Shown here: piece by piece, positions 1 to 52,433 of the stretch | How positions within the stretch are numbered: the first letter of the stretch is position 1 | Layout: each line of letters begins with the position of its first letter | NCBI GenBank assembly: GCA_903919125.1 | Contig: CAIXGS010000026.1 | Location: forward strand, 1-52,433 | DNA: 52,433 nucleotides | Origin: an uncultured Spartobacteria bacterium | GTDB lineage: Bacteria; Verrucomicrobiota; Verrucomicrobiia; Chthoniobacterales; Chthoniobacteraceae | Direction of reading: 5' to 3' | Made by a program: the position numbers and the translations under genes | The notes under the pieces: generated by a model | What the model saw: only the letters and a program-made list of their open reading frames with translations | Databases searched by the model: none | What the model was told of the DNA's origin: nothing

Positions 1-74
1 GAGCTGATGATGGAGGAGAGTTCGACTTGAAAGAAGTCGGGTTGGGCGGAGGAAGGCGTTGCTTTGGGCTTCAT
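1..74 (-). CDS. IS5-like transposase, N-terminal fragment cut by window edge
   Basis: An ATG at 74 on the minus strand opens a frame that runs off the left edge of the window. Its 24 visible residues begin MKPKATPSSAQPDFF and continue QVELSSII. This resembles the start of IS5-group transposases, which begin with a short polar stretch followed by a Q-D/P-D-L-F-type motif and an I-I-D/N-hydrophobic segment. Only this tip is visible, so no catalytic DDE residue can be checked. No clear Shine-Dalgarno or terminal inverted repeat was recognised upstream. The call rests on a short similarity judged from memory and could be wrong. Confidence 0.45.
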   Translation of the reverse strand, partial: MKPKATPSSAQPDFFQVELSSIIS

Positions 75-205
75 CGATTTTGCCAGTTTTTTGAGGCTTT
101 CGCCCCAAATACAGAGCAAATACTATGCCAACTTAAAGCGATAAGTAACTATCATAGAATAAGTTAAAGTATTTTTCAGGATCGACTATTTAAACTTATC
201 AAACA
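75..205. other. AT-rich spacer, no gene
   Basis: AT-rich stretch between the putative transposase start and the end of the methyltransferase gene. It would contain the outer end of the insertion sequence if the transposase call is right, but I could not identify the inverted repeat. Confidence 0.4.
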
Positions 206-1009
206 TCAAGTCAGTTTCGTGGCGCCCATCCGCTTTTCAAAGCCCTCGTGGTTGCTCTGGCGGTAAGCCAGCGTATCGATGCCTAAATGTAGGTAATTAT
301 ACCCGAGGTTGGTCAGTCGCCTGGCGACTTCGTTCTTCTCGCTCCAAGTAAAAAAATTGTTCTCGAAGTGAATGATGCGAGGAAGAATCCCTCTATCTAA
401 AAACTGAATTAAAATATTATAATCATGCCCCTCAGTGTCAATCTGAAGTAGGTCAAATTCCTCAATTCCGTGCTTTAACAACAGACTGCTAACGGAAAGC
501 GAAGGGACTTCGAACTCCTTAACCTTCCCCTTGACTCCATCCCCATTAAATTTCACGTAACCTTTATTAAGGGATGCCAGCATGCCTGCGTGAAGATCAT
601 CCGATTCAAATGCGAAAAGCTTTACTGAACCGTCTCTTTCCGTAATCGCGGAATTTTCGAGAACCATTCCTGGGATTCCCCTGTAATTCTCCCTCAGCTT
701 TTTGAATATACTTGGATGCGGCTCCACCAACAACCCCTTCCAACCTGAATTCCGAACGTAACGGTACATCGGGTCTACGTGTTTTCCATCGTTGGCACCG
801 ATCTCGATAAATGAAAACTGACCGTTCTCCCGATAGACTTCCTGAACCACTAGGTCGAGAACGTTGATTGGAACATAACCAACAGGCGGCAATTTTTGGA
901 AACTGAATCCCGCTGCACGAAACACGCGTTCGACGATTTTCTGAAGCACAATTGATGGTTTTAGCATAAAAGTTCCAAGTTGTTCTGAATGAGCCTGCTC
1001 TGAAATCAA
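206..1009 (-). CDS. FkbM family SAM-dependent methyltransferase
   Basis: A 267-residue protein of the FkbM methyltransferase family, which O-methylates sugars or other hydroxyls using S-adenosylmethionine. The SAM-binding motif I is visible around residues 67-76 (FIEIGANDGKH, in place of the usual VDIGAN.G). It is followed by the acidic strand-2 end LLVEPHP and, near residue 190, the LLQIDTEGHDYNIL motif typical of FkbM proteins. Length is normal for the family. It is the last gene of the right-to-left run of glycan genes, separated from the membrane glycosyltransferase by about 244 bp, so it may have its own promoter. A role in methylating a surface polysaccharide is inferred from context; the acceptor is unknown. 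Confidence 0.88.
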   Translation of the reverse strand: MISEQAHSEQLGTFMLKPSIVLQKIVERVFRAAGFSFQKLPPVGYVPINVLDLVVQEVYRENGQFSFIEIGANDGKHVDPMYRYVRNSGWKGLLVEPHPSIFKKLRENYRGIPGMVLENSAITERDGSVKLFAFESDDLHAGMLASLNKGYVKFNGDGVKGKVKEFEVPSLSVSSLLLKHGIEEFDLLQIDTEGHDYNILIQFLDRGILPRIIHFENNFFTWSEKNEVARRLTNLGYNYLHLGIDTLAYRQSNHEGFEKRMGATKLT

Positions 1010-1253
1010 CCTTCAAGCACATAAACTCGGGATAAGAAATTCTTGGCTAAATCGGGCCGTGAAAGATGTTAGCTAGAGTGGCGAGTTTTGCGGGGCCAGT
1101 TAATGCCCTCGCCTTCAGGTTGAAAAGAGCATTCGGAGTTCGAGAGCGAATTCTTTCCCGTTATTTCTATTGCAACGGCTCATTCTTCGAGCGGCATCGG
1201 CCGCTCCAAGCATTTATATCGCTAGGGTAGATGATATAAAAAGGGGGCAGGCG

Positions 1254-3041
1254 TTATCGTCTCTTGTAAATAAGCACAGGCCGTCTGGACGGGTGTGTTT
1301 GGGTGGACCCTATCAGCGTATATTCGGACTGAATCCAGCGGGAGAATTCGGGGAAGGTATGGTAGCGGGGTTGGGACCCCGGAGAGGATCCCGGAAATGT
1401 GAACTCATCGGAAGCATCGACAAAAAAGGCGGGCTTGGACGTTTGGACGTCGGAAAGAAACGCTCTAAGAGTAGGATTGATTTCGAGGGGTGGGTCGACC
1501 TCCAGATTGCCCGCAGCAAAGCGGGTCGCAGGGCGCAGTTGAGTAAAGACGTGCAGTTTTGCATACCACCCCCAGATACACAGAGAGTCGCCTGGCTTCG
1601 CAATTTGTTTGAGAGCATCGGCGATGGGATTCGTTTCTTGCCCCCACGACGCGAGGAAATGTTTGTTTTGGGAATAGATAGCGAAGGTGCTCCGAGCTTG
1701 AAACAGGCAAAGAAAAACAGCGACAAAAGCAATTCCAAAGCCGAGGCGCTTATCACGTGAAGCTTCTGAATGCGGGTCAAAGCTCGCAGATGAGTTTGTG
1801 TGGGTGGCAGGCGGGGCCTGTTTAGCTTTTTTGGAGGGAGCGGTTAAGACGAATTCTCCGAGTGAGGCCTGAATTTCCGAGGGTACCGTATTAAGCAGAG
1901 ATTGCTCGTTAAAGAGATTGGAAGCCAACCACCCGAAAACGAGGGTCGAGGGGCCAATCAGGAGCATCAAATAATGTGGAAAGCCAAAGCCCGCTCGAAG
2001 TATTCCGTATAGCATGACACCAAAAAGAGAGAGGACACCGGCCCCCAGTGACAGATTAGTAGGGGAAAAAAAGCGCGAGGGACGCCGCGCCAATTGGAGG
2101 AAGAGAGCCCCAACGGAGGCTGCGATAAGCACCATAATGAAGGCACTGAAGTCTGGTACGCCTTTGAAAAGGAAATCGACGGCCGAGATTCTGTGGCCAG
2201 AATTGGAATAGCGGAGGCCCGACTGAATGTAGAACTCCATAAAGTCAGGCCAAACTCCCGCAGCCGCTACAGGCGCGAGAATGAGGATGGGAACAGTTAG
2301 TCCACCGAGGATCTGAGCTAATGTATTCCTATTCTTTGACAGCGTCGTATCTTTCGTGGCCCATATGATAATAATTCCAAAAATAAACAATAAAACTCCT
2401 GCTGGGGCGACTTGAAGTTTAGTAAAAGGAAGCGCGCCGGTGAGGAAGCCAAGGAGGTATGCACGGGTTCGCGATGTTCTTTTACGCTGTCTAGCAATTA
2501 AATAGACGATCCAAGCGCATAGCGCTGACGGAAACTGCTCACTCGAAAAATGAAGAAAATCGAGGTTGAGAGTGCTTAAAAGTAATGTCGTTGCAGGCAT
2601 TGCAGCGAGTAGGGCCAGTCGTGTGCCAGCAATTTCACTGAGGCTGAAAATAGTCCCTGAAAGAAGTGCGAATGTGCAGAATAGTCCTGTAATTCGCGCC
2701 GCTAAGTAGCCGAGCTTGAGCCCAAGCAGTGGGGCCCACAGTAGAACCCAAGTGTTCAGAGGGCCGCTGGAACCGCCGACCACAGAACGCCAAGGCATTG
2801 GGTCGGATAGGTATTTGAGCGCCTGCGCCAAGATCTGGCTCTCATCGACGTTAATTTCTCCATTGTACAGCAGGCTGCGCACTCGCCACACTGGTAGCGC
2901 CACAGCGAGTAAAACCAGAAAAGTGGTCACTGTATTTTTCCACAGCCTACTTGTGAAATCCCCCTTCTTCAAGATTGGGAATAACGCTACAGCAAGTAAC
3001 AAAAGCCAGAGTGAAACCGCTAAACTTAATCTCAGATCCAT
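1254..3041 (-). CDS. GT-C type membrane glycosyltransferase (ArnT/PMT-like)
   Basis: A 595-residue integral membrane protein with about ten hydrophobic segments in its first 400 residues. A soluble C-terminal part follows from about residue 460, including the CIWGWYAKLHVFTQLRPATR stretch. Just after the first membrane segments lies a luminal/periplasmic loop with the acidic motif NVDESQIL (near residue 64). This matches the D/E-containing first loop of GT39/GT83-type polyprenyl-phosphate sugar transferases. Such enzymes transfer a sugar from a lipid-phosphate donor to lipid A, protein or glycan at the outer face of the cytoplasmic membrane. It sits among surface-glycan genes. The donor and acceptor cannot be read from the sequence, and a general glucosyltransferase-like or O-antigen transfer role is also possible. 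Confidence 0.7.
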   Translation of the reverse strand: MDLRLSLAVSLWLLLLAVALFPILKKGDFTSRLWKNTVTTFLVLLAVALPVWRVRSLLYNGEINVDESQILAQALKYLSDPMPWRSVVGGSSGPLNTWVLLWAPLLGLKLGYLAARITGLFCTFALLSGTIFSLSEIAGTRLALLAAMPATTLLLSTLNLDFLHFSSEQFPSALCAWIVYLIARQRKRTSRTRAYLLGFLTGALPFTKLQVAPAGVLLFIFGIIIIWATKDTTLSKNRNTLAQILGGLTVPILILAPVAAAGVWPDFMEFYIQSGLRYSNSGHRISAVDFLFKGVPDFSAFIMVLIAASVGALFLQLARRPSRFFSPTNLSLGAGVLSLFGVMLYGILRAGFGFPHYLMLLIGPSTLVFGWLASNLFNEQSLLNTVPSEIQASLGEFVLTAPSKKAKQAPPATHTNSSASFDPHSEASRDKRLGFGIAFVAVFLCLFQARSTFAIYSQNKHFLASWGQETNPIADALKQIAKPGDSLCIWGWYAKLHVFTQLRPATRFAAGNLEVDPPLEINPTLRAFLSDVQTSKPAFFVDASDEFTFPGSSPGSQPRYHTFPEFSRWIQSEYTLIGSTQTHPSRRPVLIYKRR

Positions 3042-3265
3042 ACTAGTGGCTTAGGCAACAGTTGAGACGCTACAGGGACCCCACACCGCCGTATTGAGAA
3101 GACACTGGGGGGCGCCCGCAAAGTGTCCACGTTGATTGGTGACGGGGAGATATAATCTCAGAGAAACACTTTTTTTCCAGAAGCGGCTTAACAAATTTAA
3201 ATAGATAAATAATTTAACCCAAAGCAACCTTTGATTAAAACAACTTCACCAAAGGAAAAATTCTC

Positions 3266-4357
3266 TTAAATACCGCGGTTGGAGATAAGTTTTTTTAATT
3301 GCGAATTTTTGGAATAAGGCGACTCGATTTTGTCAATGCTAAGTGGCTCATCTTTAAGTATCGGGGCTGAGATAATCTCGCCATTCATAATTTCACGACA
3401 GGAAAGCTGTCCCTTGAGCAGAGGGATGGCCAAGTAAAAATCTTCCTTCATACTAGAGTGATTCAGAACATATCCAGGTTCCAAATTACGTTTAGCATAA
3501 ACGCCGCGAACCAATGCGTCCAAATATTTGACTTCCGTATCAGGAATTGAGCGACGATCTTGAGCACTGCCACCGCACATTTCCTTCGCTTTTCTAAAAG
3601 CCTTAAACCATCCATCAATCTGGTGCGGCAATGAATTATAGGCTGAAACCGAAACCCCATCTGAATCAATGTCAATGTGACGTTCAAACGTTCTAGCGCC
3701 CTTAGCGTACGCTATGAACATCGACGCATCCCAACTATGGTACTCATGTGAAGATAGGCCAACCGTCACACCAGGATACCGGTTGCGTAGATAATCCAAC
3801 TGATTCAATTCCAACTGATTGTCTTCAGTTGGATAGATCGAAACACAGTGGTTCACTGCAATAGGAATACCACGACTGGTAAAAAATTTCACAATCTCGT
3901 CAATACTCTTTTGCGAGGAACCGCCAGTGGAAAATGAAACCGGCTTGCGCGTGTCAGCAACCTTTTCAATGAGGAACCAGTCATTAATATCAGAACTAGC
4001 AATTTTTATGATATCGAGATCAAGCTCTTGACACAGCTCCACGGAGGCCTCGTCGAAAGGAGTGGCAGAGGTCAGACAACCATTTTCTCTCACCGCCTCA
4101 ACCAATATAGCGTATTCGGCGCGGCTGAGACGAGTGTCTCTAGTTTTTTTAATATAACGAATATCATCGCGGTTTCGATGGTTTTTGTGAATAAACGTTT
4201 CCACATCTCGAAACTGAAGTTTTATCGTGGCGGTTACGCTGTTAAAGCGCACAACCTGTGCGTACTCAGAGATTATCCTCAACCCACGCTCAACGCTCCC
4301 TAGGTGATTATTCGCCATCTCAAGAACGAAAAGATTATTAAATATATCGGCGCTCAT
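3266..4357 (-). CDS. NeuB/SpsE-like sialic-acid-synthase family protein
   Basis: A 363-residue protein of the N-acetylneuraminate synthase family, whose members condense phosphoenolpyruvate with an aldose to make 2-keto-3-deoxy sugar acids. The TIM barrel begins with the metal/PEP-binding segment VLEMANNHLGS. It continues with KLQFRDVETF (the usual K-Q), SATPFDEASV, DIIKIASSDIND, VNHCVSIYPT (matching the family LMHC.S.YPT) and the VGLSSHEYHSW and FERHIDID segments. A C-terminal SAF/antifreeze-like domain covers residues about 285-345. It follows the HAD phosphatase by 21 bp and is probably co-transcribed. No CMP-sugar synthetase is visible, so the product need not be a sialic acid. Confidence 0.85.
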   Translation of the reverse strand: MSADIFNNLFVLEMANNHLGSVERGLRIISEYAQVVRFNSVTATIKLQFRDVETFIHKNHRNRDDIRYIKKTRDTRLSRAEYAILVEAVRENGCLTSATPFDEASVELCQELDLDIIKIASSDINDWFLIEKVADTRKPVSFSTGGSSQKSIDEIVKFFTSRGIPIAVNHCVSIYPTEDNQLELNQLDYLRNRYPGVTVGLSSHEYHSWDASMFIAYAKGARTFERHIDIDSDGVSVSAYNSLPHQIDGWFKAFRKAKEMCGGSAQDRRSIPDTEVKYLDALVRGVYAKRNLEPGYVLNHSSMKEDFYLAIPLLKGQLSCREIMNGEIISAPILKDEPLSIDKIESPYSKNSQLKKLISNRGI

Positions 4358-4378
4358 AAAAATTTATTTTTTAAAAAA

Positions 4379-5044
4379 TTAACCAGATAGAGAAAATGCA
4401 AGCAAAGCTGCGAAGTCAGGAAGGTGAAAATCAATATGGTTTGGTAGCTTTGACGAAACGCGCCCGAACCCGTATTCAGCTGACGCAAAACGGAAACCGC
4501 AGGCTCGCGCGGCCTCTGCGTCATCCAAAGAATCGCCAATAAAAAGGGTTTTTTCTGGAGACGCTTTCAGACGATATGAGAGATCAAGAGTCGCCTCAAG
4601 CTTTGAGTCAAAGGGCGGAACACGGCTTTCTCTCGTGACGACTTCACAAAACAAACGGGAAATACCAAGCTGATCCAAGATGAGTTTTACAGGCACTTGG
4701 GGCTTGTTAGTGACAACATAACAGGTTGCCCCACTCTGGACAAGATGCGCGATACCGTCTATCACGCCTGGATAGGGTATAGTGCGGCACCATCCCTCAT
4801 TGTCGTAACTAATGCGGAAAGCAGCCTCCAAAGCATCAAGTTCAGAGGACGTGGGCGCATCATTAAGAGCTAACCTAAAGATTTCACGTATGGGCGGACC
4901 AATTAAAGAATCAATATTAGGCTTAGCTTTCCCAGGCATTACTTGATCCATCGCGAAGCAAAAGGAATAAGCGATTCCCGGCAGGGAATCAACCAAGGTT
5001 CCATCAAGATCAAATAACAGAGCATTGAAGCAACACGAGTTCAT
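4379..5044 (-). CDS. HAD-superfamily phosphatase (Gph-like)
   Basis: A 221-residue haloacid dehalogenase-type phosphatase. Motif I is LLFDLDGTLVDS near residue 10, with the two catalytic aspartates. Motif II is VVTNKP near residue 115, and motif III/IV is the FIGDSLDDAEAARACGF segment. A four-helix cap (C1 type) lies between motifs I and II, as in phosphoglycolate phosphatase. Its start overlaps the stop of the kinase gene by 4 bp (ATGA), which argues for translational coupling in the sugar operon. A likely role is removing a phosphate from a cyclitol or sugar intermediate. The substrate is inferred from context, and housekeeping phosphoglycolate phosphatase is less likely given the neighbours. 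Confidence 0.88.
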   Translation of the reverse strand: MNSCCFNALLFDLDGTLVDSLPGIAYSFCFAMDQVMPGKAKPNIDSLIGPPIREIFRLALNDAPTSSELDALEAAFRISYDNEGWCRTIPYPGVIDGIAHLVQSGATCYVVTNKPQVPVKLILDQLGISRLFCEVVTRESRVPPFDSKLEATLDLSYRLKASPEKTLFIGDSLDDAEAARACGFRFASAEYGFGRVSSKLPNHIDFHLPDFAALLAFSLSG

Positions 5045-6360
5045 TTCGAAGCAGCGACTCGGCAGGACAAGGCAAGAAGCCCCTCGAGGGCATCTTCTAC
5101 CTGGACGACTGAACGAGAGGATGGACCAAGTCTATCCAGAATTTCAGCACGCAAAACAGGTAATCTCTGCACAAGTCCGCCTGAAAAGACGACACAGGAC
5201 CAACCGGCAGGCGAAACCCGACCAGCGGAAATCGCGTAATTTTCCGACATAGCACGAAAAGCCGCTCGAAAAAAAGCCCCGACAGTAATGTCATCCTCAA
5301 GAATATGGGTAAACGCCCCTTCGCATCCGTAGGCTGTTGGGAAAAAGGAGAGATCAGCCTTTAGGGACCGAAGTTCTGCAGCCTCGGCCATTCGAGAGAT
5401 CTGACCCCAGGGGTCGCGAAGTTCGGTACCTTGGTCAGTCGCAAGTTCGCTGCACAGATGGAGCATTCGGTTCAAGGCCCGACCGGCCGGTAAGTGAGTG
5501 ATCGTGCGGAGCCAGCGACCATCGAAATATGGACGCAACTGCCAGTCACCCGCTTCCGGTTTATCAACCAGAACGGAAACCTGGGAACCCGTGGCGACAT
5601 TAACCGAGAGTTCTCCGGGTACCAAATCAACGCCAAAGAGCGCAGCCTGCTGATCCCCGACAGGAGTATAAACGGGAAAATCTCGCCCACACAGTCGAGC
5701 GCGGCCCACGGGAACAATTTCCGATTGAGGCTGGGGAAGCCGCAAGTCTTCCAGCCCAAGGGTCGTCAAAGCTTCGATATGCCACTCGCCACGCGCAACA
5801 TTAAATAATCCATGTGCAGCAGCGTTAGTTGAATGCGTAAAGGAAGCTGCACCCGTGAGACTAGCAGCGATGAAGTCCATCAGCGACAATGGCATAAGAC
5901 CTTTCACCAACTCACCGCCGCGAGCGATAGCATGGAGCGTGGCCACTGGAAGACCGGAGCGAAATTCATTGCCAAGTTCAGCAATTAAAGAAGCACCCAA
6001 CTTTTCTCGAGCGATCTCAAAATGAGAAACGCCATTCGCATCAGTCTCACTGCACCGCGCATCCTGCCAGGAAATAAAATTACCGACCGGCGCGCCGTCC
6101 GGTTGCGCTAATACGAAGCCGTGCATCTGGCCGCAGATGAGAATGCCTGCGCACGCACAAGATTGTGCGTCTAAAAGACGTTTAATCAGACGATGCACCG
6201 CAGTGAGCACAGATTGTATGCACACCTCTCTGCGTCGAGGTGGCAGCCCAGCCAGAAAGTTAGGAAACGGCTCTCTGTGGACATTGCTAAGCCCACTTCC
6301 AGGATGCAGCCAAGCCCCCTTCAAGAAGGTAGCCCCAAGATCAATCCCAATAAACGACAT
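5041..6360 (-). CDS. FGGY-family carbohydrate kinase, sedoheptulokinase-like
   Basis: A 439-residue sugar kinase of the FGGY family. It begins with the phosphate-1 motif GIDLGATFLKG. It contains GQMHGFVL and SWQDAR near residues 78-100, then the N-A-A-H-G-L-F-N segment, VGDQQAALFG (phosphate 2) and NVATGSQVSV. The G-Q-M-H-G and W-Q-D-x-R pair, together with GD.QA, is what I recall of sedoheptulokinase (SHPK) rather than xylulo- or glycerol kinases; this is from memory, not a search. It would convert a ketose, plausibly sedoheptulose, to its phosphate. Its start codon lies 20 bp inside the end of the upstream cyclase gene and it is coupled to the HAD gene by 4 bp. This physical coupling fits supply of sedoheptulose 7-phosphate to the cyclase. 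Confidence 0.85.
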   Translation of the reverse strand: MSFIGIDLGATFLKGAWLHPGSGLSNVHREPFPNFLAGLPPRRREVCIQSVLTAVHRLIKRLLDAQSCACAGILICGQMHGFVLAQPDGAPVGNFISWQDARCSETDANGVSHFEIAREKLGASLIAELGNEFRSGLPVATLHAIARGGELVKGLMPLSLMDFIAASLTGAASFTHSTNAAAHGLFNVARGEWHIEALTTLGLEDLRLPQPQSEIVPVGRARLCGRDFPVYTPVGDQQAALFGVDLVPGELSVNVATGSQVSVLVDKPEAGDWQLRPYFDGRWLRTITHLPAGRALNRMLHLCSELATDQGTELRDPWGQISRMAEAAELRSLKADLSFFPTAYGCEGAFTHILEDDITVGAFFRAAFRAMSENYAISAGRVSPAGWSCVVFSGGLVQRLPVLRAEILDRLGPSSRSVVQVEDALEGLLALSCRVAASK

Positions 6361-7429
6361 TGTATCGAGCTAGATAGTTTCCAACATCCGAGACGAGAGT
6401 TTCATCATAAGCCGTGGGAACTATGCGAAGACCGCCAATGCGGTCAGGCAGAACAAGATTTAACTTTCCGTCTGCCACTTTTTTATCGCGACGGGTTCCG
6501 TCTATTAACTCATCCACGGTAAAACCGTTGGGCAGCTTCCACGCAAAATGACGTGCAAGAAAAACATGAACCTCTTGAAAATGTGATTCATCAATCAACT
6601 GCCGTCGCCATGCGAGGAAATTAATTAAATCAATGCCCCAAGCCACAGCAATCCCATGAGGGATACAGTGCTGCGTGATTGCCTCAAGCGCATGGCCAAA
6701 AGTATGTCCGTAATTTAAAATGCGACGAATATCGCCCTCATATTCGTCCTCTTGAATCACTACCCTTTTAACTTCTAGGCTTTGCCTGATAAACTTCGCA
6801 AGAGATTCGTTGCGCCAACCATCGGTATTTACTGTATTCGCCAGCTCACGAAAAATTTCAGGCCGCGAGCGCGTAAGATGTAGTTTTACAATTTCACCAT
6901 ATCCAGAACATAGCTCTACATCCGAGAGCGTCTCAAGAAAAGGAAGGCAAATCCAGACATGAGCAGGCGAGTGGAAAACGCCAAGTTGGTTTTTAAAAGC
7001 ACCGAGGTTGATGCCACATTTTGCACCAATACAGCTATCGGCCTGCCCTAAAAGAGTGCTGGGCGCGTAATGCCAGCGTAACCCCCTGTAATAATTATGG
7101 GCAGAAAACTGACCTATATCCTGAATTATCCCTCCACCTATCACCAGTACGTTGGATTGTTTGGTCGCGTTTGATCGTTGAAAAAACTCCCAAACACGAG
7201 TGACCCCGAGCGGTGTCTTCTCCTCCTCAGTGGCTGAAACAAGAAGCGTAGGCCGTGAGGAAAGTAACGGCTCGAGGACCGCTGCATAAGTGGATGCGAC
7301 ATTTTGGTCGATTACTACAATCGCGCGTGGCACAGCAAGCATCGCGGAGACGAGATCGGCAACAGTCGGGGGAAATGTGACTTCGTAATCACCTTGGCCG
7401 GAATGAATAGGCAGGGGAGGTATTTTCAT
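6341..7429 (-). CDS. Sugar phosphate cyclase (3-dehydroquinate synthase-like, divergent)
   Basis: A 362-residue member of the 3-dehydroquinate synthase fold, a Zn- and NAD-dependent family that cyclises sugar phosphates. The NAD-binding motif is IGGGIIQDIGQF. The nucleotide/substrate loop is APSTLLGQADSCIGAKCG followed by FKNQLG. The three metal ligands are all present: E in GYGEIVKL, H in NYGHTFGHALE and H in IPHGIAVAWG. The loop mixes features of AroB (QxDS-IG) with features of sedoheptulose-7-phosphate cyclases (LLG, GAK, KNxLG), so it is probably not the housekeeping aroB. It is adjacent to the SDR gene with no gap and overlaps the kinase gene. EEVS-, EVS- or DDGS-like activity is a hypothesis that needs an alignment of active-site residues. 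Confidence 0.85.
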   Translation of the reverse strand: MKIPPLPIHSGQGDYEVTFPPTVADLVSAMLAVPRAIVVIDQNVASTYAAVLEPLLSSRPTLLVSATEEEKTPLGVTRVWEFFQRSNATKQSNVLVIGGGIIQDIGQFSAHNYYRGLRWHYAPSTLLGQADSCIGAKCGINLGAFKNQLGVFHSPAHVWICLPFLETLSDVELCSGYGEIVKLHLTRSRPEIFRELANTVNTDGWRNESLAKFIRQSLEVKRVVIQEDEYEGDIRRILNYGHTFGHALEAITQHCIPHGIAVAWGIDLINFLAWRRQLIDESHFQEVHVFLARHFAWKLPNGFTVDELIDGTRRDKKVADGKLNLVLPDRIGGLRIVPTAYDETLVSDVGNYLARYNVVYWD

Positions 7430-8128
7430 CTATTGAAGAAGGAAGCCTCCGTCGATTACGACGGTTTGGCCAGTCAGGTACGTATTATCTGCTGAAGCAA
7501 GAAAAACAACCAGACGCGCAATTTCAGACGGTTCAGCTAGTCGACCAATGGGAACTTGGGCGGCTAAAGCACTAATTTGATCAGGAGTGTTGTTAGAGCG
7601 TGTCAGGTCGGTTTCCACAAATCCAGGGCACACCGCATTTACTAAAACACCATGCGGCGCAAACTCAAGAGCGGCACTGCGGGTGAGGCTGTTAAGCCCC
7701 GCTTTTGCCGCGCTATACGGAGCGCGACCGGAACGCGCAACAATACTATAACAAGAGCTTATATTCACAATCCGCCCCCAACGACGGGAACACATTTCAC
7801 GAGACAAATGCTGCAGAAGAAGCATTGGGCCAGTTAGATTGACGGCAAGTGCACGGCTCCACGTATCCAAATCAATGCCGTCTATAAGGCCTACGGGATT
7901 CTCTCCCGCATTATTAACAAGGATATCCACCGATGGGCGGGGGCGAGTTAGCCACGCGAGTACGGAATCAGGCGAGCTAAGATCTAGTTCAGCGCGAGAG
8001 GGAGAAAGCACCGTAGTTCCTTGCGCTCTCATGGCCTCGGCAATGGCTAAACCAATACCTCTAGCTGCGCCAGTGACCAAGGCAACACGACCTGCAGGAG
8101 GGGAGGATGGAAGAGCGGCAGGGCTCAT
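7430..8128 (-). CDS. SDR-family NAD(P)-dependent oxidoreductase
   Basis: A 232-residue classical short-chain dehydrogenase/reductase. It shows the Rossmann glycine motif TGAARGIG at about residues 19-26, the NNAGEN motif, the catalytic serine in NISSCYS, and YSAAKAG (catalytic Tyr and Lys in YxxxK). The C-terminal GQTVVIDGGF is typical of FabG-like members. The gene overlaps the TPP enzyme gene by 4 bp and directly abuts the cyclase gene. It probably reduces or oxidises a keto-cyclitol or keto-sugar made by the neighbouring enzymes. FabG-type ketoacyl reduction cannot be excluded from sequence alone, but the context argues against it. Confidence 0.87.
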   Translation of the reverse strand: MSPAALPSSPPAGRVALVTGAARGIGLAIAEAMRAQGTTVLSPSRAELDLSSPDSVLAWLTRPRPSVDILVNNAGENPVGLIDGIDLDTWSRALAVNLTGPMLLLQHLSREMCSRRWGRIVNISSCYSIVARSGRAPYSAAKAGLNSLTRSAALEFAPHGVLVNAVCPGFVETDLTRSNNTPDQISALAAQVPIGRLAEPSEIARLVVFLASADNTYLTGQTVVIDGGFLLQ

Positions 8129-9939
8129 GGATTAAGAAGCGGCACTATCATATTTTCACGCAACTCCTCACGACTCAGAAACGGCGCCATATCTTCGGGT
8201 GGCGATGTAACCATTCTGCCATCATCGAGTTTCCGGGAGGATAGCTTAGGGGCGAACGGTTGTCGCAAATCGAGCACTACTTCGCAAAACGTGGGACCGT
8301 CGGTTTCGAGGGCGACACGAATTCCTTCGTCGAGCTCGTCGTGAGTTGATATGCGACAAAAAGGCATCCCGAAAGCATGAGCCACGCGTTCCCAATCTGG
8401 GAAGCTGAGCCCGGAGTCGGTGCCGCATCCCACTATGTTATCCTTAAAAAAGGCATTCTGTGTTTGACGAATCGAATGATAACCGTGGTTGAAAAGGACG
8501 AATATCTTCACAGACAAACGTAGACCAGAAATGGTCTGAAGCTCCTGAAGATTCATCATGATGCTGCCATCACCCGCCAAACATACGACGCGTTTGGACG
8601 GATCCTGTGCATAAGCCGCACCTATCGCTGCAGGAAGCTCAAACCCCATGGGTGCGGAGCCAGAGTTGTGAAAAAGCCGCATTCCAGGACCGACACGTGC
8701 AGCTTGGAAGGCAGTTACGCAAGCTGTCCCATCAGCCGTTACTATAGTTTCATCCTGATTAGTTTGCGCAAATAGGCGATCCATGAAGCAATAGGGATTG
8801 ACACTAACGGCATCCCGCCAATAAGACGGCAACACAACTGGATAGCGGGCAAGTCTCTCTTTGCACCAATTGCGCCAAGAAGCAAAGCGTTCCGGATAAC
8901 TACTATGTGCCTGCGCCTGGGCCAGCAGGATCGGCAAAAACTCCGCAAGGTTGGCGTGGATCGGCAAGTCAGGGCGAACAGTTGGCTTTTTTAGTTCTGC
9001 AGCATCAACGTCCACCCAGACCTTGTATGCATGGCGCGCAAAGTTTTCCCAATTGTAGGAGATAAGTCTTATGTTAAGCCGGCAACCTAGAATTAAAAGG
9101 AGGTCGCTGTTCTGCACTGCAAAATTACCAGCACGATCCCCAACCGAGCCGGGACGACCCGCATAGCAGTCATGCGAATCAGGAACCAAATCGTTGTTGT
9201 TCCATGCTGTGACTACCGGCACCCCGAGACAATCCAACAACCGCAAAAAAGTGAGATACTCGCCAGAAAGTCGCACACCGGAACCAGCATAGATTACCGG
9301 TCGCTCGGCTTTAGACAATCTATCGAGAAACTCTTCGCAGGCACCCGAAATATCTAGAGTTTCCCAACTGATGGCATCCTCAATCGGGTCATAGCCTTCG
9401 AGGGTCGCGGGATCAATTCTCGCCCCTTGCACATCGATGGGTATGTCCAGCCAGACAGGCCCCGGGCGCCCAGTAATAGCGAGATGTAACGCCCTTTCAA
9501 GATGATAACGGATGGACTGAGGATCCTGTACCAATACGGCGTACTTGGTGACGCCTTTCACCATGCTGACAATATCCACTTCCTGGTCACCCAGCTGTCG
9601 CAGGGGCAAATTGGTGCTACTTACAAGCGTCTCCCACTTGGATTGCCCCGAAACCACAATCATAGCCATCGAGTCCACGTATGCTCCGTAAACACCTGTT
9701 ATGGCGTTGGTTCCACCTGGCCCCGTGGTTACATTGACAGCTGCCATCCGGTTTGAGACGCGAAAATATCCCTCAGCCGCAATCGCGCATGCCTGTTCGT
9801 GATGACAACAAACCACCGATATATCCTTATGCCGCCCAAACGCATCATTAAGATGCATGGCACCACCACCCGTGACCAAAAACACATGACTAATGCCATT
9901 TGAGGCGAGAGTTTGAACAATGTAATCAGCTACGCGCAT
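8125..9939 (-). CDS. Thiamine-pyrophosphate-dependent enzyme, acetolactate-synthase/IolD-like
   Basis: A 604-residue TPP enzyme with the three-domain layout of acetolactate synthase. The PYR domain (about residues 1-170) has VTGGGAMHLNDAFG and the activating glutamate in CCHHEQACA. A central domain runs to about residue 345. The PP domain has the GDGSIMMNLQELQT motif (GDG...N metal-binding), followed by NHGYHSIRQTQ. Relatives include acetolactate synthase, the inositol-catabolic IolD, which acts on a cyclohexanedione, and YerE, which attaches a two-carbon branch to a nucleotide sugar. It is the first gene of the coupled block. Position beside cyclase, SDR and kinase genes favours sugar or cyclitol chemistry over valine biosynthesis. 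No small regulatory subunit gene is adjacent. Confidence 0.85.
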   Translation of the reverse strand: MRVADYIVQTLASNGISHVFLVTGGGAMHLNDAFGRHKDISVVCCHHEQACAIAAEGYFRVSNRMAAVNVTTGPGGTNAITGVYGAYVDSMAMIVVSGQSKWETLVSSTNLPLRQLGDQEVDIVSMVKGVTKYAVLVQDPQSIRYHLERALHLAITGRPGPVWLDIPIDVQGARIDPATLEGYDPIEDAISWETLDISGACEEFLDRLSKAERPVIYAGSGVRLSGEYLTFLRLLDCLGVPVVTAWNNNDLVPDSHDCYAGRPGSVGDRAGNFAVQNSDLLLILGCRLNIRLISYNWENFARHAYKVWVDVDAAELKKPTVRPDLPIHANLAEFLPILLAQAQAHSSYPERFASWRNWCKERLARYPVVLPSYWRDAVSVNPYCFMDRLFAQTNQDETIVTADGTACVTAFQAARVGPGMRLFHNSGSAPMGFELPAAIGAAYAQDPSKRVVCLAGDGSIMMNLQELQTISGLRLSVKIFVLFNHGYHSIRQTQNAFFKDNIVGCGTDSGLSFPDWERVAHAFGMPFCRISTHDELDEGIRVALETDGPTFCEVVLDLRQPFAPKLSSRKLDDGRMVTSPPEDMAPFLSREELRENMIVPLLNP

Positions 9940-10142
9940 GGGGCTTAATGATGGGAAATAATAGCAAAAAAGGGAAATACACCAGAAACTTACGCGGGGT
10001 AGAAATAGGATTACTGAAGCACCCGCATCAAGGCTGATCTTTTCACTTTGACATACCCAGTTAGAATCCTGACTGGCTTCGCCATTGAATGTCAGTTCGA
10101 CGAACAGTCACAGAAAGTCGAGAGGCCGGGGCGAACATTCCA
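9940..10142 (-). other. Spacer upstream of the TPP-enzyme operon
   Basis: 203 bp between the GT2 gene and the TPP enzyme gene. It probably carries the promoter of the coupled sugar block, but no convincing -35/-10 pair or operator could be picked out by eye. Confidence 0.3.
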
Positions 10143-11102
10143 CTAATCGAAGTTCAGACGCTCTTTTTCAACCACCAGCGGTCTGTTAAGGGTATGGGTC
10201 ACGACAAGTGCAATGTATTCGCCGACCAACCCTAACATTATCAGCATAACTCCCATCATAAAAAACATTCCAACTACAACAGGAGCAATACCTATTTGCA
10301 TGCTGTCCCAAAATAATAGCTTCCTCAATAAATAAAATGTACCTGCGGCGAAGCTTAATACGCTAACACCAACGCCAAATAGAGTCGACAAGCGCAACGG
10401 CAATTTAGAGTGATTTACTAACCCTAAAAGTGCCATATCTAAATACACGTAGAACGTACCCTTCGAGATCCCACGCTGGCGATAAGGCTTGTCAAAGGGC
10501 ACTCTTGCAATCGGGAAGCCCAATTCACAAACAAGCCCCCTCAGGTATGGATAAGGATCATTTATCTGTCGAAGAATGGAGATCACTTGTTTATCATACG
10601 CCCCAAAGCCGGTGTAGTTTTCAATCATATTCACGTCTGATAGTCGGTTAATTAACCCATAGTAAATATGCCTGAGTATTGGATATATGCCAGTCTCTGC
10701 GGTTGAGCGTCTCACGGCAGCTACCACCTTAAATCCGTCCTCCCACTCACGGAGAAGCTCACGAATCAGTTCTGGGGGATCTTCCAAATCAGATGCCATC
10801 AAAATGACAACATCCCCTTGGGCTTGCAACATTGCATGGTAGCTTGATCGAATATGACCAAAGTTTCGAACATTAAAAATCGCCTTGAAACGCCTATCTG
10901 TGATCGCCACAGAACGAATAACATCCTGAGTCGTGTCTGTTGAAGCATTGTCAGCAATCAATACCTCATACTCGTAACGGGGCATTGAACTCATTACTTC
11001 GGAAATACGCCTGTGTAATTCCGGAATATTCTCCGACTCATTAAAGCAGCCCGAGACAATTGTTACAAGATGTCGCTTGATGGTGTGATGATGGTCCTGC
11101 AT
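10143..11102 (-). CDS. GT2 family glycosyltransferase (polyprenyl-phosphate sugar transferase-like)
   Basis: A 319-residue protein with an N-terminal GT-A domain. It begins VTIVSGCFNESENIPEL, has the nucleotide-binding ADNASTD segment and the metal-binding ASDLEDPPE (DxD-like DLED), then the KGTFYVYLDMALLGL stretch that precedes the membrane part. Two C-terminal membrane helices lie at about residues 235-260 and 270-300. The plan matches DPM1/GtrB/ArnC-type enzymes, which load a sugar from a nucleotide donor onto undecaprenyl phosphate. It could supply the lipid-linked donor for the GT-C protein at 1254-3041; that pairing is inferred. The gene is separated from smc by a 350-bp gap. Confidence 0.88.
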   Translation of the reverse strand: MQDHHHTIKRHLVTIVSGCFNESENIPELHRRISEVMSSMPRYEYEVLIADNASTDTTQDVIRSVAITDRRFKAIFNVRNFGHIRSSYHAMLQAQGDVVILMASDLEDPPELIRELLREWEDGFKVVAAVRRSTAETGIYPILRHIYYGLINRLSDVNMIENYTGFGAYDKQVISILRQINDPYPYLRGLVCELGFPIARVPFDKPYRQRGISKGTFYVYLDMALLGLVNHSKLPLRLSTLFGVGVSVLSFAAGTFYLLRKLLFWDSMQIGIAPVVVGMFFMMGVMLIMLGLVGEYIALVVTHTLNRPLVVEKERLNFD

Positions 11103-11452
11103 TTAAAGTGAGATGCTGCTAATCAAGCAATTAAACTAGTGTTTTACACTCCAAAATACAGGGAATGCAGAAATTAGGATTACTCCGTTTTGGATGGAAG
11201 TCAAATTCCAGCAGAGACTTGAATGTTTTCATATGGAAACACGCAACCATTGTTAATGTATCACAGCCTGCATCTGAGCGTTTTAGAAATTGGAATTTTG
11301 AGAAAGCGCCTCACTTCCCGCTCACGCGCTACAGAAGCGGTACAAACCCTTATGTGTCGTCGATATGGATCAGAAGACTGTTCTCAACTTTATAGGCTTT
11401 CAAAGTCCAAGCAAAATCAGGAGACAGGGCAGTAACAACCACATCGCCCGTC
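11103..11452. other. Intergenic region between smc and the glycan genes, no gene seen
   Basis: A 350-bp AT-rich gap between the end of smc and the start of the GT2 gene, both on the minus strand. Open frames here are short and have low-complexity composition unlike a protein. It probably contains the promoter for the GT2 gene and the end of the smc transcript. No clear hairpin terminator was found. Confidence 0.4.
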
Positions 11453-14400
11453 TTACGCGCTTTCCTGTGCTGAATCCTCGCTGTGTAGCCTCGGGCTCTT
11501 GCCAAACGCCTCCGCCACACTCGGAACCGGCGCTGAATTGCCCTCTCCAGTGACGTCGGTTCCCTGCTGGCTGTCTTCCCGGCGAGTAAACTTCACCCCA
11601 ACGAGACGCGATACGCCGTGCTCTTCCATCGTCACCCCGTAAAGCGCATCCGCCCGCGCAATCGTCTTTTTGTTGTGGGAAATTACCACGAACTGACTTT
11701 GTCCCACAAAGCGATCCAGAATCTTAATGAACCGATTGATATTCGATTCATCCAAAGGCGCATCCATTTCGTCCAACACACAAAATGGACTGGGTTTAAC
11801 CATGTAAATCGAGAAGAGCAACGAAACCGCTGTCATGGTTTTCTCACCGCCTGAGAGCAACGTAATGCTCTGCAACTGCTTGCCGGGAGGCTTCGCGATG
11901 ATCTCGATACCGCTTTCTAACGGATCACTTGGATCGGTCAAAATAAGGTTCGCCTTACCGCCACCGAAGAGCTCGGTGAACATCTCCTGAAAGTTAATCC
12001 GAATCTTCTCAAAGGTCTCAGCAAACATCTGCCGTGTCGTGTTATTGATCTTTGCAATAACCTCCAACAACTCCGCCTTTGAATTCAGCAAATCAGCGTG
12101 TTGTCCTTCCAAGAAGACGCTGCGTTGCTCCAGTTCCTCGTATTCTTGGATGGCCTCGATGTTCACCGGCCCCATCGCATCCAAGCGCTTGTCAATCTCC
12201 CGCGCCAGTTGCTCCACCCGGGTCCAGTCCAATTCATACGCGTCAACATCCGACTCAGCCCCCTCCCCCGCCACGCCCAAAGCGGTTCCATTGCCATCCT
12301 GCCCGTCCTCGGTGGACTCCGAATCCGCGCTGCCACCCCCTCGCTGCCGTTTGACCGCGTCCCGATACGCGACCTTCAAAGAATAAAAGTCCGGCCTGAA
12401 CTCCCGCAACTCCACCTGATAACGCTTCAGCACGTGTTCTTCAATCAGCCCGGCCTTCATTTCCCACTGGCTCAAATGAACTTCCAAGCGAGAACGCTTC
12501 TCTACCAGACCCGACAACTGCGATCTGCGCGCCCGCACCTGCGCGGTCTCCTCCTCGACCTCCGCAGCGACAGCAGCCCGTTGCGTGAGCATCTCGTTCA
12601 AGACGGCCTCCGCCTCGCCGGCCTGCGTTTGAAGTCCGCCCAGATTCGCTTCGATTTCCTCACTTTCTCCATGCAAAATACTGATACGTCCCTCGTAAGT
12701 CTCGACGTCTCTCGAGCGATCATCAATCACCCCTTGCAACTCAGCCAAGCGCTGCTCCATGGGCTGGCGCTGCTGCTGAAGCGAGGACTGACGCTGCCGT
12801 TCCGTCGCCACGTGCACCTTCAACTCGTTCAATTCCGTCTGCGCTTGAGCCTCCCGCGCCCGCAAGGTTTCCATCCCACCTTGCAAATCCTGCCGCAAAC
12901 TTTGCTGCGTTTCGATATGCCCCAGCGCCTCGGCCACCTCAGCTTCCAACGCCTCTAGACGCTCCGCAGCTTCTGCAAAACGAGCCCCCGCCGCCGATTG
13001 CTCGCCTTCCAAAGACTGCTGCCTGCGCCGAGCTTCCGTCAGTTGCCGCTCTAACTGAGCCATGTGCGCCTTTAGACTGGAGAGCTGCAAAGCCGCTGTT
13101 TGCCGAGCCTCGTGCGCTTGGCTAATCCGCCCCGCGAGCACCTCCAATTCCCCAGCCAAAGCCTCTCGACGCTGTTGCCGTTGCTCCAATTGTCCATGCA
13201 ACTCCTCCAACTCTTTGCCCAACGCTTGCACCTGATTCTTGCGCTCCAATACCGAAGCCGCCGCATTTGCGCCCGACTCAATCCCGCCGTGCAACATACC
13301 ATCCCCAGTCAGCAACTCGCCCTGCAAAGTGACAATCGTCCAGCCCTTCATCGGGAACAGACGGAGAGCGGCTTCCACGTCTGGCACCACGACAGCAAAG
13401 TTCACCAAGCGCTCAATGAGCCGTTCCGCCTCAGGTTGGGCCTTGATCTTGTGAATCAACCAACCCAAAGCGCCGTCCGGCAGCCGTAATTCGTCGTTTT
13501 GCACGTGCTCGAAAGCACTGTCTAATTCGCCCAGCGCCAGCACTGCCCGACCGCTCTTGCTCGCCCGCAAAGTTTTCACAATGTGCCCGGCAACATTCGT
13601 GTCTGACATCACCACCGCCTGCAAATTGGCGCCTAAAACCGCTTCCACCGCGGCCACATACTCGGGCTCCACCTCAATAAATTCCGCCAGAGCCCCTTGA
13701 ATGGCAGGGAGAAAAAAATCAGGATTATCCAATCCCTTCAATACCGATTGCGTACCCGCAGAAAAGCCCTCGCCACTATCGAGCATTCCCTTGAGCACTT
13801 CAAAACGACTCTCCTTTTCAGCACAAATCCGCTGCGCTTGACGCAACTCCCCCTCTGCGGTGGCGAGAGCCATTTGCCCCATGCGACTCTGTCCCTCTAA
13901 TTCGTTCAACCCTGCCTGAGCCCGCTCCAACTCCGTTTGAGCCGCCTCAAAATCCAACTTGCCCTGCTCGGACTGCTGCTCGAAATCCTGCGTGGCAGCA
14001 CTCCACTGCTGCGTCTCACCCGCCAAGACGGACAACCGCGCCTCCATCCCGTCCCGCTGCTGGCTCACACTAGCCAACTGCCCGCGCAATCCAGACACCC
14101 GAAGTTCCCAACGTTGCAGCTCCTGCACTGACGCCTGTAGCTCCCGCTCAGCCTCCGAGCGCTCCGCTGCCACAGCCTGTACGGCCACTTGAGCAGCCTC
14201 CAATTCCCCCAACTCCGCCGCCAAACGCGCTCCAAGCTCCTGCAACTCCAAATCCGCCTCCCGTATCGCCACCTCAGCCGCCGCCATGCGCTCCCGGCCT
14301 GCAATCATTTCAGCCTGATATCGCGACACCAACCCACTATATTCAAAGCCTTTTTCGCGGTTGAAAACCAAGCGGTTCTCGTGATTTGAAATTCGCGAAC

Positions 14401-15280
14401 GTAGGTCTGTCACCTTGCGTCGCGTCTCCTCCAGGCGCTCCTCCATCGCGGCCAACCCCGCCCGCCGAGCTGCCAACTCCGACTCACCGCCCTCAATGTC
14501 GCCCTCCAACTCCGCCTGCCGAGCCCGAAAGCCCGCTAATTCATTCTGTCCCGCCTCGCGATGCTCCTCGATCTTCTCCCACTGTTGGCGCGCCGCATGC
14601 GTTTCAAACGTCTTGAGCTCAGCGAGCAAAGTCTGGTAGCGCCGAGCCTTGGCCGCTTGCCGTTGCATCGACCCAATCTGACGACGCACCTCTTTGATAA
14701 TGTCGTCCAAACGCAGTAAATTTGCCTCGGTCGCTTCCAACTTTCGCAACGCCTCCTTGCGCTGGCTCTTAAACCGCGTAATCCCAGCCGCCTCCTCGAA
14801 AATCGCCCTCCGATCTTCAGGGCGCGAAGAGAGAATCTGGTCGATCTTGCCCTGCTCCATGATGGAATACGCCGAGCGGCCAATTCCTGTGTCCATGAAC
14901 AACCCGTGAATATCCTTCAAACGGCAGGGCGTCTTGTTGAGCAAATACTCCGAGGAGCCGTCCCGAAACACCCGCCGCGTGATGGTTACCTCGTTCCAAT
15001 CTACGCCCAATTCCTTCTCGCACTCCGCGAAAGTCATCGAGACCTCAGCCATCCCGAGTCCCGCTCTGGAGTCCGTTCCCGAAAATATGACGTCCGCCAT
15101 CTCACCCCCGCGCAGTGCCTTTGCGGATTGCTCGCCCAATACCCAGCGGATTGCGTCGAGCACGTTGGATTTACCGCACCCGTTCGGTCCCACCACGCAG
15201 GTGACCCCGCGATGAAACTCCATCACAGTTCTCGGGGCAAAACTCTTGAAACCGAACAATTCGAGGGAACGAAGGTACAT
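11453..15280 (-). CDS. smc: Chromosome segregation protein SMC
   Basis: A condensin-type SMC ATPase that folds and segregates the chromosome as a dimer with ScpA/ScpB. The N-terminal head starts MYLRSLELFGFKSFA, with Walker A GPNGCGKS at residues 31-38 of this start. Two very long coiled coils rich in E, Q, R and A flank the hinge, whose GFSAGTQSVLKGL-to-GRAVLAL region lies near the centre. The C-terminal head has the ABC signature LLSGGEK and Walker B FCVLDEMDAPLDE. The frame extends to an upstream ATG at 15301, adding seven residues. I prefer 15280 because family members begin M-x-L-K/R-x-L-x-x-x-G-F. The length of about 1275 residues is slightly above the usual 1150-1200. The acidic insert near residues 980-1010 (GGSADSEST and following) is unusual. 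Confidence 0.97.
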   Translation of the reverse strand: MYLRSLELFGFKSFAPRTVMEFHRGVTCVVGPNGCGKSNVLDAIRWVLGEQSAKALRGGEMADVIFSGTDSRAGLGMAEVSMTFAECEKELGVDWNEVTITRRVFRDGSSEYLLNKTPCRLKDIHGLFMDTGIGRSAYSIMEQGKIDQILSSRPEDRRAIFEEAAGITRFKSQRKEALRKLEATEANLLRLDDIIKEVRRQIGSMQRQAAKARRYQTLLAELKTFETHAARQQWEKIEEHREAGQNELAGFRARQAELEGDIEGGESELAARRAGLAAMEERLEETRRKVTDLRSRISNHENRLVFNREKGFEYSGLVSRYQAEMIAGRERMAAAEVAIREADLELQELGARLAAELGELEAAQVAVQAVAAERSEAERELQASVQELQRWELRVSGLRGQLASVSQQRDGMEARLSVLAGETQQWSAATQDFEQQSEQGKLDFEAAQTELERAQAGLNELEGQSRMGQMALATAEGELRQAQRICAEKESRFEVLKGMLDSGEGFSAGTQSVLKGLDNPDFFLPAIQGALAEFIEVEPEYVAAVEAVLGANLQAVVMSDTNVAGHIVKTLRASKSGRAVLALGELDSAFEHVQNDELRLPDGALGWLIHKIKAQPEAERLIERLVNFAVVVPDVEAALRLFPMKGWTIVTLQGELLTGDGMLHGGIESGANAAASVLERKNQVQALGKELEELHGQLEQRQQRREALAGELEVLAGRISQAHEARQTAALQLSSLKAHMAQLERQLTEARRRQQSLEGEQSAAGARFAEAAERLEALEAEVAEALGHIETQQSLRQDLQGGMETLRAREAQAQTELNELKVHVATERQRQSSLQQQRQPMEQRLAELQGVIDDRSRDVETYEGRISILHGESEEIEANLGGLQTQAGEAEAVLNEMLTQRAAVAAEVEEETAQVRARRSQLSGLVEKRSRLEVHLSQWEMKAGLIEEHVLKRYQVELREFRPDFYSLKVAYRDAVKRQRGGGSADSESTEDGQDGNGTALGVAGEGAESDVDAYELDWTRVEQLAREIDKRLDAMGPVNIEAIQEYEELEQRSVFLEGQHADLLNSKAELLEVIAKINNTTRQMFAETFEKIRINFQEMFTELFGGGKANLILTDPSDPLESGIEIIAKPPGKQLQSITLLSGGEKTMTAVSLLFSIYMVKPSPFCVLDEMDAPLDESNINRFIKILDRFVGQSQFVVISHNKKTIARADALYGVTMEEHGVSRLVGVKFTRREDSQQGTDVTGEGNSAPVPSVAEAFGKSPRLHSEDSAQESA

Positions 15281-15526
15281 GGCAGCGACAATCTCACCCA
15301 TGTCCTCACCAGATGCAAGCCCAAGCTATAGTAGAGATGCGGCCCGCGCACCACAACAGCTTGTATGCGGCTTCCATGAAACCTCCCCCGCCCCGCCTTC
15401 GTTCGATGGGCCGCATCCCGCTTGAAAGTCTTTCGAATAACCGTCGAAACTGAACGGGCGCAAGCTACATCCATCTAGGGTTCAGAGTCCAAAAAGCGTC
15501 ATTTATCTCCCAAAACCTTTTCTGTA

Positions 15527-15560
15527 GTTTACGTAGTAAAGCATTCCACAAAACGTAAAC
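15527..15560. promoter_or_regulatory. Inverted repeat GTTTACGT-N18-ACGTAAAC
   Basis: A perfect 8-bp inverted repeat, GTTTACGT at 15527-15534 and ACGTAAAC at 15553-15560, with an 18-bp spacer. It lies in the 344-bp gap between the divergent smc gene and the repeat-protein gene, about 65 bp upstream of the latter's start. It could be an operator for a dimeric regulator. No matching site elsewhere in the window was noticed, so the function is unknown. The rest of the 15281-15624 gap shows no gene. Confidence 0.35.
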
Positions 15561-15624
15561 ACTCGCGCACCCGACGGCAGAACCTATTGCCTTTTCGTCT
15601 CCAAACACCCCGCAACCCTCCCAA

Positions 15625-16038
15625 ATGCGTCCCCTAGCCGCTTTTTTCGCAACCTTAATCCTCTTTCACGGGGTGATCTCTCCCCAACTGATCGCCTCCG
15701 ATTCCTACATCACCCAGTATCAGGGCTCTCGACTCTACTCATGGGATGGCAAGTATTTGTCTCAATATCAGGGAAAACGGCTCTATGAGTGGGACGGCCA
15801 CTACCTCTCGACCTACCAAGGAAGCCGACGCTTTGAATGGGATGGACAGTATCTTTCAAAATATCAGGGCCCTAGGCTCTTGGAGCTTTCAGGAAAACAA
15901 ATACGGCAATACCAGGGCCGCACATTGTTTGAATGGGATGGACAATACATCCAAACTTACCAAGGAGGGCGCGTTTTCGCCATCGACGGATCGGTCCCTC
16001 AAGCGATCTTGGCACTCTTGGCCACAGGGTTCCTCTAA
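15625..16038 (+). CDS. Secreted protein of six tandem WDG/YQG repeats
   Basis: A 137-residue protein with a signal peptide (MRPLAAFFATLILFHGV..., cleavage likely after an IAS/SDS region near residue 26). Six imperfect repeats of 15 residues follow, with a consensus of a Tyr/Ile-Leu-Ser-x-Tyr-Gln-Gly unit, then Arg-Leu-x-Glu-Trp-Asp-Gly. Examples are YLSQYQGKRLYEWDG and YLSTYQGSRRFEWDG. The fourth repeat has LELSG in place of the usual EWDG. The chain ends with a short hydrophobic tail, QAILALLATGFL, which might act as an anchor. The regular aromatic-glycine pattern suggests a small beta-repeat fold, similar in style to recently described beta-flower proteins, but I have no firm family. It is followed 13 bp later by the phosphopantetheinyl transferase-like gene. 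Confidence 0.75.
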   Translation: MRPLAAFFATLILFHGVISPQLIASDSYITQYQGSRLYSWDGKYLSQYQGKRLYEWDGHYLSTYQGSRRFEWDGQYLSKYQGPRLLELSGKQIRQYQGRTLFEWDGQYIQTYQGGRVFAIDGSVPQAILALLATGFL

Positions 16039-16051
16039 TCGGGCTCAAAAC

Positions 16052-16603
16052 GTGCTAAAAACCTATCGCTGGCCCGACTCCGTTACGTTCCCAGGTGAGG
16101 ACGTCGCTCTGGTTCAAATCTCCCGCACTGAGCGCAACGCCACCGGGAGGCATCGAGTGAGAGAGGTTTTGCGGGAAATCTTGTCCAACTGGGCAGGACA
16201 CCCCGTTGCATTGGAGGAATCAGGTCGAGGGCCGATTGTGCAGGGGTTTGTCAGGGGAAAACCTATTGAGGTGTCGCTCAGCTATGCTGGGGGAGACGCT
16301 TGGGTGGCGATTCGCAGCAACGGAGGCGTCGGCATGGACGCTGTACTTGTGGAGGAAAACTCTAATTGGGAAGCTGTCGCAGAGCTTTATTTAGGCCATC
16401 ACGCGGTGCAGGAAATTCGCGACGCCCAACAGCGAGGGAGCGCATTTGCGGAGCGATGGGCGACTCTGGAGGCACGCTGCAAACTCGCAAAGTTGCCGCT
16501 TCGCGAGAAAAGCCAGCCACCCTCAGCGACTGTTCTCACGTTGAGAGTGGATGATTTGATCATCTGCATCGCGATTAGCTTGGCGGAAGAAAAAGGCGCT
16601 TAG
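16052..16603 (+). CDS. 4'-phosphopantetheinyl transferase superfamily protein
   Basis: About 183 residues from a GTG at 16052. The open frame continues upstream but there overlaps the repeat-protein gene in another frame, so the GTG is the most sensible start. Sfp/AcpT-type landmarks are visible: SLSYAGGDAWVAI (cf. SxSH...A), GVGMDAV (cf. GVDIE, keeping the first Mg-binding Asp) and FAERWATLEARCKLAKLPL (cf. F...WTxKEAxxKxxGxG, keeping the Glu). The second acidic residue of GVDxE and the Lys of KEA are not conserved. Such enzymes attach phosphopantetheine to acyl or peptidyl carrier proteins. The protein is shorter than typical Sfp and no carrier-protein gene is close, so activity and target are open. 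Confidence 0.7.
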   Translation: MLKTYRWPDSVTFPGEDVALVQISRTERNATGRHRVREVLREILSNWAGHPVALEESGRGPIVQGFVRGKPIEVSLSYAGGDAWVAIRSNGGVGMDAVLVEENSNWEAVAELYLGHHAVQEIRDAQQRGSAFAERWATLEARCKLAKLPLREKSQPPSATVLTLRVDDLIICIAISLAEEKGA

Positions 16604-16681
16604 ACGCGGTTAAACCCATTAAACCCGCTATCAGGTAGAACCAAAAACCTGAAATTCACTTCGGCTTGGATCAATTTCGCT

Positions 16682-17188
16682 TCAGGAGCGGGGTTTAACG
16701 TAAATTCCAATGAGTGGTAACGGAGAAGGCTTTGAGGAGATAAAGTCGCTCACAAACCCCTGCGCAGTACGAATTTCTATATGTCCAGGACCGGAGCCTC
16801 CGTACACCAACACGGCCCCCTGAGGTGCCTTGTAAGGATCGGAAATCGGAAGCTTTTGGAAACCGAAATCAAACTGCAACTCTCCCGCAGCCTCTTTCGC
16901 AAATTGAGTCTTGGGATAACGGTCAATCACGTGAGCGTTCAGTAACGCGGTCTTCACGTAGCGCCAACAATTGTAAGTGGAGGAAGAAGCGGCGCGTGCA
17001 GCAGCAATTTCAGCCGCTTCCAGCATCCGCCTATCGTAGTGGAATCTGCCGGATTGAGGACCAAAAAGCTTCCGCAATTCAGGCCGCAAACTGTCCGACT
17101 GCTCAGACGCAAACAACGAGTAACTTGCTCTGGCCGATGGGGCCGCGAACATGGCGAAAATGCAGAATAAAGAGAAAAAAAATCGCAT
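16682..17188 (-). CDS. Secreted CHAP/NlpC-P60-like protein
   Basis: About 168 residues from the ATG at 17188, which opens directly into a signal peptide (MRFFFSLFCIFAMFAAPSARA). An in-frame ATG nine codons upstream is possible but less likely. The mature part has a cysteine in YNCWRYVKTALL, about 60 residues before GAVLVYGGSGPGHIEIRT. This spacing and the G-H-I-E pattern resemble cysteine peptidase/amidase folds of the CHAP or NlpC/P60 type (Cys near the N-terminus of a helix, His in a later strand). Those enzymes cut peptidoglycan in the periplasm. A catalytic role is inferred from these two segments only. The gene stands alone, facing away from the PPTase-like gene. Confidence 0.6.
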   Translation of the reverse strand: MRFFFSLFCIFAMFAAPSARASYSLFASEQSDSLRPELRKLFGPQSGRFHYDRRMLEAAEIAAARAASSSTYNCWRYVKTALLNAHVIDRYPKTQFAKEAAGELQFDFGFQKLPISDPYKAPQGAVLVYGGSGPGHIEIRTAQGFVSDFISSKPSPLPLIGIYVKPRS

Positions 17189-17606
17189 ACAATCGGCCCT
17201 AAGAGTAGTTGCCAAAGAGATCTTCAGGAGATCATGGCGCGCCTAAGTGCGCGCACACCAGCAACTGCTTCATCCCGCGTCACAGCACCCAAGTTGAAGC
17301 CGAGCGATGAAATCGCGTGAACAGGAAGCGAGCAACCTACCACCGCTTCACTGCTGGTCAACCAGAGTTGTGTAGAAAATTTGTCATCGGGTTCCCAAAG
17401 CGAAACTCACTTTTCCCGGCCCAAAAAACAGACCTCCTCGGATCTTTTTACCTGATGCCAAAGAGGAGAAGGCTCCCAATAAATTTACCCTTAACGCAAG
17501 AAGCATTATCCGCAGTCAAGCAAGTTGCCCCACTGAATACTGTTCAGTGCAACCTGTGTCGGGAATCGCTTATCGGCCCGCTGCCCTTTCAGCCCTTTCA
17601 GCCCTT
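17189..17606. other. Intergenic region with a short coding-like remnant
   Basis: About 418 bp between two minus-strand genes. On the minus strand, a stretch of about 60 open codons ending at 17235 contains SLPVHAISSLGFNLGAV and looks somewhat protein-like. It has no start codon in good context and no recognised family. It may be a remnant of a decayed gene. No other feature was seen. Confidence 0.25.
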
Positions 17607-17610
17607 TCAG
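17584..17610. repeat. Tandem 9-bp repeat, three copies
   Basis: Three tandem copies of CCCTTTCAG overlap the 3' end of the adenosyltransferase gene. On the coding strand they give extra L-K-G residues immediately past the stop in other frames. This may be a replication-slippage product, with no evident function. Confidence 0.6.
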
Positions 17611-18173
17611 ACCGACTCGACCGCATCTTCCTTTACCGCCCCAAAGAGCGTTTCCGTCCATCGAGCCCATAGCCAACATAAATCCGACAAACGGTTCACG
17701 TACCTCAAGATGTTGGGGTTCACGTGAGCCCCGCTTTCCATTAACGACACGATCGCCCGCTCCCCCCTGCGGCAGGTTGTTCGGGCGACGTCCAAGCACG
17801 CACTTCCCTTGCTGCCTCCCGGAGTAGCCCAACCAGAGTAAGTAATTTTGTGATTTTTCTCCAAATCCACTATTTGAGCAGTCAACTCCTCCACCCATTC
17901 AGGCCCTATAACCTCCCTGCCCTTCTCCCGATAACGCACCTTGTCTCCAGAAGCCACAGCGAGCTCCCCCATAATAGGGATGAGCTGCTTTTGAATCTGC
18001 AAAATCCGCGTTTCAATTTCGGGGACCTCACAGAAGGCACGAACCATCCCAAGCGCCGAATTTAATTCATCCAAGGTCCCGTATGCCTCCACCCGTGGGT
18101 GCGTTTTGGACACGCGCCTACCGAACATCAGACCCGTAGTCCCATTATCACCCGTCTTGGTCGCAATTGACAT
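17607..18173 (-). CDS. Cob(I)yrinic acid a,c-diamide adenosyltransferase, PduO type
   Basis: A 188-residue ATP:cob(I)alamin adenosyltransferase, which transfers the adenosyl group of ATP to reduced corrinoid to make coenzyme B12. The N-terminal ATP-binding stretch TKTGDNGTTGLMFG is followed by VEAYGTLDELNSALG. The C-terminal half carries RTTCRRGERAIV and NPNILRYVNRLSDLCWLWAR, both typical of PduO/MMAB. The length is normal for a stand-alone enzyme. No other B12 biosynthetic gene is nearby, suggesting corrinoid salvage. No cobalamin riboswitch motif was recognised in the upstream region 18174-18396, which is shared with the divergent DksA-like gene. Confidence 0.93.
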   Translation of the reverse strand: MSIATKTGDNGTTGLMFGRRVSKTHPRVEAYGTLDELNSALGMVRAFCEVPEIETRILQIQKQLIPIMGELAVASGDKVRYREKGREVIGPEWVEELTAQIVDLEKNHKITYSGWATPGGSKGSACLDVARTTCRRGERAIVSLMESGAHVNPNILRYVNRLSDLCWLWARWTETLFGAVKEDAVESV

Positions 18174-18396
18174 ACACGTGGTCTACCATCGGAAAATGCT
18201 TGTGCCAACCTCTCGCAATGTCTTCCAACAGCTTTTGAAACTACCCGCATCGCCTGCAGATAATATTCCGCTAAAATTTTAAAGCCGCTACGATTACGCT
18301 TGCACGAAGGAAAGAGGAAAGATAAATACCCGACCTTATTTTTTGCCGCCACCCGAATTCCTCCAGCACAACCGCGACACTTTGGAACCTAATTTT

Positions 18397-19542
18397 ATGC
18401 CTAAGTCCAAGCCAGCAAAATCTGAAGGCAAGCCTACTCCCACCAAAAAAGTTGCACTAAAGAAGACCGCAACGGGAGCAAAAGCGACTCCCGTCAAAGC
18501 TAAATCAGCCCCTGCTAAAGCTAAAGCCGCCCCCGCTAAAGCTAAAGCCGCCCCTGCTAAAGCTAAAGTCGCCCCCGCTAAAGCTAAACCAGCTCCCGTC
18601 AAGGCCAAAGCGATTCCCGCTAAGGCTAAGGCGTCTACGCCAGCCCCCCCAAAGGCTAAACCATCTCCGGCTAAAGCACACTCCACGAAGGCGAAAACAG
18701 CCCCAGCTAAAGCTAAAGCGGTTTTTGTTAAGGCCAAATCAGCTCCCGCTAAGGCTAAACAGCAAGCCTCCTCAGGATCAAAAACGACGCCCGTCAAGGT
18801 AGTCAAAGCGGTGACGAAACCAGTTTCTAAAAAAGGTGCATCGATGGCATCTTCAAAAAAAGCTGACGCAACACCGAAGAGCAAATCTATCTCGAAAGCC
18901 GTTCCAGCACCGAAAACTGAGCCTACCCCTGCTTCCCAAAAAGCAACGCCCGCCCCAAAAGCGCCCGCAAGCAAACCCGCTGGGAAAGCTCAAAAAGCTT
19001 CATTAGAAGGAAAAAAAATTCTCGCAGACGAGTTGGCCAAAAAGAAAATTCTTCCACCTGAGAAAAAGAAGGTCACCGACGAATGGGTTCTCCAACAGCG
19101 GGAACGTATTTACGAACTCCGCGACAATTTAGTGGAATCGATGCACGGAGTGGCAAAAGACACGCTGCGTTCCCGCGCTGAGGGCAGCGAGGCGAGCGCC
19201 TTCGGGATGCACCAAGCGGACGCCGGTAGTGATTCCTACGACCGCGACTTCGCCCTATCCCTTCTGAGCCAAGAGCAAGACGCCCTCTACGAAATTGACG
19301 AAGCCCTCAAGCGGATCGAAATTGGAACTTACGGAGTGTGCGAGATGAGCGGCAAGGTGATTAAACGCGAACGCCTAGAAGCGCTGCCTTTCGCTCGATA
19401 CACGGTAGAATGTCAGGCGGAAGTTGAGCGGCAAAAGAAGCTGCATAAGGCTCGGATGCCCGTGACTTCACTATTTGGTCTCACCGAGGAAGAAGGCGCC
19501 GAAGGCGAAGAAGAAGACCAAACCCTCGACGCTAAAGATTAA
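18397..19542 (+). CDS. DksA/TraR-like protein with long Lys-Ala-Pro tail
   Basis: About 381 residues from the ATG at 18397; an in-frame upstream ATG at 18343 would add 18 residues of poor context. Residues 1 to about 215 are a histone-H1-like low-complexity region built on A-K-A-K-x-A-P units. The C-terminal 150 residues resemble DksA/TraR: a coiled-coil region (VLQQRERIYELRDNLVESM, ALYEIDEALKRIEIGTYGVC) and the zinc-finger-like end. Only two of the four expected cysteines remain (CEMSG instead of CxxCG, and TVECQ instead of CxxC), so the zinc site is probably lost. DksA-type proteins bind RNA polymerase, and the basic tail should bind nucleic acid. Position just upstream of rpmG-rpsR suggests a role linked to growth control, which is an inference. 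Confidence 0.85.
   Translation: MPKSKPAKSEGKPTPTKKVALKKTATGAKATPVKAKSAPAKAKAAPAKAKAAPAKAKVAPAKAKPAPVKAKAIPAKAKASTPAPPKAKPSPAKAHSTKAKTAPAKAKAVFVKAKSAPAKAKQQASSGSKTTPVKVVKAVTKPVSKKGASMASSKKADATPKSKSISKAVPAPKTEPTPASQKATPAPKAPASKPAGKAQKASLEGKKILADELAKKKILPPEKKKVTDEWVLQQRERIYELRDNLVESMHGVAKDTLRSRAEGSEASAFGMHQADAGSDSYDRDFALSLLSQEQDALYEIDEALKRIEIGTYGVCEMSGKVIKRERLEALPFARYTVECQAEVERQKKLHKARMPVTSLFGLTEEEGAEGEEEDQTLDAKD
18490..18760 (+). repeat. In-gene minisatellite encoding AKAKxAP units
   Basis: Imperfect tandem copies of a roughly 21-bp unit containing gctaaagctaaa and gcccctgctaaa encode the basic tail of the DksA-like protein. Copies differ mainly at third codon positions, so the peptide repeat is under selection while the DNA drifts. 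Such arrays can change copy number by slippage. Confidence 0.8.
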
Positions 19543-19599
19543 TCTTTAGCACTTCCAATACCCTCTCCATTAAACTACCATCCATTTACTGATTAAACC

Positions 19600-19773
19600 A
19601 TGGCACGCGACTTCATTATCCTTGAGTGCACCGAAGCAAAAGCGGAGGGAAAACCCGTCTCCCGCTACATTTCGACCCGCAACAAAAAAAGCCCTAACAC
19701 TCCTACTCGTCTTGAGAAGGTAAAGTACAACCCGTTTCTTCGGCGGCGCACCATGCACCGGGAAACCAAGTAA
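19600..19773 (+). CDS. rpmG: 50S ribosomal protein L33
   Basis: A 57-residue basic protein starting [14 protein letters not shown] and ending RRTMHRETK. It carries the L33 landmarks: a beta strand ending in [28 protein letters not shown] and the T-x-H-x-E-x-K tail. It has only one of the cysteines of the zinc-binding form, so it is a zinc-independent (C-minus) L33. It lies 57 bp after the DksA-like gene and 45 bp before rpsR, forming a ribosomal operon. Confidence 0.95.
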
Positions 19774-19818
19774 GTTCAAGTAACACAAGTACAGTAAAGA
19801 CCTGAACTACTTAAAATT

Positions 19819-20058
19819 ATGCAGCCTAAAACTCCCGCCCGCCGTACCGCCTTCCGCAAGGCCAATCGCAGCATGCCTCGCCGCCGCGTGGACATCGCCT
19901 TGGATGCCATCGACTGGAAAAACCCTGATCTTCTGAAGAAGTTTGTCACTGAGAACGGCAAAATTCTACCGCGTCGCCTCACTGGCATGCCCGCTCACTA
20001 TCACCGGAAAATTACCCGTGAAGTGAAGCGTTCCCGCCAAGCGCTTCTGATGGCGTAA
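19819..20058 (+). CDS. rpsR: 30S ribosomal protein S18
   Basis: A 79-residue basic protein of the small ribosomal subunit. The conserved core runs [20 protein letters not shown], then [19 protein letters not shown] and the C-terminal [11 protein letters not shown]. The IDW(K)...LLxxFVxxxGKILPRRxTG motif is diagnostic. It is directly downstream of rpmG and upstream of a strong terminator. In many bacteria rpsR sits with rpsF and rplI instead, so the rpmG-rpsR pairing is a less common arrangement. Confidence 0.96.
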
Positions 20059-20171
20059 TCGCCTTCAGTTCCCCAACGGGATTCCCACCGTCAGCTTGAT
20101 TGTTCGCGGTCTTTCGCGGTCGGGGTCGTTCGGTCAAGTCCTTCCGAACTTATTAGGCACCAAAATGTTTC

Positions 20172-20204
20172 AAAAAAGCGCCGCTATCAACGCGGCGCTT
20201 TTTT
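20172..20204 (+). terminator. Rho-independent terminator after rpsR
   Basis: A perfect 7-bp GC stem (GCGCCGC / GCGGCGC) with a 7-nt loop, flanked by six A and six T residues that extend the pairing. It ends the rpmG-rpsR transcript and, being symmetric, could also work in the opposite direction. It lies about 115 bp past the rpsR stop. Confidence 0.93.
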
Positions 20205-20256
20205 GCTGTTTCGTCCATCACCACGTTTCTCTCAAGCAACCAAGTAGTTTCGTCTC

Positions 20257-23157
20257 ATGAGCGCCGAAAGCCCCTCACTTCCGCTAGCAGATCTACTCGG
20301 CCTGCTCCCGTGCCCTGCTTGGGTTGCAACGTCCAATGGCGATTGCATCTTCGCCAACCGCGCGCTCGGAAAACTGCTAGGCATCCCCGAAAATCAGCTT
20401 CTAGGACGCGGCTGGCTTCAGGTTCTCGCCTCCACGGATCAGTCCCTCGCCCTCCGTTGGCTCTTTAAACGCAGTTCCCTGCGCTCCCGTTTCAAGGCCC
20501 GCTTCTGGACCACTTCTCGCCAGCGCAAGCAGCGCCTCCGCGCAGATGCCAGCCTTCTGCCCAATACTCACTCAAAAGGAGACCTTGTTCTGGTTCTCCT
20601 GCGGGACGTCACCCCAAAAATCAACGACATACTCCGACGCCAGCTTCGCTCCGAACAGCTCCGACTTTGCTTCGAACATGCTCCCATCGGCATCGGCTTC
20701 CTTGATCTCGAGCTTTCCTTCATCCAAGCAAATCCCGCGTTGCACCGGATTCTGTCCTCTGAACTGAGTCCTCTCAAAGGTCGCTCACTGGATCTCTGCT
20801 TGGAAAACCGTCTCCCTCCAGCCTCCGCTCTGGAAATCGCACGCGTCTGTTCCCAAACCATCTTAAACGGCGATCCCCACGCCCTCCACGGCTGGCCCTT
20901 AAACTCCACCGAGCCCAACGGGCCACAACACGTCACAGATTGGGAAATTCGTCGCATCCAAACCACCGACCACTCTCCAGTGGGCCTCTTAGTCACGGTT
21001 TCCGATGTCACCCGCCAAAAATACATTGAAGAGCGCCTCCGCCTTCTCGCCAGCGTGCTGGAAACCACTCCAGATTTCGTCGCCGTATTTTCCCCAGACG
21101 GCGGCGTTCTTTATTTAAATCGCTCCGCCCGCGAAACCGCTGGCCTGGACAAGGACACACCCATCCACCATCTCCACTACACCAATTTACAACCCCCATG
21201 GGCAGCGAAGCTTCTGCGTGAGGAGGGCTTTCCAACCGCTCTTCAATCGGGGAGATGGGAAGGGGAAACCGGTTTTAAAAACGTCTCGGGTGATCCCGTC
21301 CCAGTTTCCCAAATTCTTTACGCACACAAAAATAACTCCGGCCAAGTGGAGTTTCTCTCCTCCATCCTGCGCGACATCACAGAGTCCCTAGAATTCCGAG
21401 AACAGCTCGCCCGCGCCCAGGAAAACCTCGAACACCGTGTCATCGAACGCACCGCTGAACTCGCCGACGCCACAGCGCTCATCGGCGATCGCGTACGCCA
21501 ACAAGCAGCCGTTGCGGCCCTTGGAGAATCCGCCCTAGCGGGAAGCTCCCTCACCGAAATCATCGAAGAGAGCAACCGCCTCATTCTTGAAATCCTGCAC
21601 GTGGATTTTTGTGCTTTGCGGGAGCTCTCCGAGGACCGTCAGATGCTCATCCTGCGGGCCGCCAGCGGTTGGCCTGAAAACCTCAACCCCTCCAGTATTC
21701 CTGCCGGGGAAAATTCCCCTTACGGCCTCGCCATTCTCTCAGGAGACCCAGTCGTTTTTGAAAATCTCGAAAGAGAGACTTCCTTCGAAAACTCCGACGG
21801 TCTTCGCGATGCGGGATGTGTCAGCGGCATGGCCGTTTCTATCGTTTTTGGGGAGGAACCTTTCGGAGCACTGGGCGTCTTCAGCAGGGACGAATTGCAG
21901 TTTACCAAAAACGACGCCCACTTCCTCCAATCCGTCGCAAACGTGATTGCGGCCACCGTTCAACGTCAGAAAGCCGAATCCGAAATCCTCCGGGCAATGC
22001 AACAAGCAGAGTCCGCAAATCAAGCTAAGAGCGCATTTCTCTCTCGCATGAGCCATGAGTTACGGACGCCGCTAAACGCTATCTTGGGGTTTGCGCAACT
22101 CCTTAAACTCGAAGAACCCAGCACCTCCCAACTCGAGAGCATAGGCCACATCACTCGGGCTGGGCGTCACCTACTTTCCCTCATTAACGAGGTGCTGGAC
22201 ATCGCACACATCGAGGCCGGTCGCCTTGCCATGACCATAGAACCGATTGAACTAAACGGCTTCCTCCACAATGTAGTGCAATTGATGCAACCCCTTGCGG
22301 CCGCCTCACAGGTCGAGATCCAGCTCGTCGGCTGCGAAGGCCTCCTCCATGTTAGGGCCGACCGTCAACGACTCAAACAAGTTGCCCTCAATTTTCTTTC
22401 TAACGCCATCAAATACAACAACCAAGGCGGTATCGTCCAAATTAGCCTCAGGCTCGCATCTGGCGCAGCCGGCTTCGAAGTCCGCGATACCGGCCCAGGA
22501 ATCCCTCCCGAAAAACGCGACTTTCTTTTCAAACCCTTTGAACGGCTCGGCGCAGAAGAAAGCGAAGTCGAAGGCACTGGGATCGGGCTCTCTCTTTGCA
22601 AAGGTTTCATAGAGGCTATGGGGGGCTCAATCGGCATGGAAAGCCCCGATCTCGGCGGTTGCGTATTCTGGGCGCAACTCCCCCTAGCTGACCCCTCCGA
22701 AACCCCGCAACTGCGCATTGAACGTCTCCAGACCCTTGACGCCGACCCAAATATCGCCCCCGTCCCCCGTGCTAAGGTGCTTGCCATTGAATCTCACGAA
22801 TTCGACCTACAACTGGTTGAGCGACTCGTCCAAAAAAATGCCCGTTTCGAAATGCTCAGCTCCATGCGCGCTGACCTCGCCCTTGCCCTCGCTCAGGAAC
22901 ACCGCCCCGCGCTCATCTTGATAGATGCCGAATTGCCGGACCTCCCGCCTCGTGAATTCCTCAACCAATTGCGCGCCCTTCCCTCTCTAAAAAATACCCC
23001 CGTTGTTTTTATGTGCACGGATACCCCCGCTCCGGATCTCGAGCAACTTGCCGAACTTTTCCAAGCGAAGTTTCTAATAAAGCCCTACGACCCAGAGGAT
23101 CTTCTCCGGATTCTTGACGCTTCATTAACTCGCTCCGTTGCAGCCAAAAATCTTTGA
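20257..23157 (+). CDS. PAS-GAF hybrid sensor histidine kinase with receiver domain
   Basis: A 966-residue soluble hybrid kinase. Three PAS-like domains cover about residues 10-125, 130-250 and 260-375, the last two ending in the typical VSDVTRQK and LRDITES. A short coiled coil follows, then a GAF domain at about 425-570. The HisKA domain has the phospho-accepting His600 in SHELRTPLNAILGF. The HATPase domain (about 690-805) has N-box NFLSNAIKYN, G1 DTGPGIP and G2 GTGIGLSL. A C-terminal receiver (about 845-955) has the phospho-Asp in LILIDAELPD and a Lys in FLIKPYD. The receiver's N-terminal acidic pair is altered (AIESHEFD). No transmembrane segment is seen, so it senses a cytoplasmic signal. 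No response regulator gene is adjacent. Confidence 0.93.
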   Translation: MSAESPSLPLADLLGLLPCPAWVATSNGDCIFANRALGKLLGIPENQLLGRGWLQVLASTDQSLALRWLFKRSSLRSRFKARFWTTSRQRKQRLRADASLLPNTHSKGDLVLVLLRDVTPKINDILRRQLRSEQLRLCFEHAPIGIGFLDLELSFIQANPALHRILSSELSPLKGRSLDLCLENRLPPASALEIARVCSQTILNGDPHALHGWPLNSTEPNGPQHVTDWEIRRIQTTDHSPVGLLVTVSDVTRQKYIEERLRLLASVLETTPDFVAVFSPDGGVLYLNRSARETAGLDKDTPIHHLHYTNLQPPWAAKLLREEGFPTALQSGRWEGETGFKNVSGDPVPVSQILYAHKNNSGQVEFLSSILRDITESLEFREQLARAQENLEHRVIERTAELADATALIGDRVRQQAAVAALGESALAGSSLTEIIEESNRLILEILHVDFCALRELSEDRQMLILRAASGWPENLNPSSIPAGENSPYGLAILSGDPVVFENLERETSFENSDGLRDAGCVSGMAVSIVFGEEPFGALGVFSRDELQFTKNDAHFLQSVANVIAATVQRQKAESEILRAMQQAESANQAKSAFLSRMSHELRTPLNAILGFAQLLKLEEPSTSQLESIGHITRAGRHLLSLINEVLDIAHIEAGRLAMTIEPIELNGFLHNVVQLMQPLAAASQVEIQLVGCEGLLHVRADRQRLKQVALNFLSNAIKYNNQGGIVQISLRLASGAAGFEVRDTGPGIPPEKRDFLFKPFERLGAEESEVEGTGIGLSLCKGFIEAMGGSIGMESPDLGGCVFWAQLPLADPSETPQLRIERLQTLDADPNIAPVPRAKVLAIESHEFDLQLVERLVQKNARFEMLSSMRADLALALAQEHRPALILIDAELPDLPPREFLNQLRALPSLKNTPVVFMCTDTPAPDLEQLAELFQAKFLIKPYDPEDLLRILDASLTRSVAAKNL

Positions 23158-23378
23158 ACAGCCCACTCGTCTTCTTGTCTAATCTTGTACATTATGAGTC
23201 ACAAGTAGTTACTAGCCCGCCCCCTACTACCAACTCCGCATTACCGAGCCGCCATCTCAACTTTAGCAGTTCTCCTCCCTCCCTAACTTTCCCCAACCGC
23301 CCTTCAAGCCCTTTGCAAGGATGCAAGGGTTTCTAGTAGCCCGCCTGTTCACTTTTAAGCAAACGCCTCCTCCTTCCC

Positions 23379-24308
23379 ATGATCGACGTCGTCAACCTCA
23401 CCAAACGCTACGCAGGATTCACAGCCGTGCGCGAAATTTCCTTCCAAGTTCAACGTGGCGAGGTCGTCGGTTTTCTGGGCCCAAACGGCGCTGGGAAAAG
23501 CACCACCATGCGTATGCTCACGGGATACCTCCCGCCCTCTTCCGGAAGAGCATCCATCGCGGGTTTTGATATTTTTGAACAATCCATCGAGGCCCGTCGC
23601 CACATCGGCTACCTCCCTGAAAGCACCCCCCTCTACCACGACATGAGGGTTCACGAATACCTACGCTACAGAGCCAGCCTCAAAGGTGTCGAAGCCTCCA
23701 AAGTCAAGGAACGCGTCGGCGACGTTCTGGAAATGTGCGACCTGCGCGAGAAGGAACGTGCCCTGATCGGCACCCTCTCCAAAGGCCAAAGACAGCGTGT
23801 GGGCCTTGCCGATGCCCTAGTTCACGACCCCGAACTCCTCATTCTCGATGAACCCACCATTGGGCTCGACCCCAACCAAATCCGACAAGTCCGCGAGCTC
23901 ATTAAAAACCTCGCCAATCGCCGGACTGTACTAATTTCTACCCACATCCTTCCAGAGGTTGAAATGATGTGCTCCAGAGTGGTGGTCATCCATAAAGGCC
24001 GCATTCGCGCCTCGGATACCGCAGAAAATCTTTTGCTAAAGCATCGGGCCGCAGGAGAAATACGGCTCGAAGTCCACCAACCCCCACAAAATACTTACGC
24101 CCAGTTGGCCGCCCTGCGGGGTGTAAAAGAAGTTTCAGAGAAAATGCTCGGCGAGGAATGCTCCTTTCTTTTGCGCACAGACGCCGAAACGGATCTTACG
24201 GAGGCTGTCCTACAACTAGCACAAACCGGCAAATGGAGCCTGCGCAGCCTGCTTCGCCGCAAACCCACTTTGGAAGACGTCTTCGTCGACCTCACCCAAG
24301 GCGACTAA
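23379..24308 (+). CDS. ABC transporter ATP-binding protein, GldA-like
   Basis: A 309-residue ATPase subunit. Walker A is GPNGAGKST at residues 34-42, the signature is LSKGQRQRVGLA near 134, Walker B is LLILDEPTIGLD and the switch His is in STHILPE. The region after residue 215 is the extra C-terminal domain seen in ABC-2 and GldA/NatA-like ATPases. It is the first gene of a plus-strand set with a permease, a GldG-like protein and a DUF4340 protein. In Bacteroidota the GldA-GldF-GldG complex supports gliding. In other phyla the set is common but its substrate is not known. Confidence 0.92.
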   Translation: MIDVVNLTKRYAGFTAVREISFQVQRGEVVGFLGPNGAGKSTTMRMLTGYLPPSSGRASIAGFDIFEQSIEARRHIGYLPESTPLYHDMRVHEYLRYRASLKGVEASKVKERVGDVLEMCDLREKERALIGTLSKGQRQRVGLADALVHDPELLILDEPTIGLDPNQIRQVRELIKNLANRRTVLISTHILPEVEMMCSRVVVIHKGRIRASDTAENLLLKHRAAGEIRLEVHQPPQNTYAQLAALRGVKEVSEKMLGEECSFLLRTDAETDLTEAVLQLAQTGKWSLRSLLRRKPTLEDVFVDLTQGD

Positions 24309-24370
24309 AACGCCCCAAATTCTACCCGAGACCTTCCTAGGATTTACAACTCCCCACCCCTGAATTTTTT

Positions 24371-25126
24371 ATGCGCACATTCATCACCTTGCTAGGCCGA
24401 GAAGTGAAAAGCTTCCTCTACTCGCCCATCGCCTACGTGGTTCTCTTTTTCTTCCTCATCGCCACCGGTTTCAATTTCTACTCCGGAGTTTCCTTCCTCA
24501 ATCAGGGCCCCTCCGAAGTCACAGTCGTGGAGGCCGCTTTCAACACCGTCCTCTTCTGGTTTCCCTTCGTATTAATCTTCCCCCTCATCACCATGCGGAC
24601 CTACGCAGATGAATTCCGAATGGGAACCATAGAAACACTTGCCACCGCCCCCATCAGCGACTCGCAGATTGTCCTCTCCAAATTCCTCGGAGCCTTCATT
24701 TTTTACATCCTGCTCTGGGCCCCAAGCTTTCTCTACTTCACCGCCTTTGAACAAATCACGGGCAAGGCCGCCGCCGTCGCCGCGGGCGCTTATGGGGGTA
24801 GCTACCTCCTCCTGCTTCTGCTCGGCGCGTTTTACGTCGCCCTCGGTTGCCTTGCTTCAGCCCTCACCAACGAACAAATCAACGCCGCCGTCATGACGTT
24901 CGTGGCCATCTTTGGCTTCTTCGTCACCGGCTTACTTGGTTTCATCCTCAACTCCCCAAGCCAGGCCGTTCGCGACCTCATTTCCTACTTCTCAGCCGTA
25001 GAACACATGGCGGACTTCTCACGGGGGCTCATCGATAGCCGCCCTCTTGTTTGGTACATCTCCATGACTTCCTTCATCTTGTTCCTAAACCTCCAAGTCT
25101 TCCAGTACCGCAAGTGGAAAGCCTAA
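24371..25126 (+). CDS. ABC-2 type permease, GldF-like
   Basis: A 251-residue membrane protein with six predicted helices. It starts with a cytoplasmic RTFITLLGREVKSFLYSP segment typical of ABC-2/GldF permeases, followed by IAYVVLFFFLIATGF. The loop TMRTYADEFRMGTIETLATAPI is a conserved feature of this family (E-x-x-x-G-T-x-E). It begins 62 bp after the ATPase gene and should form the channel with it. Confidence 0.9.
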   Translation: MRTFITLLGREVKSFLYSPIAYVVLFFFLIATGFNFYSGVSFLNQGPSEVTVVEAAFNTVLFWFPFVLIFPLITMRTYADEFRMGTIETLATAPISDSQIVLSKFLGAFIFYILLWAPSFLYFTAFEQITGKAAAVAAGAYGGSYLLLLLLGAFYVALGCLASALTNEQINAAVMTFVAIFGFFVTGLLGFILNSPSQAVRDLISYFSAVEHMADFSRGLIDSRPLVWYISMTSFILFLNLQVFQYRKWKA

Positions 25127-25184
25127 TCCAGAGTCTGTACTCCCCCGCTTTCCTTAAAACTTTACGGATCCTCCAAGACCTCCT

Positions 25185-26753
25185 ATGGACCAAACTCCTC
25201 CTTCTCCCACCCCGCCCGAATCTAAAGTAAATGCCTCTCAGGCAGATACTCACAATTCCACTTCGAGCACCATCCGCCGCCTTGTCATCGGTGCCAATGT
25301 CCTCTCCCAAGTCGTCATTTTTACCGTGATTGTTGCCATGGTCAACTATGTCAACTTTCGGCACTTCAAACGCTGGGACTTTTCTCGTAGCCAAAAATAC
25401 GCCCTGGCACCCCTCACCAAAAACCTACTCGCTAACCTCAAAAAGCCGGTCAAAGCCGTCGTCTTTTTTCCCAACTTCCAAGTCATCGCTCAAGACGTCA
25501 CCTCACTGCTGCGAGAATACGAGTACGCCTCTGATAAAAAACTGACCGTCGAGGTCGTCGACCCCTACCGCAACCTGCTCAGAGCAAAAGAGCTTTCCGA
25601 AAAATACAAATTCGGTTCCAGCGACAACATCGTGATCTTGGATGTCGAGGGTAAATCAAAATTCGTCAATGCCGCGGATATGGCCGAGATGGATAATTCC
25701 GGCGCCATGATGGGGCAGCCCCCAACCGTCAGGGCCTTTAAAGGCGAAGAGGCCCTTACCTCCGCCCTGCTGGAAATTACGGAAGAAAAACAAAGCAAAG
25801 TCTACTTCCTCACCGGCCACGGTGAACCCTCTCCCATGGGTGAGGACCTCTCTGCGCTCAAGACCTTCATCGACCGTCAGAACATCAAATCTGATCTTCT
25901 TAACCTTAACAACGTCGACGCCGTTCCAGCAGATGCATCTGCCGTCGCCCTTCTTGGGCCGAAGGCCGACCTCTCAGAACGCGAGCTCAAGCTCCTCACT
26001 GATTATTGGAATGACCGAAACGGACGCCTCTTTCTCGCTATCGGCGGCAACCTGAAAGTACCGCGCCTAGCCGACTGGCTGGCCACATCAGGCGTCGCAC
26101 TCCAGCAGGATGTCGTCGTCAAAAATGGCACCATGCTTGTCCTCCAAGGGGGACAACCCACCCTGCGCACGGGCATCGTCACCAACACCGTGGGATTCAC
26201 TCCGCCCAATGCCAAAACCGTACTCAAGGATGCAGCTGGCTTTGACCTCCAACTCGCAGGCCTCACCCAATCCCTTACCATCAACCCCCAAAAGGCCAAT
26301 ACGGAAAAAATTCGCTCCACAATACTCATCACAACGACCGCCGACTACTGGGGCGAAACCGAGTACTCTCTGGGCTCCCCAGCGCCAGCCACCAAGGATC
26401 CAGAAAAAGATCACTTAGGGCCACTTTCGCTCGCCCTTGCATTGGAGCACGGTGGCATTCCCGATCCTCGCGTCAAAGTGGAAACCGGTAGGATGGTGCT
26501 CGTTGGTAATTTCAGTTTTCTCTCCAATGAGGGCCTCCGAGCCTCCGAGGGTGGCTTAGATTTTGCCGTCAACTCCCTCAACTGGCTCATCAACCGTGAA
26601 CAATTGGCCGGCATCCCCCCAAAACCCAAGCAGGCGGTCAGCCTGAGTCTGAACGAAAAGCAAATGGGCGATCTGGCACTGGCAGTCATAGGGATCATCC
26701 CATGCATTTTTGCCCTTATCGGCGTGGCTGTGTGGGCGCGCCGCCGAAGTTAA
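25185..26753 (+). CDS. GldG family protein (ABC-associated)
   Basis: A 522-residue protein of the GldG/PF09822-type family. It has an N-terminal membrane helix around residues 28-50 (VLSQVVIFTVIVAMVNYV), a conserved NFRHFKRWDFSRSQKYAL segment just after it, a large periplasmic domain with the FLTGHGEPS motif, and a C-terminal helix near 495-517 followed by ARRRS. This layout matches proteins that partner GldA/GldF-like ABC transporters. It starts 58 bp after the permease. The periplasmic domain may bind the unknown substrate or couple the transporter to outer structures. Confidence 0.9.
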   Translation: MDQTPPSPTPPESKVNASQADTHNSTSSTIRRLVIGANVLSQVVIFTVIVAMVNYVNFRHFKRWDFSRSQKYALAPLTKNLLANLKKPVKAVVFFPNFQVIAQDVTSLLREYEYASDKKLTVEVVDPYRNLLRAKELSEKYKFGSSDNIVILDVEGKSKFVNAADMAEMDNSGAMMGQPPTVRAFKGEEALTSALLEITEEKQSKVYFLTGHGEPSPMGEDLSALKTFIDRQNIKSDLLNLNNVDAVPADASAVALLGPKADLSERELKLLTDYWNDRNGRLFLAIGGNLKVPRLADWLATSGVALQQDVVVKNGTMLVLQGGQPTLRTGIVTNTVGFTPPNAKTVLKDAAGFDLQLAGLTQSLTINPQKANTEKIRSTILITTTADYWGETEYSLGSPAPATKDPEKDHLGPLSLALALEHGGIPDPRVKVETGRMVLVGNFSFLSNEGLRASEGGLDFAVNSLNWLINREQLAGIPPKPKQAVSLSLNEKQMGDLALAVIGIIPCIFALIGVAVWARRRS

Positions 26754-26938
26754 ATTGTTGATCGAATTGCTGAATTGCTCTGACAGCCCCTCCACAGGGC
26801 GCCTTTGCCACTCGATTAGCACATTTTTGAACATCCTTAAAACTATTCGGGCGCCAAACCCGTAGCGAATCTGGACGCTTTGATAATAGTCGCCACCGTA
26901 TCTCCCTCCCACCCGTTCGATCTCTCCTTTTTTACCCC

Positions 26939-28864
26939 ATGAAACCGCGTATTACCCTCACGCTTGCCGCCGTTGCCGGCACACTTTTCGCGTACATCTG
27001 GTTCGTCGACCGGCATCAAAACACAACAAGAGAAGACGCTGAATCCTCGGCCAAAGTACTGCAACTAGACCGGTCTAAAATCTCTCACATCACTATAAAA
27101 AACGCGGGAACACAAATTCAACTCGCCAAGCAAAACGGCCTCTGGTCCCTCACCCAGCCCGTCTCGGACCCAGCAGACGCCGCCGTGGTGGATCAGCTAC
27201 TCTCCCTGTTGGAAAACCTGCGTCACGACTCCAAAATCACGCCTTCAACGGCGAGTAAGGAAGCAGATCAACTTAAAGAGTTCGGCCTAGATGAGTCAGA
27301 ACTTTCCATCAAACTGAGCTCCGAGGGTGCAAAAGATACAGAATTACTCCTCGGAAAAGACAGTGCCATTGAGGGCAAATTTTATGTTCGGCTTCAGGGC
27401 CAACCCGCTGTGTACGTCATCCGCAACGCTCTGCGCAACCAACTCACTCGCAAGGCAGATGATTTTCGTGATCACAAACTCGCTTCTATCCCGACTCAAT
27501 CAGTTCAAAAATTGACCGTAAAAACCAACGAGGGAGAGTTGGAATTGGAACGCAAAAACAGCCACTGGGACCTCATTAAACCCATGCGCGCCAGAGGGGC
27601 AGATTCTAAAGTGAACGACCTTCTCGCCGCAGTTCTGAATGCCAATTTAACCCAGTTTTTGCCAGCGGCACCCTCTCCAGAACAGGGTCTTTCTGAACCC
27701 CGCGCCACATTCACATTCCAAGTCGAAGGCCAAAGCAAACCCGTCATACTCCACATCGGAGCCACCCCTGCTGGGGATGAAAATAAGGACAAATCCTTTG
27801 CCAAAATCTCGACGCGAGATGCCGTCACCATCCTCCCGAATAACGCATTTGAACCTTTACTCAAAACCCGCCCAAACGACCTGCGCGAGCGCAAACTTTT
27901 GCGGGTGGAGTCCGATATCGTGGACCGCATCACCATTGAGCCCGCAGGCAAACCGCCCATCGTGCTGGCGCGCAAGGCAGAAACCTGGATTCACAAAATG
28001 GGTGACGCCGAAGGCCCTCTCCGTGAAGGTCTCGCTGCTAAACTCATAGCGGACCTCCAAGCTGCGGAAACCGTCAACTTTGTTGCGGACCTGGCCCCAG
28101 ACCTCACCCCCTACGGCTTGGCGCAGCCACAACTCAGCGTCCGGCTTTCCTCATTCGCAAGCGGTAACACCGCCGAGACACAAGCTGGAGAAAAACCCAT
28201 CGTCACCGTACTTTTTGGCTCCGTGGAGGGCGACCATGGATACGCTAAATTGGACGATGAACCCTTCATAGTAGCCACACCCAAGACGCTACTTGCCTCA
28301 TTCCCTACCGAACTCTTGGACATCCTGCCTACCGCCCCTCTGGAGGCCGTAGTCGAATTTAAAAAAGAGGCTGTCGAAGGTATCCAAACTGTCTTCGCAG
28401 GCAAATCCACGCGATTAGAGAAAGGCGCGGACGGGTGGACTGTTTCCAGCGGCACCCAAGCGACCGTAGAGGTTCCAGCAACCACAACAAAACCGGATCC
28501 AACCGCTATTGAGGGCTTTTTAGATTACTTGATAGAACTCCAAGCTGGAAGACGTACCGGCACGCATGAGTCTCTCATAAAGGCGCTTGAAACTCCCCTA
28601 CTTTCCATCACGGTAACGCTCCAAAAGGCTGCACCCGCGCAAAAAGTCAGTATCTCACTAGGACACCCCATCAAGGACGGTTCCTTTCCAGCAACCGTCA
28701 CCGGAAAAGAAGGCGTTTTTCTGCTCAACGAAGCGAGTGAAGCCGCGTTGGAAAAAGCCATTGCCTCCCTCCGACTGCCGTCGCCTCCTCCGGAAAACGC
28801 ACCCTCAGGACAACCTGAATCTAACCTAGTACCGAAGTCCCCAGCAGCGAACCCTCCGAAATAA
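26939..28864 (+). CDS. DUF4340 domain protein following the GldAFG-like genes
   Basis: A 641-residue protein with one N-terminal hydrophobic segment (ITLTLAAVAGTLFAYIWFV) acting as membrane anchor or uncleaved signal. A long periplasmic region of repeated beta-rich modules follows, each with an LxLDRSKISxIxIKN or KLTVKTNEGELELER-type strand pattern, a W-x-L/I-T/K-P motif, and a GLDESEL or GLAQPQL turn. This is the pattern of DUF4340 proteins, which are habitually encoded next to GldG. The C-terminus is rich in Pro. A 185-bp gap without genes separates it from GldG, yet the same order recurs in many genomes as I recall. Function unknown. Confidence 0.85.
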   Translation: MKPRITLTLAAVAGTLFAYIWFVDRHQNTTREDAESSAKVLQLDRSKISHITIKNAGTQIQLAKQNGLWSLTQPVSDPADAAVVDQLLSLLENLRHDSKITPSTASKEADQLKEFGLDESELSIKLSSEGAKDTELLLGKDSAIEGKFYVRLQGQPAVYVIRNALRNQLTRKADDFRDHKLASIPTQSVQKLTVKTNEGELELERKNSHWDLIKPMRARGADSKVNDLLAAVLNANLTQFLPAAPSPEQGLSEPRATFTFQVEGQSKPVILHIGATPAGDENKDKSFAKISTRDAVTILPNNAFEPLLKTRPNDLRERKLLRVESDIVDRITIEPAGKPPIVLARKAETWIHKMGDAEGPLREGLAAKLIADLQAAETVNFVADLAPDLTPYGLAQPQLSVRLSSFASGNTAETQAGEKPIVTVLFGSVEGDHGYAKLDDEPFIVATPKTLLASFPTELLDILPTAPLEAVVEFKKEAVEGIQTVFAGKSTRLEKGADGWTVSSGTQATVEVPATTTKPDPTAIEGFLDYLIELQAGRRTGTHESLIKALETPLLSITVTLQKAAPAQKVSISLGHPIKDGSFPATVTGKEGVFLLNEASEAALEKAIASLRLPSPPPENAPSGQPESNLVPKSPAANPPK

Positions 28865-28993
28865 GAGCTTGCCCGCCACATCAAGCAACATTGGGTCTTT
28901 ATAGCTGGGGAACGGCTATGGTAAACTGACGCGCGTAGAAGTGTCAGAGAGCGCAACACTCGGGGACATGTTCCAGCACCCCCATTTCCGTAG

Positions 28994-29067
28994 GCGCCCG
29001 TAGCTCAGCTGGATAGAGCAACGGATTTCTAATCCGTCGGTCACTGGTTCGAATCCAGTCGGGCGCG
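28994..29067 (+). tRNA. tRNA-Arg (anticodon TCT)
   Basis: A complete cloverleaf of 74 nt: acceptor stem GCGCCCG/CGGGCGC, D arm GCTC-N9-GAGC, anticodon stem ACGGA/TCCGT with loop TTTCTAA (anticodon TCT at 29028-29030), 5-nt variable loop, and T arm ACTGG-TTCGAAT-CCAGT. All stems pair perfectly. The 3' CCA is not encoded and must be added by the nucleotidyltransferase. It decodes AGA. Confidence 0.97.
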
Positions 29068-29288
29068 CTTTAAACAAGGAGTGGATTCCGTGAGGCCCTC
29101 TCCCTCTCCACCCGAATTTAGAGCTGGCACCGAGACCCAGCCCATCCGATCGGGAACTTTCTTCCGATGAAAGGATATGGGGCCATGGGTGGCCAGTTGG
29201 CCTAAAACGGGCGCCCCTGTGTCTCAGCAGACTTCTCTGTTGGACCTCTTATTCAAGTCGCCTGTCGCGACTGCAACCTGTGGATACA

Positions 29289-31733
29289 ATGCTCTCCCTC
29301 TCCGAATCTCCGTTCATTAAGTGGTTCTCCGAAATTTCCGCCGAAGATATCCCTCTGGTTGGTGGCAAGAATGCGTCGCTAGGGGAGATGTTTTCCGCCT
29401 TAGCCCCCAAGGGTGTGAGAGTCCCAGACGGGTTTGCCATCACAGCGGATTCCTACCGTTACTTTCTGCGTCATGCAGGGCTTGATGCTCAAATTGAGGC
29501 CGCGCTCGCCGGATTAGAGACTCGCGATATGGAAAACTTAAGCCACCACGGCAACGTTGTGCGGCAAATTATTCTCAAAGCGACTCTTCCAGCCAGCCTT
29601 CAAGCCCTCATCGCTGCGGCTTACTTTCAGCTGCAGGCGGGCGCGGCAACGCCTCTGGACGTCGCGGTACGCTCATCGGCAACCGCTGAAGATTTGCCAG
29701 ATGCCAGCTTTGCGGGTCAACAGGAGACTTATCTGAATGTGAATGGTGTAGATGCTCTTCTGGAAGCGACGAAAATGTGCTTTGCCTCGCTCTTTACGGA
29801 TCGCGCGATCAGTTACCGAGTCGATAAAGGATTCACACATTCCAATGTCGCTCTGAGCGTGGGTGTGCAGCGCATGGTTCGCTCCGATCTCGCTTGCGCG
29901 GGGGTGATCTTCACTATTGATACCGAAACGGGTTTTCGTGATGCCGTGATAATCAGTTCGTCTTGGGGGCTAGGCGAGAATGTGGTGCAGGGATCTGTAA
30001 CCCCAGACGAATACTTGGTTTTTAAACCAACCCTCAAGACAGGCCATCGCCCCATTCTGCAAAAAACGGTTGGCAGCAAGGAGTCCAAGCTGGTTTACGA
30101 CAGCGATTCTGGAAGGCGTGTCAAAAATGTGCCAGCCACGGCTGAAGAGCGATTGAAGCCATCCCTCACGGATGATGAGGTATTGGAACTCGCCCGATGG
30201 GCTTGTGTGGTCGAGGATCACTACTCAGTGAAGCGCGGCCATCCGGTGCCGATGGATCTCGAGTGGGCTAAAGACGGTCTTACTGGGGAGTTGTTCATCG
30301 TTCAGGCAAGACCCGAAACTGTCCAGTCGCGCAGGAATCTGGACGTTCTGGAAACCTACCACCTCGCCGAACGTGGTAAAGTGATTGTGAGCGGGAGAAG
30401 TATCGGTACGAAAGTTGCCACGGGACGCGTGAGAGTGATTCGGAGTGTCGAATCCATCGGCCAGTTTAAGGCGGGAGAGATTCTTGTGACCGACAAAACG
30501 GACCCCGACTGGCAGCCAATTATGAAAATGGCAGCCGCCATCATCACCAACCGAGGGGGGCGCACGTGTCATGCTGCCATTGTGAGCCGCGAGCTTTCCG
30601 TTCCCGCCATTGTAGGAACGGAACACGGCACTGAAGTGCTTCAGGACGGTCAGCTGGTCACAGTGAGCTGTTCCGAAGGTGAAACGGGGTTTGTATACGA
30701 GGGGGCATTGCCTTTTGAGGTGGAGCACACGGATCTTAAGTCGCTCGAACACCCTCGCACTAGAGTCATGCTCAACTTGGCCAACCCCGAGCAGGCCTTT
30801 GCGCTTTCCTTCCTCCCCAACGATGGTGTCGGACTGGCGCGAATGGAGTTTATCATTAACAATGCTATCAAGATCCATCCGATGGCACTTGTCGGGTTTG
30901 ATCAGCTAGCAGACCCTCTGGCTCGTCTGGAGATTGAACGGCTCACTGTTGGTTATGGGGATAAATCTCAGTACTTCGTCGACAAACTAGCCAGAGGCGT
31001 TGCCATGATTGCAGCCGCATTTTATCCAAAAGATGTCATCCTGCGGTTGAGTGATTTCAAAACAAATGAGTACGCCAACCTCATCGGTGGCCGAGCTTAC
31101 GAGCCCGAAGAAGCGAATCCCATGCTCGGGTTCCGCGGCGCTAGCCGCTACGGCCATCCGCTCTACAAGGCAGGCTTCGCGCTAGAGTGTCGAGCGGTGA
31201 AAACAGTCAGAGAAGAGATGGGCCTCACCAATTTGAAACTCATGATTCCTTTCTGCCGTTCGGTGGAGGAGGGATTGAATGTGCAGGCCGAACTTGCGAC
31301 GCACGGTTTGAGGCGCGGTGAAAACAGTCTTGAACTCTACATGATGTGTGAAGTTCCTAGTAACGTGATTCTTGCAGAAGAATTCTGCGACATATTTGAC
31401 GGATTCAGTATCGGCTCCAACGACCTCACCCAGCTCATTCTTGGGGTGGATAGAGACAGCTCAATTTTGACGCCCATCTTTGACGAAAGAAATAAGGCAG
31501 TGAAAAGGATGATAGCGCAGGTCATTCAGGTGTGTCGGACCAGGGGAGTCAAAATTGGAATCTGCGGGCAGGCTCCGAGCGATTATCCCGAATTCGCAGA
31601 GTTTCTTGTGCGTCAAGGCATTGATAGTATCTCACTAAATCCGGATACGGTTCTTAGAACCACCCTCGCCATCTTGGGCGCGGAAAAGGTCATGGCGCAG
31701 GGGCAGGTCCGTACCAGGACGATGCAAGTGTAA
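29289..31733 (+). CDS. ppsA: Phosphoenolpyruvate synthase
   Basis: About 814 residues from ATG 29289; an in-frame GTG at 29280 would add three. It converts pyruvate, ATP and water to PEP, AMP and phosphate for gluconeogenesis. The N-terminal ATP-grasp part begins FIKWFSEISAEDIPLVGGKNASLGEM and includes VRSSATAEDLPDASFAGQQET. The swivelling domain carries the catalytic His in GGRTCHAAIVSREL, at about residue 428. The C-terminal PEP/pyruvate barrel has GVGLARMEF, IGSNDLTQL and the GICGQAPSDYPE active-site cysteine segment. Length is normal. It lies about 220 bp after tRNA-Arg and stands alone. Confidence 0.95.
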   Translation: MLSLSESPFIKWFSEISAEDIPLVGGKNASLGEMFSALAPKGVRVPDGFAITADSYRYFLRHAGLDAQIEAALAGLETRDMENLSHHGNVVRQIILKATLPASLQALIAAAYFQLQAGAATPLDVAVRSSATAEDLPDASFAGQQETYLNVNGVDALLEATKMCFASLFTDRAISYRVDKGFTHSNVALSVGVQRMVRSDLACAGVIFTIDTETGFRDAVIISSSWGLGENVVQGSVTPDEYLVFKPTLKTGHRPILQKTVGSKESKLVYDSDSGRRVKNVPATAEERLKPSLTDDEVLELARWACVVEDHYSVKRGHPVPMDLEWAKDGLTGELFIVQARPETVQSRRNLDVLETYHLAERGKVIVSGRSIGTKVATGRVRVIRSVESIGQFKAGEILVTDKTDPDWQPIMKMAAAIITNRGGRTCHAAIVSRELSVPAIVGTEHGTEVLQDGQLVTVSCSEGETGFVYEGALPFEVEHTDLKSLEHPRTRVMLNLANPEQAFALSFLPNDGVGLARMEFIINNAIKIHPMALVGFDQLADPLARLEIERLTVGYGDKSQYFVDKLARGVAMIAAAFYPKDVILRLSDFKTNEYANLIGGRAYEPEEANPMLGFRGASRYGHPLYKAGFALECRAVKTVREEMGLTNLKLMIPFCRSVEEGLNVQAELATHGLRRGENSLELYMMCEVPSNVILAEEFCDIFDGFSIGSNDLTQLILGVDRDSSILTPIFDERNKAVKRMIAQVIQVCRTRGVKIGICGQAPSDYPEFAEFLVRQGIDSISLNPDTVLRTTLAILGAEKVMAQGQVRTRTMQV

Positions 31734-31943
31734 AATCACAGAGCCAAATTTGTACGGGACTGCGAGTAGCACGATGTCAGCCAAACGAAATGACAATTGG
31801 TGTGCACCTTGGCTGGCACGTGGCCCTTGAATACCTCGTTTTTTAGGACGCTTTCAGACGCACTAGGATCAACCCTGATCCCAGAGATGGGCAAAATGAT
31901 TCCTAGAACTTTTTAATACGCCGATTCCGTAGCGAAAGGTGCT

Positions 31944-32444
31944 ATGAAACTCAACTCTTTGACCGACCTGTTTATTGCTGAACTCCACGATCTCTTAAGT
32001 GCCGAGCGCCAACTCGTCCAAATTTTACCAAAAGTTATAAGATCCGTATCCCACAGTGAGTTGCGGGAGGCTCTGGATTCGCATCTTAAGGAAACCACTG
32101 TCCACGAACAGCGGCTCCTGGAGTGTTTTCAAAAACTGGGCATCCCCTCCGCTCCGGGACGCAGCCACGGGATGATCGGGTTGATTTCCGCTTGGATGGA
32201 AGTCCAAGAGGCGCCCGCTCACCCCGATGTGCGCGATGCTGCAACCATAGCGGCCGTCCAGCACATGGAGCATTACGAGATTGCAGGATACGGTTGCGCC
32301 CACGCATACGCAGAGGCCTTGGATCATCATGAGGTAGCTACCCTGCTCAGGCTCACTCTTTTGGAAGAAGAGGAGTGTGACCGGCACCTGACTCACTTGG
32401 CAGAAACACTGGTCAACGCAGACGCAGAACTGCACGCCAGATAA
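31944..32444 (+). CDS. DUF892 (YciE-type) ferritin-like protein
   Basis: A 166-residue all-helical protein beginning LNSLTDLFIAELHDLLSAERQL. It has the H-x-x-E-T-x-x-H-E-Q-R-L segment and later the QHMEHYEIAGYG and EEECDRHLTHLA helices, which provide Glu/His ligands of a di-iron four-helix bundle. This matches YciE/DUF892 proteins, which are associated with stress responses. A Shine-Dalgarno-like GAAAGG lies a few bases before the start. It is monocistronic. Confidence 0.9.
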   Translation: MKLNSLTDLFIAELHDLLSAERQLVQILPKVIRSVSHSELREALDSHLKETTVHEQRLLECFQKLGIPSAPGRSHGMIGLISAWMEVQEAPAHPDVRDAATIAAVQHMEHYEIAGYGCAHAYAEALDHHEVATLLRLTLLEEEECDRHLTHLAETLVNADAELHAR

Positions 32445-33237
32445 TATGCGCGCCGTCGTATGAAACGCAAATCTCCATCAGGAGGCGCCCGATACGCCAC
32501 CTGGTGGGGATTCTCGAAACGGTGTGTGCGCGGTCCGTGCGGTTTTGGCTTCGCGGGGCTTGGCGTGGCTCAAGAAACTCACCAATTGCAGGCTTTACCC
32601 GCTGGGTGTATTCCGTGTTTTCCGAGTTGATCGGTGAACGCACTTTCGCCCGATTCGCCACTTATCAGCATAGCTTTATAATTGTCTCACACACTTGAAA
32701 CTTCGTTTCGAGCTGAGGCGCCATTCGATTCTTCGGATGACGAATCCAATCTGGAAGCGTTGATGCAAGGTGACCGCAAGATGGGCTTACGGCCTCGTCG
32801 CCGTTTTAATTGAGGATTCCGCGCACCCGCCCATGCGTCGCCTCGTCCTTTTTTGCCCTCTTCAAAAAAGAGGGCGCGCATCTTGTCCCGTGGAATTTCG
32901 TGTGCTGAATGAATCTCCGTTCTGAAGTGTAACCGCTTGGTAAAATAACCTCGAGGAACCCATGTAATTTTCAAGCCGCAATTCACACCGCAACAGGCAA
33001 ATCTCTTACAAGATCTCGGCGTATTGCATGAGTTGAGCTGCGAAAGGAGGTGCGTATGCTCAACCGTTAATGTGTCCTATTTCGATTAGGGGGAAAGGAC
33101 TTCTGTGGGCGCGCTAATGACAGAGAGTTCACACGTAGTGTGCTGAGTCGCGGCTAATAGAGGGGCTTTAGTTATGGCGCTACTTGTCAGTTTTTTTAAT
33201 TAACGGGTTTAGTAAAATACCCAAGAAGGAGGCAGTT
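32445..33237. other. 793-bp region without a convincing gene
   Basis: No open frame here has protein-like composition. Two details stand out. The first is a perfect 8-bp hairpin, GCCCTCTT-CAAAA-AAGAGGGC, at 32855-32875. The second is a full anti-16S complement (AAAGGAGGTG, 33044-33053) placed before an ATG at 33056 that opens only MLNR and a stop. The region may hold a leader, a small RNA or decayed sequence. Confidence 0.4.
33226..33232 (+). promoter_or_regulatory. Ribosome binding site deciding the start at 33238
   Basis: AAGGAGG with a 5-nt spacer before ATG 33238. It shows that translation starts there and not at the in-frame TTG at 33184. Confidence 0.85.
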
Positions 33238-34488
33238 ATGGATGGGGATATGGACTGGTTGATTGTGCCTTTAGCCTTAATTTACGCCGTGGTATTTTGG
33301 CTGGTCTCTTTGCGGGTTCCTTCGGTGCCAATGGCACTGATTCTTGGCTTGGCACCATTTCAAAACGATATCTCCGGGTTTGGTGGCCTCCACTTTTCTA
33401 TTTCAGAGGTCCACTTATTTTTATCGGCGCCTCTGCTGTGCACTCGGGTAGGCAGGCTTCGCTGGGGTTGGATGGGCGGAATTTTGGCCTCTGGGCTCGC
33501 CATAACAGTTCTTTTGACTGTGCCAAACTGGCGGGACACCTCCACTTTGTCTCTGGTTCAGATGGGACTTTACTGGATCGGCGCAGTGTTTCTCTTCACC
33601 AACTTGCCACGAAGTAGTCAAGACTTCGCTTTGGCGTGGAAGACTCTTATTGCAGTTGGTTGTGTGTTGGGAGTGATGGCCGTAGTGACGGGTTCCAGTT
33701 ATTTTTTTGGGCTCAATAAAAACGGAATCGGTGCCTCGTTAGCATGCACACTCATCGTGGCTATGGAGTGCTGGATGTGCGCCAAGGAGTCGCAACGCTG
33801 GAAGTATGTCCTCGTTTTATTGCTGGTCTCGGCGGCTTTGGTTCTCGTCCTTTCCCGAGGGGCGTGGATCTCTGCTCTCGCGGGCTTGGGTTTTCTTCTG
33901 CTGTGGCGTTCTCAGTATCTGTTGGTTGCCAAGTTGGCTTTTGCTGCCGTTCCCGTTGTTGCCGCCGTGTGGATGGTGCTTCCAGCGGAGTCGCGGGATT
34001 ACGCTTTGGCGATCGATGATTCCCGATACAACATCCATGCGAGGACGCTCAATGCGGATTTTGCTCGGGAGCAATGGTTAAGCAGTCCGTTCATAGGCGT
34101 AGGAGCCGGGCTTAGAAAGGAATACGACGCGACAAATATTCTCTGGCTCACCCTAGCGGAAACTGGCCCCCTCGGGTTGCTGACATTTTTGACGGTCAAC
34201 GGAGCCCTTGTCGTAGGGGTGTGGCGCCGCAGGCCGCGAAGACCATCCTTTACGCCGGATTCTTCAGCGATCGCTTTGGCTGGGGCGCTGGTGCTCGGGA
34301 AACTGGTGCACGGCTTGGTGGACCATTATTGGAGCCGGGGCGCCATCATGATCGCTTGGGCCTCGGTTGGTCTGGCACTTTCCGTGGAGGCTCGCACCCT
34401 TTTCCCTCGAGTAAGGGCCGGCGTTGGGCGCCATGAAAAAGACAAGAGCAACCCCAAGGGGGATTCTCCACATCCAATTTTTTCTTAG
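33238..34488 (+). CDS. O-antigen ligase/polymerase-like membrane protein
   Basis: About 416 residues with roughly ten membrane helices. The start is set by a strong ribosome binding site. The LVLSRGAWISALAGL segment matches the S-R-G/T-x-W motif of Wzy/WaaL (PF04932) proteins. A long periplasmic loop, ESRDYALAIDDSRYNIHARTL then FIGVGAGLR, corresponds to the catalytic loop region, which ends G-x-G. Such proteins polymerise or ligate lipid-linked glycans, or act in exopolysaccharide export. It stands alone with no glycosyltransferase neighbour, so its substrate is unknown. It may serve the glycan genes at the left end of the window. Confidence 0.75.
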   Translation: MDGDMDWLIVPLALIYAVVFWLVSLRVPSVPMALILGLAPFQNDISGFGGLHFSISEVHLFLSAPLLCTRVGRLRWGWMGGILASGLAITVLLTVPNWRDTSTLSLVQMGLYWIGAVFLFTNLPRSSQDFALAWKTLIAVGCVLGVMAVVTGSSYFFGLNKNGIGASLACTLIVAMECWMCAKESQRWKYVLVLLLVSAALVLVLSRGAWISALAGLGFLLLWRSQYLLVAKLAFAAVPVVAAVWMVLPAESRDYALAIDDSRYNIHARTLNADFAREQWLSSPFIGVGAGLRKEYDATNILWLTLAETGPLGLLTFLTVNGALVVGVWRRRPRRPSFTPDSSAIALAGALVLGKLVHGLVDHYWSRGAIMIAWASVGLALSVEARTLFPRVRAGVGRHEKDKSNPKGDSPHPIFS

Positions 34489-34646
34489 TGGCCCCTTAGG
34501 CGCTGAAAAGCGGTATCGTGACGGTTCACGCATCTTTGTTTGCAGGTGGGGTCTTCTTGGCAAATCGCGCAGCTTTCAGCTCGAGAAGCTCTCTAAAACA
34601 ACCCAGCAAGCTCGAGTAGATTTGCCTGCCTTGACCGCACTACTGG

Positions 34647-36065
34647 CTACGGGGCCGTCGCGGCAGTGCCACTGGCGTCGACTTTCCAACCCCACTTTTC
34701 AATATAAGCGAGACCGGGAAGGAACTCGTCCTTTTGTTCGGTGAGCTTGCTTTGCAAAAGGCCTTCCATTTCGGAGAGCAGCTTGGTGTGCGAAGATTTA
34801 GCCACCAGATTATCCAACTGGAACGGGTCGGCTTGGTTGTCGTACAACAACCAAGGCCCACTTAAATCACGCGCATAGGAGTAGCGCGCTGTCCGGACTT
34901 CCCGGTACTCGCGGCCCCCTTGCGCCTTGGTGTATTCTCCGAACGGAGCGATGCACCGAATCACTGCGGCGCCGCCCGAGGGATCAACACCCCCTCGCAT
35001 ACAATTAGTGAAGTCCAGTCCTTCCACACTCTTCGGCACGGGTCTGCCGCAAAGGCGCAAAAGCGTGGGCATGACATCCTCAGAGTTAATGGTCGCCGCT
35101 AAACGGCTTGGTTTCACGTCCAGTTTTTTTGGCACCCGGAACAACAACGGGACGCGTACGGACTCCTCCCAAGGGCGTTGTTTCCGTATTTGCCCCTGAG
35201 AACGCAACATGTCCCCATGATCTGAGGTAAATACGATAATGGTATCCTCTGAAAGACCTGTATCCTTCAATGTCCGAACGATATCCCCCACGCACTCGTC
35301 CAATGCGCTACAGTGCGCGTAGTAATTTGCAAGCTCCGCGCGGGTACGTGGCGCAGCGTCGGATGGGACGTTGTCGCGTAACTGGATTTGGTCTGAGGAG
35401 TAGAGGTCCCGAAATTTTTGAGGGGCTGTTTCGTAGGGGTTGTGTGGAGGCCCCCAAGCCAGCCAAAGCAAGAAAGGCTTTTCGGAGAATGAATGGTTTG
35501 CGATGTAGGTTTGGGCATCACGAGTTTGGGCGATCGCGTCGTAACCCTCCCACTTTAACTTCCCTTCCTTGCCGTCGTAATACGTCGAATTGTTGTAGTC
35601 GTGGGTGCACTCGCACACTTTCCAATAATCGAAACCTTGCCTGCGATTGGGGGGAATTGAGCTAAGGCGCCCATGGCCGTCTACGTGCCATTTACCGATG
35701 CAACCGGTGTCGTATCCGGCTGCCTTAAGTTCTTTGGCGAGTGTTACCGCTCCCGTGTTTAAGGGGACATCGTTGATGAAAACCCCGTGTGTCTGGGGGC
35801 GCTGACCGGTCAGAAGGGACGCGCGTGTGGGTGAGCACACTGGCATGCCGGAAACCGCCTGAGTGAAATTAACTGACTCCCTCTCCAGTTGGTCCAGATG
35901 AGGCGTTTTAACGTTGGGATCACCAGCGAAACCAAAAGCCTGAGCCCTCCATTGGTCGGCAAGGATAAAGATGACGTTGGGCGGTTTCGGGGCTGCGTTC
36001 GCTGTGGGATTGGCAGCGAACCCAATCAAGAGCAGTAAGCACGAAAGAATCCGGGGGAGCGTCAT
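34647..36065 (-). CDS. Secreted sulfatase, formylglycine type
   Basis: A 472-residue S1-family sulfatase with a signal peptide (MTLPRILSCLLLLIGFAANPTANA). The metal-binding VIFILADQWR is followed by the C-S-P-T-R signature. Cys77 is the residue converted to formylglycine by a sulfatase-modifying enzyme. Later landmarks are GKWHVDGHG, FVFTSDHGDMLRSQG-like strand (IIVFTSDHGD) and a C-terminal LYDNQADPFQLDNLV. It hydrolyses a sulfate ester, probably of a marine-type or host polysaccharide, in the periplasm or outside. It is divergent from the lactonase gene across a 176-bp promoter region. Confidence 0.94.
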   Translation of the reverse strand: MTLPRILSCLLLLIGFAANPTANAAPKPPNVIFILADQWRAQAFGFAGDPNVKTPHLDQLERESVNFTQAVSGMPVCSPTRASLLTGQRPQTHGVFINDVPLNTGAVTLAKELKAAGYDTGCIGKWHVDGHGRLSSIPPNRRQGFDYWKVCECTHDYNNSTYYDGKEGKLKWEGYDAIAQTRDAQTYIANHSFSEKPFLLWLAWGPPHNPYETAPQKFRDLYSSDQIQLRDNVPSDAAPRTRAELANYYAHCSALDECVGDIVRTLKDTGLSEDTIIVFTSDHGDMLRSQGQIRKQRPWEESVRVPLLFRVPKKLDVKPSRLAATINSEDVMPTLLRLCGRPVPKSVEGLDFTNCMRGGVDPSGGAAVIRCIAPFGEYTKAQGGREYREVRTARYSYARDLSGPWLLYDNQADPFQLDNLVAKSSHTKLLSEMEGLLQSKLTEQKDEFLPGLAYIEKWGWKVDASGTAATAP

Positions 36066-36241
36066 GAGTGGAATAAAATGTCGGCGTGGATTGATTTACT
36101 CACAGGCGATGAACATTGCGATGCAAACTTGCAGAGTCGCACAAGCCGGATGCGATCGCTTCAAAACGCCTCCGTTGTCATTAGATTAATGAAGCTACGC
36201 CTTGTTCTAGAAAGTAGCGTTAAAACAGTTAAGGTTGAAGG

Positions 36242-37378
36242 ATGATTCGTCCCCTCCTTGCTCTTTCCTGCGCCATGTTTGCCGCCACTGCGTTTGCACA
36301 AAACGCACAACTTGTTTACTTTGGAACCTACACCAATCCCGAATCAGGGAGCGAAGGCGTGTACATTTCACATTTCAACGCCGCGACCGGAGACCTCTCC
36401 TCTCCGGTGATTGCCGCAAAAACGAAGAGCCCGAGCTTTTTGGCGCTGCATCCTTCCGGGACGTTTCTTTATACGGTCGGTGAAGCGCCAGCTGAAGGGA
36501 GTCCAAAATCAGTGATTGGGGCATATAAAATTGTGCGGCCGAGCGGGGCGTTGGAACCGCTCAATAGCGTGAACGCCGGTGGGGCTGGGCCCTGCCATAT
36601 CAGTTTGGAAAAAGACGGGGCTATGGCAATGACCGCGCAATACTCCGCCGGAACTGTGACGTCTTATCCTGTGAGTAAGGACGGCAGATTGGGAGGGGCG
36701 GTGAGCAACATCCAGCACAAGGGTAACGGCCCCATTAAAGCGCGGCAAGAAACCCCACATGCCCACAGCATCAAGCCTTCGCCGGACAATCGCTTCGCGC
36801 TCGCCTGCGACTTGGGTGCCGACAAAGTGTTTATTTACAAAATGTCCCCCGCCGATGGTACCCTCACCCCACATGGAGAAGCTTGTCTTCCTGGCGGTTC
36901 AGGGCCCCGGCACATCGCATTCCACCCAAACGGTCTTTTTGTTTTCGTGAATAACGAAATCTCAATGACGGCGAGTACTTTCGCTTGGGATGCTGATCAG
37001 GGGACGCTTAAGCTTCTGGATATCGTTTCAACCCTTCCTGAAGGGGATCGCGCACTTGAGGGGCTTAGTACCGCAGAAACTGTGGTGCACCCCAACGGTC
37101 GATTTGTTTACGTGTCCAACCGAACCCATGACACGATTGCCGTCTTTGGATGTGACGCCCATACGGGAAAGCTCACTTTGATGGAAAACGTACCCGCCGA
37201 GGGAAAAATCCCTCGTAATTTCAGCCTCGATCTTACGGGCAAATGGATGATTGTGGCCCATCAAAAAACGAATTCTGCCGCAGTTTTCAGCGTGAATCCG
37301 GAGACCGGCCGGCTTCGCTTCACGGGCAAAAAGGTGAGTTTGGGAGCGCCTGTGTGCGTGCGCTTTGCTGCGGAATAA
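36242..37378 (+). CDS. Secreted lactonase family protein (6-phosphogluconolactonase-like beta-propeller)
   Basis: A 378-residue protein with a signal peptide (MIRPLLALSCAMFAATAFA). The seven-bladed propeller of the YbhE/Pgl lactonase family is shown by LVYFGTYTNPESGSEGVY, FLALHPSGTFLYTVGE, GPCHISLEKDG, HAHSIKPSPDNRFALACDLG, GPRHIAFHPNGLF and FVYVSNRTHDTIAVF. Being secreted, it is unlikely to be the pentose-phosphate enzyme and more likely opens lactones from carbohydrate breakdown. It lies opposite the sulfatase gene. Confidence 0.92.
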   Translation: MIRPLLALSCAMFAATAFAQNAQLVYFGTYTNPESGSEGVYISHFNAATGDLSSPVIAAKTKSPSFLALHPSGTFLYTVGEAPAEGSPKSVIGAYKIVRPSGALEPLNSVNAGGAGPCHISLEKDGAMAMTAQYSAGTVTSYPVSKDGRLGGAVSNIQHKGNGPIKARQETPHAHSIKPSPDNRFALACDLGADKVFIYKMSPADGTLTPHGEACLPGGSGPRHIAFHPNGLFVFVNNEISMTASTFAWDADQGTLKLLDIVSTLPEGDRALEGLSTAETVVHPNGRFVYVSNRTHDTIAVFGCDAHTGKLTLMENVPAEGKIPRNFSLDLTGKWMIVAHQKTNSAAVFSVNPETGRLRFTGKKVSLGAPVCVRFAAE

Positions 37379-37604
37379 GTTGGGCGGGCGGCCCCTTTGA
37401 AGTCTCAAGAATTTTGGGGTAGAAAAACGCTTAGCGTATTTTCAGAATCTTTCATCGCGTGTTTTCATGCGCACTCTATTCGACTAGATGTGCATCGAAG
37501 TCGGCGGTTGAGGAGCGGGGCTGGGACAACACATTGCTTTAGTGTGTTGCCCCCATGAAAAACCGAGGGATGTCAGCCGATATCGCTGACATCTTCGCAC
37601 TTGC

Positions 37605-37940
37605 TCAGCGCATGAACCAAGCTGCAGCGCCTCCAACGAAACACACTGCGGTGGCGGCGCTCAGCAGGCGTGCGAGGGGGATCAGTTCCGACTCCTTGCG
37701 TACACGCCACAACGTTCCAATGGTGCGGCCCAGAAATAGCATGAGAGCCAAAAATGGCATGACGAGGACCAACTCCGGTTTGGCCTTGGACACGGAGTGA
37801 TAGGCGGCAAATAGAAAGAACAAACTGCCAAAGAGACAGTTGAGAAATATCGAGCGGCTGTCGGTGAGGCGCCTCAAAAAAATACCCAGCACGAGGATGC
37901 TCAAGGAACATGCCGACAAAATGATGGAAAGTGGACTCAT
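37605..37940 (-). CDS. Small hydrophobic membrane protein, unknown function
   Basis: About 111 residues from the ATG at 37940 (a further upstream ATG at 37982 falls inside the glnK terminator). It has four membrane segments: SIILSACSLSILVLGIFL, FLNCLFGSLFFLFAAYH, LVLVMPFLALMLFL and ATAVCFVGGAAAWF. The short loops have positive charge (RRLTDSR, WRVRKE). I do not recognise a family. It follows the amt-glnK operon on the same strand, just after that operon's terminator. Confidence 0.6.
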   Translation of the reverse strand: MSPLSIILSACSLSILVLGIFLRRLTDSRSIFLNCLFGSLFFLFAAYHSVSKAKPELVLVMPFLALMLFLGRTIGTLWRVRKESELIPLARLLSAATAVCFVGGAAAWFMR

Positions 37941-37952
37941 AAAAATGAAATG

Positions 37953-37992
37953 AAAAAAGGGGCGCTGGGAATTAAACCCCAACGCCCCTTTT
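37953..37992 (-). terminator. Rho-independent terminator after glnK
   Basis: An inverted repeat pairs AAAAGGGGCGcTGGG with CCCcAaCGCCCCTTTT around an AATTAAA loop, with six T residues on the minus strand. It ends the amt-glnK transcript about 25 bp past the glnK stop. A run of T at the other end makes it possibly bidirectional. Confidence 0.88.
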
Positions 37993-38015
37993 GATTTCAG
38001 TGTTTTATCGGCACC

Positions 38016-38390
<375 letters not shown>

Positions 38391-38418
38391 TTAGCAACCC
38401 CAGGCCAGAAAGTTTTGT

Positions 38419-40251
38419 TTAGTGAACGTGAGGCGAGCTCCGGTCAGTGAGATGGAAGTCAGGATAAGCTTCGACGCCCATTTCCGGAATGTCGAGGCCG
38501 TCCATCTCATCCTGCTTGCTGCTACGCAAGGGGAAGATGAGATTGGATAACTTGAACCAGACATACCCAGCTATCCCGACAAACACGATGTTGGCGAGTA
38601 CTGCAATGCCGCTGGAGGTCAGCTGACCCCAATCCGCGTAATTTCCACCAAACAGAGGACCGAGGATCCCGGTCACGCCCTGGTCAGCCCAGCCGCCGCC
38701 TGTGAGTTCTGCGTATTTTTTGAGAGCCTCAGGAGTGCCGTCGTTCAGCACAGTTTGAATGGTGCCATCCTTTAGCAAGGTGTGCACGCCGCCCCATCCG
38801 GCGCCATAGGAGCCATTGGAGAAGATCCCCACGCACAACACACCAAATGCCCCGCAAACGCCATGCACGGAAATAGCTCCCACTGGATCGTCAATCCGCG
38901 TAACGCGATCAAAGAAGTTGACTGAAAGCACCACGAGAACGCCCGAAATCAAACCGATGATGACTGAAGACAGCGAGTTTACGAAAGCGCAAGGGGCGGT
39001 GATGGCCACCAAGCCAGCGAGCATGCCGTTACAGATCATGGTCGGGTCAGGCTTGCCGGTCGTAAGGTAGAGGTACAGGGTCGTTGCCAAGGCACCGCCT
39101 GCGGAGGCGAGCATGGTGTTGACCGCTACGATTGCCGCATGGTTATCCGTTCCAGCCAGAGTGGAGCCGGGGTTGAAACCAAACCAGCCGAAGGCGAGAA
39201 TGAAGGTGCCCAAGAGCACGTAAGGCACGTTGTGACCGGGGATGGCGTGTGGCTTGCCGTCCGCGCCGTACTTTCCGAGGCGTGGCCCGATGATAATGCT
39301 TCCCACCAAGGCAAGCACCCCGCCTGTCATGTGCACCACGGAGGAGCCGGCGAAATCCACGTGGCCGTGTCCGAGGCCGAAGTTGATCCCCAACTGCGCC
39401 AACCAGCCGCCGCCCCAAACCCAGTTGCCGTAGATCGGATAGCAAAGCGAACCCACCCACAGACCGTAGATGATGAAGTTCTTGAAGTTCCACCGCTCAG
39501 CCATCGAACCCGTCGGGATGGTGGCGGTGGTGTCCATGAACACCATCTGGAAAAGGAATAAGGCGAAAACCGCCGTGTCTAGGAAATCGTTCCCAAGGAA
39601 AAAACCCGCGGTTCCGATTAGCCCGAACGGTTTGCCAAAGAGCTCAATGGAGAACTCGTGGCTAAGCAACTGCAAGCCCTGACCGAACGGGGGCTGCCAC
39701 CCGATGGCGACCGGTCCGGAAAAGTACCCGCCAAACATGAAGGCGAAGCCGCAGATCCAGAAGCCGATCATTCCCAGAGGGTAGATGAGGAGGTTGGTAG
39801 CCATGACGTGCGCCGCATGCTTTGCGCGGCAGAGGCCGGTTTCCACAAGGGCGAAACCTGCCTGCATGAACATGACCATGAAGCCCGTGATGAGCACCCA
39901 CACCATGTTAATTGAGACCTTGTTGTGAGCCACGTTTTGTACGAGCTCATCCATCGAGACTTCATCTTTGCCGTCGGGGTTGACGGATTTAGACTCAGCA
40001 GGGATGGGCCACTGCAAATCTAGCTTGGTTCCGGAATTTAATCCCGGGGGATAACCCAACGCATCGGCCACTGGATCCTTAGGCTTTTCAGCTTCAGTAG
40101 GCGCTGCAGGCGCTGCAGGCGCAGCGGGTGCAGCAACAGCGGCCTCCTGCTTGGGTGCAGCCTCTTGGGCGGAAGCCGTCCCCGAAGGAGAGGCAAACCA
40201 AGCCAATGCGGCCATTATGGGCGCCAATGAGGCGCGCGTGACGATTTTCAT
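38419..40251 (-). CDS. amt: Ammonium transporter Amt
   Basis: A 610-residue channel for ammonium. Unusually for a PVC homologue length, it carries an N-terminal signal peptide (ending near ASAQE) and an Ala/Pro-rich linker of about 40 residues (APAAPAAPAAP) before the first helix. The eleven-helix Amt core has the twin histidines: one in FAGSSVVHMTGG and one in AISVHGVCGAFG. The Phe gate region and NTMLASAGGALATTLYL are present. The C-terminal cytoplasmic tail has DEMDGLDIPEMGVEAYPDF, with the conserved D-G-x-D-x-x-x-H/E-G-x-x-A-Y signal used by GlnK. It is the first gene of amt-glnK and is preceded by a sigma-54 promoter. Confidence 0.95.
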   Translation of the reverse strand: MKIVTRASLAPIMAALAWFASPSGTASAQEAAPKQEAAVAAPAAPAAPAAPTEAEKPKDPVADALGYPPGLNSGTKLDLQWPIPAESKSVNPDGKDEVSMDELVQNVAHNKVSINMVWVLITGFMVMFMQAGFALVETGLCRAKHAAHVMATNLLIYPLGMIGFWICGFAFMFGGYFSGPVAIGWQPPFGQGLQLLSHEFSIELFGKPFGLIGTAGFFLGNDFLDTAVFALFLFQMVFMDTTATIPTGSMAERWNFKNFIIYGLWVGSLCYPIYGNWVWGGGWLAQLGINFGLGHGHVDFAGSSVVHMTGGVLALVGSIIIGPRLGKYGADGKPHAIPGHNVPYVLLGTFILAFGWFGFNPGSTLAGTDNHAAIVAVNTMLASAGGALATTLYLYLTTGKPDPTMICNGMLAGLVAITAPCAFVNSLSSVIIGLISGVLVVLSVNFFDRVTRIDDPVGAISVHGVCGAFGVLCVGIFSNGSYGAGWGGVHTLLKDGTIQTVLNDGTPEALKKYAELTGGGWADQGVTGILGPLFGGNYADWGQLTSSGIAVLANIVFVGIAGYVWFKLSNLIFPLRSSKQDEMDGLDIPEMGVEAYPDFHLTDRSSPHVH

Positions 40252-40357
40252 GATGGGATTAGTTTAGGGTTAGTGCGCTGTTTTTCCTGCAGCTCAAGTC
40301 CGTGGACTTGGACCTCCATCCTTAACGGGTCGGAGGCTTGTCGCTCAGCAGACAATG

Positions 40358-40373
40358 AGCAACGTGCGTGCCA
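40358..40373 (-). promoter_or_regulatory. Sigma-54 (RpoN) promoter of amt-glnK
   Basis: On the minus strand the site reads TGGCACG-N4-TTGCT, a perfect match to the RpoN -24/-12 consensus with exact spacing. It lies about 107 bp upstream of the amt start. Such promoters need an enhancer-binding activator, typically NtrC under nitrogen limitation. I could not see clear NtrC operator pairs upstream, between 40374 and the integrase gene. Confidence 0.9.
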
Positions 40374-40631
40374 TATGCTTTAATTATCTGTAATGGAGTT
40401 ATTTGCGTATAACCTCTGCTTTTATAAGCAACCGTATTAGTTTCGATTTCGGAGAATTTTGAACAGTTTGTCGCGTTTTAGACGACTGCGTGGATGTCCG
40501 GAGTATTCCCTAAACCTCTGGCGAAAATTACCGCCTGCGTGTGCTTGCCACTTGGCTAGTTCCCCCTGAACCCACAACCAAACCTCAAACAGAACCTTCA
40601 ACTTACAACAAACCTCTCCCCAAACTTTGGC

Positions 40632-40662
40632 GTAGACCCGTAGACCCGTAGACCCTAGACCC
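40632..40662. repeat. Tandem GTAGACCC repeat
   Basis: Three exact 8-bp GTAGACCC units and a fourth partial (TAGACCC). It lies between the amt promoter and the tRNA fragment; no function is evident. Confidence 0.7.
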
Positions 40663-40691
40663 GCAGCAACCCACTCTACATCAAAGAGAAG

Positions 40692-40716
40692 TGGCTGGGG
40701 CCGGAATCGAACCAGC
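40692..40716 (-). other. tRNA 3'-end fragment, candidate attachment site
   Basis: On the minus strand: T-stem GCTGG, loop TTCGATT, T-stem CCGGC, then acceptor 3' strand CCCAGCC and discriminator A. No matching acceptor 5' strand, anticodon arm or D arm occurs within the next 100 bases, so it is a remnant. It sits 100 bp from a tyrosine integrase gene, as expected for one att site of an element that integrated into a tRNA 3' end. The 3' CCA is not encoded, as for tRNA-Arg here. Confidence 0.75.
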
Positions 40717-40815
40717 GATTCGATTCAAGTGTCTGAAAATAAGCATTTAACAGAGTAAACGTAACATCCTGAAACATCATTTACACAGGGGGCTGTTAGG
40801 AATATTGTTAGGAGT

Positions 40816-41961
40816 ATGCCAAGCATCCACAAGGACGCAAAGAACCGCTCACCCAACTGGATTGCAGCCTTCCGGGGAGCCGACGGACGACGTAAACAAA
40901 AGAGTACCGGTACCAAGAACCGCGCCGACGCATTACGTCTTGCAGTCGAGTGGGAGCGCCTTGCAAGCGATGGGCGAAATAACCGCCTAGTCGCTGCTCA
41001 AGCGCGCAAAGTCATCTCCGAAATCACAGAACATGCCACTGGCGAGCCGCTGCATTACAAGAATGCAAAGGATTACTTCACCGAGTGGCTCCGGAATAAT
41101 GAAGGCACAACATCAAAGGCAACTTTCGCCAAGTACAAGCAAGTGGGCACCGCTTTTGTGACGTCCTTGGGGAAGCGTGCCGATTTCCCACTTAACGCCT
41201 TAGGGGCTCCCGATGTCACGACCTACCGAGACAAACTGATCCAGAAAGGCCTGTCAGCAGCCAGTGTCACCAACCTCTTGAAAGTCCTCTCCGTTGCCTT
41301 TGAGGCGGCTGAAAGAGAAGGCTTAATCCCGCAGAATCCCGTCAAAGCCGTCAAGCGACCTTCTGAAACTGAAAAACATGAGCGCGAGGCATTCACAATC
41401 GACCAATTACGCGCACTCCTCGCTGCTTCTGAGGGCGACTGGCATGGGTGCATCCTCTTTGGGTTCCACACCGGTCTGCGGCTTCGGGACATCACCCAGC
41501 TCAAATGGGAAAACTTTGACCTGGATTCACGAACCTATTCGGTACGCACCTCGAAAACCAAACGCTCCCATACGGCCGGGCTGCATCCAGATTTATTGCA
41601 GTGGCTCGCTGGCAGAATTCAGGGAGTACCCAAGGCCTGTGCGTTCCCGGAGCTTGCAGGGAAGCAGGGAGGTGGAGAAAGTGGTCTTAGTAAACAGTTT
41701 AAAAGGATTATGGAGCGGGCTGGGATCAAGGGTCAGTTGATGAGACGTGCTACAGGTAAAGCAGGTAGGAATGTCAGCTCCCTGTCTTTTCACTCGCTAC
41801 GCCACACTTGCGCCACCATGCAGGCTGCTCAAGGCGTCCCCGAGGAACTCCGCATGGTCCACTTGGGACATTCCACCAAGGCTGCCCATAAAATTTATAC
41901 CCACAGGGAACTCACCCAACTACGGGACATTGCTGCCTCGGTGCCAAGCATCCTCTCCTAG
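40816..41961 (+). CDS. Tyrosine-type site-specific integrase
   Basis: A 381-residue recombinase with an N-terminal arm-binding region, a SAM-like core-binding domain (about residues 75-175: YFTEWLRNNEGTTSKATFAKY) and a catalytic domain. The catalytic residues are all visible: Arg222 in HTGLRLRD, His326 and Arg329 in FHSLRHT, His352 in HLGHST and the nucleophile Tyr361 in KIYTH. It should integrate or excise the island using the adjacent tRNA 3' end. It is transcribed away from the tRNA fragment and into the island. No excisionase gene is recognised next to it. Confidence 0.93.
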   Translation: MPSIHKDAKNRSPNWIAAFRGADGRRKQKSTGTKNRADALRLAVEWERLASDGRNNRLVAAQARKVISEITEHATGEPLHYKNAKDYFTEWLRNNEGTTSKATFAKYKQVGTAFVTSLGKRADFPLNALGAPDVTTYRDKLIQKGLSAASVTNLLKVLSVAFEAAEREGLIPQNPVKAVKRPSETEKHEREAFTIDQLRALLAASEGDWHGCILFGFHTGLRLRDITQLKWENFDLDSRTYSVRTSKTKRSHTAGLHPDLLQWLAGRIQGVPKACAFPELAGKQGGGESGLSKQFKRIMERAGIKGQLMRRATGKAGRNVSSLSFHSLRHTCATMQAAQGVPEELRMVHLGHSTKAAHKIYTHRELTQLRDIAASVPSILS

Positions 41962-42049
41962 CGAACGCAGCTAAAACTACCCCGACAATCGAGGGCATAA
42001 GTATCCTTCGTACTGGCAAAGCGGTCGGTCGTACCACGTCCAGTCAGTA

Positions 42050-42068
42050 GCGGACGCTTCGGACGTCG
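42050..42068 (+). repeat. Inverted-end motif copy 1 (left of brnTA)
   Basis: GCGGACGCTTCGGACGTCG. This is the plus-strand orientation of the CGGACGNNTCGGACGC motif seen as the left end of the two longer repeats downstream. It lies 112 bp before brnT. Confidence 0.55.
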
Positions 42069-42179
42069 TTTTCAAAGTCTAGCGAACGGTATATGGCCTG
42101 CTCTGGGCGCGGACGCTTTGACTTTTACTCGGTTTACGTTGCAACCATGAATCCGTTAAGGTATAAATAATGGATAGAA

Positions 42180-42452
42180 ATGGAATTTGAGTTCGATCAA
42201 GCTAAGAGTGAAGCCAACCGTCTCAAGCACAGTATCGACTTCGTCCAAGCCCAAGAACTCTGGAAAGACCTTTACGCCCTGCAAATCCAAGCAAAGAGCG
42301 ATACAGAACCCAGATTCGCCCTGTTCGCCAGTATGCAGGGCAAGGTCTGGAGCGTGTTTTTTACAGAGAGAAATTCGAAAATCCGGATCATTTCAGCCCG
42401 CAGAAGCAGAACCAACGAGGAGGACTTATACCATGAAGGCAGAGCAACTTGA
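42180..42452 (+). CDS. brnT: BrnT-like ribonuclease toxin
   Basis: A 90-residue protein of the BrnT toxin family, an RNase related to RelE. It begins MEFEFDQAKSEANRLKHSIDF (F-D-x-x-K-x-x-x-N-x-x-K-H-x-I-x-F). It has the V-F-F/Y-T-E-R-x-x-x-I-R-I-I-S-A-R-R-x-x-x-x-E motif, ending ARRSRTNEEDLYHE. The gene overlaps its antitoxin by 20 bp. Complete and likely functional. Confidence 0.9.
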   Translation: MEFEFDQAKSEANRLKHSIDFVQAQELWKDLYALQIQAKSDTEPRFALFASMQGKVWSVFFTERNSKIRIISARRSRTNEEDLYHEGRAT

Positions 42453-42663
42453 TGACATCTTTGACTCTGGAGCGGATCTATTACCGCATCTGGATTTATC
42501 CACAGTGCGGAGGCTTAACTTGGAGCAGAAACGCGTGAACGTGGACTTACCCATCTGGATGATTCAGAATCTGGACAGGGAGGCGGACCGGGTGGGTGTG
42601 ACTCGCCAGTCCATCATCAAGGTCTGGCTGGCTGAGCGTTTGAAAATGGAGCGATCTGCTTAG
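42433..42663 (+). CDS. brnA: BrnA-like antitoxin (ribbon-helix-helix)
   Basis: A 76-residue protein starting inside the toxin gene's end (MKAEQLDDIFDSG). Its C-terminal half is a ribbon-helix-helix DNA-binding domain: KRVNVDLPIWMIQNLDREADRVGVTRQSIIKVWLAERL. It neutralises BrnT and should repress the operon. This is the typical toxin-first order of brnTA. Confidence 0.87.
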   Translation: MKAEQLDDIFDSGADLLPHLDLSTVRRLNLEQKRVNVDLPIWMIQNLDREADRVGVTRQSIIKVWLAERLKMERSA

Positions 42664-42710
42664 ATTCAGCTGCGCTATCGCTTCTCTTGGCGAAAATAAC
42701 GAGTGTGACT

Positions 42711-42731
42711 GGCGTCCGAGGCTTCGGGACG
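42711..42731 (-). repeat. Inverted-end motif copy 2 (right of brnTA)
   Basis: GGCGTCCGAGGCTTCGGGACG. It resembles the right-end motif GCGTCCGANNCGTCCG in opposite orientation to copy 1, with a few differences. With copy 1 it brackets the brnTA module. Confidence 0.45.
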
Positions 42732-43199
42732 TGGATTATCCACTCGGTTGACTGGGGTAGAAAACGCTCGACTTTTTGTGCATTATGGATTATGCTCTAC
42801 GTGAAGGTGGTTGCTGCTACCTCCCCCGAAGCAGGAGACTAGTTAGCGGCACTCACGATCGCCCAAGGCCGGAATTTCCCGTACAATTTTCTAAAAGGGC
42901 CGAAATCGTACAGGAGTTGTTCACGTTGTATTCCACAGTGTTTGAATAGGATACTACTAAAGTCGGCCTGCGGACTGTTGTTTGGAGAAAATAAAAAATC
43001 GCGTAATCCGCGGTTCTGACAGCATAACCGGATAATTCTAGTCGGAGCGAAGGCCGCATACCACTTGGACGGCAGTTCGGTAAGCAGCACTAAACCCGTT
43101 GACTCAAGAACAAACGTTGCCGAAGCAGAACCAAGACAGCGGGGTAGGTTGCGTCAGCGCGAGATTGCCTCGCAAGTGGGGGCATGGTAATGTCCCACC
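42732..43199. other. Island spacer without a gene
   Basis: No protein-like frame was recognised between copy 2 of the repeat motif and the DUF104 gene. Open frames on the minus strand here are short and of unlikely composition. Confidence 0.4.
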
Positions 43200-43427
43200 A
43201 TGACCACCACAGTAGAGGAAATTTACGAAAATGGTGTTTTTCGACCGTTAACCACGCTTCCACTTCAGGAGCATGCCACGGTGCGTTTGGTGGTACATTC
43301 TTTCGATGGAACCCCTGCACATACAGATCCAGAGAGGTCAGAATGGCTTAGGCAGAGCGAGCTGACGCTGCTGAAGGCTTGGGAAAACGACGAAGACGAC
43401 GTGTACAATGCGCTGCTCACGCAATGA
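43200..43427 (+). CDS. DUF104 (AF2212-like) antitoxin, no partner toxin
   Basis: A 75-residue protein starting MTTTVEEIYENGVFRPLTTL. This is the V-x-A/E-I-Y-E-N-G-V-F-R-P-L motif of DUF104/AF2212-like antitoxins, followed by V-R-L-V-V. Such proteins usually pair with a PIN-domain or MazF-like toxin. Downstream there is only a 7-codon ATG frame at 43424, so the toxin appears to be lost. It may be an orphan. Confidence 0.75.
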   Translation: MTTTVEEIYENGVFRPLTTLPLQEHATVRLVVHSFDGTPAHTDPERSEWLRQSELTLLKAWENDEDDVYNALLTQ

Positions 43428-43533
43428 CGTTGTCCCACCGTCGCTGATACGATTCCGCACAATTATTCCGTGTGTCCAAGTTATCCCAGTGTGCTGAGGC
43501 CGGAATCCACTCCAAAAAATAAAAATTTGCCCG

Positions 43534-43671
43534 TCCCGGACGTTTCGGACGCAATTTCGCAACTCTATCCACACCACGGCGAGGACAGACCCCAACGACG
43601 GGCTCCCAAGCCCTAGCATTATTACACCTTATCCTATTAGACTGAAAATTTAGCGTCCGATGCGTCCGGGA
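43534..43671. repeat. MITE-like repeat copy A
   Basis: A 138-bp element with inverted ends: CCCGGACGTTTCGGACGC on the left and GCGTCCGATGCGTCCGGG on the right. It matches copy B at 44427-44566 over its whole length, by eye about three quarters identical. It lies between the DUF104 gene and the DUF5615/DUF433 pair. Confidence 0.75.
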
Positions 43672-43735
43672 GTTCCAAAGCCTGCATGGCTGCGGGGAGC
43701 CTACGTCATCTTATCGGGATAAAGTCTGTCCGTCC

Positions 43736-44101
43736 CTACTGCTGCAAAGGGGGCTTTGAGACCCAAGTATTATCGCGCAGTTGGAACGCTCGGCCAGCCC
43801 ATTGCTCGCTAGGCACATGAACTAAAAACCAGTCGAGACGCTCAATAATAGCCGCCCGACTGGGTTTTCTCAGCGCGATAGTGATTACACCTGGGTGATG
43901 GATGCTTCGATGTTGGAGTGTGTGAAAGAAATCACGGTCCGTTGTGAGTATCACAGCCCCAAGTTCCTCGGCTTTCGCGAGTACAGCGGCATCAGTGCAA
44001 CCCGCCATGCCCATTTCCCTAACATCGAAAACCTCATGCTCCATGCCACGGAGAGCCGAGGCTGCTGCCTTCGGGAAGTTCTCATCCAACAGAAACGTCA
44101 T
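43736..44101 (-). CDS. DUF5615 PIN-like toxin
   Basis: A 121-residue protein with the DUF5615 start FLLDENFP (the first acidic pair of a PIN-like nuclease) and later the AEELGAVILTTDRDFF motif with the second acidic group. In this family it is a ribonuclease-like toxin paired with DUF433. Its start overlaps the upstream DUF433 gene by 4 bp, so the pair is coupled. Confidence 0.85.
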   Translation of the reverse strand: MTFLLDENFPKAAASALRGMEHEVFDVREMGMAGCTDAAVLAKAEELGAVILTTDRDFFHTLQHRSIHHPGVITIALRKPSRAAIIERLDWFLVHVPSEQWAGRAFQLRDNTWVSKPPLQQ

Positions 44102-44325
44102 GCCACCGCTTCGTAGGCCGACACTTGATAATCGCTGAGGTTGCTCGCAAACTCCAATGCCGCCGCAACGTCTTCGCGGCTAATGGTCGGATAATCCGCC
44201 AGAATTGCATCAACTGAGTCACCACCAGCAAGCGCACCAAGCACCGTCGAGACCAACACACGACTTCCACGGATCACGGGCTTTCCGTGGCACACCGCTG
44301 GATCGATGCAAATACGGGAGTTCAT
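44098..44325 (-). CDS. DUF433 antitoxin
   Basis: A 75-residue protein starting MNSRICIDPAVCHGKPVIRGSRV, the DUF433 motif I-x-x-D-P-x-x-x-x-G-K-P-x-I-x-G-T/S-R, followed by the helix-turn-helix with LADYPTISREDVAAALEFA. The start at 44325 was chosen over further upstream codons because it begins the conserved domain. It is the antitoxin and regulator of the DUF5615 gene. The upstream gap carries MITE-like copy B. Confidence 0.88.
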   Translation of the reverse strand: MNSRICIDPAVCHGKPVIRGSRVLVSTVLGALAGGDSVDAILADYPTISREDVAAALEFASNLSDYQVSAYEAVA

Positions 44326-44426
44326 ATGTGCAGGGTGCCTCGCCTCCAGCGCCTTGTCAATGTTGGTGGCGCTAATAAATACCACGGACTCGGTATCCTG
44401 GATTACAAAAGCGATGCCAACGCCAG

Positions 44427-44566
44427 CCTCGGACGTTTCGGACGCAATGTTGCAACTCCATCCAGCCCACGGCAAGGCAAAGATCCACATGGCGGAGCTC
44501 ACTACCCTCTACAGTCATTACACTTTATCCCATTCGACTGAAAAACTAGCGTCCGAGACGTCCGAG
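44427..44566. repeat. MITE-like repeat copy B
   Basis: About 140 bp with left end TCGGACGTTTCGGACGC and right end GCGTCCGAGACGTCCGAG. It is related to copy A throughout, including the shared CATTACAC-TTATCC-ATT-GACTGAAAA block near the right end. It bounds the DUF5615/DUF433 pair on its upstream side. Confidence 0.75.
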
Positions 44567-45231
44567 AACCGGACACCGGATGGGATGATGGCCGCATTTC
44601 CAATTTTCCAGATTTCCAGAGGTGGCGGTAACTGGCGAACTTCATGTTCAGACCGCTGCCTGCACTGCTGCAGAGTTGCCAATTGGCAACTTTTTGCTCC
44701 GCTCCTTGCGCCTTCCAGAATAAATCGCCCGGTAGCCCCCGTGCAAACGGCGGCCGAAAAGTGGACCGCTCAGGATTATCGTTGTGTTCAACGCGACGAG
44801 GTCAAATTTGGCCGGCCAACCGAACCCATGCCGCTTTACCGTTCAGACCCCTTCCAGAAAGCCCTGAACGCTTCCCCCCGCAAACGCCAACCTCGGACAC
44901 CAGCTCGGATGATCTCCAAACGGAGTCCTATGCGCTTCTCCATCCACACCAGCCCTTATGGCACGTCACTGCCACCGTCACGCCAAGCCTCTGGAATACC
45001 CACGAATCCTATGGCTCCAATATGGAGCCACATGTTTCCAGCTTTACGCCGGTGGCGAATTGTGGACTGATGACTGGGGCGATTTCAAGGTGCGATTAGA
45101 ACTCCGGAAGAATCTTCGGAGTGCATTTCTCGACGATAAGTCCCATGGCTCAGATTCTTTATATGAACACAACGAGGATCAAGGCGCTTCCCTACGTGTA
45201 GCCGAACCTAGGGGAGAACCCATCACGCAAT
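44567..45231 (+). pseudogene. Possible frameshifted gene of unknown family
   Basis: Two overlapping plus-strand frames (44644-45099 and 44958-45242) join into a more sensible protein if one base is removed near 44988. This gives TATVT followed by KPLEYPRILWLQYG, then LYAGGELWTDDWGDFKV and ELRKNLRSAFLD. I recognise no family. The reading may be accidental, since the region lies among gene debris. Confidence 0.25.
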
Positions 45232-45519
45232 TCACCCAATAACGGCAACGAGCTCGCCGATGACTCTCAGTTCAGCTGCATCATTTCCGGTTACCCGAAT
45301 CGGATGGTATTGAGAATCATAGCTTTCAGGAGATAAGGTAATTGTTTGATGGTGCCACCCGTCTACTGACAGTTGCTTCTCGCTCGAATATCGTTTCACG
45401 GTGTACCGTCCTGTGTTTGGGTCCTGAACGTCTCGACTTTCGACTAGGACCACCTTTCCCTCACAGCTTCCTTCGAAGGCCTGCTCCCGTAACCATGCGC
45501 CCCTCAGGCCATGTCCCAA
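45232..45519 (-). pseudogene. S24/LexA-like peptidase, C-terminal fragment
   Basis: A 95-codon frame whose second half matches the S24 (LexA/UmuD-type) fold C-terminus: GKVVLVESRD, then GRYTVKRYSSEK with the catalytic-type Lys, and ELRVIGELVAVIG. The upstream part with the Gly-x-Ser-Met active serine, and any helix-turn-helix or helicase domain, is absent. The zinc-ribbon gene begins to intrude 41 bp away. It looks like the surviving 3' end of a longer gene, perhaps from a phage repressor or a defence locus. Confidence 0.6.
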
Positions 45520-45559
45520 GGCGGCCCCTCCTCAAGCTGACGATCTCACTGGCTCCGTT

Positions 45560-45847
45560 TTAGCGTGCCACCTCTATTCTCGCGAAAATAAGTCCAAAAA
45601 TAAATAGGATGACTATCACTAAAATAATGCTATCCATAATATCATCTGAGGTATTTGATAATAGGTCATTACCAGTAATTGTATGGCCACATTTTGGACA
45701 ACGCCATTCGGAATAGCCTCTTTTACATCCTTCGCACCCAACTCCATTTTGACCTTTGAACCAACCACGATTTACGCCACATGGTTTGCATGCCCCAAAC
45801 GCTTCACCATAATCGGCTTTCCAATCGCATTTAATACACTTAGGCAT
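45560..45847 (-). CDS. Small zinc-ribbon membrane protein
   Basis: A 95-residue protein from the ATG at 45847 (MPKCIKCDWKADYG). It has four CxxC pairs, CIKC, CKPC, CEGC and CPKC, which suggest two zinc ribbons, then one C-terminal membrane helix (IILVIVILFIFGLIFA). An in-frame extension upstream to 45892 would begin inside the 50-bp repeat (PGGKKQFLI) and is probably not real. No family or partner is recognised. Confidence 0.55.
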   Translation of the reverse strand: MPKCIKCDWKADYGEAFGACKPCGVNRGWFKGQNGVGCEGCKRGYSEWRCPKCGHTITGNDLLSNTSDDIMDSIILVIVILFIFGLIFARIEVAR

Positions 45848-45873
45848 AATGTTTGAATTAAGGATAAGAAATT

Positions 45874-45923
45874 GCTTTTTGCCCCCCGGCACGATTTCTT
45901 CAGCCTGGACGCGGGAGCGTTAA
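45874..45923. repeat. 50-bp direct repeat, left copy
   Basis: Identical over 50 bp to 51703-51752, from GCTTTTTGCC to GAGCGTTAA. A further 12 bp on the left are partly conserved. It lies upstream of the zinc-ribbon gene and marks the left edge of the sulfatase cassette. Confidence 0.95.
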
Positions 45924-46152
45924 TGCGCAAACTGGAATACTAGAATCCAGTCCGTACTGGAACCAATAAGAGGGTAAACGAGTGCTTGTTTCCCGAATTC
46001 GCACACGGGGCATCCACCTGTTCTCTCAGCTCCCTCAACGAACCCCTCACGCGCTATACACCGCTTTAGCTCTCGGAAGTTCCCGCTGACTCAACCGTAG
46101 CAACGATATCGCTACTCACCAAAACAATCCAAAACCTTTAGCTCTTCAGTCC

Positions 46153-47685
46153 ATGAAACCACTGCTCCTCCTTTGTGTCTTACCCATCGCTACGTCTGTA
46201 TCGGCAGCCGAACGCACGTCCGATCGTCCAAACATCGTTCTCATTCTTGCAGATGACTTTGGCTACGGCAGTGCGGGATGTTATGGCGCAGACCCCAAGT
46301 TGGTCAGGACTCCCGCGATCGACCGTCTGGCGGCTGAAGGACGGAAGTTCACCGACGCAAACACGACGTCCTCCGTCTGTTCTCCGACTCGCTATTCAGT
46401 TCTGACTGGTCGCTATTGCTGGCGCACCTCACTCACCCACGAAGTGCTTGGCACGTTTTCACCGCTGCATATCGAGCCGAACCGATTGAATATGGCATCT
46501 CTGCTCAAGAAGCACGCTTACGCTACTGCGGCCATTGGCAAATGGCATTTGGGATACGGCAAGGAGGACGGATCCATCAAGTGGCGAACCGACTACTCCG
46601 CGGAACTATCCCCTGGCCCTCTTGATATCGGGTTCGACTACCACTTTTCAGTTCCCAGCAACCACGGAGATCTCACGGGCATATACGTTGAGAACCGGTA
46701 TGTGTATGGGCTCCGCTCTGGGAAGATTCCTGAGGGAATGAAAATTCCTGGGCCTGCGGCTGACAACGACGATTTCCAGGACACCTATGGCCCGGAGGAC
46801 GTTCAAAGCGGAAAGACGGTAATGTCCATAGACGCACCGAGGAGGAGGAACGAACGCGTGATGAAAGTGCTGACCGACAAGGCAACGCACTGGCTGAAAT
46901 CCCAACCCAAAGACCAACCATTCTTTCTCTATTTCACACCGGTCGCGGTACACAACCCCGTTACTCCCGACAAGGATCTGGCTGGAACAAGCGCTGCGGG
47001 CCTCTACGGCGACTGGATTCACGAACTTGACCGGAGCGTTGCTCGCATCCTGGAAACGCTCGACGCAATGGGCGCTTCTCAAAATACCATCGTCCTCTTT
47101 ACGAGCGACAACGGGGGCGTCTCCGCTCCCAACAATGAGCGTCTACCGCAGACCGTGGCATTTAAGGCGGGGTTGAAGATCAACGGCGACCTGAAAGGAA
47201 GTAAGCATGATGTTTGGGACGGCGGATTCAAGGTGCCGTTCATCGTCCGTTGGCCTGCCAAGGTGCAGCCCGGTAGCGTCGCAACTCAAATGGTGAGCGT
47301 CGTCGATATACTCGCAACCACCTCCGAGATCGTTGGTGAACCTTTGCCCCCCATAAAAACCGCCGCGGAAGACAGCCGCAGTTTCTTATCCGTTCTCCTT
47401 GGAGACCGCTCGGCGTACGGACGGGAAGACATGATCCTTCACAGCGCCGACGGTAATTTCGCGGTGCGCAAGGGGCCCTGGAAGTGGATTGAGGGAACAC
47501 CAGTCAAAGAGATTTCCGCAGCAGTACGAAGGGTCCGAAAGAGTCAGTTTTTCAGCCAACTATACAATATCCAGGACGACCCTTTTGAGACGACGGACAT
47601 TGGCGCGAAGCATCCGGAGAAGATCGCCGAACTGAAGGAACTCCTGCGCCGCTGCCGCGATGGAGGGCATAGCCGCGAGCTGTAG
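46153..47685 (+). CDS. Secreted sulfatase, formylglycine type (cassette gene 1)
   Basis: A 510-residue sulfatase with signal peptide MKPLLLLCVLPIATSVSAAE. Metal-binding residues lie in NIVLILADDFGYG, and the C-S-P-T-R signature has Cys76. GKWHLGYG, VLFTSDNGG and DGGFKVPFIVRWP are further S1-family landmarks. The C-terminus ends LYNIQDDPFETTDIG then a Lys/Glu helix. It removes sulfate esters from a polysaccharide outside the cytoplasm. It is directly followed by the GH32-like gene and then another sulfatase, as in sulfated-glycan degradation cassettes. Confidence 0.95.
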   Translation: MKPLLLLCVLPIATSVSAAERTSDRPNIVLILADDFGYGSAGCYGADPKLVRTPAIDRLAAEGRKFTDANTTSSVCSPTRYSVLTGRYCWRTSLTHEVLGTFSPLHIEPNRLNMASLLKKHAYATAAIGKWHLGYGKEDGSIKWRTDYSAELSPGPLDIGFDYHFSVPSNHGDLTGIYVENRYVYGLRSGKIPEGMKIPGPAADNDDFQDTYGPEDVQSGKTVMSIDAPRRRNERVMKVLTDKATHWLKSQPKDQPFFLYFTPVAVHNPVTPDKDLAGTSAAGLYGDWIHELDRSVARILETLDAMGASQNTIVLFTSDNGGVSAPNNERLPQTVAFKAGLKINGDLKGSKHDVWDGGFKVPFIVRWPAKVQPGSVATQMVSVVDILATTSEIVGEPLPPIKTAAEDSRSFLSVLLGDRSAYGREDMILHSADGNFAVRKGPWKWIEGTPVKEISAAVRRVRKSQFFSQLYNIQDDPFETTDIGAKHPEKIAELKELLRRCRDGGHSREL

Positions 47686-47848
47686 GCTGTCAAAAAGGCG
47701 CCGATACGATGATCCGGGAACAAGCGCCTTATCCAACGAACAGCACCTAAAAGTAGATCTCACGAATACGAATATGACCGACGTAATTGAATCGAATCAT
47801 ACACAGACAGCGGATAGACGGCCGTCGAAAACGAAAAACCGTAGCACG

Positions 47849-49879
47849 ATGCTTTCAGGAAGATTCGCGAATCGATCTCAGATACTAAGCACGTTCGCCT
47901 CCTTGGCTATCGTTGGCTCCGGTCTTGCAGCCCCTACACTGACGGCTGCAGAGAGTACCATCATATGCGAAAGCTATGATCCCAAGATTGGATTTTCGAT
48001 CCGTGCACGTCTTCCCGACGACCTGCCCTCTTCTGGAAGTATCCTCAGCGAAATGAAGGACGCAGATGGCGCACTTCTTCTGCGCCTGTCGATTGACGGC
48101 GAACAACTCGTCCTCGCTACGTGGACTCAACCGCCGCCACAATCTAAGATCAACCAGCAAGCCGCCAAACATCCCACCAAAGCTGGCAGTCAAAGTGAGC
48201 GACTGCGACAGGGGCGGCTGGATTTAGGCATTCCTCTGAGCCTACTGACTAAGTCCCAGCAGCGCGATCTGACACTCGTCGTGACGCCCGCGCGTTTGTC
48301 CCTCTATTTGAATGGCGTTCTAATAAACGAGGAATGGCCCCTAGGTCTCATGCAATTCAAGACTCCGATTTCCCTGAACTCGGCAAACGGAGCGACCGTC
48401 ACCAGCTCCGAGGCTACACCCAGTTCTGGGAAAGTAGCGCAAATAAACGGCGGCGCTGCCCAGGTAAAAGAAAACTGGAACCGGCTTCTCAGCGATACCG
48501 GCAGTGCGCCTCCCTATTTTCGCCCCTTCGGCATCAACACGCACGCAGGTGACAACATGCCTTTTTACCACGAAGGGCGATGGCACCTTTTTTACCTCTT
48601 CGATCGCCGTAACCATACGAGCAAGTTTGGATATGGCGGATTCGAATGGGGCCACATTTCCACCACTGACCTAGTGAAATGGCAGGAGCACCCCACAGCT
48701 ATCGGTATCACCGACCCTTGGGACTCGATCATTACGGGGAGTGTGATTCATAGCGGTGAGGAATACCTCGCGTTTTACAACACGAACCTTTCGCCTGAAA
48801 CCCTGGGTAGATCCGGGTCCAGTCAGAACGCGGGACGCGGCGTTCGTGTCGCGCGGAGTACAGACGGTTTCAATTTCACAAGAGATCCAGTGCCGGTACC
48901 GCATGTCCTGTCTTTTGGGGATCCCGATGTGTTTCGCATGGATGATGGGCGGTACGGAATGCTTTCGCGGGGCGATGAGAAGGGCCAACGCAAGATTGCA
49001 TTCCATACCTCTCTGGATCTCAAAACGTGGCAGAGAGAGGATCACAGCCCCATCGCATTCGCGCCGGACAACTGCGACTGTCCACACTATTTCACCTTCC
49101 GTGGAACAAGCTACCTCTTCGCCTCAAAAGTCGCGAGGAAAGCTAATAGTTTAAACGGCCCCTGGATGGACATTCCGAAATCCACTCTGGGAGTTCCGAA
49201 AACAGCTATGTGGAAGGATGGCAGGCGTCTCATTTCCGGGACCGTCTCGGACGGGGGTTGGGGCGGCGATGCCATTCTTCACGAGCTGGTTCAACTGCCC
49301 GGTGAATTACTTGGCGAAAAATTTGTGGATGAACTCACCCCTCTCCGAGGAGAACCCATCAAGGTGCATATCGTTCCATTGTTTGGCAACGCTCAGCCTG
49401 GTAAAGACCACGTCACGCTGAAAGGAGCAGCTGGATTTTCCGCGGTCGCCATCGATGAAATTCCCGAAAAAGCCCGCATTCGCCTTTCTATAAAAGCGTC
49501 TCAAGATTGCAGGCGCTTTGGTATAGGAGCCCGTGGCAAGGGAGCTTATGAAGCCGGATCTGTTTTATTGTTCAAACCCACGGAAAAAGCCGCCGTATAC
49601 GGATCCATTCTAGGCCCTGACAAACACAACGAGATCCGCGAAATCAAGGAAGTTGGAGGAATAGATCAGCTTATCGCCGTTGACCTTATCTTGGGTCCAA
49701 ACGGAATCGTAGACCTCGAAATCAATAACCAACGGTGCCTCACTGGCCGTGGTTCCGCAAATGCGGATTTCAGGCGTTGCTTTCTTTTCAGCGAAGGTGG
49801 CGAAGTACTCTTCGAAAACATCGAGGTCCTTCCATGGGAACCAAATGCTACAATGGAGGCGATTACCCACTCGAAGTAA
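47849..49879 (+). CDS. Secreted GH32-like glycoside hydrolase (five-bladed propeller)
   Basis: About 676 residues from ATG 47849, which opens a signal peptide (SQILSTFASLAIVGSGLAAPTLTAAE). The frame is open further upstream, with ATGs at 47774 and 47660; the last lies inside the previous gene. After a beta-rich N-terminal region with lectin-like features (residues about 30-200), the catalytic part starts FRPFGINTHAGDNMPFYHEGRWHLFYL. This parallels GH32 NDPNG-type starts, with an Asp at the usual nucleophile place. FGDPDVFRMDDG corresponds to the RDP motif. The acid/base motif is NCDCPHYF, with D-C where GH32 has E-C, so chemistry may differ. A C-terminal beta domain follows. GH32 enzymes act on fructans, but the sulfatase neighbours suggest a sulfated glycan. 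Confidence 0.8.
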   Translation: MLSGRFANRSQILSTFASLAIVGSGLAAPTLTAAESTIICESYDPKIGFSIRARLPDDLPSSGSILSEMKDADGALLLRLSIDGEQLVLATWTQPPPQSKINQQAAKHPTKAGSQSERLRQGRLDLGIPLSLLTKSQQRDLTLVVTPARLSLYLNGVLINEEWPLGLMQFKTPISLNSANGATVTSSEATPSSGKVAQINGGAAQVKENWNRLLSDTGSAPPYFRPFGINTHAGDNMPFYHEGRWHLFYLFDRRNHTSKFGYGGFEWGHISTTDLVKWQEHPTAIGITDPWDSIITGSVIHSGEEYLAFYNTNLSPETLGRSGSSQNAGRGVRVARSTDGFNFTRDPVPVPHVLSFGDPDVFRMDDGRYGMLSRGDEKGQRKIAFHTSLDLKTWQREDHSPIAFAPDNCDCPHYFTFRGTSYLFASKVARKANSLNGPWMDIPKSTLGVPKTAMWKDGRRLISGTVSDGGWGGDAILHELVQLPGELLGEKFVDELTPLRGEPIKVHIVPLFGNAQPGKDHVTLKGAAGFSAVAIDEIPEKARIRLSIKASQDCRRFGIGARGKGAYEAGSVLLFKPTEKAAVYGSILGPDKHNEIREIKEVGGIDQLIAVDLILGPNGIVDLEINNQRCLTGRGSANADFRRCFLFSEGGEVLFENIEVLPWEPNATMEAITHSK

Positions 49880-50017
49880 CAATCACACAACCAGTGACAT
49901 GCACTTCTTCGGACACGCTAAAACCGCTTCCTTTCGAACACCCATTCATCCAGAGATCCACCCCATACACGTCTACTCCCTAGTGATCGACTACCCGACT
50001 CACGCTGAATTTTAGCC

Positions 50018-51469
50018 ATGAACTCCAGAGCTCATCTTATCCGCACCAGTCTCTTGCTGGTTTTCGCCGGAATCGCTATTCCAGCCCGCGCGTTCAATCC
50101 GCCAATCCACCCGAATATTGTTTTCATCTTGGCCGACGACCTTGGGTACATGGACATTGGCGCGAACAATCCGAAATCGTTCTACGAAACTCCCAATATC
50201 GACAAGCTGGCGAAAAGCGGGATGCGATTCACGCAGGGGTATGCCGCCTGTTGCGTCTGCTCTCCAACTCGTGGCAGCATTATGACCGGAAAATATCCGG
50301 CGCGATTCGGTATCACGGACTGGATTCCGGGCAGCAAACGCTCTGGAAAATTAGTATCTGCGCCTAACGCAGTGCATCTACCTCTGGAAGAAGTAACTCT
50401 CGCAGAAGCCTTACGAGAGAGTGGCTACTCCACCTTTTTCGCTGGCAAATGGCATCTCGGGACTGGCAAGTTTTCACCTAATGCGCAGGGGTTTGGGCCC
50501 GACCTTATCTCCAGCGATGGCTCGCAATTCTGGTATCCTTCGTCCGACGTCCCGCCCCCAAGCCATGACGATGATCCGAAGACCACCGACCGGATCGTAA
50601 ACGACGCCATACGTTTTATTGCCGCAAACAAGGATAAGCCCTTCTTTGCATACCTGCCGTTCCTTGCAGTCCATAATAAGATTGGCGCCAGGCGAGATTT
50701 GGTCGCGAAGTACGAAAGAAAAAAGGGCCTCGCCCCAGAGGACGCATCCGGAGTCGAGGGAGATCGGAAGGTAAACTTGGTGCAAAACAATGCCGTGTAC
50801 GCAGCGATGATAGAGCAGCTGGATTCCGGAATTGGGCGGCTACAGAACGCACTTTCCGAAAATGGCCTCACTGAAAAAACCGTTGTCATTTTCATGTCCG
50901 ACAACGGTGGACTATCGACCAGCGAAGGTAGCCCCACCTCAAACCTCCCCCTACGCGGAGGAAAAGGATGGCCTTACGAAGGTGGTATCCGCGAACCCTG
51001 GATTATATCTGCGCCTGGGGTAACCAACCCCGATACCATCTGTGACAGTCCTGTTATCAGCACGGACTATTACCCAACAATCTTGGAACTGGCCGGCCTC
51101 CCATTGAAACCGGAACAACATGTCGACGGGGTCAGCATTGTTCAATTACTCAAGGCGAAGACACTTCCGCAACGCCCCATATTCTGGCACTATCCGCATT
51201 ACAGCAACCAAGGCGGCGCACCGCACGGAGCAGTCCGGGTCGGTGAGTTCAAACTCATCGAATGGTACGAAGATATGCGCGCCGAGTTGTATAACCTCCA
51301 AGACGATCTCGAAGAACGCCACGATCTCTCCAATAAACTCGCCGAAAAGACGGACGAACTCCGGAAGCTACTTCACGACTGGCGCGCCGATCTGAAGGCC
51401 CAGATGCCCACACCAAATGCAGATTTCAAGCCGAAGGCACCTGCTTCTGAAAAAAACAATACGAAGTAG
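50018..51469 (+). CDS. Secreted sulfatase, formylglycine type (cassette gene 2)
   Basis: A 483-residue sulfatase with a signal peptide (RTSLLLVFAGIAIPARA). The N-terminal NIVFILADDLGYMDIG is followed by ETPNIDKLAKSGMRFTQGYAACCV and the signature C-S-P-T-R at Cys81. GKWHLGTG, VIFMSDNGG, GGKGWPYEGGIREPWI and the ending LYNLQDDLEERHDLSNKL are also present. It belongs to the same broad S1 family as the 46153 gene but is clearly a different subfamily, not a recent duplicate. It lies 138 bp downstream of the GH32-like gene and probably shares its transcript. Confidence 0.95.
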   Translation: MNSRAHLIRTSLLLVFAGIAIPARAFNPPIHPNIVFILADDLGYMDIGANNPKSFYETPNIDKLAKSGMRFTQGYAACCVCSPTRGSIMTGKYPARFGITDWIPGSKRSGKLVSAPNAVHLPLEEVTLAEALRESGYSTFFAGKWHLGTGKFSPNAQGFGPDLISSDGSQFWYPSSDVPPPSHDDDPKTTDRIVNDAIRFIAANKDKPFFAYLPFLAVHNKIGARRDLVAKYERKKGLAPEDASGVEGDRKVNLVQNNAVYAAMIEQLDSGIGRLQNALSENGLTEKTVVIFMSDNGGLSTSEGSPTSNLPLRGGKGWPYEGGIREPWIISAPGVTNPDTICDSPVISTDYYPTILELAGLPLKPEQHVDGVSIVQLLKAKTLPQRPIFWHYPHYSNQGGAPHGAVRVGEFKLIEWYEDMRAELYNLQDDLEERHDLSNKLAEKTDELRKLLHDWRADLKAQMPTPNADFKPKAPASEKNNTK

Positions 51470-51514
51470 AGCGCCCCAGTCATCTACTCCGAGTTCAAGC
51501 GCAGGTGCTCTTCA

Positions 51515-51702
51515 TTACGGCTTCAAATGCCAGTCCGTGGCATCCGCCATCACGCTAGTGTTGATTTTGAGCAACTGACTTTTCATCTGCTCCACTCGCT
51601 CAGGTTGCGTCGCGGCGAGATCCTTTGTTTGCGACGGATCCGCTTCCAGGTCGAAAAGCTGATAGTTCTTGTACGTCCCCGCTTTGAAAGGATAGGAATT
51701 CG
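51515..51702 (-). pseudogene. Truncated sulfatase, C-terminal fragment
   Basis: On the minus strand, a frame ending at 51515 encodes FKAGTYKNYQLFDLEADPSQ, then TKDLAATQPERVEQMKSQL and ends DWHLKP. LFDLEADPSQTKDLA is the typical C-terminal end of S1 sulfatases. Sequence similarity stops at the 50-bp repeat, where an in-frame stop occurs a few codons further up. The N-terminal three quarters including the C-x-P-x-R site are gone. It is a remnant of a sulfatase gene that ran opposite to the cassette. Confidence 0.75.
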
Positions 51703-51752
51703 CTTTTTGCCCCCCGGCACGATTTCTTCAGCCTGGACGCGGGAGCGTTAAA
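51703..51752. repeat. 50-bp direct repeat, right copy
   Basis: Perfect copy of 45874-45923 in the same orientation, 5.8 kb away. It cuts off the sulfatase fragment on its left. On its right, the next bases GAGAATTGCTTTTGCCC again resemble the start of the repeat, suggesting a partial duplication. Confidence 0.95.
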
Positions 51753-52072
51753 GGAGAATTGCTTTTGCCCGATTCCCAGCGTGGCGTACAGCGAAATCCG
51801 GCCATTATGTGCGACTTTGGCTTTGGTTTCCGGTAAAAGACCGGCTTGGTTCAAAGCTCGTATCGTTCAACTTGCGCACCAGTTCCTAGCCACAGTTTTA
51901 TCGTCAATTGGGGCAATGGAGCATCATCGATGGGTTTGGTGACTCGAGCGTCTGATACCTAAAAAAGAGGCCCACGCCAGAGCCTCTTTTCCGCCGTTGC
52001 CAACGCGTCAGCAACGACTCGCACACTGGACGTCTCCAGTTGCTCTTCCATCAAACCACTAGCATCGCAACG
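51753..52072. other. Gene debris and terminator region
   Basis: About 320 bp with no intact gene. Minus-strand codons near 51870-51950 read LPQLTIKLWLGTGAQVERYEL and stop; the family is not recognised and this may be a remnant. A hairpin terminator occupies 51961-51990. Confidence 0.4.
51961..51990 (-). terminator. Rho-independent terminator downstream of the 62-residue gene
   Basis: Stem AAAAGAGGC / GCCTCTTTT around a CCACGCCAGA loop. On the minus strand it ends in six T residues, suited to terminate the DUF932-to-small-gene transcript about 85 bp after its last stop. Confidence 0.85.
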
Positions 52073-52261
52073 CTACGGCTTGATGGTCCTGCCCAAGCAC
52101 GACTGACGACGGATCATGTCATCGGCCAGGTTGCGCAGTCTGCTCTCCAAGCTTTGTACAGCTTCGTCCGACACATGACGCATCCCCAAAGCCGGGCGCA
52201 GCATTTGTGAGCGGTCGAGGAGATAGCGTTTCAACTCAGTGTGATTTACTAAGCGGCTCAT
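52073..52261 (-). CDS. Conserved-looking small protein, unknown function
   Basis: A 62-residue protein from ATG 52261, preceded by a strong ribosome binding site (GGGAGGAA, 4-nt spacer). That site decides this start over an in-frame ATG 20 codons upstream inside the neighbouring gene. It is basic and helical: MSRLVNHTELKRYLLDRSQM and SLESRLRNLADDMIRRQS. No family is recognised. It lies one base after the DUF932-like gene stop and is certainly co-transcribed with it. A plasmid- or phage-type accessory role is inferred from that neighbour. Confidence 0.7.
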   Translation of the reverse strand: MSRLVNHTELKRYLLDRSQMLRPALGMRHVSDEAVQSLESRLRNLADDMIRRQSCLGRTIKP

Positions 52262-52262
52262 T

Positions 52263-52433
52263 TTAGTTCCTCCCGTGGGTTCCTGTTTCAGCGTCGAAGA
52301 GCCCGTACAAGGCTTCTCCACGTCGGCAGGCGGTGTGTGGATTCACTCGCTTATGAACCTCGGTCACAGCGTTGAACAAGCTCCAGGCTGTTCGTGGCAG
52401 GAACTCACTGTGGCTCGGTTCTCGCCATTCACC
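52263..52433 (-). CDS. DUF932-like phage/plasmid protein, C-terminal part (cut by edge)
   Basis: The last 56 codons of a minus-strand gene that enters from the right edge. The visible part has FLPRTAWSLFNAVTEVHKR and ALYGLFDAETG. The R-T-x-W-x-x-x-N-A-x-T-E pattern is close to the end of DUF932 proteins found on phages, plasmids and integrated elements. These proteins have no settled function. It supports the view that the island continues past the window. Confidence 0.55.
   Translation of the reverse strand, partial: GEWREPSHSEFLPRTAWSLFNAVTEVHKRVNPHTACRRGEALYGLFDAETGTHGRN

Follow-up and report, generated by a model that had tools for sequence, protein, structure and literature searches.

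The locus analyzed here raises the question of what is produced by six closely packed genes that combine a ThDP-dependent carboligase, a sugar phosphate cyclase and a NeuB-like synthase. It lies in a 52,433-nt stretch of DNA (the window) from an uncultured Spartobacteria bacterium. The initial annotation proposed a pathway to an unusual surface-glycan sugar, in which a sedoheptulokinase-like kinase supplies sedoheptulose 7-phosphate to the cyclase. Our analysis suggests that the genes direct synthesis of a branched, unusual sugar for the cell surface, and that an inserted cassette encoding a relative of AroB probably adds a carbon ring. Gene coordinates, with gene families assigned by Pfam and NCBIfam profiles, are listed below, starting with the six-gene operon and followed by its flanking genes.

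8125..9939, minus strand: ThDP-dependent carboligase of the JanthE/YerE group, 604 aa (Pfam TPP_enzyme_N/M/C; 8rph match)
7430..8128, minus strand: classical SDR, 232 aa, 4 bp overlap with the ThDP enzyme gene (Pfam adh_short_C2)
6341..7429, minus strand: DHQS-like sugar phosphate cyclase of the TIGR04425-type clade, 362 aa, abutting the SDR gene
5041..6360, minus strand: FGGY-family kinase, 439 aa, 20 bp overlap with the cyclase gene (Pfam FGGY_N, 62 bits)
4379..5044, minus strand: HAD-family phosphatase, 221 aa, 4 bp overlap with the kinase gene (Pfam HAD_2)
3266..4357, minus strand: NeuB-like 3-deoxy-2-ulosonate synthase, 363 aa, 21 bp gap to the HAD gene (Pfam NeuB, 133 bits)
10143..11102, minus strand: GtrB/ArnC-like GT2, probable polyprenyl-phosphate glycosyltransferase (Pfam Glycos_transf_2; NCBIfam PgfS/ArnC-like)
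1254..3041, minus strand: 595-aa hydrophobic protein with many hydrophobic stretches, possibly a GT-C glycosyltransferase
206..1009, minus strand: FkbM-type methyltransferase (Pfam PF05050)

These coordinates confirm the tight coupling described in the initial annotation, with junctions consisting of overlaps of 4–20 bp, one abutment and one gap of 21 bp. Among the flanking genes, the same GT2 is present in many TPP loci of our neighbourhood survey, and the 595-aa protein has no match in Pfam or NCBIfam. A promoter scan returned 11 hits compared with 11.9 expected from shuffled sequences, i.e., no excess.

All six genes were also found together in a Candidatus Troglogloeales locus (L040), and L039 as well as L042–L044 from Lachnospiraceae/Ruminococcaceae repeat the order ThDP enzyme-SDR-cyclase-FGGY kinase; their grouping is therefore not due to chance, and the linkage expected by the initial annotation is indeed conserved. 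Cultured strains that carry the cyclase include Butyrivibrio sp. MB2005 (L043), Lachnospiraceae NC2004 (L046) and Clostridium thailandense PL3 (L073). Across the 73 loci of the SDR cluster in the neighbourhood survey, a cyclase gene adjoins the SDR gene nearly always, and kinase and HAD genes are missing from many related loci.

The best profile for the cyclase is TIGR04425 ("AroB-related putative sugar phosphate phospholyase (cyclizing)"), though its score of 330 bits is below the curated cutoff of 400; the AroB model gave 246 bits, also below its cutoff (305). A literature search found no paper naming TIGR04425, a family without assigned function, and one on surface-glycan roles of sugar phosphate cyclases returned nothing relevant. 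Phylogenetic analysis placed the window protein in its own clade around TIGR04425 (100/100), together with its relatives from L034 and L035, which exceed the TIGR04425 cutoff. It lies outside the AroB clade (98/96) and does not group with EEVS, DDGS or EboD, with which it shares a superfamily and a use outside the shikimate pathway. Comparison with AroB-type, EEVS and DDGS references showed that D146, K152, N162, E194, K197, K250, R264, N268, H271, H275, H287 and K356 (A. nidulans numbering) are all kept, including the Zn ligands E194, H271 and H287, as noted in the initial annotation. Five of these positions (K250/R264/N268/H275/K356) differ from the EEVS and DDGS references, which have M/other/D or A/P/other. 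An AlphaFold model (pLDDT 93) has DHQS structures as its best Foldseek matches. The cyclase thus resembles 3-dehydroquinate synthase (AroB) in fold, Zn ligands and compared active-site residues, but it differs in clade and partners and is present alongside a true AroB. Judged by its sequence, it is not an AroB, in line with the divergent enzyme described in the initial annotation, nor is it a sedoheptulose-7-phosphate cyclase. The AroB-type residues fit a DAHP-like acid substrate, but they could also be ancestral.

The SDR-cyclase pair behaves as a cassette. Loci L037 and L178 share GT2, aldolase and ThDP enzyme genes at 83–85% DNA identity, whereas SDR-cyclase is present in L037 and not in L178. 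In L090 and L110, a block of SDR-cyclase-FGGY-NeuB in one and a block of aldolase-SDR-cyclase in the other are bordered by the same stop and start codon; these borders are gene-exact and the DNA on both sides is 88–95% identical. SDR-cyclase has here been swapped together with its aldol gene, and the genes of the operon recur as swappable units in many bacteria.

Three kinds of aldol-type enzyme that make 2-oxo acids are typical of loci with both ThDP enzyme and cyclase: NeuB-like, HpcH/HpaI-like (with an HpaI fold) and 4-hydroxy-2-oxovalerate-aldolase-like. One of them is present in 33 of 37 such loci and none has two, and the other four loci are on contigs of 3–11 kb, most of them visibly cut. 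A strong aldol partner was found in 31/37 cyclase-positive versus 12/46 cyclase-negative TPP loci (p = 1.8e-7, kinship among loci ignored). Aldol genes also adjoin the ThDP enzyme gene where the cyclase is absent (L156–L158, L172–L174 and L178). We prefer to read the NeuB-like enzyme as an interchangeable member of this trio of 2-oxo acid makers tied to the ThDP enzyme. It matches PDB entry 3g8r at 226 bits, and the metal-binding histidines of the SxH and ERH motifs are kept when aligned with NmNeuB. The NeuB and PseI equivalog models gave 115 and 114 bits against cutoffs of 340 and 400, which sets it apart from the standard synthases of sialic and pseudaminic acid. The HAD gene accompanies NeuB and ThDP enzyme genes in three loci without cyclase (L172, L173 and L174). 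The FGGY kinase is found in 11/15 loci of the window's cyclase sub-clade versus 1/66 others, and its likely role is to phosphorylate what the cyclase acts on or a precursor of it. A quick tree placed the FGGY loci in a single cyclase sub-clade II (98), but a careful tree leaves L087 and L090 unresolved. Members of sub-clade III occur without the ThDP enzyme, and the cyclase substrate may therefore differ from locus to locus.

For the ThDP enzyme, JanthE (8rph) is the best PDB match at 422 bits against 230 bits for the next, which places the enzyme nearer to JanthE than to acetolactate synthase; HHEQ and GDG motifs are visible in the alignment. JanthE, its nearest relative, is a ketone-accepting carboligase. 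By sequence, the window enzyme belongs to the JanthE/YerE group, which branches CDP-keto-sugars, and the YerE-like character suggested in the initial annotation holds. Enzymes like YerE attach branches to CDP-4-keto sugars; for ErwE, hydroxylated 2-oxo acids are the preferred donors (PMC12247030). Genes for CDP-4-keto-3,6-dideoxyglucose (RfbF/G/H) are located elsewhere in the same genome (contig C6), and in a locus of the same genus (L171) they are directly upstream of ThDP enzyme-SDR-cyclase. The yersiniose, erwiniose and caryophyllose pathways (YerE/ErwE/JanthE) are alike in TPP family, CDP-4-keto-3,6-dideoxyglucose genes and polysaccharide context; the window operon adds SDR, cyclase and kinase, and the accessible text on those pathways mentions no cyclase cassette. 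The locus of JanthE itself was not found in 145 genomes of the family of L045, which held only relatives at 35–39%.

From the observed gene content, conserved linkage, cyclase clade and residues, cassette gain or loss and exchange, and CDP-sugar genes, we infer substrates, an order of steps and a final structure as follows. The NeuB-like enzyme would use PEP to lengthen an aldose, free or phosphorylated, by three carbons, which yields a 3-deoxy-2-oxo acid. The HAD phosphatase could take off a phosphate, and the FGGY kinase would phosphorylate the chain at its distal end. Relying on NAD+ and Zn, the cyclase might then eliminate this chain-end phosphate to form a carbocycle, by analogy with AroB acting on DAHP, and the SDR would reduce (or oxidise) the ring ketone. 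The ThDP enzyme would decarboxylate a 2-oxo acid and couple it to CDP-4-keto-3,6-dideoxyglucose at the C4 ketone, and the GtrB-like GT2 would transfer the sugar to a lipid carrier. Neither order of the cyclase and ThDP steps is clean: a product cyclized beforehand would no longer be a 2-oxo acid donor, and cyclization afterwards would require a CDP-sugar to fit a DHQS-type pocket. We give an even chance to the view that the product is a yersiniose/erwiniose-class branched surface sugar and that a ring-forming cassette acts on its aldol-made chain. The broader proposal is more tentative: a widespread, exchangeable cassette would carry shikimate-type ring chemistry into surface polysaccharides, a DHQS-like enzyme would form the carbocycle on a chain lengthened by C3, and the ThDP enzyme would fix that chain to a nucleotide sugar through a C-C bond, to give a type of monosaccharide so far without assigned genes.

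In the route of the initial annotation, the FGGY kinase makes sedoheptulose 7-phosphate, the cyclase converts it to a C7 cyclitol ketone as EEVS and DDGS do, and the remaining enzymes finish or extend the product. The superfamily and fold shared with EEVS/DDGS, the kinase gene adjoining the window's cyclase sub-clade and the GmhA-like isomerase genes beside sub-clade III agree with this route, but the cyclase groups apart from EEVS/DDGS/EboD, and the residues of sedoheptulose-7-phosphate cyclases (K250M, N268D or A, H275P) are all missing from it. Moreover, the kinase has only weak matches to xylulokinase and glycerol kinase models and no specific kinship to sedoheptulokinases or tie to ketoheptoses in a comparison that had no sedoheptulokinase reference; kinase and HAD genes are often missing, and the NeuB-like and ThDP enzymes are left without explanation. 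We therefore consider this route distinctly improbable; the surface-glycan sugar, which we judge supported, the divergent cyclase, the YerE-like enzyme and the linkage stand, and the NeuB-like enzyme is reread as a 2-oxo acid maker. That the cyclase is instead a second AroB for the shikimate pathway, as its AroB-like fold and residues might suggest, is extremely unlikely, given the separate AroB beside purC (L001) in this genome, the cyclase's position outside the AroB clade and the surface-sugar contexts in which this cyclase type is always found.

It is also conceivable, though unlikely, that the operon serves two products, with NeuB-like enzyme, cyclase and SDR copying the logic of DAHP synthase and DHQ synthase to yield a quinate-like acid, and the ThDP enzyme using pyruvate for a yersiniose-type sugar. 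Such a division fits the AroB-type residues, the joint movement of aldol gene and cyclase, and the many TPP loci in which none of the aldol genes looked for is present, as a pyruvate donor would predict; against it, the adjacency of ThDP enzyme and aldol genes without a cyclase fits an aldol product as donor. Alternatively, SDR and cyclase may act upstream to give a carbocyclic aldehyde, which the NeuB-like enzyme or an aldolase extends with pyruvate or PEP into the ThDP donor. This would supply the aldehyde that aldol enzymes require, leave a true 2-oxo acid for the ThDP enzyme and agree with the joint exchange in L090/L110. However, the near-identical aldolase and ThDP enzyme of L037 and L178, with and without the cassette, suggest that the aldolase substrate is independent of it, and we regard this arrangement as quite unlikely.

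Bradyrhizose, a C10 bicyclic, inositol-fused sugar of the O-antigen of photosynthetic Bradyrhizobium, is encoded by an 11-gene cluster that includes a nucleotide-sugar 4,6-dehydratase (PMC4743980). A link to this sugar was considered and rejected: the bradyrhizose papers name no ring enzyme, and the window's cyclase type is rare in the order of a Hyphomicrobiales relative, where 2 of the 397 genomes sampled carry it.

If the preferred model of an aldol-made chain, a ring-forming cassette and a branched CDP-sugar is correct, it would tie carbocycle formation to branched-sugar biosynthesis and account for the presence of unrelated aldol enzymes beside JanthE-like ThDP enzymes. It would also hint at substrates for JanthE-type biocatalysts, whose natural ones are not known (PMC12188165). 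TIGR04425-type cyclases, often labelled AroB and with no function assigned, occur in very many phyla, and the presence/absence and exchange pairs of the cassette offer a direct route, through the glycans of matched strains, to what the ring genes add.

All six coupled minus-strand genes described in the initial annotation were found in the window, and each family is supported by both Pfam and NCBIfam:

8125-9939, minus strand, TPP (ThDP-dependent carboligase)
7430-8128, minus strand, SDR
6341-7429, minus strand, cyclase (DHQS-like sugar phosphate cyclase)
5041-6360, minus strand, FGGY kinase
4379-5044, minus strand, HAD
3266-4357, minus strand, NeuB-like (candidate 3-deoxy-2-ulosonate synthase)

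Adjacent genes are joined by overlaps of 4-20 bp, abutment or a 21 bp gap. On the same strand, a GtrB/ArnC-like GT2 gene lies 5' of TPP, and genes for a 595-aa hydrophobic protein and an FkbM methyltransferase lie 3' of the six. Because the kinase matches general FGGY models only (FGGY_N, 62 bits; xylulokinase, 48 bits; glycerol kinases in PDB), the label "sedoheptulokinase-like" that it had been given is unsupported. Elsewhere, a possible O-antigen ligase at 33184-34488 (Wzy_C, 31.6 bits, slightly below the cutoff of 31.7) therefore points to further polysaccharide genes in the window, and genes for an ABC transporter, an auxiliary protein and a DUF4340 protein (23379-28864) resemble a gliding-type ABC set.

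The top named model for the cyclase is TIGR04425 (330 bits, cutoff 400), followed by AroB (246 bits, cutoff 305). Two further relatives are encoded in the window's genome, a true AroB beside purC (L001) and, as third paralogue, an EboD-like sugar phosphate cyclase (L002:904-2199, G000:C4). A scan of genome contigs yielded 80 relatives from many phyla. References for AroB, EboD, EEVS-like proteins and DDGS, among others, were included in a maximum-likelihood tree, and a larger quick tree was also built. In the maximum-likelihood tree, window-type cyclases group together (100/100), with AroB (98/96) and the sedoheptulose 7-phosphate (S7P) cyclases (99/94) in groups of their own; the proposed distinction from AroB thus held, and the proposed kinship with S7P cyclases did not. 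By these tests, the predicted enzyme is not an AroB, nor is it one of the characterised S7P cyclases; by clade it belongs with TIGR04425, though its score is below that cutoff.

For the residue comparison, positions were assigned by motif and follow A. nidulans numbering. The window cyclase retains D146, K152, N162, E194, K197, K250, R264, L267, N268, H271, H275, H287 and K356, and K250, R264, N268, H275 and K356 are present in all 77 cyclases assigned to three sub-clades. The EEVS and DDGS references deviate at precisely these last five positions, with M at 250, D or A at 268, P at 275 and other residues at 264 and 356. As the shared phosphate/hydroxyl end must be served by the residues that all these enzymes have in common, those that differ probably line the C1-C3 end, the site of DAHP's carboxylate, which argues for a DAHP-like acid as substrate and against S7P. 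The AlphaFold model (pLDDT 93) has DHQS as its closest structures; DHQS chemistry comprises oxidation at C5, phosphate elimination, reduction and aldol closure (PMC7144000).

The nearest solved relative of the TPP enzyme is JanthE (422 bits vs 230 bits for the runner-up), and the operon's ThDP enzyme is, judging by this similarity, a member of the known YerE/JanthE-like kind. PMC12188165 describes JanthE as a YerE-like enzyme that converts 2-oxo acids and ketones into tertiary alcohols, its physiological substrate being given as unknown; PMC12247030 names CDP-3,6-dideoxy-4-ketoglucose as the substrate of YerE and hydroxylated 2-oxo acids as the preferred donors of ErwE. On contig C6 of the window's genome, genes for CDP-glucose 4,6-dehydratase and RfbH, both at full score, and an adjoining cytidylyltransferase-type gene make up a complete RfbF-RfbG-RfbH set (L144:678-4506, G000:C6:678-4506), in which the RfbH open frame has an N-terminal extension of ~150 aa that may be a start-site artefact. 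In a locus from the window's genus (L171), RfbF-RfbG-RfbH run into TPP-SDR-cyclase on a single contig, and RfbF/G/H also occur in most cyclase-less TPP loci. Separately, a peptide-synthetase cluster on a Streptomyces plasmid (L127:2965-7845) has consecutive genes for a ThDP enzyme, a DHQS-like cyclase, a BadF-type kinase and an inositol monophosphatase-like protein, and is a parallel case of such pairing.

TPP and cyclase occur together in 37 loci, as counted by neighbourhood clustering and an HMM recount. The aldol-type enzyme is HpcH/HpaI-like in 14, 4-hydroxy-2-oxovalerate-aldolase-like (NCBIfam PRK08195/TIGR03217) in 11 and a window-type NeuB in eight; four loci, on contigs of 3-11 kb, have none, and none of the 37 combines two of the three types. 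L081 carries an additional HpaI-like gene elsewhere on the locus, of the kind typical for cyclase sub-clade III. The HpcH/HpaI-like family has a weak Pfam match (28.7 bits), and its predicted fold (pLDDT 92) matches HpaI aldolases. All three types make 2-oxo acids from pyruvate or PEP, products that would suit the role of donor for the ThDP enzyme. Close relatives differ in type: L035 has NeuB and L049 an aldolase; the window, L038 and L040 have NeuB and L041 an aldolase; and L105 has NeuB amid aldolase loci. A strong aldol partner was present in 31/37 cyclase-positive vs 12/46 cyclase-negative TPP loci (p=1.8e-7, uncorrected for relatedness).

Two pairs of loci capture gain, loss and exchange of the cyclase genes. 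L037 (TPP-SDR-cyclase-aldolase-GT2) and L178 (TPP-aldolase-GT2) match at 83% and 85% DNA identity on either side of a site where L037 has 1.7 kb with SDR and cyclase and L178 just 58 bp; a cyclase-family search of the latter's genome gave one match, at AroB level. L090 and L110 share ~20 kb of DNA (88-95% identical), but differ in the stretch that runs from the stop codon of an epimerase-like gene, which precedes it, to the TPP start codon: this is 4.2 kb with SDR-cyclase-FGGY-NeuB in one and 2.5 kb with aldolase-SDR-cyclase in the other, their cyclases being only 34% identical. In addition, L174, L173 and L172 (window's genus, family and order) have TPP, HAD and NeuB without SDR, cyclase and FGGY, and Burkholderiales-type L156-L158 have TPP-NeuB without cyclase. 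From these comparisons, we infer a core of TPP, aldol enzyme, RfbF/G/H and GT2, into which SDR-cyclase (plus FGGY in the window's sub-clade) is an insertable unit.

Because aldolase and TPP are unchanged when SDR-cyclase is gained or lost (L037/L178), the cassette probably acts on the chain built by the aldol enzyme rather than serve as the source of its aldehyde. Aldol enzyme and cyclase are probably matched to each other, since both genes were exchanged together (L090/L110). FGGY, found in 11/15 loci of the window's cyclase sub-clade vs 1/66 other loci, would supply the phosphate for the cyclase to eliminate where the chain is without one. As to timing, the AroB-type residues favour ring closure on the free acid, before CDP-sugar attachment; that the ThDP enzyme requires a 2-oxo acid as donor speaks for closure after it. 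No description of a joint TPP-cyclase pathway was found in the literature searched.

About 41 cyclases, forming sub-clade III (L036, L045-L116), lie in a second locus type without TPP, in SAR86, Pelagibacteraceae, Bacteroidota and other hosts; His replaces K197 in 20/41. Their partners are a GmhA-like isomerase, Gfo/Idh (inositol dehydrogenase-like), D-2-hydroxyacid dehydrogenase, HpaI-like aldolase and KdsB/NeuA-like CMP transferases, which looks like another undescribed pathway. Within one such cyclase locus, a CMP-type cytidylyltransferase is fused to a cupin domain (L036:7520-8674).

Follow-up and report, generated by a model that had tools for sequence, protein, structure and literature searches.

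A probable IS91-type terminal unit, dispersed through a Verrucomicrobiota genus, flanks a block of sulfatase genes

Insertion sequences such as IS91 and IS801 move by means of an HUH rolling-circle transposase and carry the ori end of the element behind the transposase gene (as set out in passages of PMC3189936). The same passages describe miniature pieces of the IS801 ori end (229, 360 and 679 nt) that move with neighbouring DNA by one-ended transposition. Such right-end miniatures account for 26.3% of IS801 insertions and neighbour DNA is occasionally mobilised, but most natural IS801 fragments are attributed there to reorganisation rather than to one-ended transposition (PMC3189936, in part). 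ISCR elements can mobilise the DNA beside them through one oriIS end located behind the transposase (portions of PMC13023784). The Helitrons, among them Helraiser, follow a similar rolling-circle logic, in which truncation and read-through give rise to new ends and carry gene pieces along (sections of PMC4778049). Among short, high-copy bacterial repeats of mobile origin, the REP/REPIN sequences are a counterpart, and REPs of another type have been reported for Opitutus terrae (parts of PMC3733652). Here we describe a repeat that is probably the terminal unit of an IS91-family rolling-circle lineage of a Verrucomicrobiota genus, and that may have spread in trans and by a one-ended route.

The repeat pair and the genes between its copies

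The window, by which we mean the whole stretch of 52,433 nucleotides analysed, belongs to the genome of an uncultured Spartobacteria bacterium (4,340,187 bases in 87 contigs; G000 below). It contains an exact repeat of 50 nt at positions 45874-45923 and 51702-51751, and two identical 50-mers within 52 kb are far beyond what chance can account for. The original prediction was right about the identity of the pair and one position off in the second copy, which it had placed at 51703-51752. Extended to 64 nt, the copies (45860-45923 and 51688-51751) are 95% identical. The features of this part of the window are as follows.

45860-45923, plus strand: unit AB, left copy; an IS91-like terminal unit, solo, with module C absent behind it
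46153-47685, plus strand: sulfatase (Pfam domain PF00884)
47660-49879, plus strand: GH32N-domain protein (PF00251); the open reading frame starts at 47660 and an in-frame ATG at 47849 may be the start
50018-51469, plus strand: sulfatase (Pfam domain PF00884)
about 51518-51685, minus strand: sulfatase C-terminal remnant (56 aa) that ends at the right unit; its Sulfatase_C match is weak
51688-51751, plus strand: unit AB, right copy, 95% identical to the left copy
51753-51930, plus strand: module C-D', which in AB-type elements separates the unit from the 3' end of the transposase
51951-52433, minus strand: DUF932-like segment following C-D' and truncated where the contig stops

The three plus-strand genes that the original prediction had enclosed between the copies were recovered as two sulfatases on either side of a GH32N-domain protein, their secretion signals being judged by eye only. 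Searched against the genus, they matched, among the matches listed, only single sulfatase genes elsewhere, at 71-72%, and for this reason they look accessory. The right copy had also been proposed to interrupt a sulfatase on the opposite strand. A 56-aa minus-strand remnant does end there, with a Sulfatase_C match below the cut-off (E 0.021); because no further sulfatase sequence was noticed beyond the right repeat, that repeat is the site of a junction and does not simply interrupt a gene.

The right copy opens a longer element, composed of the unit, module C-D' and the DUF932-like segment, which runs off the contig. The same order recurs at five other loci (L010, L101, L102, L109 and L110); one further locus (L107) has the DUF932-like segment without a unit, and the L101 copy of the segment matched Pfam below the cut-off. 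This longer element is a transposase-less derivative, truncated where the contig stops, and the block of three window genes occupies the space between it and a solo unit. The arrangement differs from a composite transposon, in which two complete IS copies surround the cargo: the left copy is a solo unit and the right copy lacks a transposase up to the contig end. Read-through from the left unit would take along the side on which the block lies, and the block ends in a cut gene at the next unit, as does a rhodanese-containing block described below. This position and the cut-gene end are compatible with capture, short of proof.

Dispersal and anatomy of the unit

Used as a query against its own genome, the left copy gave 42 matches at E <=0.001, located at unrelated sites. 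The repeat is a family scattered through the genome and the genus and not a special pair. This removes the dedicated cassette boundary of the original prediction, which had itself named a widespread non-coding family at unrelated sites as the finding that would speak against it. A pair formed by, and serving, the insertion or loss of the three genes is consequently an unlikely explanation: its direct orientation around three same-strand genes suits it, as does the prospect that recombination between the copies could delete the block, but copies occur everywhere in the genome, the right copy is part of a longer element and the left copy is closer to a unit on another contig (C57:9936, 100% over 58 nt) than to its partner.

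The unit was found in 12 of the 57 genomes surveyed for the order, comprising all 12 of the genus, none of the 24 others in its family and none of the 21 others in its order, with some of the genus matches short or weak (E 3.7e-6 in G005; 23 nt in G002, where the matching stretch is really an F unit's left end). A scan of named genomes for the exact pattern returned 36 stretches in six assemblies, all labelled as Verrucomicrobiota-type organisms and including 'Verrucomicrobiota bacterium BS8'. Viral contigs, plasmids and phages were searched and gave no match to the unit. Word rather than sequence searches of the literature, from which subscription journals fell mostly outside, brought up no description of the units among the matches listed.

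The loci that we fetched hold 126 copies (43 in G000, 38 in G003, 24 in G009, 17 in G001 and two each in BS8 and G004), which differ among species yet are coherent. Their right end is sharply defined, reading GCGTTAA in 102 of the 111 copies that reach it, and positions past GTTAA are not conserved. The left part is full in 83 copies, slightly shortened in 22 and replaced or lost in 21 of the 126. Of 74 distinct copies, 60 have AAAG, GAAG, TAAG or AACG in front of their GATA start, and eight more lack such a start; most E units are preceded by ACT and most F units by AGT. As AAG before GATA is found between tandem units too, it may belong to the element rather than to the target. Some of the tandem units have a trimmed first copy. 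No target duplication was seen in the flanks of 125 distinct copies. A coding function was ruled out by the frame-changing indels that the copies carry, and the only Rfam hit in the window at the gathering score was one tRNA; relaxing the threshold to E up to 5 at three loci (L108, L140 and L009) returned nothing.

Repeats of one polarity around varied gene blocks also recall the attC sites of a cassette array without its integrase (CALIN). An integron integrase scored over the cut-off in G005 alone, a genome with a single weak unit match and, beside the integrase (L173), no attC-like array that we could see; G000 retains a remnant of 44 aa. The single-strand fold of the unit was no better than that of shuffled sequences. 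Folding 48 distinct units yielded only a short right-end hairpin, which is weak and, in the other unit types, no better than shuffles. With neither fold nor integrase in place, and with no conservation beyond GTTAA, we rejected the integron reading as highly improbable. A REP/REPIN-type repeat moved by a RAYT (Y1 transposase) is equally improbable. The unit is short, high-copy and non-coding, as such repeats are, but it is not palindromic, and no Y1_Tnp domain was found in G009, which holds at least 24 copies; this candidate was also set aside. Over the same genus, a reverse transcriptase domain (RVT_1) exceeded the cut-off in seven of 12 genomes, with no clear pattern.

Units beside IS91-family transposase genes

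The IS91-type transposase domain PF04986 exceeded the cut-off in five of the 12 genus genomes. At four loci (L216, L218, L220 and L221) a unit of the E2 or F type lies antisense to the transposase gene, 229-233 nt past its stop codon, and shares the plan of AB (GATARGAAA...CTTTT...TAA). The proteins of these E2 and F elements are named IS91-family transposases by NCBIfam and Pfam (NF033538, PF04986 and PF14319 over the cut-off); they carry the HUH motif as HPHIH, together with the zinc-binding domain. A defined ori end behind the transposase gene, as in IS91, is present as well. In all four loci GGGAGAATTGCTTTT follows the unit. The same letters open module C. Of the 118 distinct right flanks that are 25 nt or longer, 22 show this module after the window-type unit, beginning with GGGAGAATTGCTTTTGCCC and continuing from there.

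For the AB type itself, tblastn with the genus transposases retrieved C-terminal pieces only. Antisense transposase C-termini lie behind AB and C-D' in G000 (L012), G009 (L162) and G003 (L133), that of the window's own genome at the start of contig C42 and with 66.7% identity to the E2 type; another locus (L132) contains a piece of a transposase. The unit lies 241, 249 and 175 nt behind the transposase stop at three AB-type loci. Given the shared unit plan at the IS91 elements and the transposase C-termini behind AB, we infer that the repeat forms the ori-side terminus of such an IS91-like element. The unit is the transposase-3' side of the element, and we call it the ori side by its likeness to IS91 and ISCR. 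E, E2 and F are also present as units with no transposase behind them, and the copies have mostly been left as solo units of this kind.

Several observations count against the IS91 reading. The two unit-rich genomes G000 and G001 gave no PF04986 match over the threshold, and only four of nine PF04986 matches have a unit at the 3' side. Among the others, two loci (L217 and L219) break off within the transposase gene, one weak match lay outside the fetched loci, and neither a more distant IS91 type (L215) nor a fragment (L222) has a unit at its 3' side. Transposase fragments at L105 and L107 adjoin units in other arrangements.

Junctions, modes of movement and known systems

Of 53 pairs of neighbouring units at least 100 nt apart, 47 share their strand (sign test, 6e-9), as do 22 of 22 in G000, in a set of loci picked for holding units and with one shared segment entering in two genomes. 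A replication-strand bias received no support from local GC skew (38 of 62 loci, p 0.10). With a crude ORF caller, the genes to the left of units numbered 60 on the minus and 35 on the plus strand, and those to the right 50 and 38, counts to which we give no weight.

Units join unlike DNA and sometimes cut genes. In G009 (L151) a single unit has an hsdR-like start on one side and a trpC-like fragment on the other (identified by eye); relatives of the two occur in the same genome on separate contigs, C101 and C142. From the unit on, a FAD oxidoreductase in G001 (L101) keeps only profile positions 282-416 of 416, and an IS3-type OrfA domain in G003 (L141), just below the cut-off, stops at position 39 of 75; the gene pieces at L117 and L079 received no clear assignment from Pfam. 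We looked for empty sites by joining flanks: the 161 joined flanks returned only tandem-unit and self-derived matches among the fetched loci, and those of a few sites none in the 12 genomes. No empty site came to light in these searches, which counts against the IS91 reading.

Segments common to different species break exactly at units in two other places. The original prediction of insertion or recombination is upheld to the extent that the repeats, which are of mobile origin, mark junctions of this kind. Contigs C57 of G000 and C164 of G003 have in common 4,865 nt at 99.86% (7 mismatches), with genes of the phosphate uptake type, an ArsR regulator and a rhodanese. This segment starts inside the B part of a unit in both genomes, the left parts of the two units being different. 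Its other end in G003 coincides exactly with the left end of a unit, in the middle of the rhodanese gene, where G000 reads on; the remainder of the gene was not found in G003. Contigs C145 of G003 and C71 of G009 have 7,004 nt in common at 99.54%; in G003 this segment begins precisely at the right end of a unit, where G009 has other DNA. What looked like an old unit at the G009 break (L171) did not outscore shuffled letters at the 1% level. A third stretch common to G009 and G003 (2,279 nt at 99.69%) contains an IS91 gene. By way of comparison, the species diverge by 10-14% at a gene end adjoining the G009 break.

Because these contigs are short pieces from metagenomes, mis-binning of the shared segments is possible; most of the genomes are fragmented. 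An assembly or binning artefact is nevertheless a very unlikely source of the whole pattern, given that the units vary from species to species yet are coherent and that a 102-kb contig of BS8 displays the same mosaic of units and gene pieces.

Recombination between copies is a possible explanation and the main rival. It would accept the units as IS91 ends and have blocks moved and genes cut mainly by homologous recombination among near-identical 64-nt copies, a reading that we consider plausible at about one chance in three. Dozens of near-identical copies are available, the 99.86% block begins in a common B part next to differing left parts, and reorganisation is what the IS801 work favours for most natural fragments (PMC3189936, in part). 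Against it stand the mid-rhodanese break in G003 and the break at TCGCATTT between G003 and G009: the other genome has no unit at those points, so a unit had to be added there. Nor are trimmed tandem units a product of exact recombination.

One-ended rolling-circle movement best accounts for the polarity and the junctions of unlike DNA. An HUH transposase would act in trans, starting at the GATAGG end of the unit. Movement would often halt just after GCGTTAA, leaving solo units of ~61-64 nt, and at other times would read on into adjacent DNA, so that the unit and a gene block would be copied elsewhere by one-ended transposition. More tentatively, and with odds that we place below even, the genus could host a bacterial form of Helitron-like gene shuffling, in which IS91 ori ends have turned into independent mini-elements of ~60 nt that exist in several types, spread in trans and form one-way arrays by which blocks are cut, captured and passed between species. 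If so, the blocks passed would include the phosphate uptake and rhodanese genes, ceramidase, sialidase-like and esterase genes and perhaps the window sulfatases. A transposase family can now be assigned to an otherwise anonymous high-copy bacterial repeat. The accessory genes with which Verrucomicrobiota degrade glycans may be shaped by one-ended rolling-circle movement of the kind known from IS91, IS801 and ISCR, and the many solo units with defined ends offer a means to test the start and stop points of IS91-type transposases.

Set beside the known systems, the units share with REP/REPIN sequences their small size and high copy number but have no palindrome, and the requirement for a Y1 transposase was not seen. 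Helitrons resemble them in rolling-circle logic, yet are eukaryotic and end in a clear 3' hairpin terminator (sections of PMC4778049) that is weak or absent here. Unlike ISCR elements, the units are not tied to resistance genes or integrons, and the transposases of the genus score below the cut-off for ISCR clade Ia. With IS91 and IS801 they have in common the HUH transposase and the ori end behind its gene; they differ from IS801, as far as they are known from sequence, in that the solo units measure only ~61-67 nt, occur in dozens of copies and several co-existing types, and are strongly polar.

Repeats around the left unit and elsewhere in the genome

Close to the left copy of the 64-nt terminal repeat unit of the IS91-like element, the window carries a MITE-like repeat of a different kind, about 140 bp long, which has inverted ends of the GGACGTTTCGGACGC type and is also present in many relatives. 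The features discussed here are as follows.

18457-18781: run of 21-bp units (GCTAAAGC...), within the ORF at 18343-19542
40816-41961: gene for a tyrosine recombinase (Phage_integrase); the left unit follows 4 kb further right
43537-43671 and 44425-44572: the MITE-like repeat
44573-44950: further repeated stretch, adjoining the MITE-like repeat
45860-45923 (+): left unit

Another high-copy repeat, CGAAAAGTGTCTGTCCCCTGCGTCTC, occurs in loci L009-L028 of the window's own genome and was the most abundant k-mer in the DNA fetched from it (14-mer seed, n = 28, both strands). In the same genome, positions 73-1872 of contig C5 are an 86% copy of window positions 1254-3053 (1,800 nt).

Antisense reading of the unit

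Read antisense, the unit offers a candidate GTG start (MPGGKKQ...), for example in the copies at window position 45860, at 16313 in L101 (a locus of the congeneric genome G001) and at 5458 in the fetched locus L127; in several cases this start opens a leftward ORF.

Integrase and reverse transcriptase genes

Integron integrase sequence was found in one genome of the genus, G005, on contigs C3, C8 and C36, with one match above the cut-off and the rest partial; no cassette array was seen beside the C3 copy. In L101, a group II intron-type reverse transcriptase/maturase (17396-19546; RVT_1, Intron_maturas2) sits past the DUF932-like segment, the stretch that follows the unit and module C-D' in several elements.
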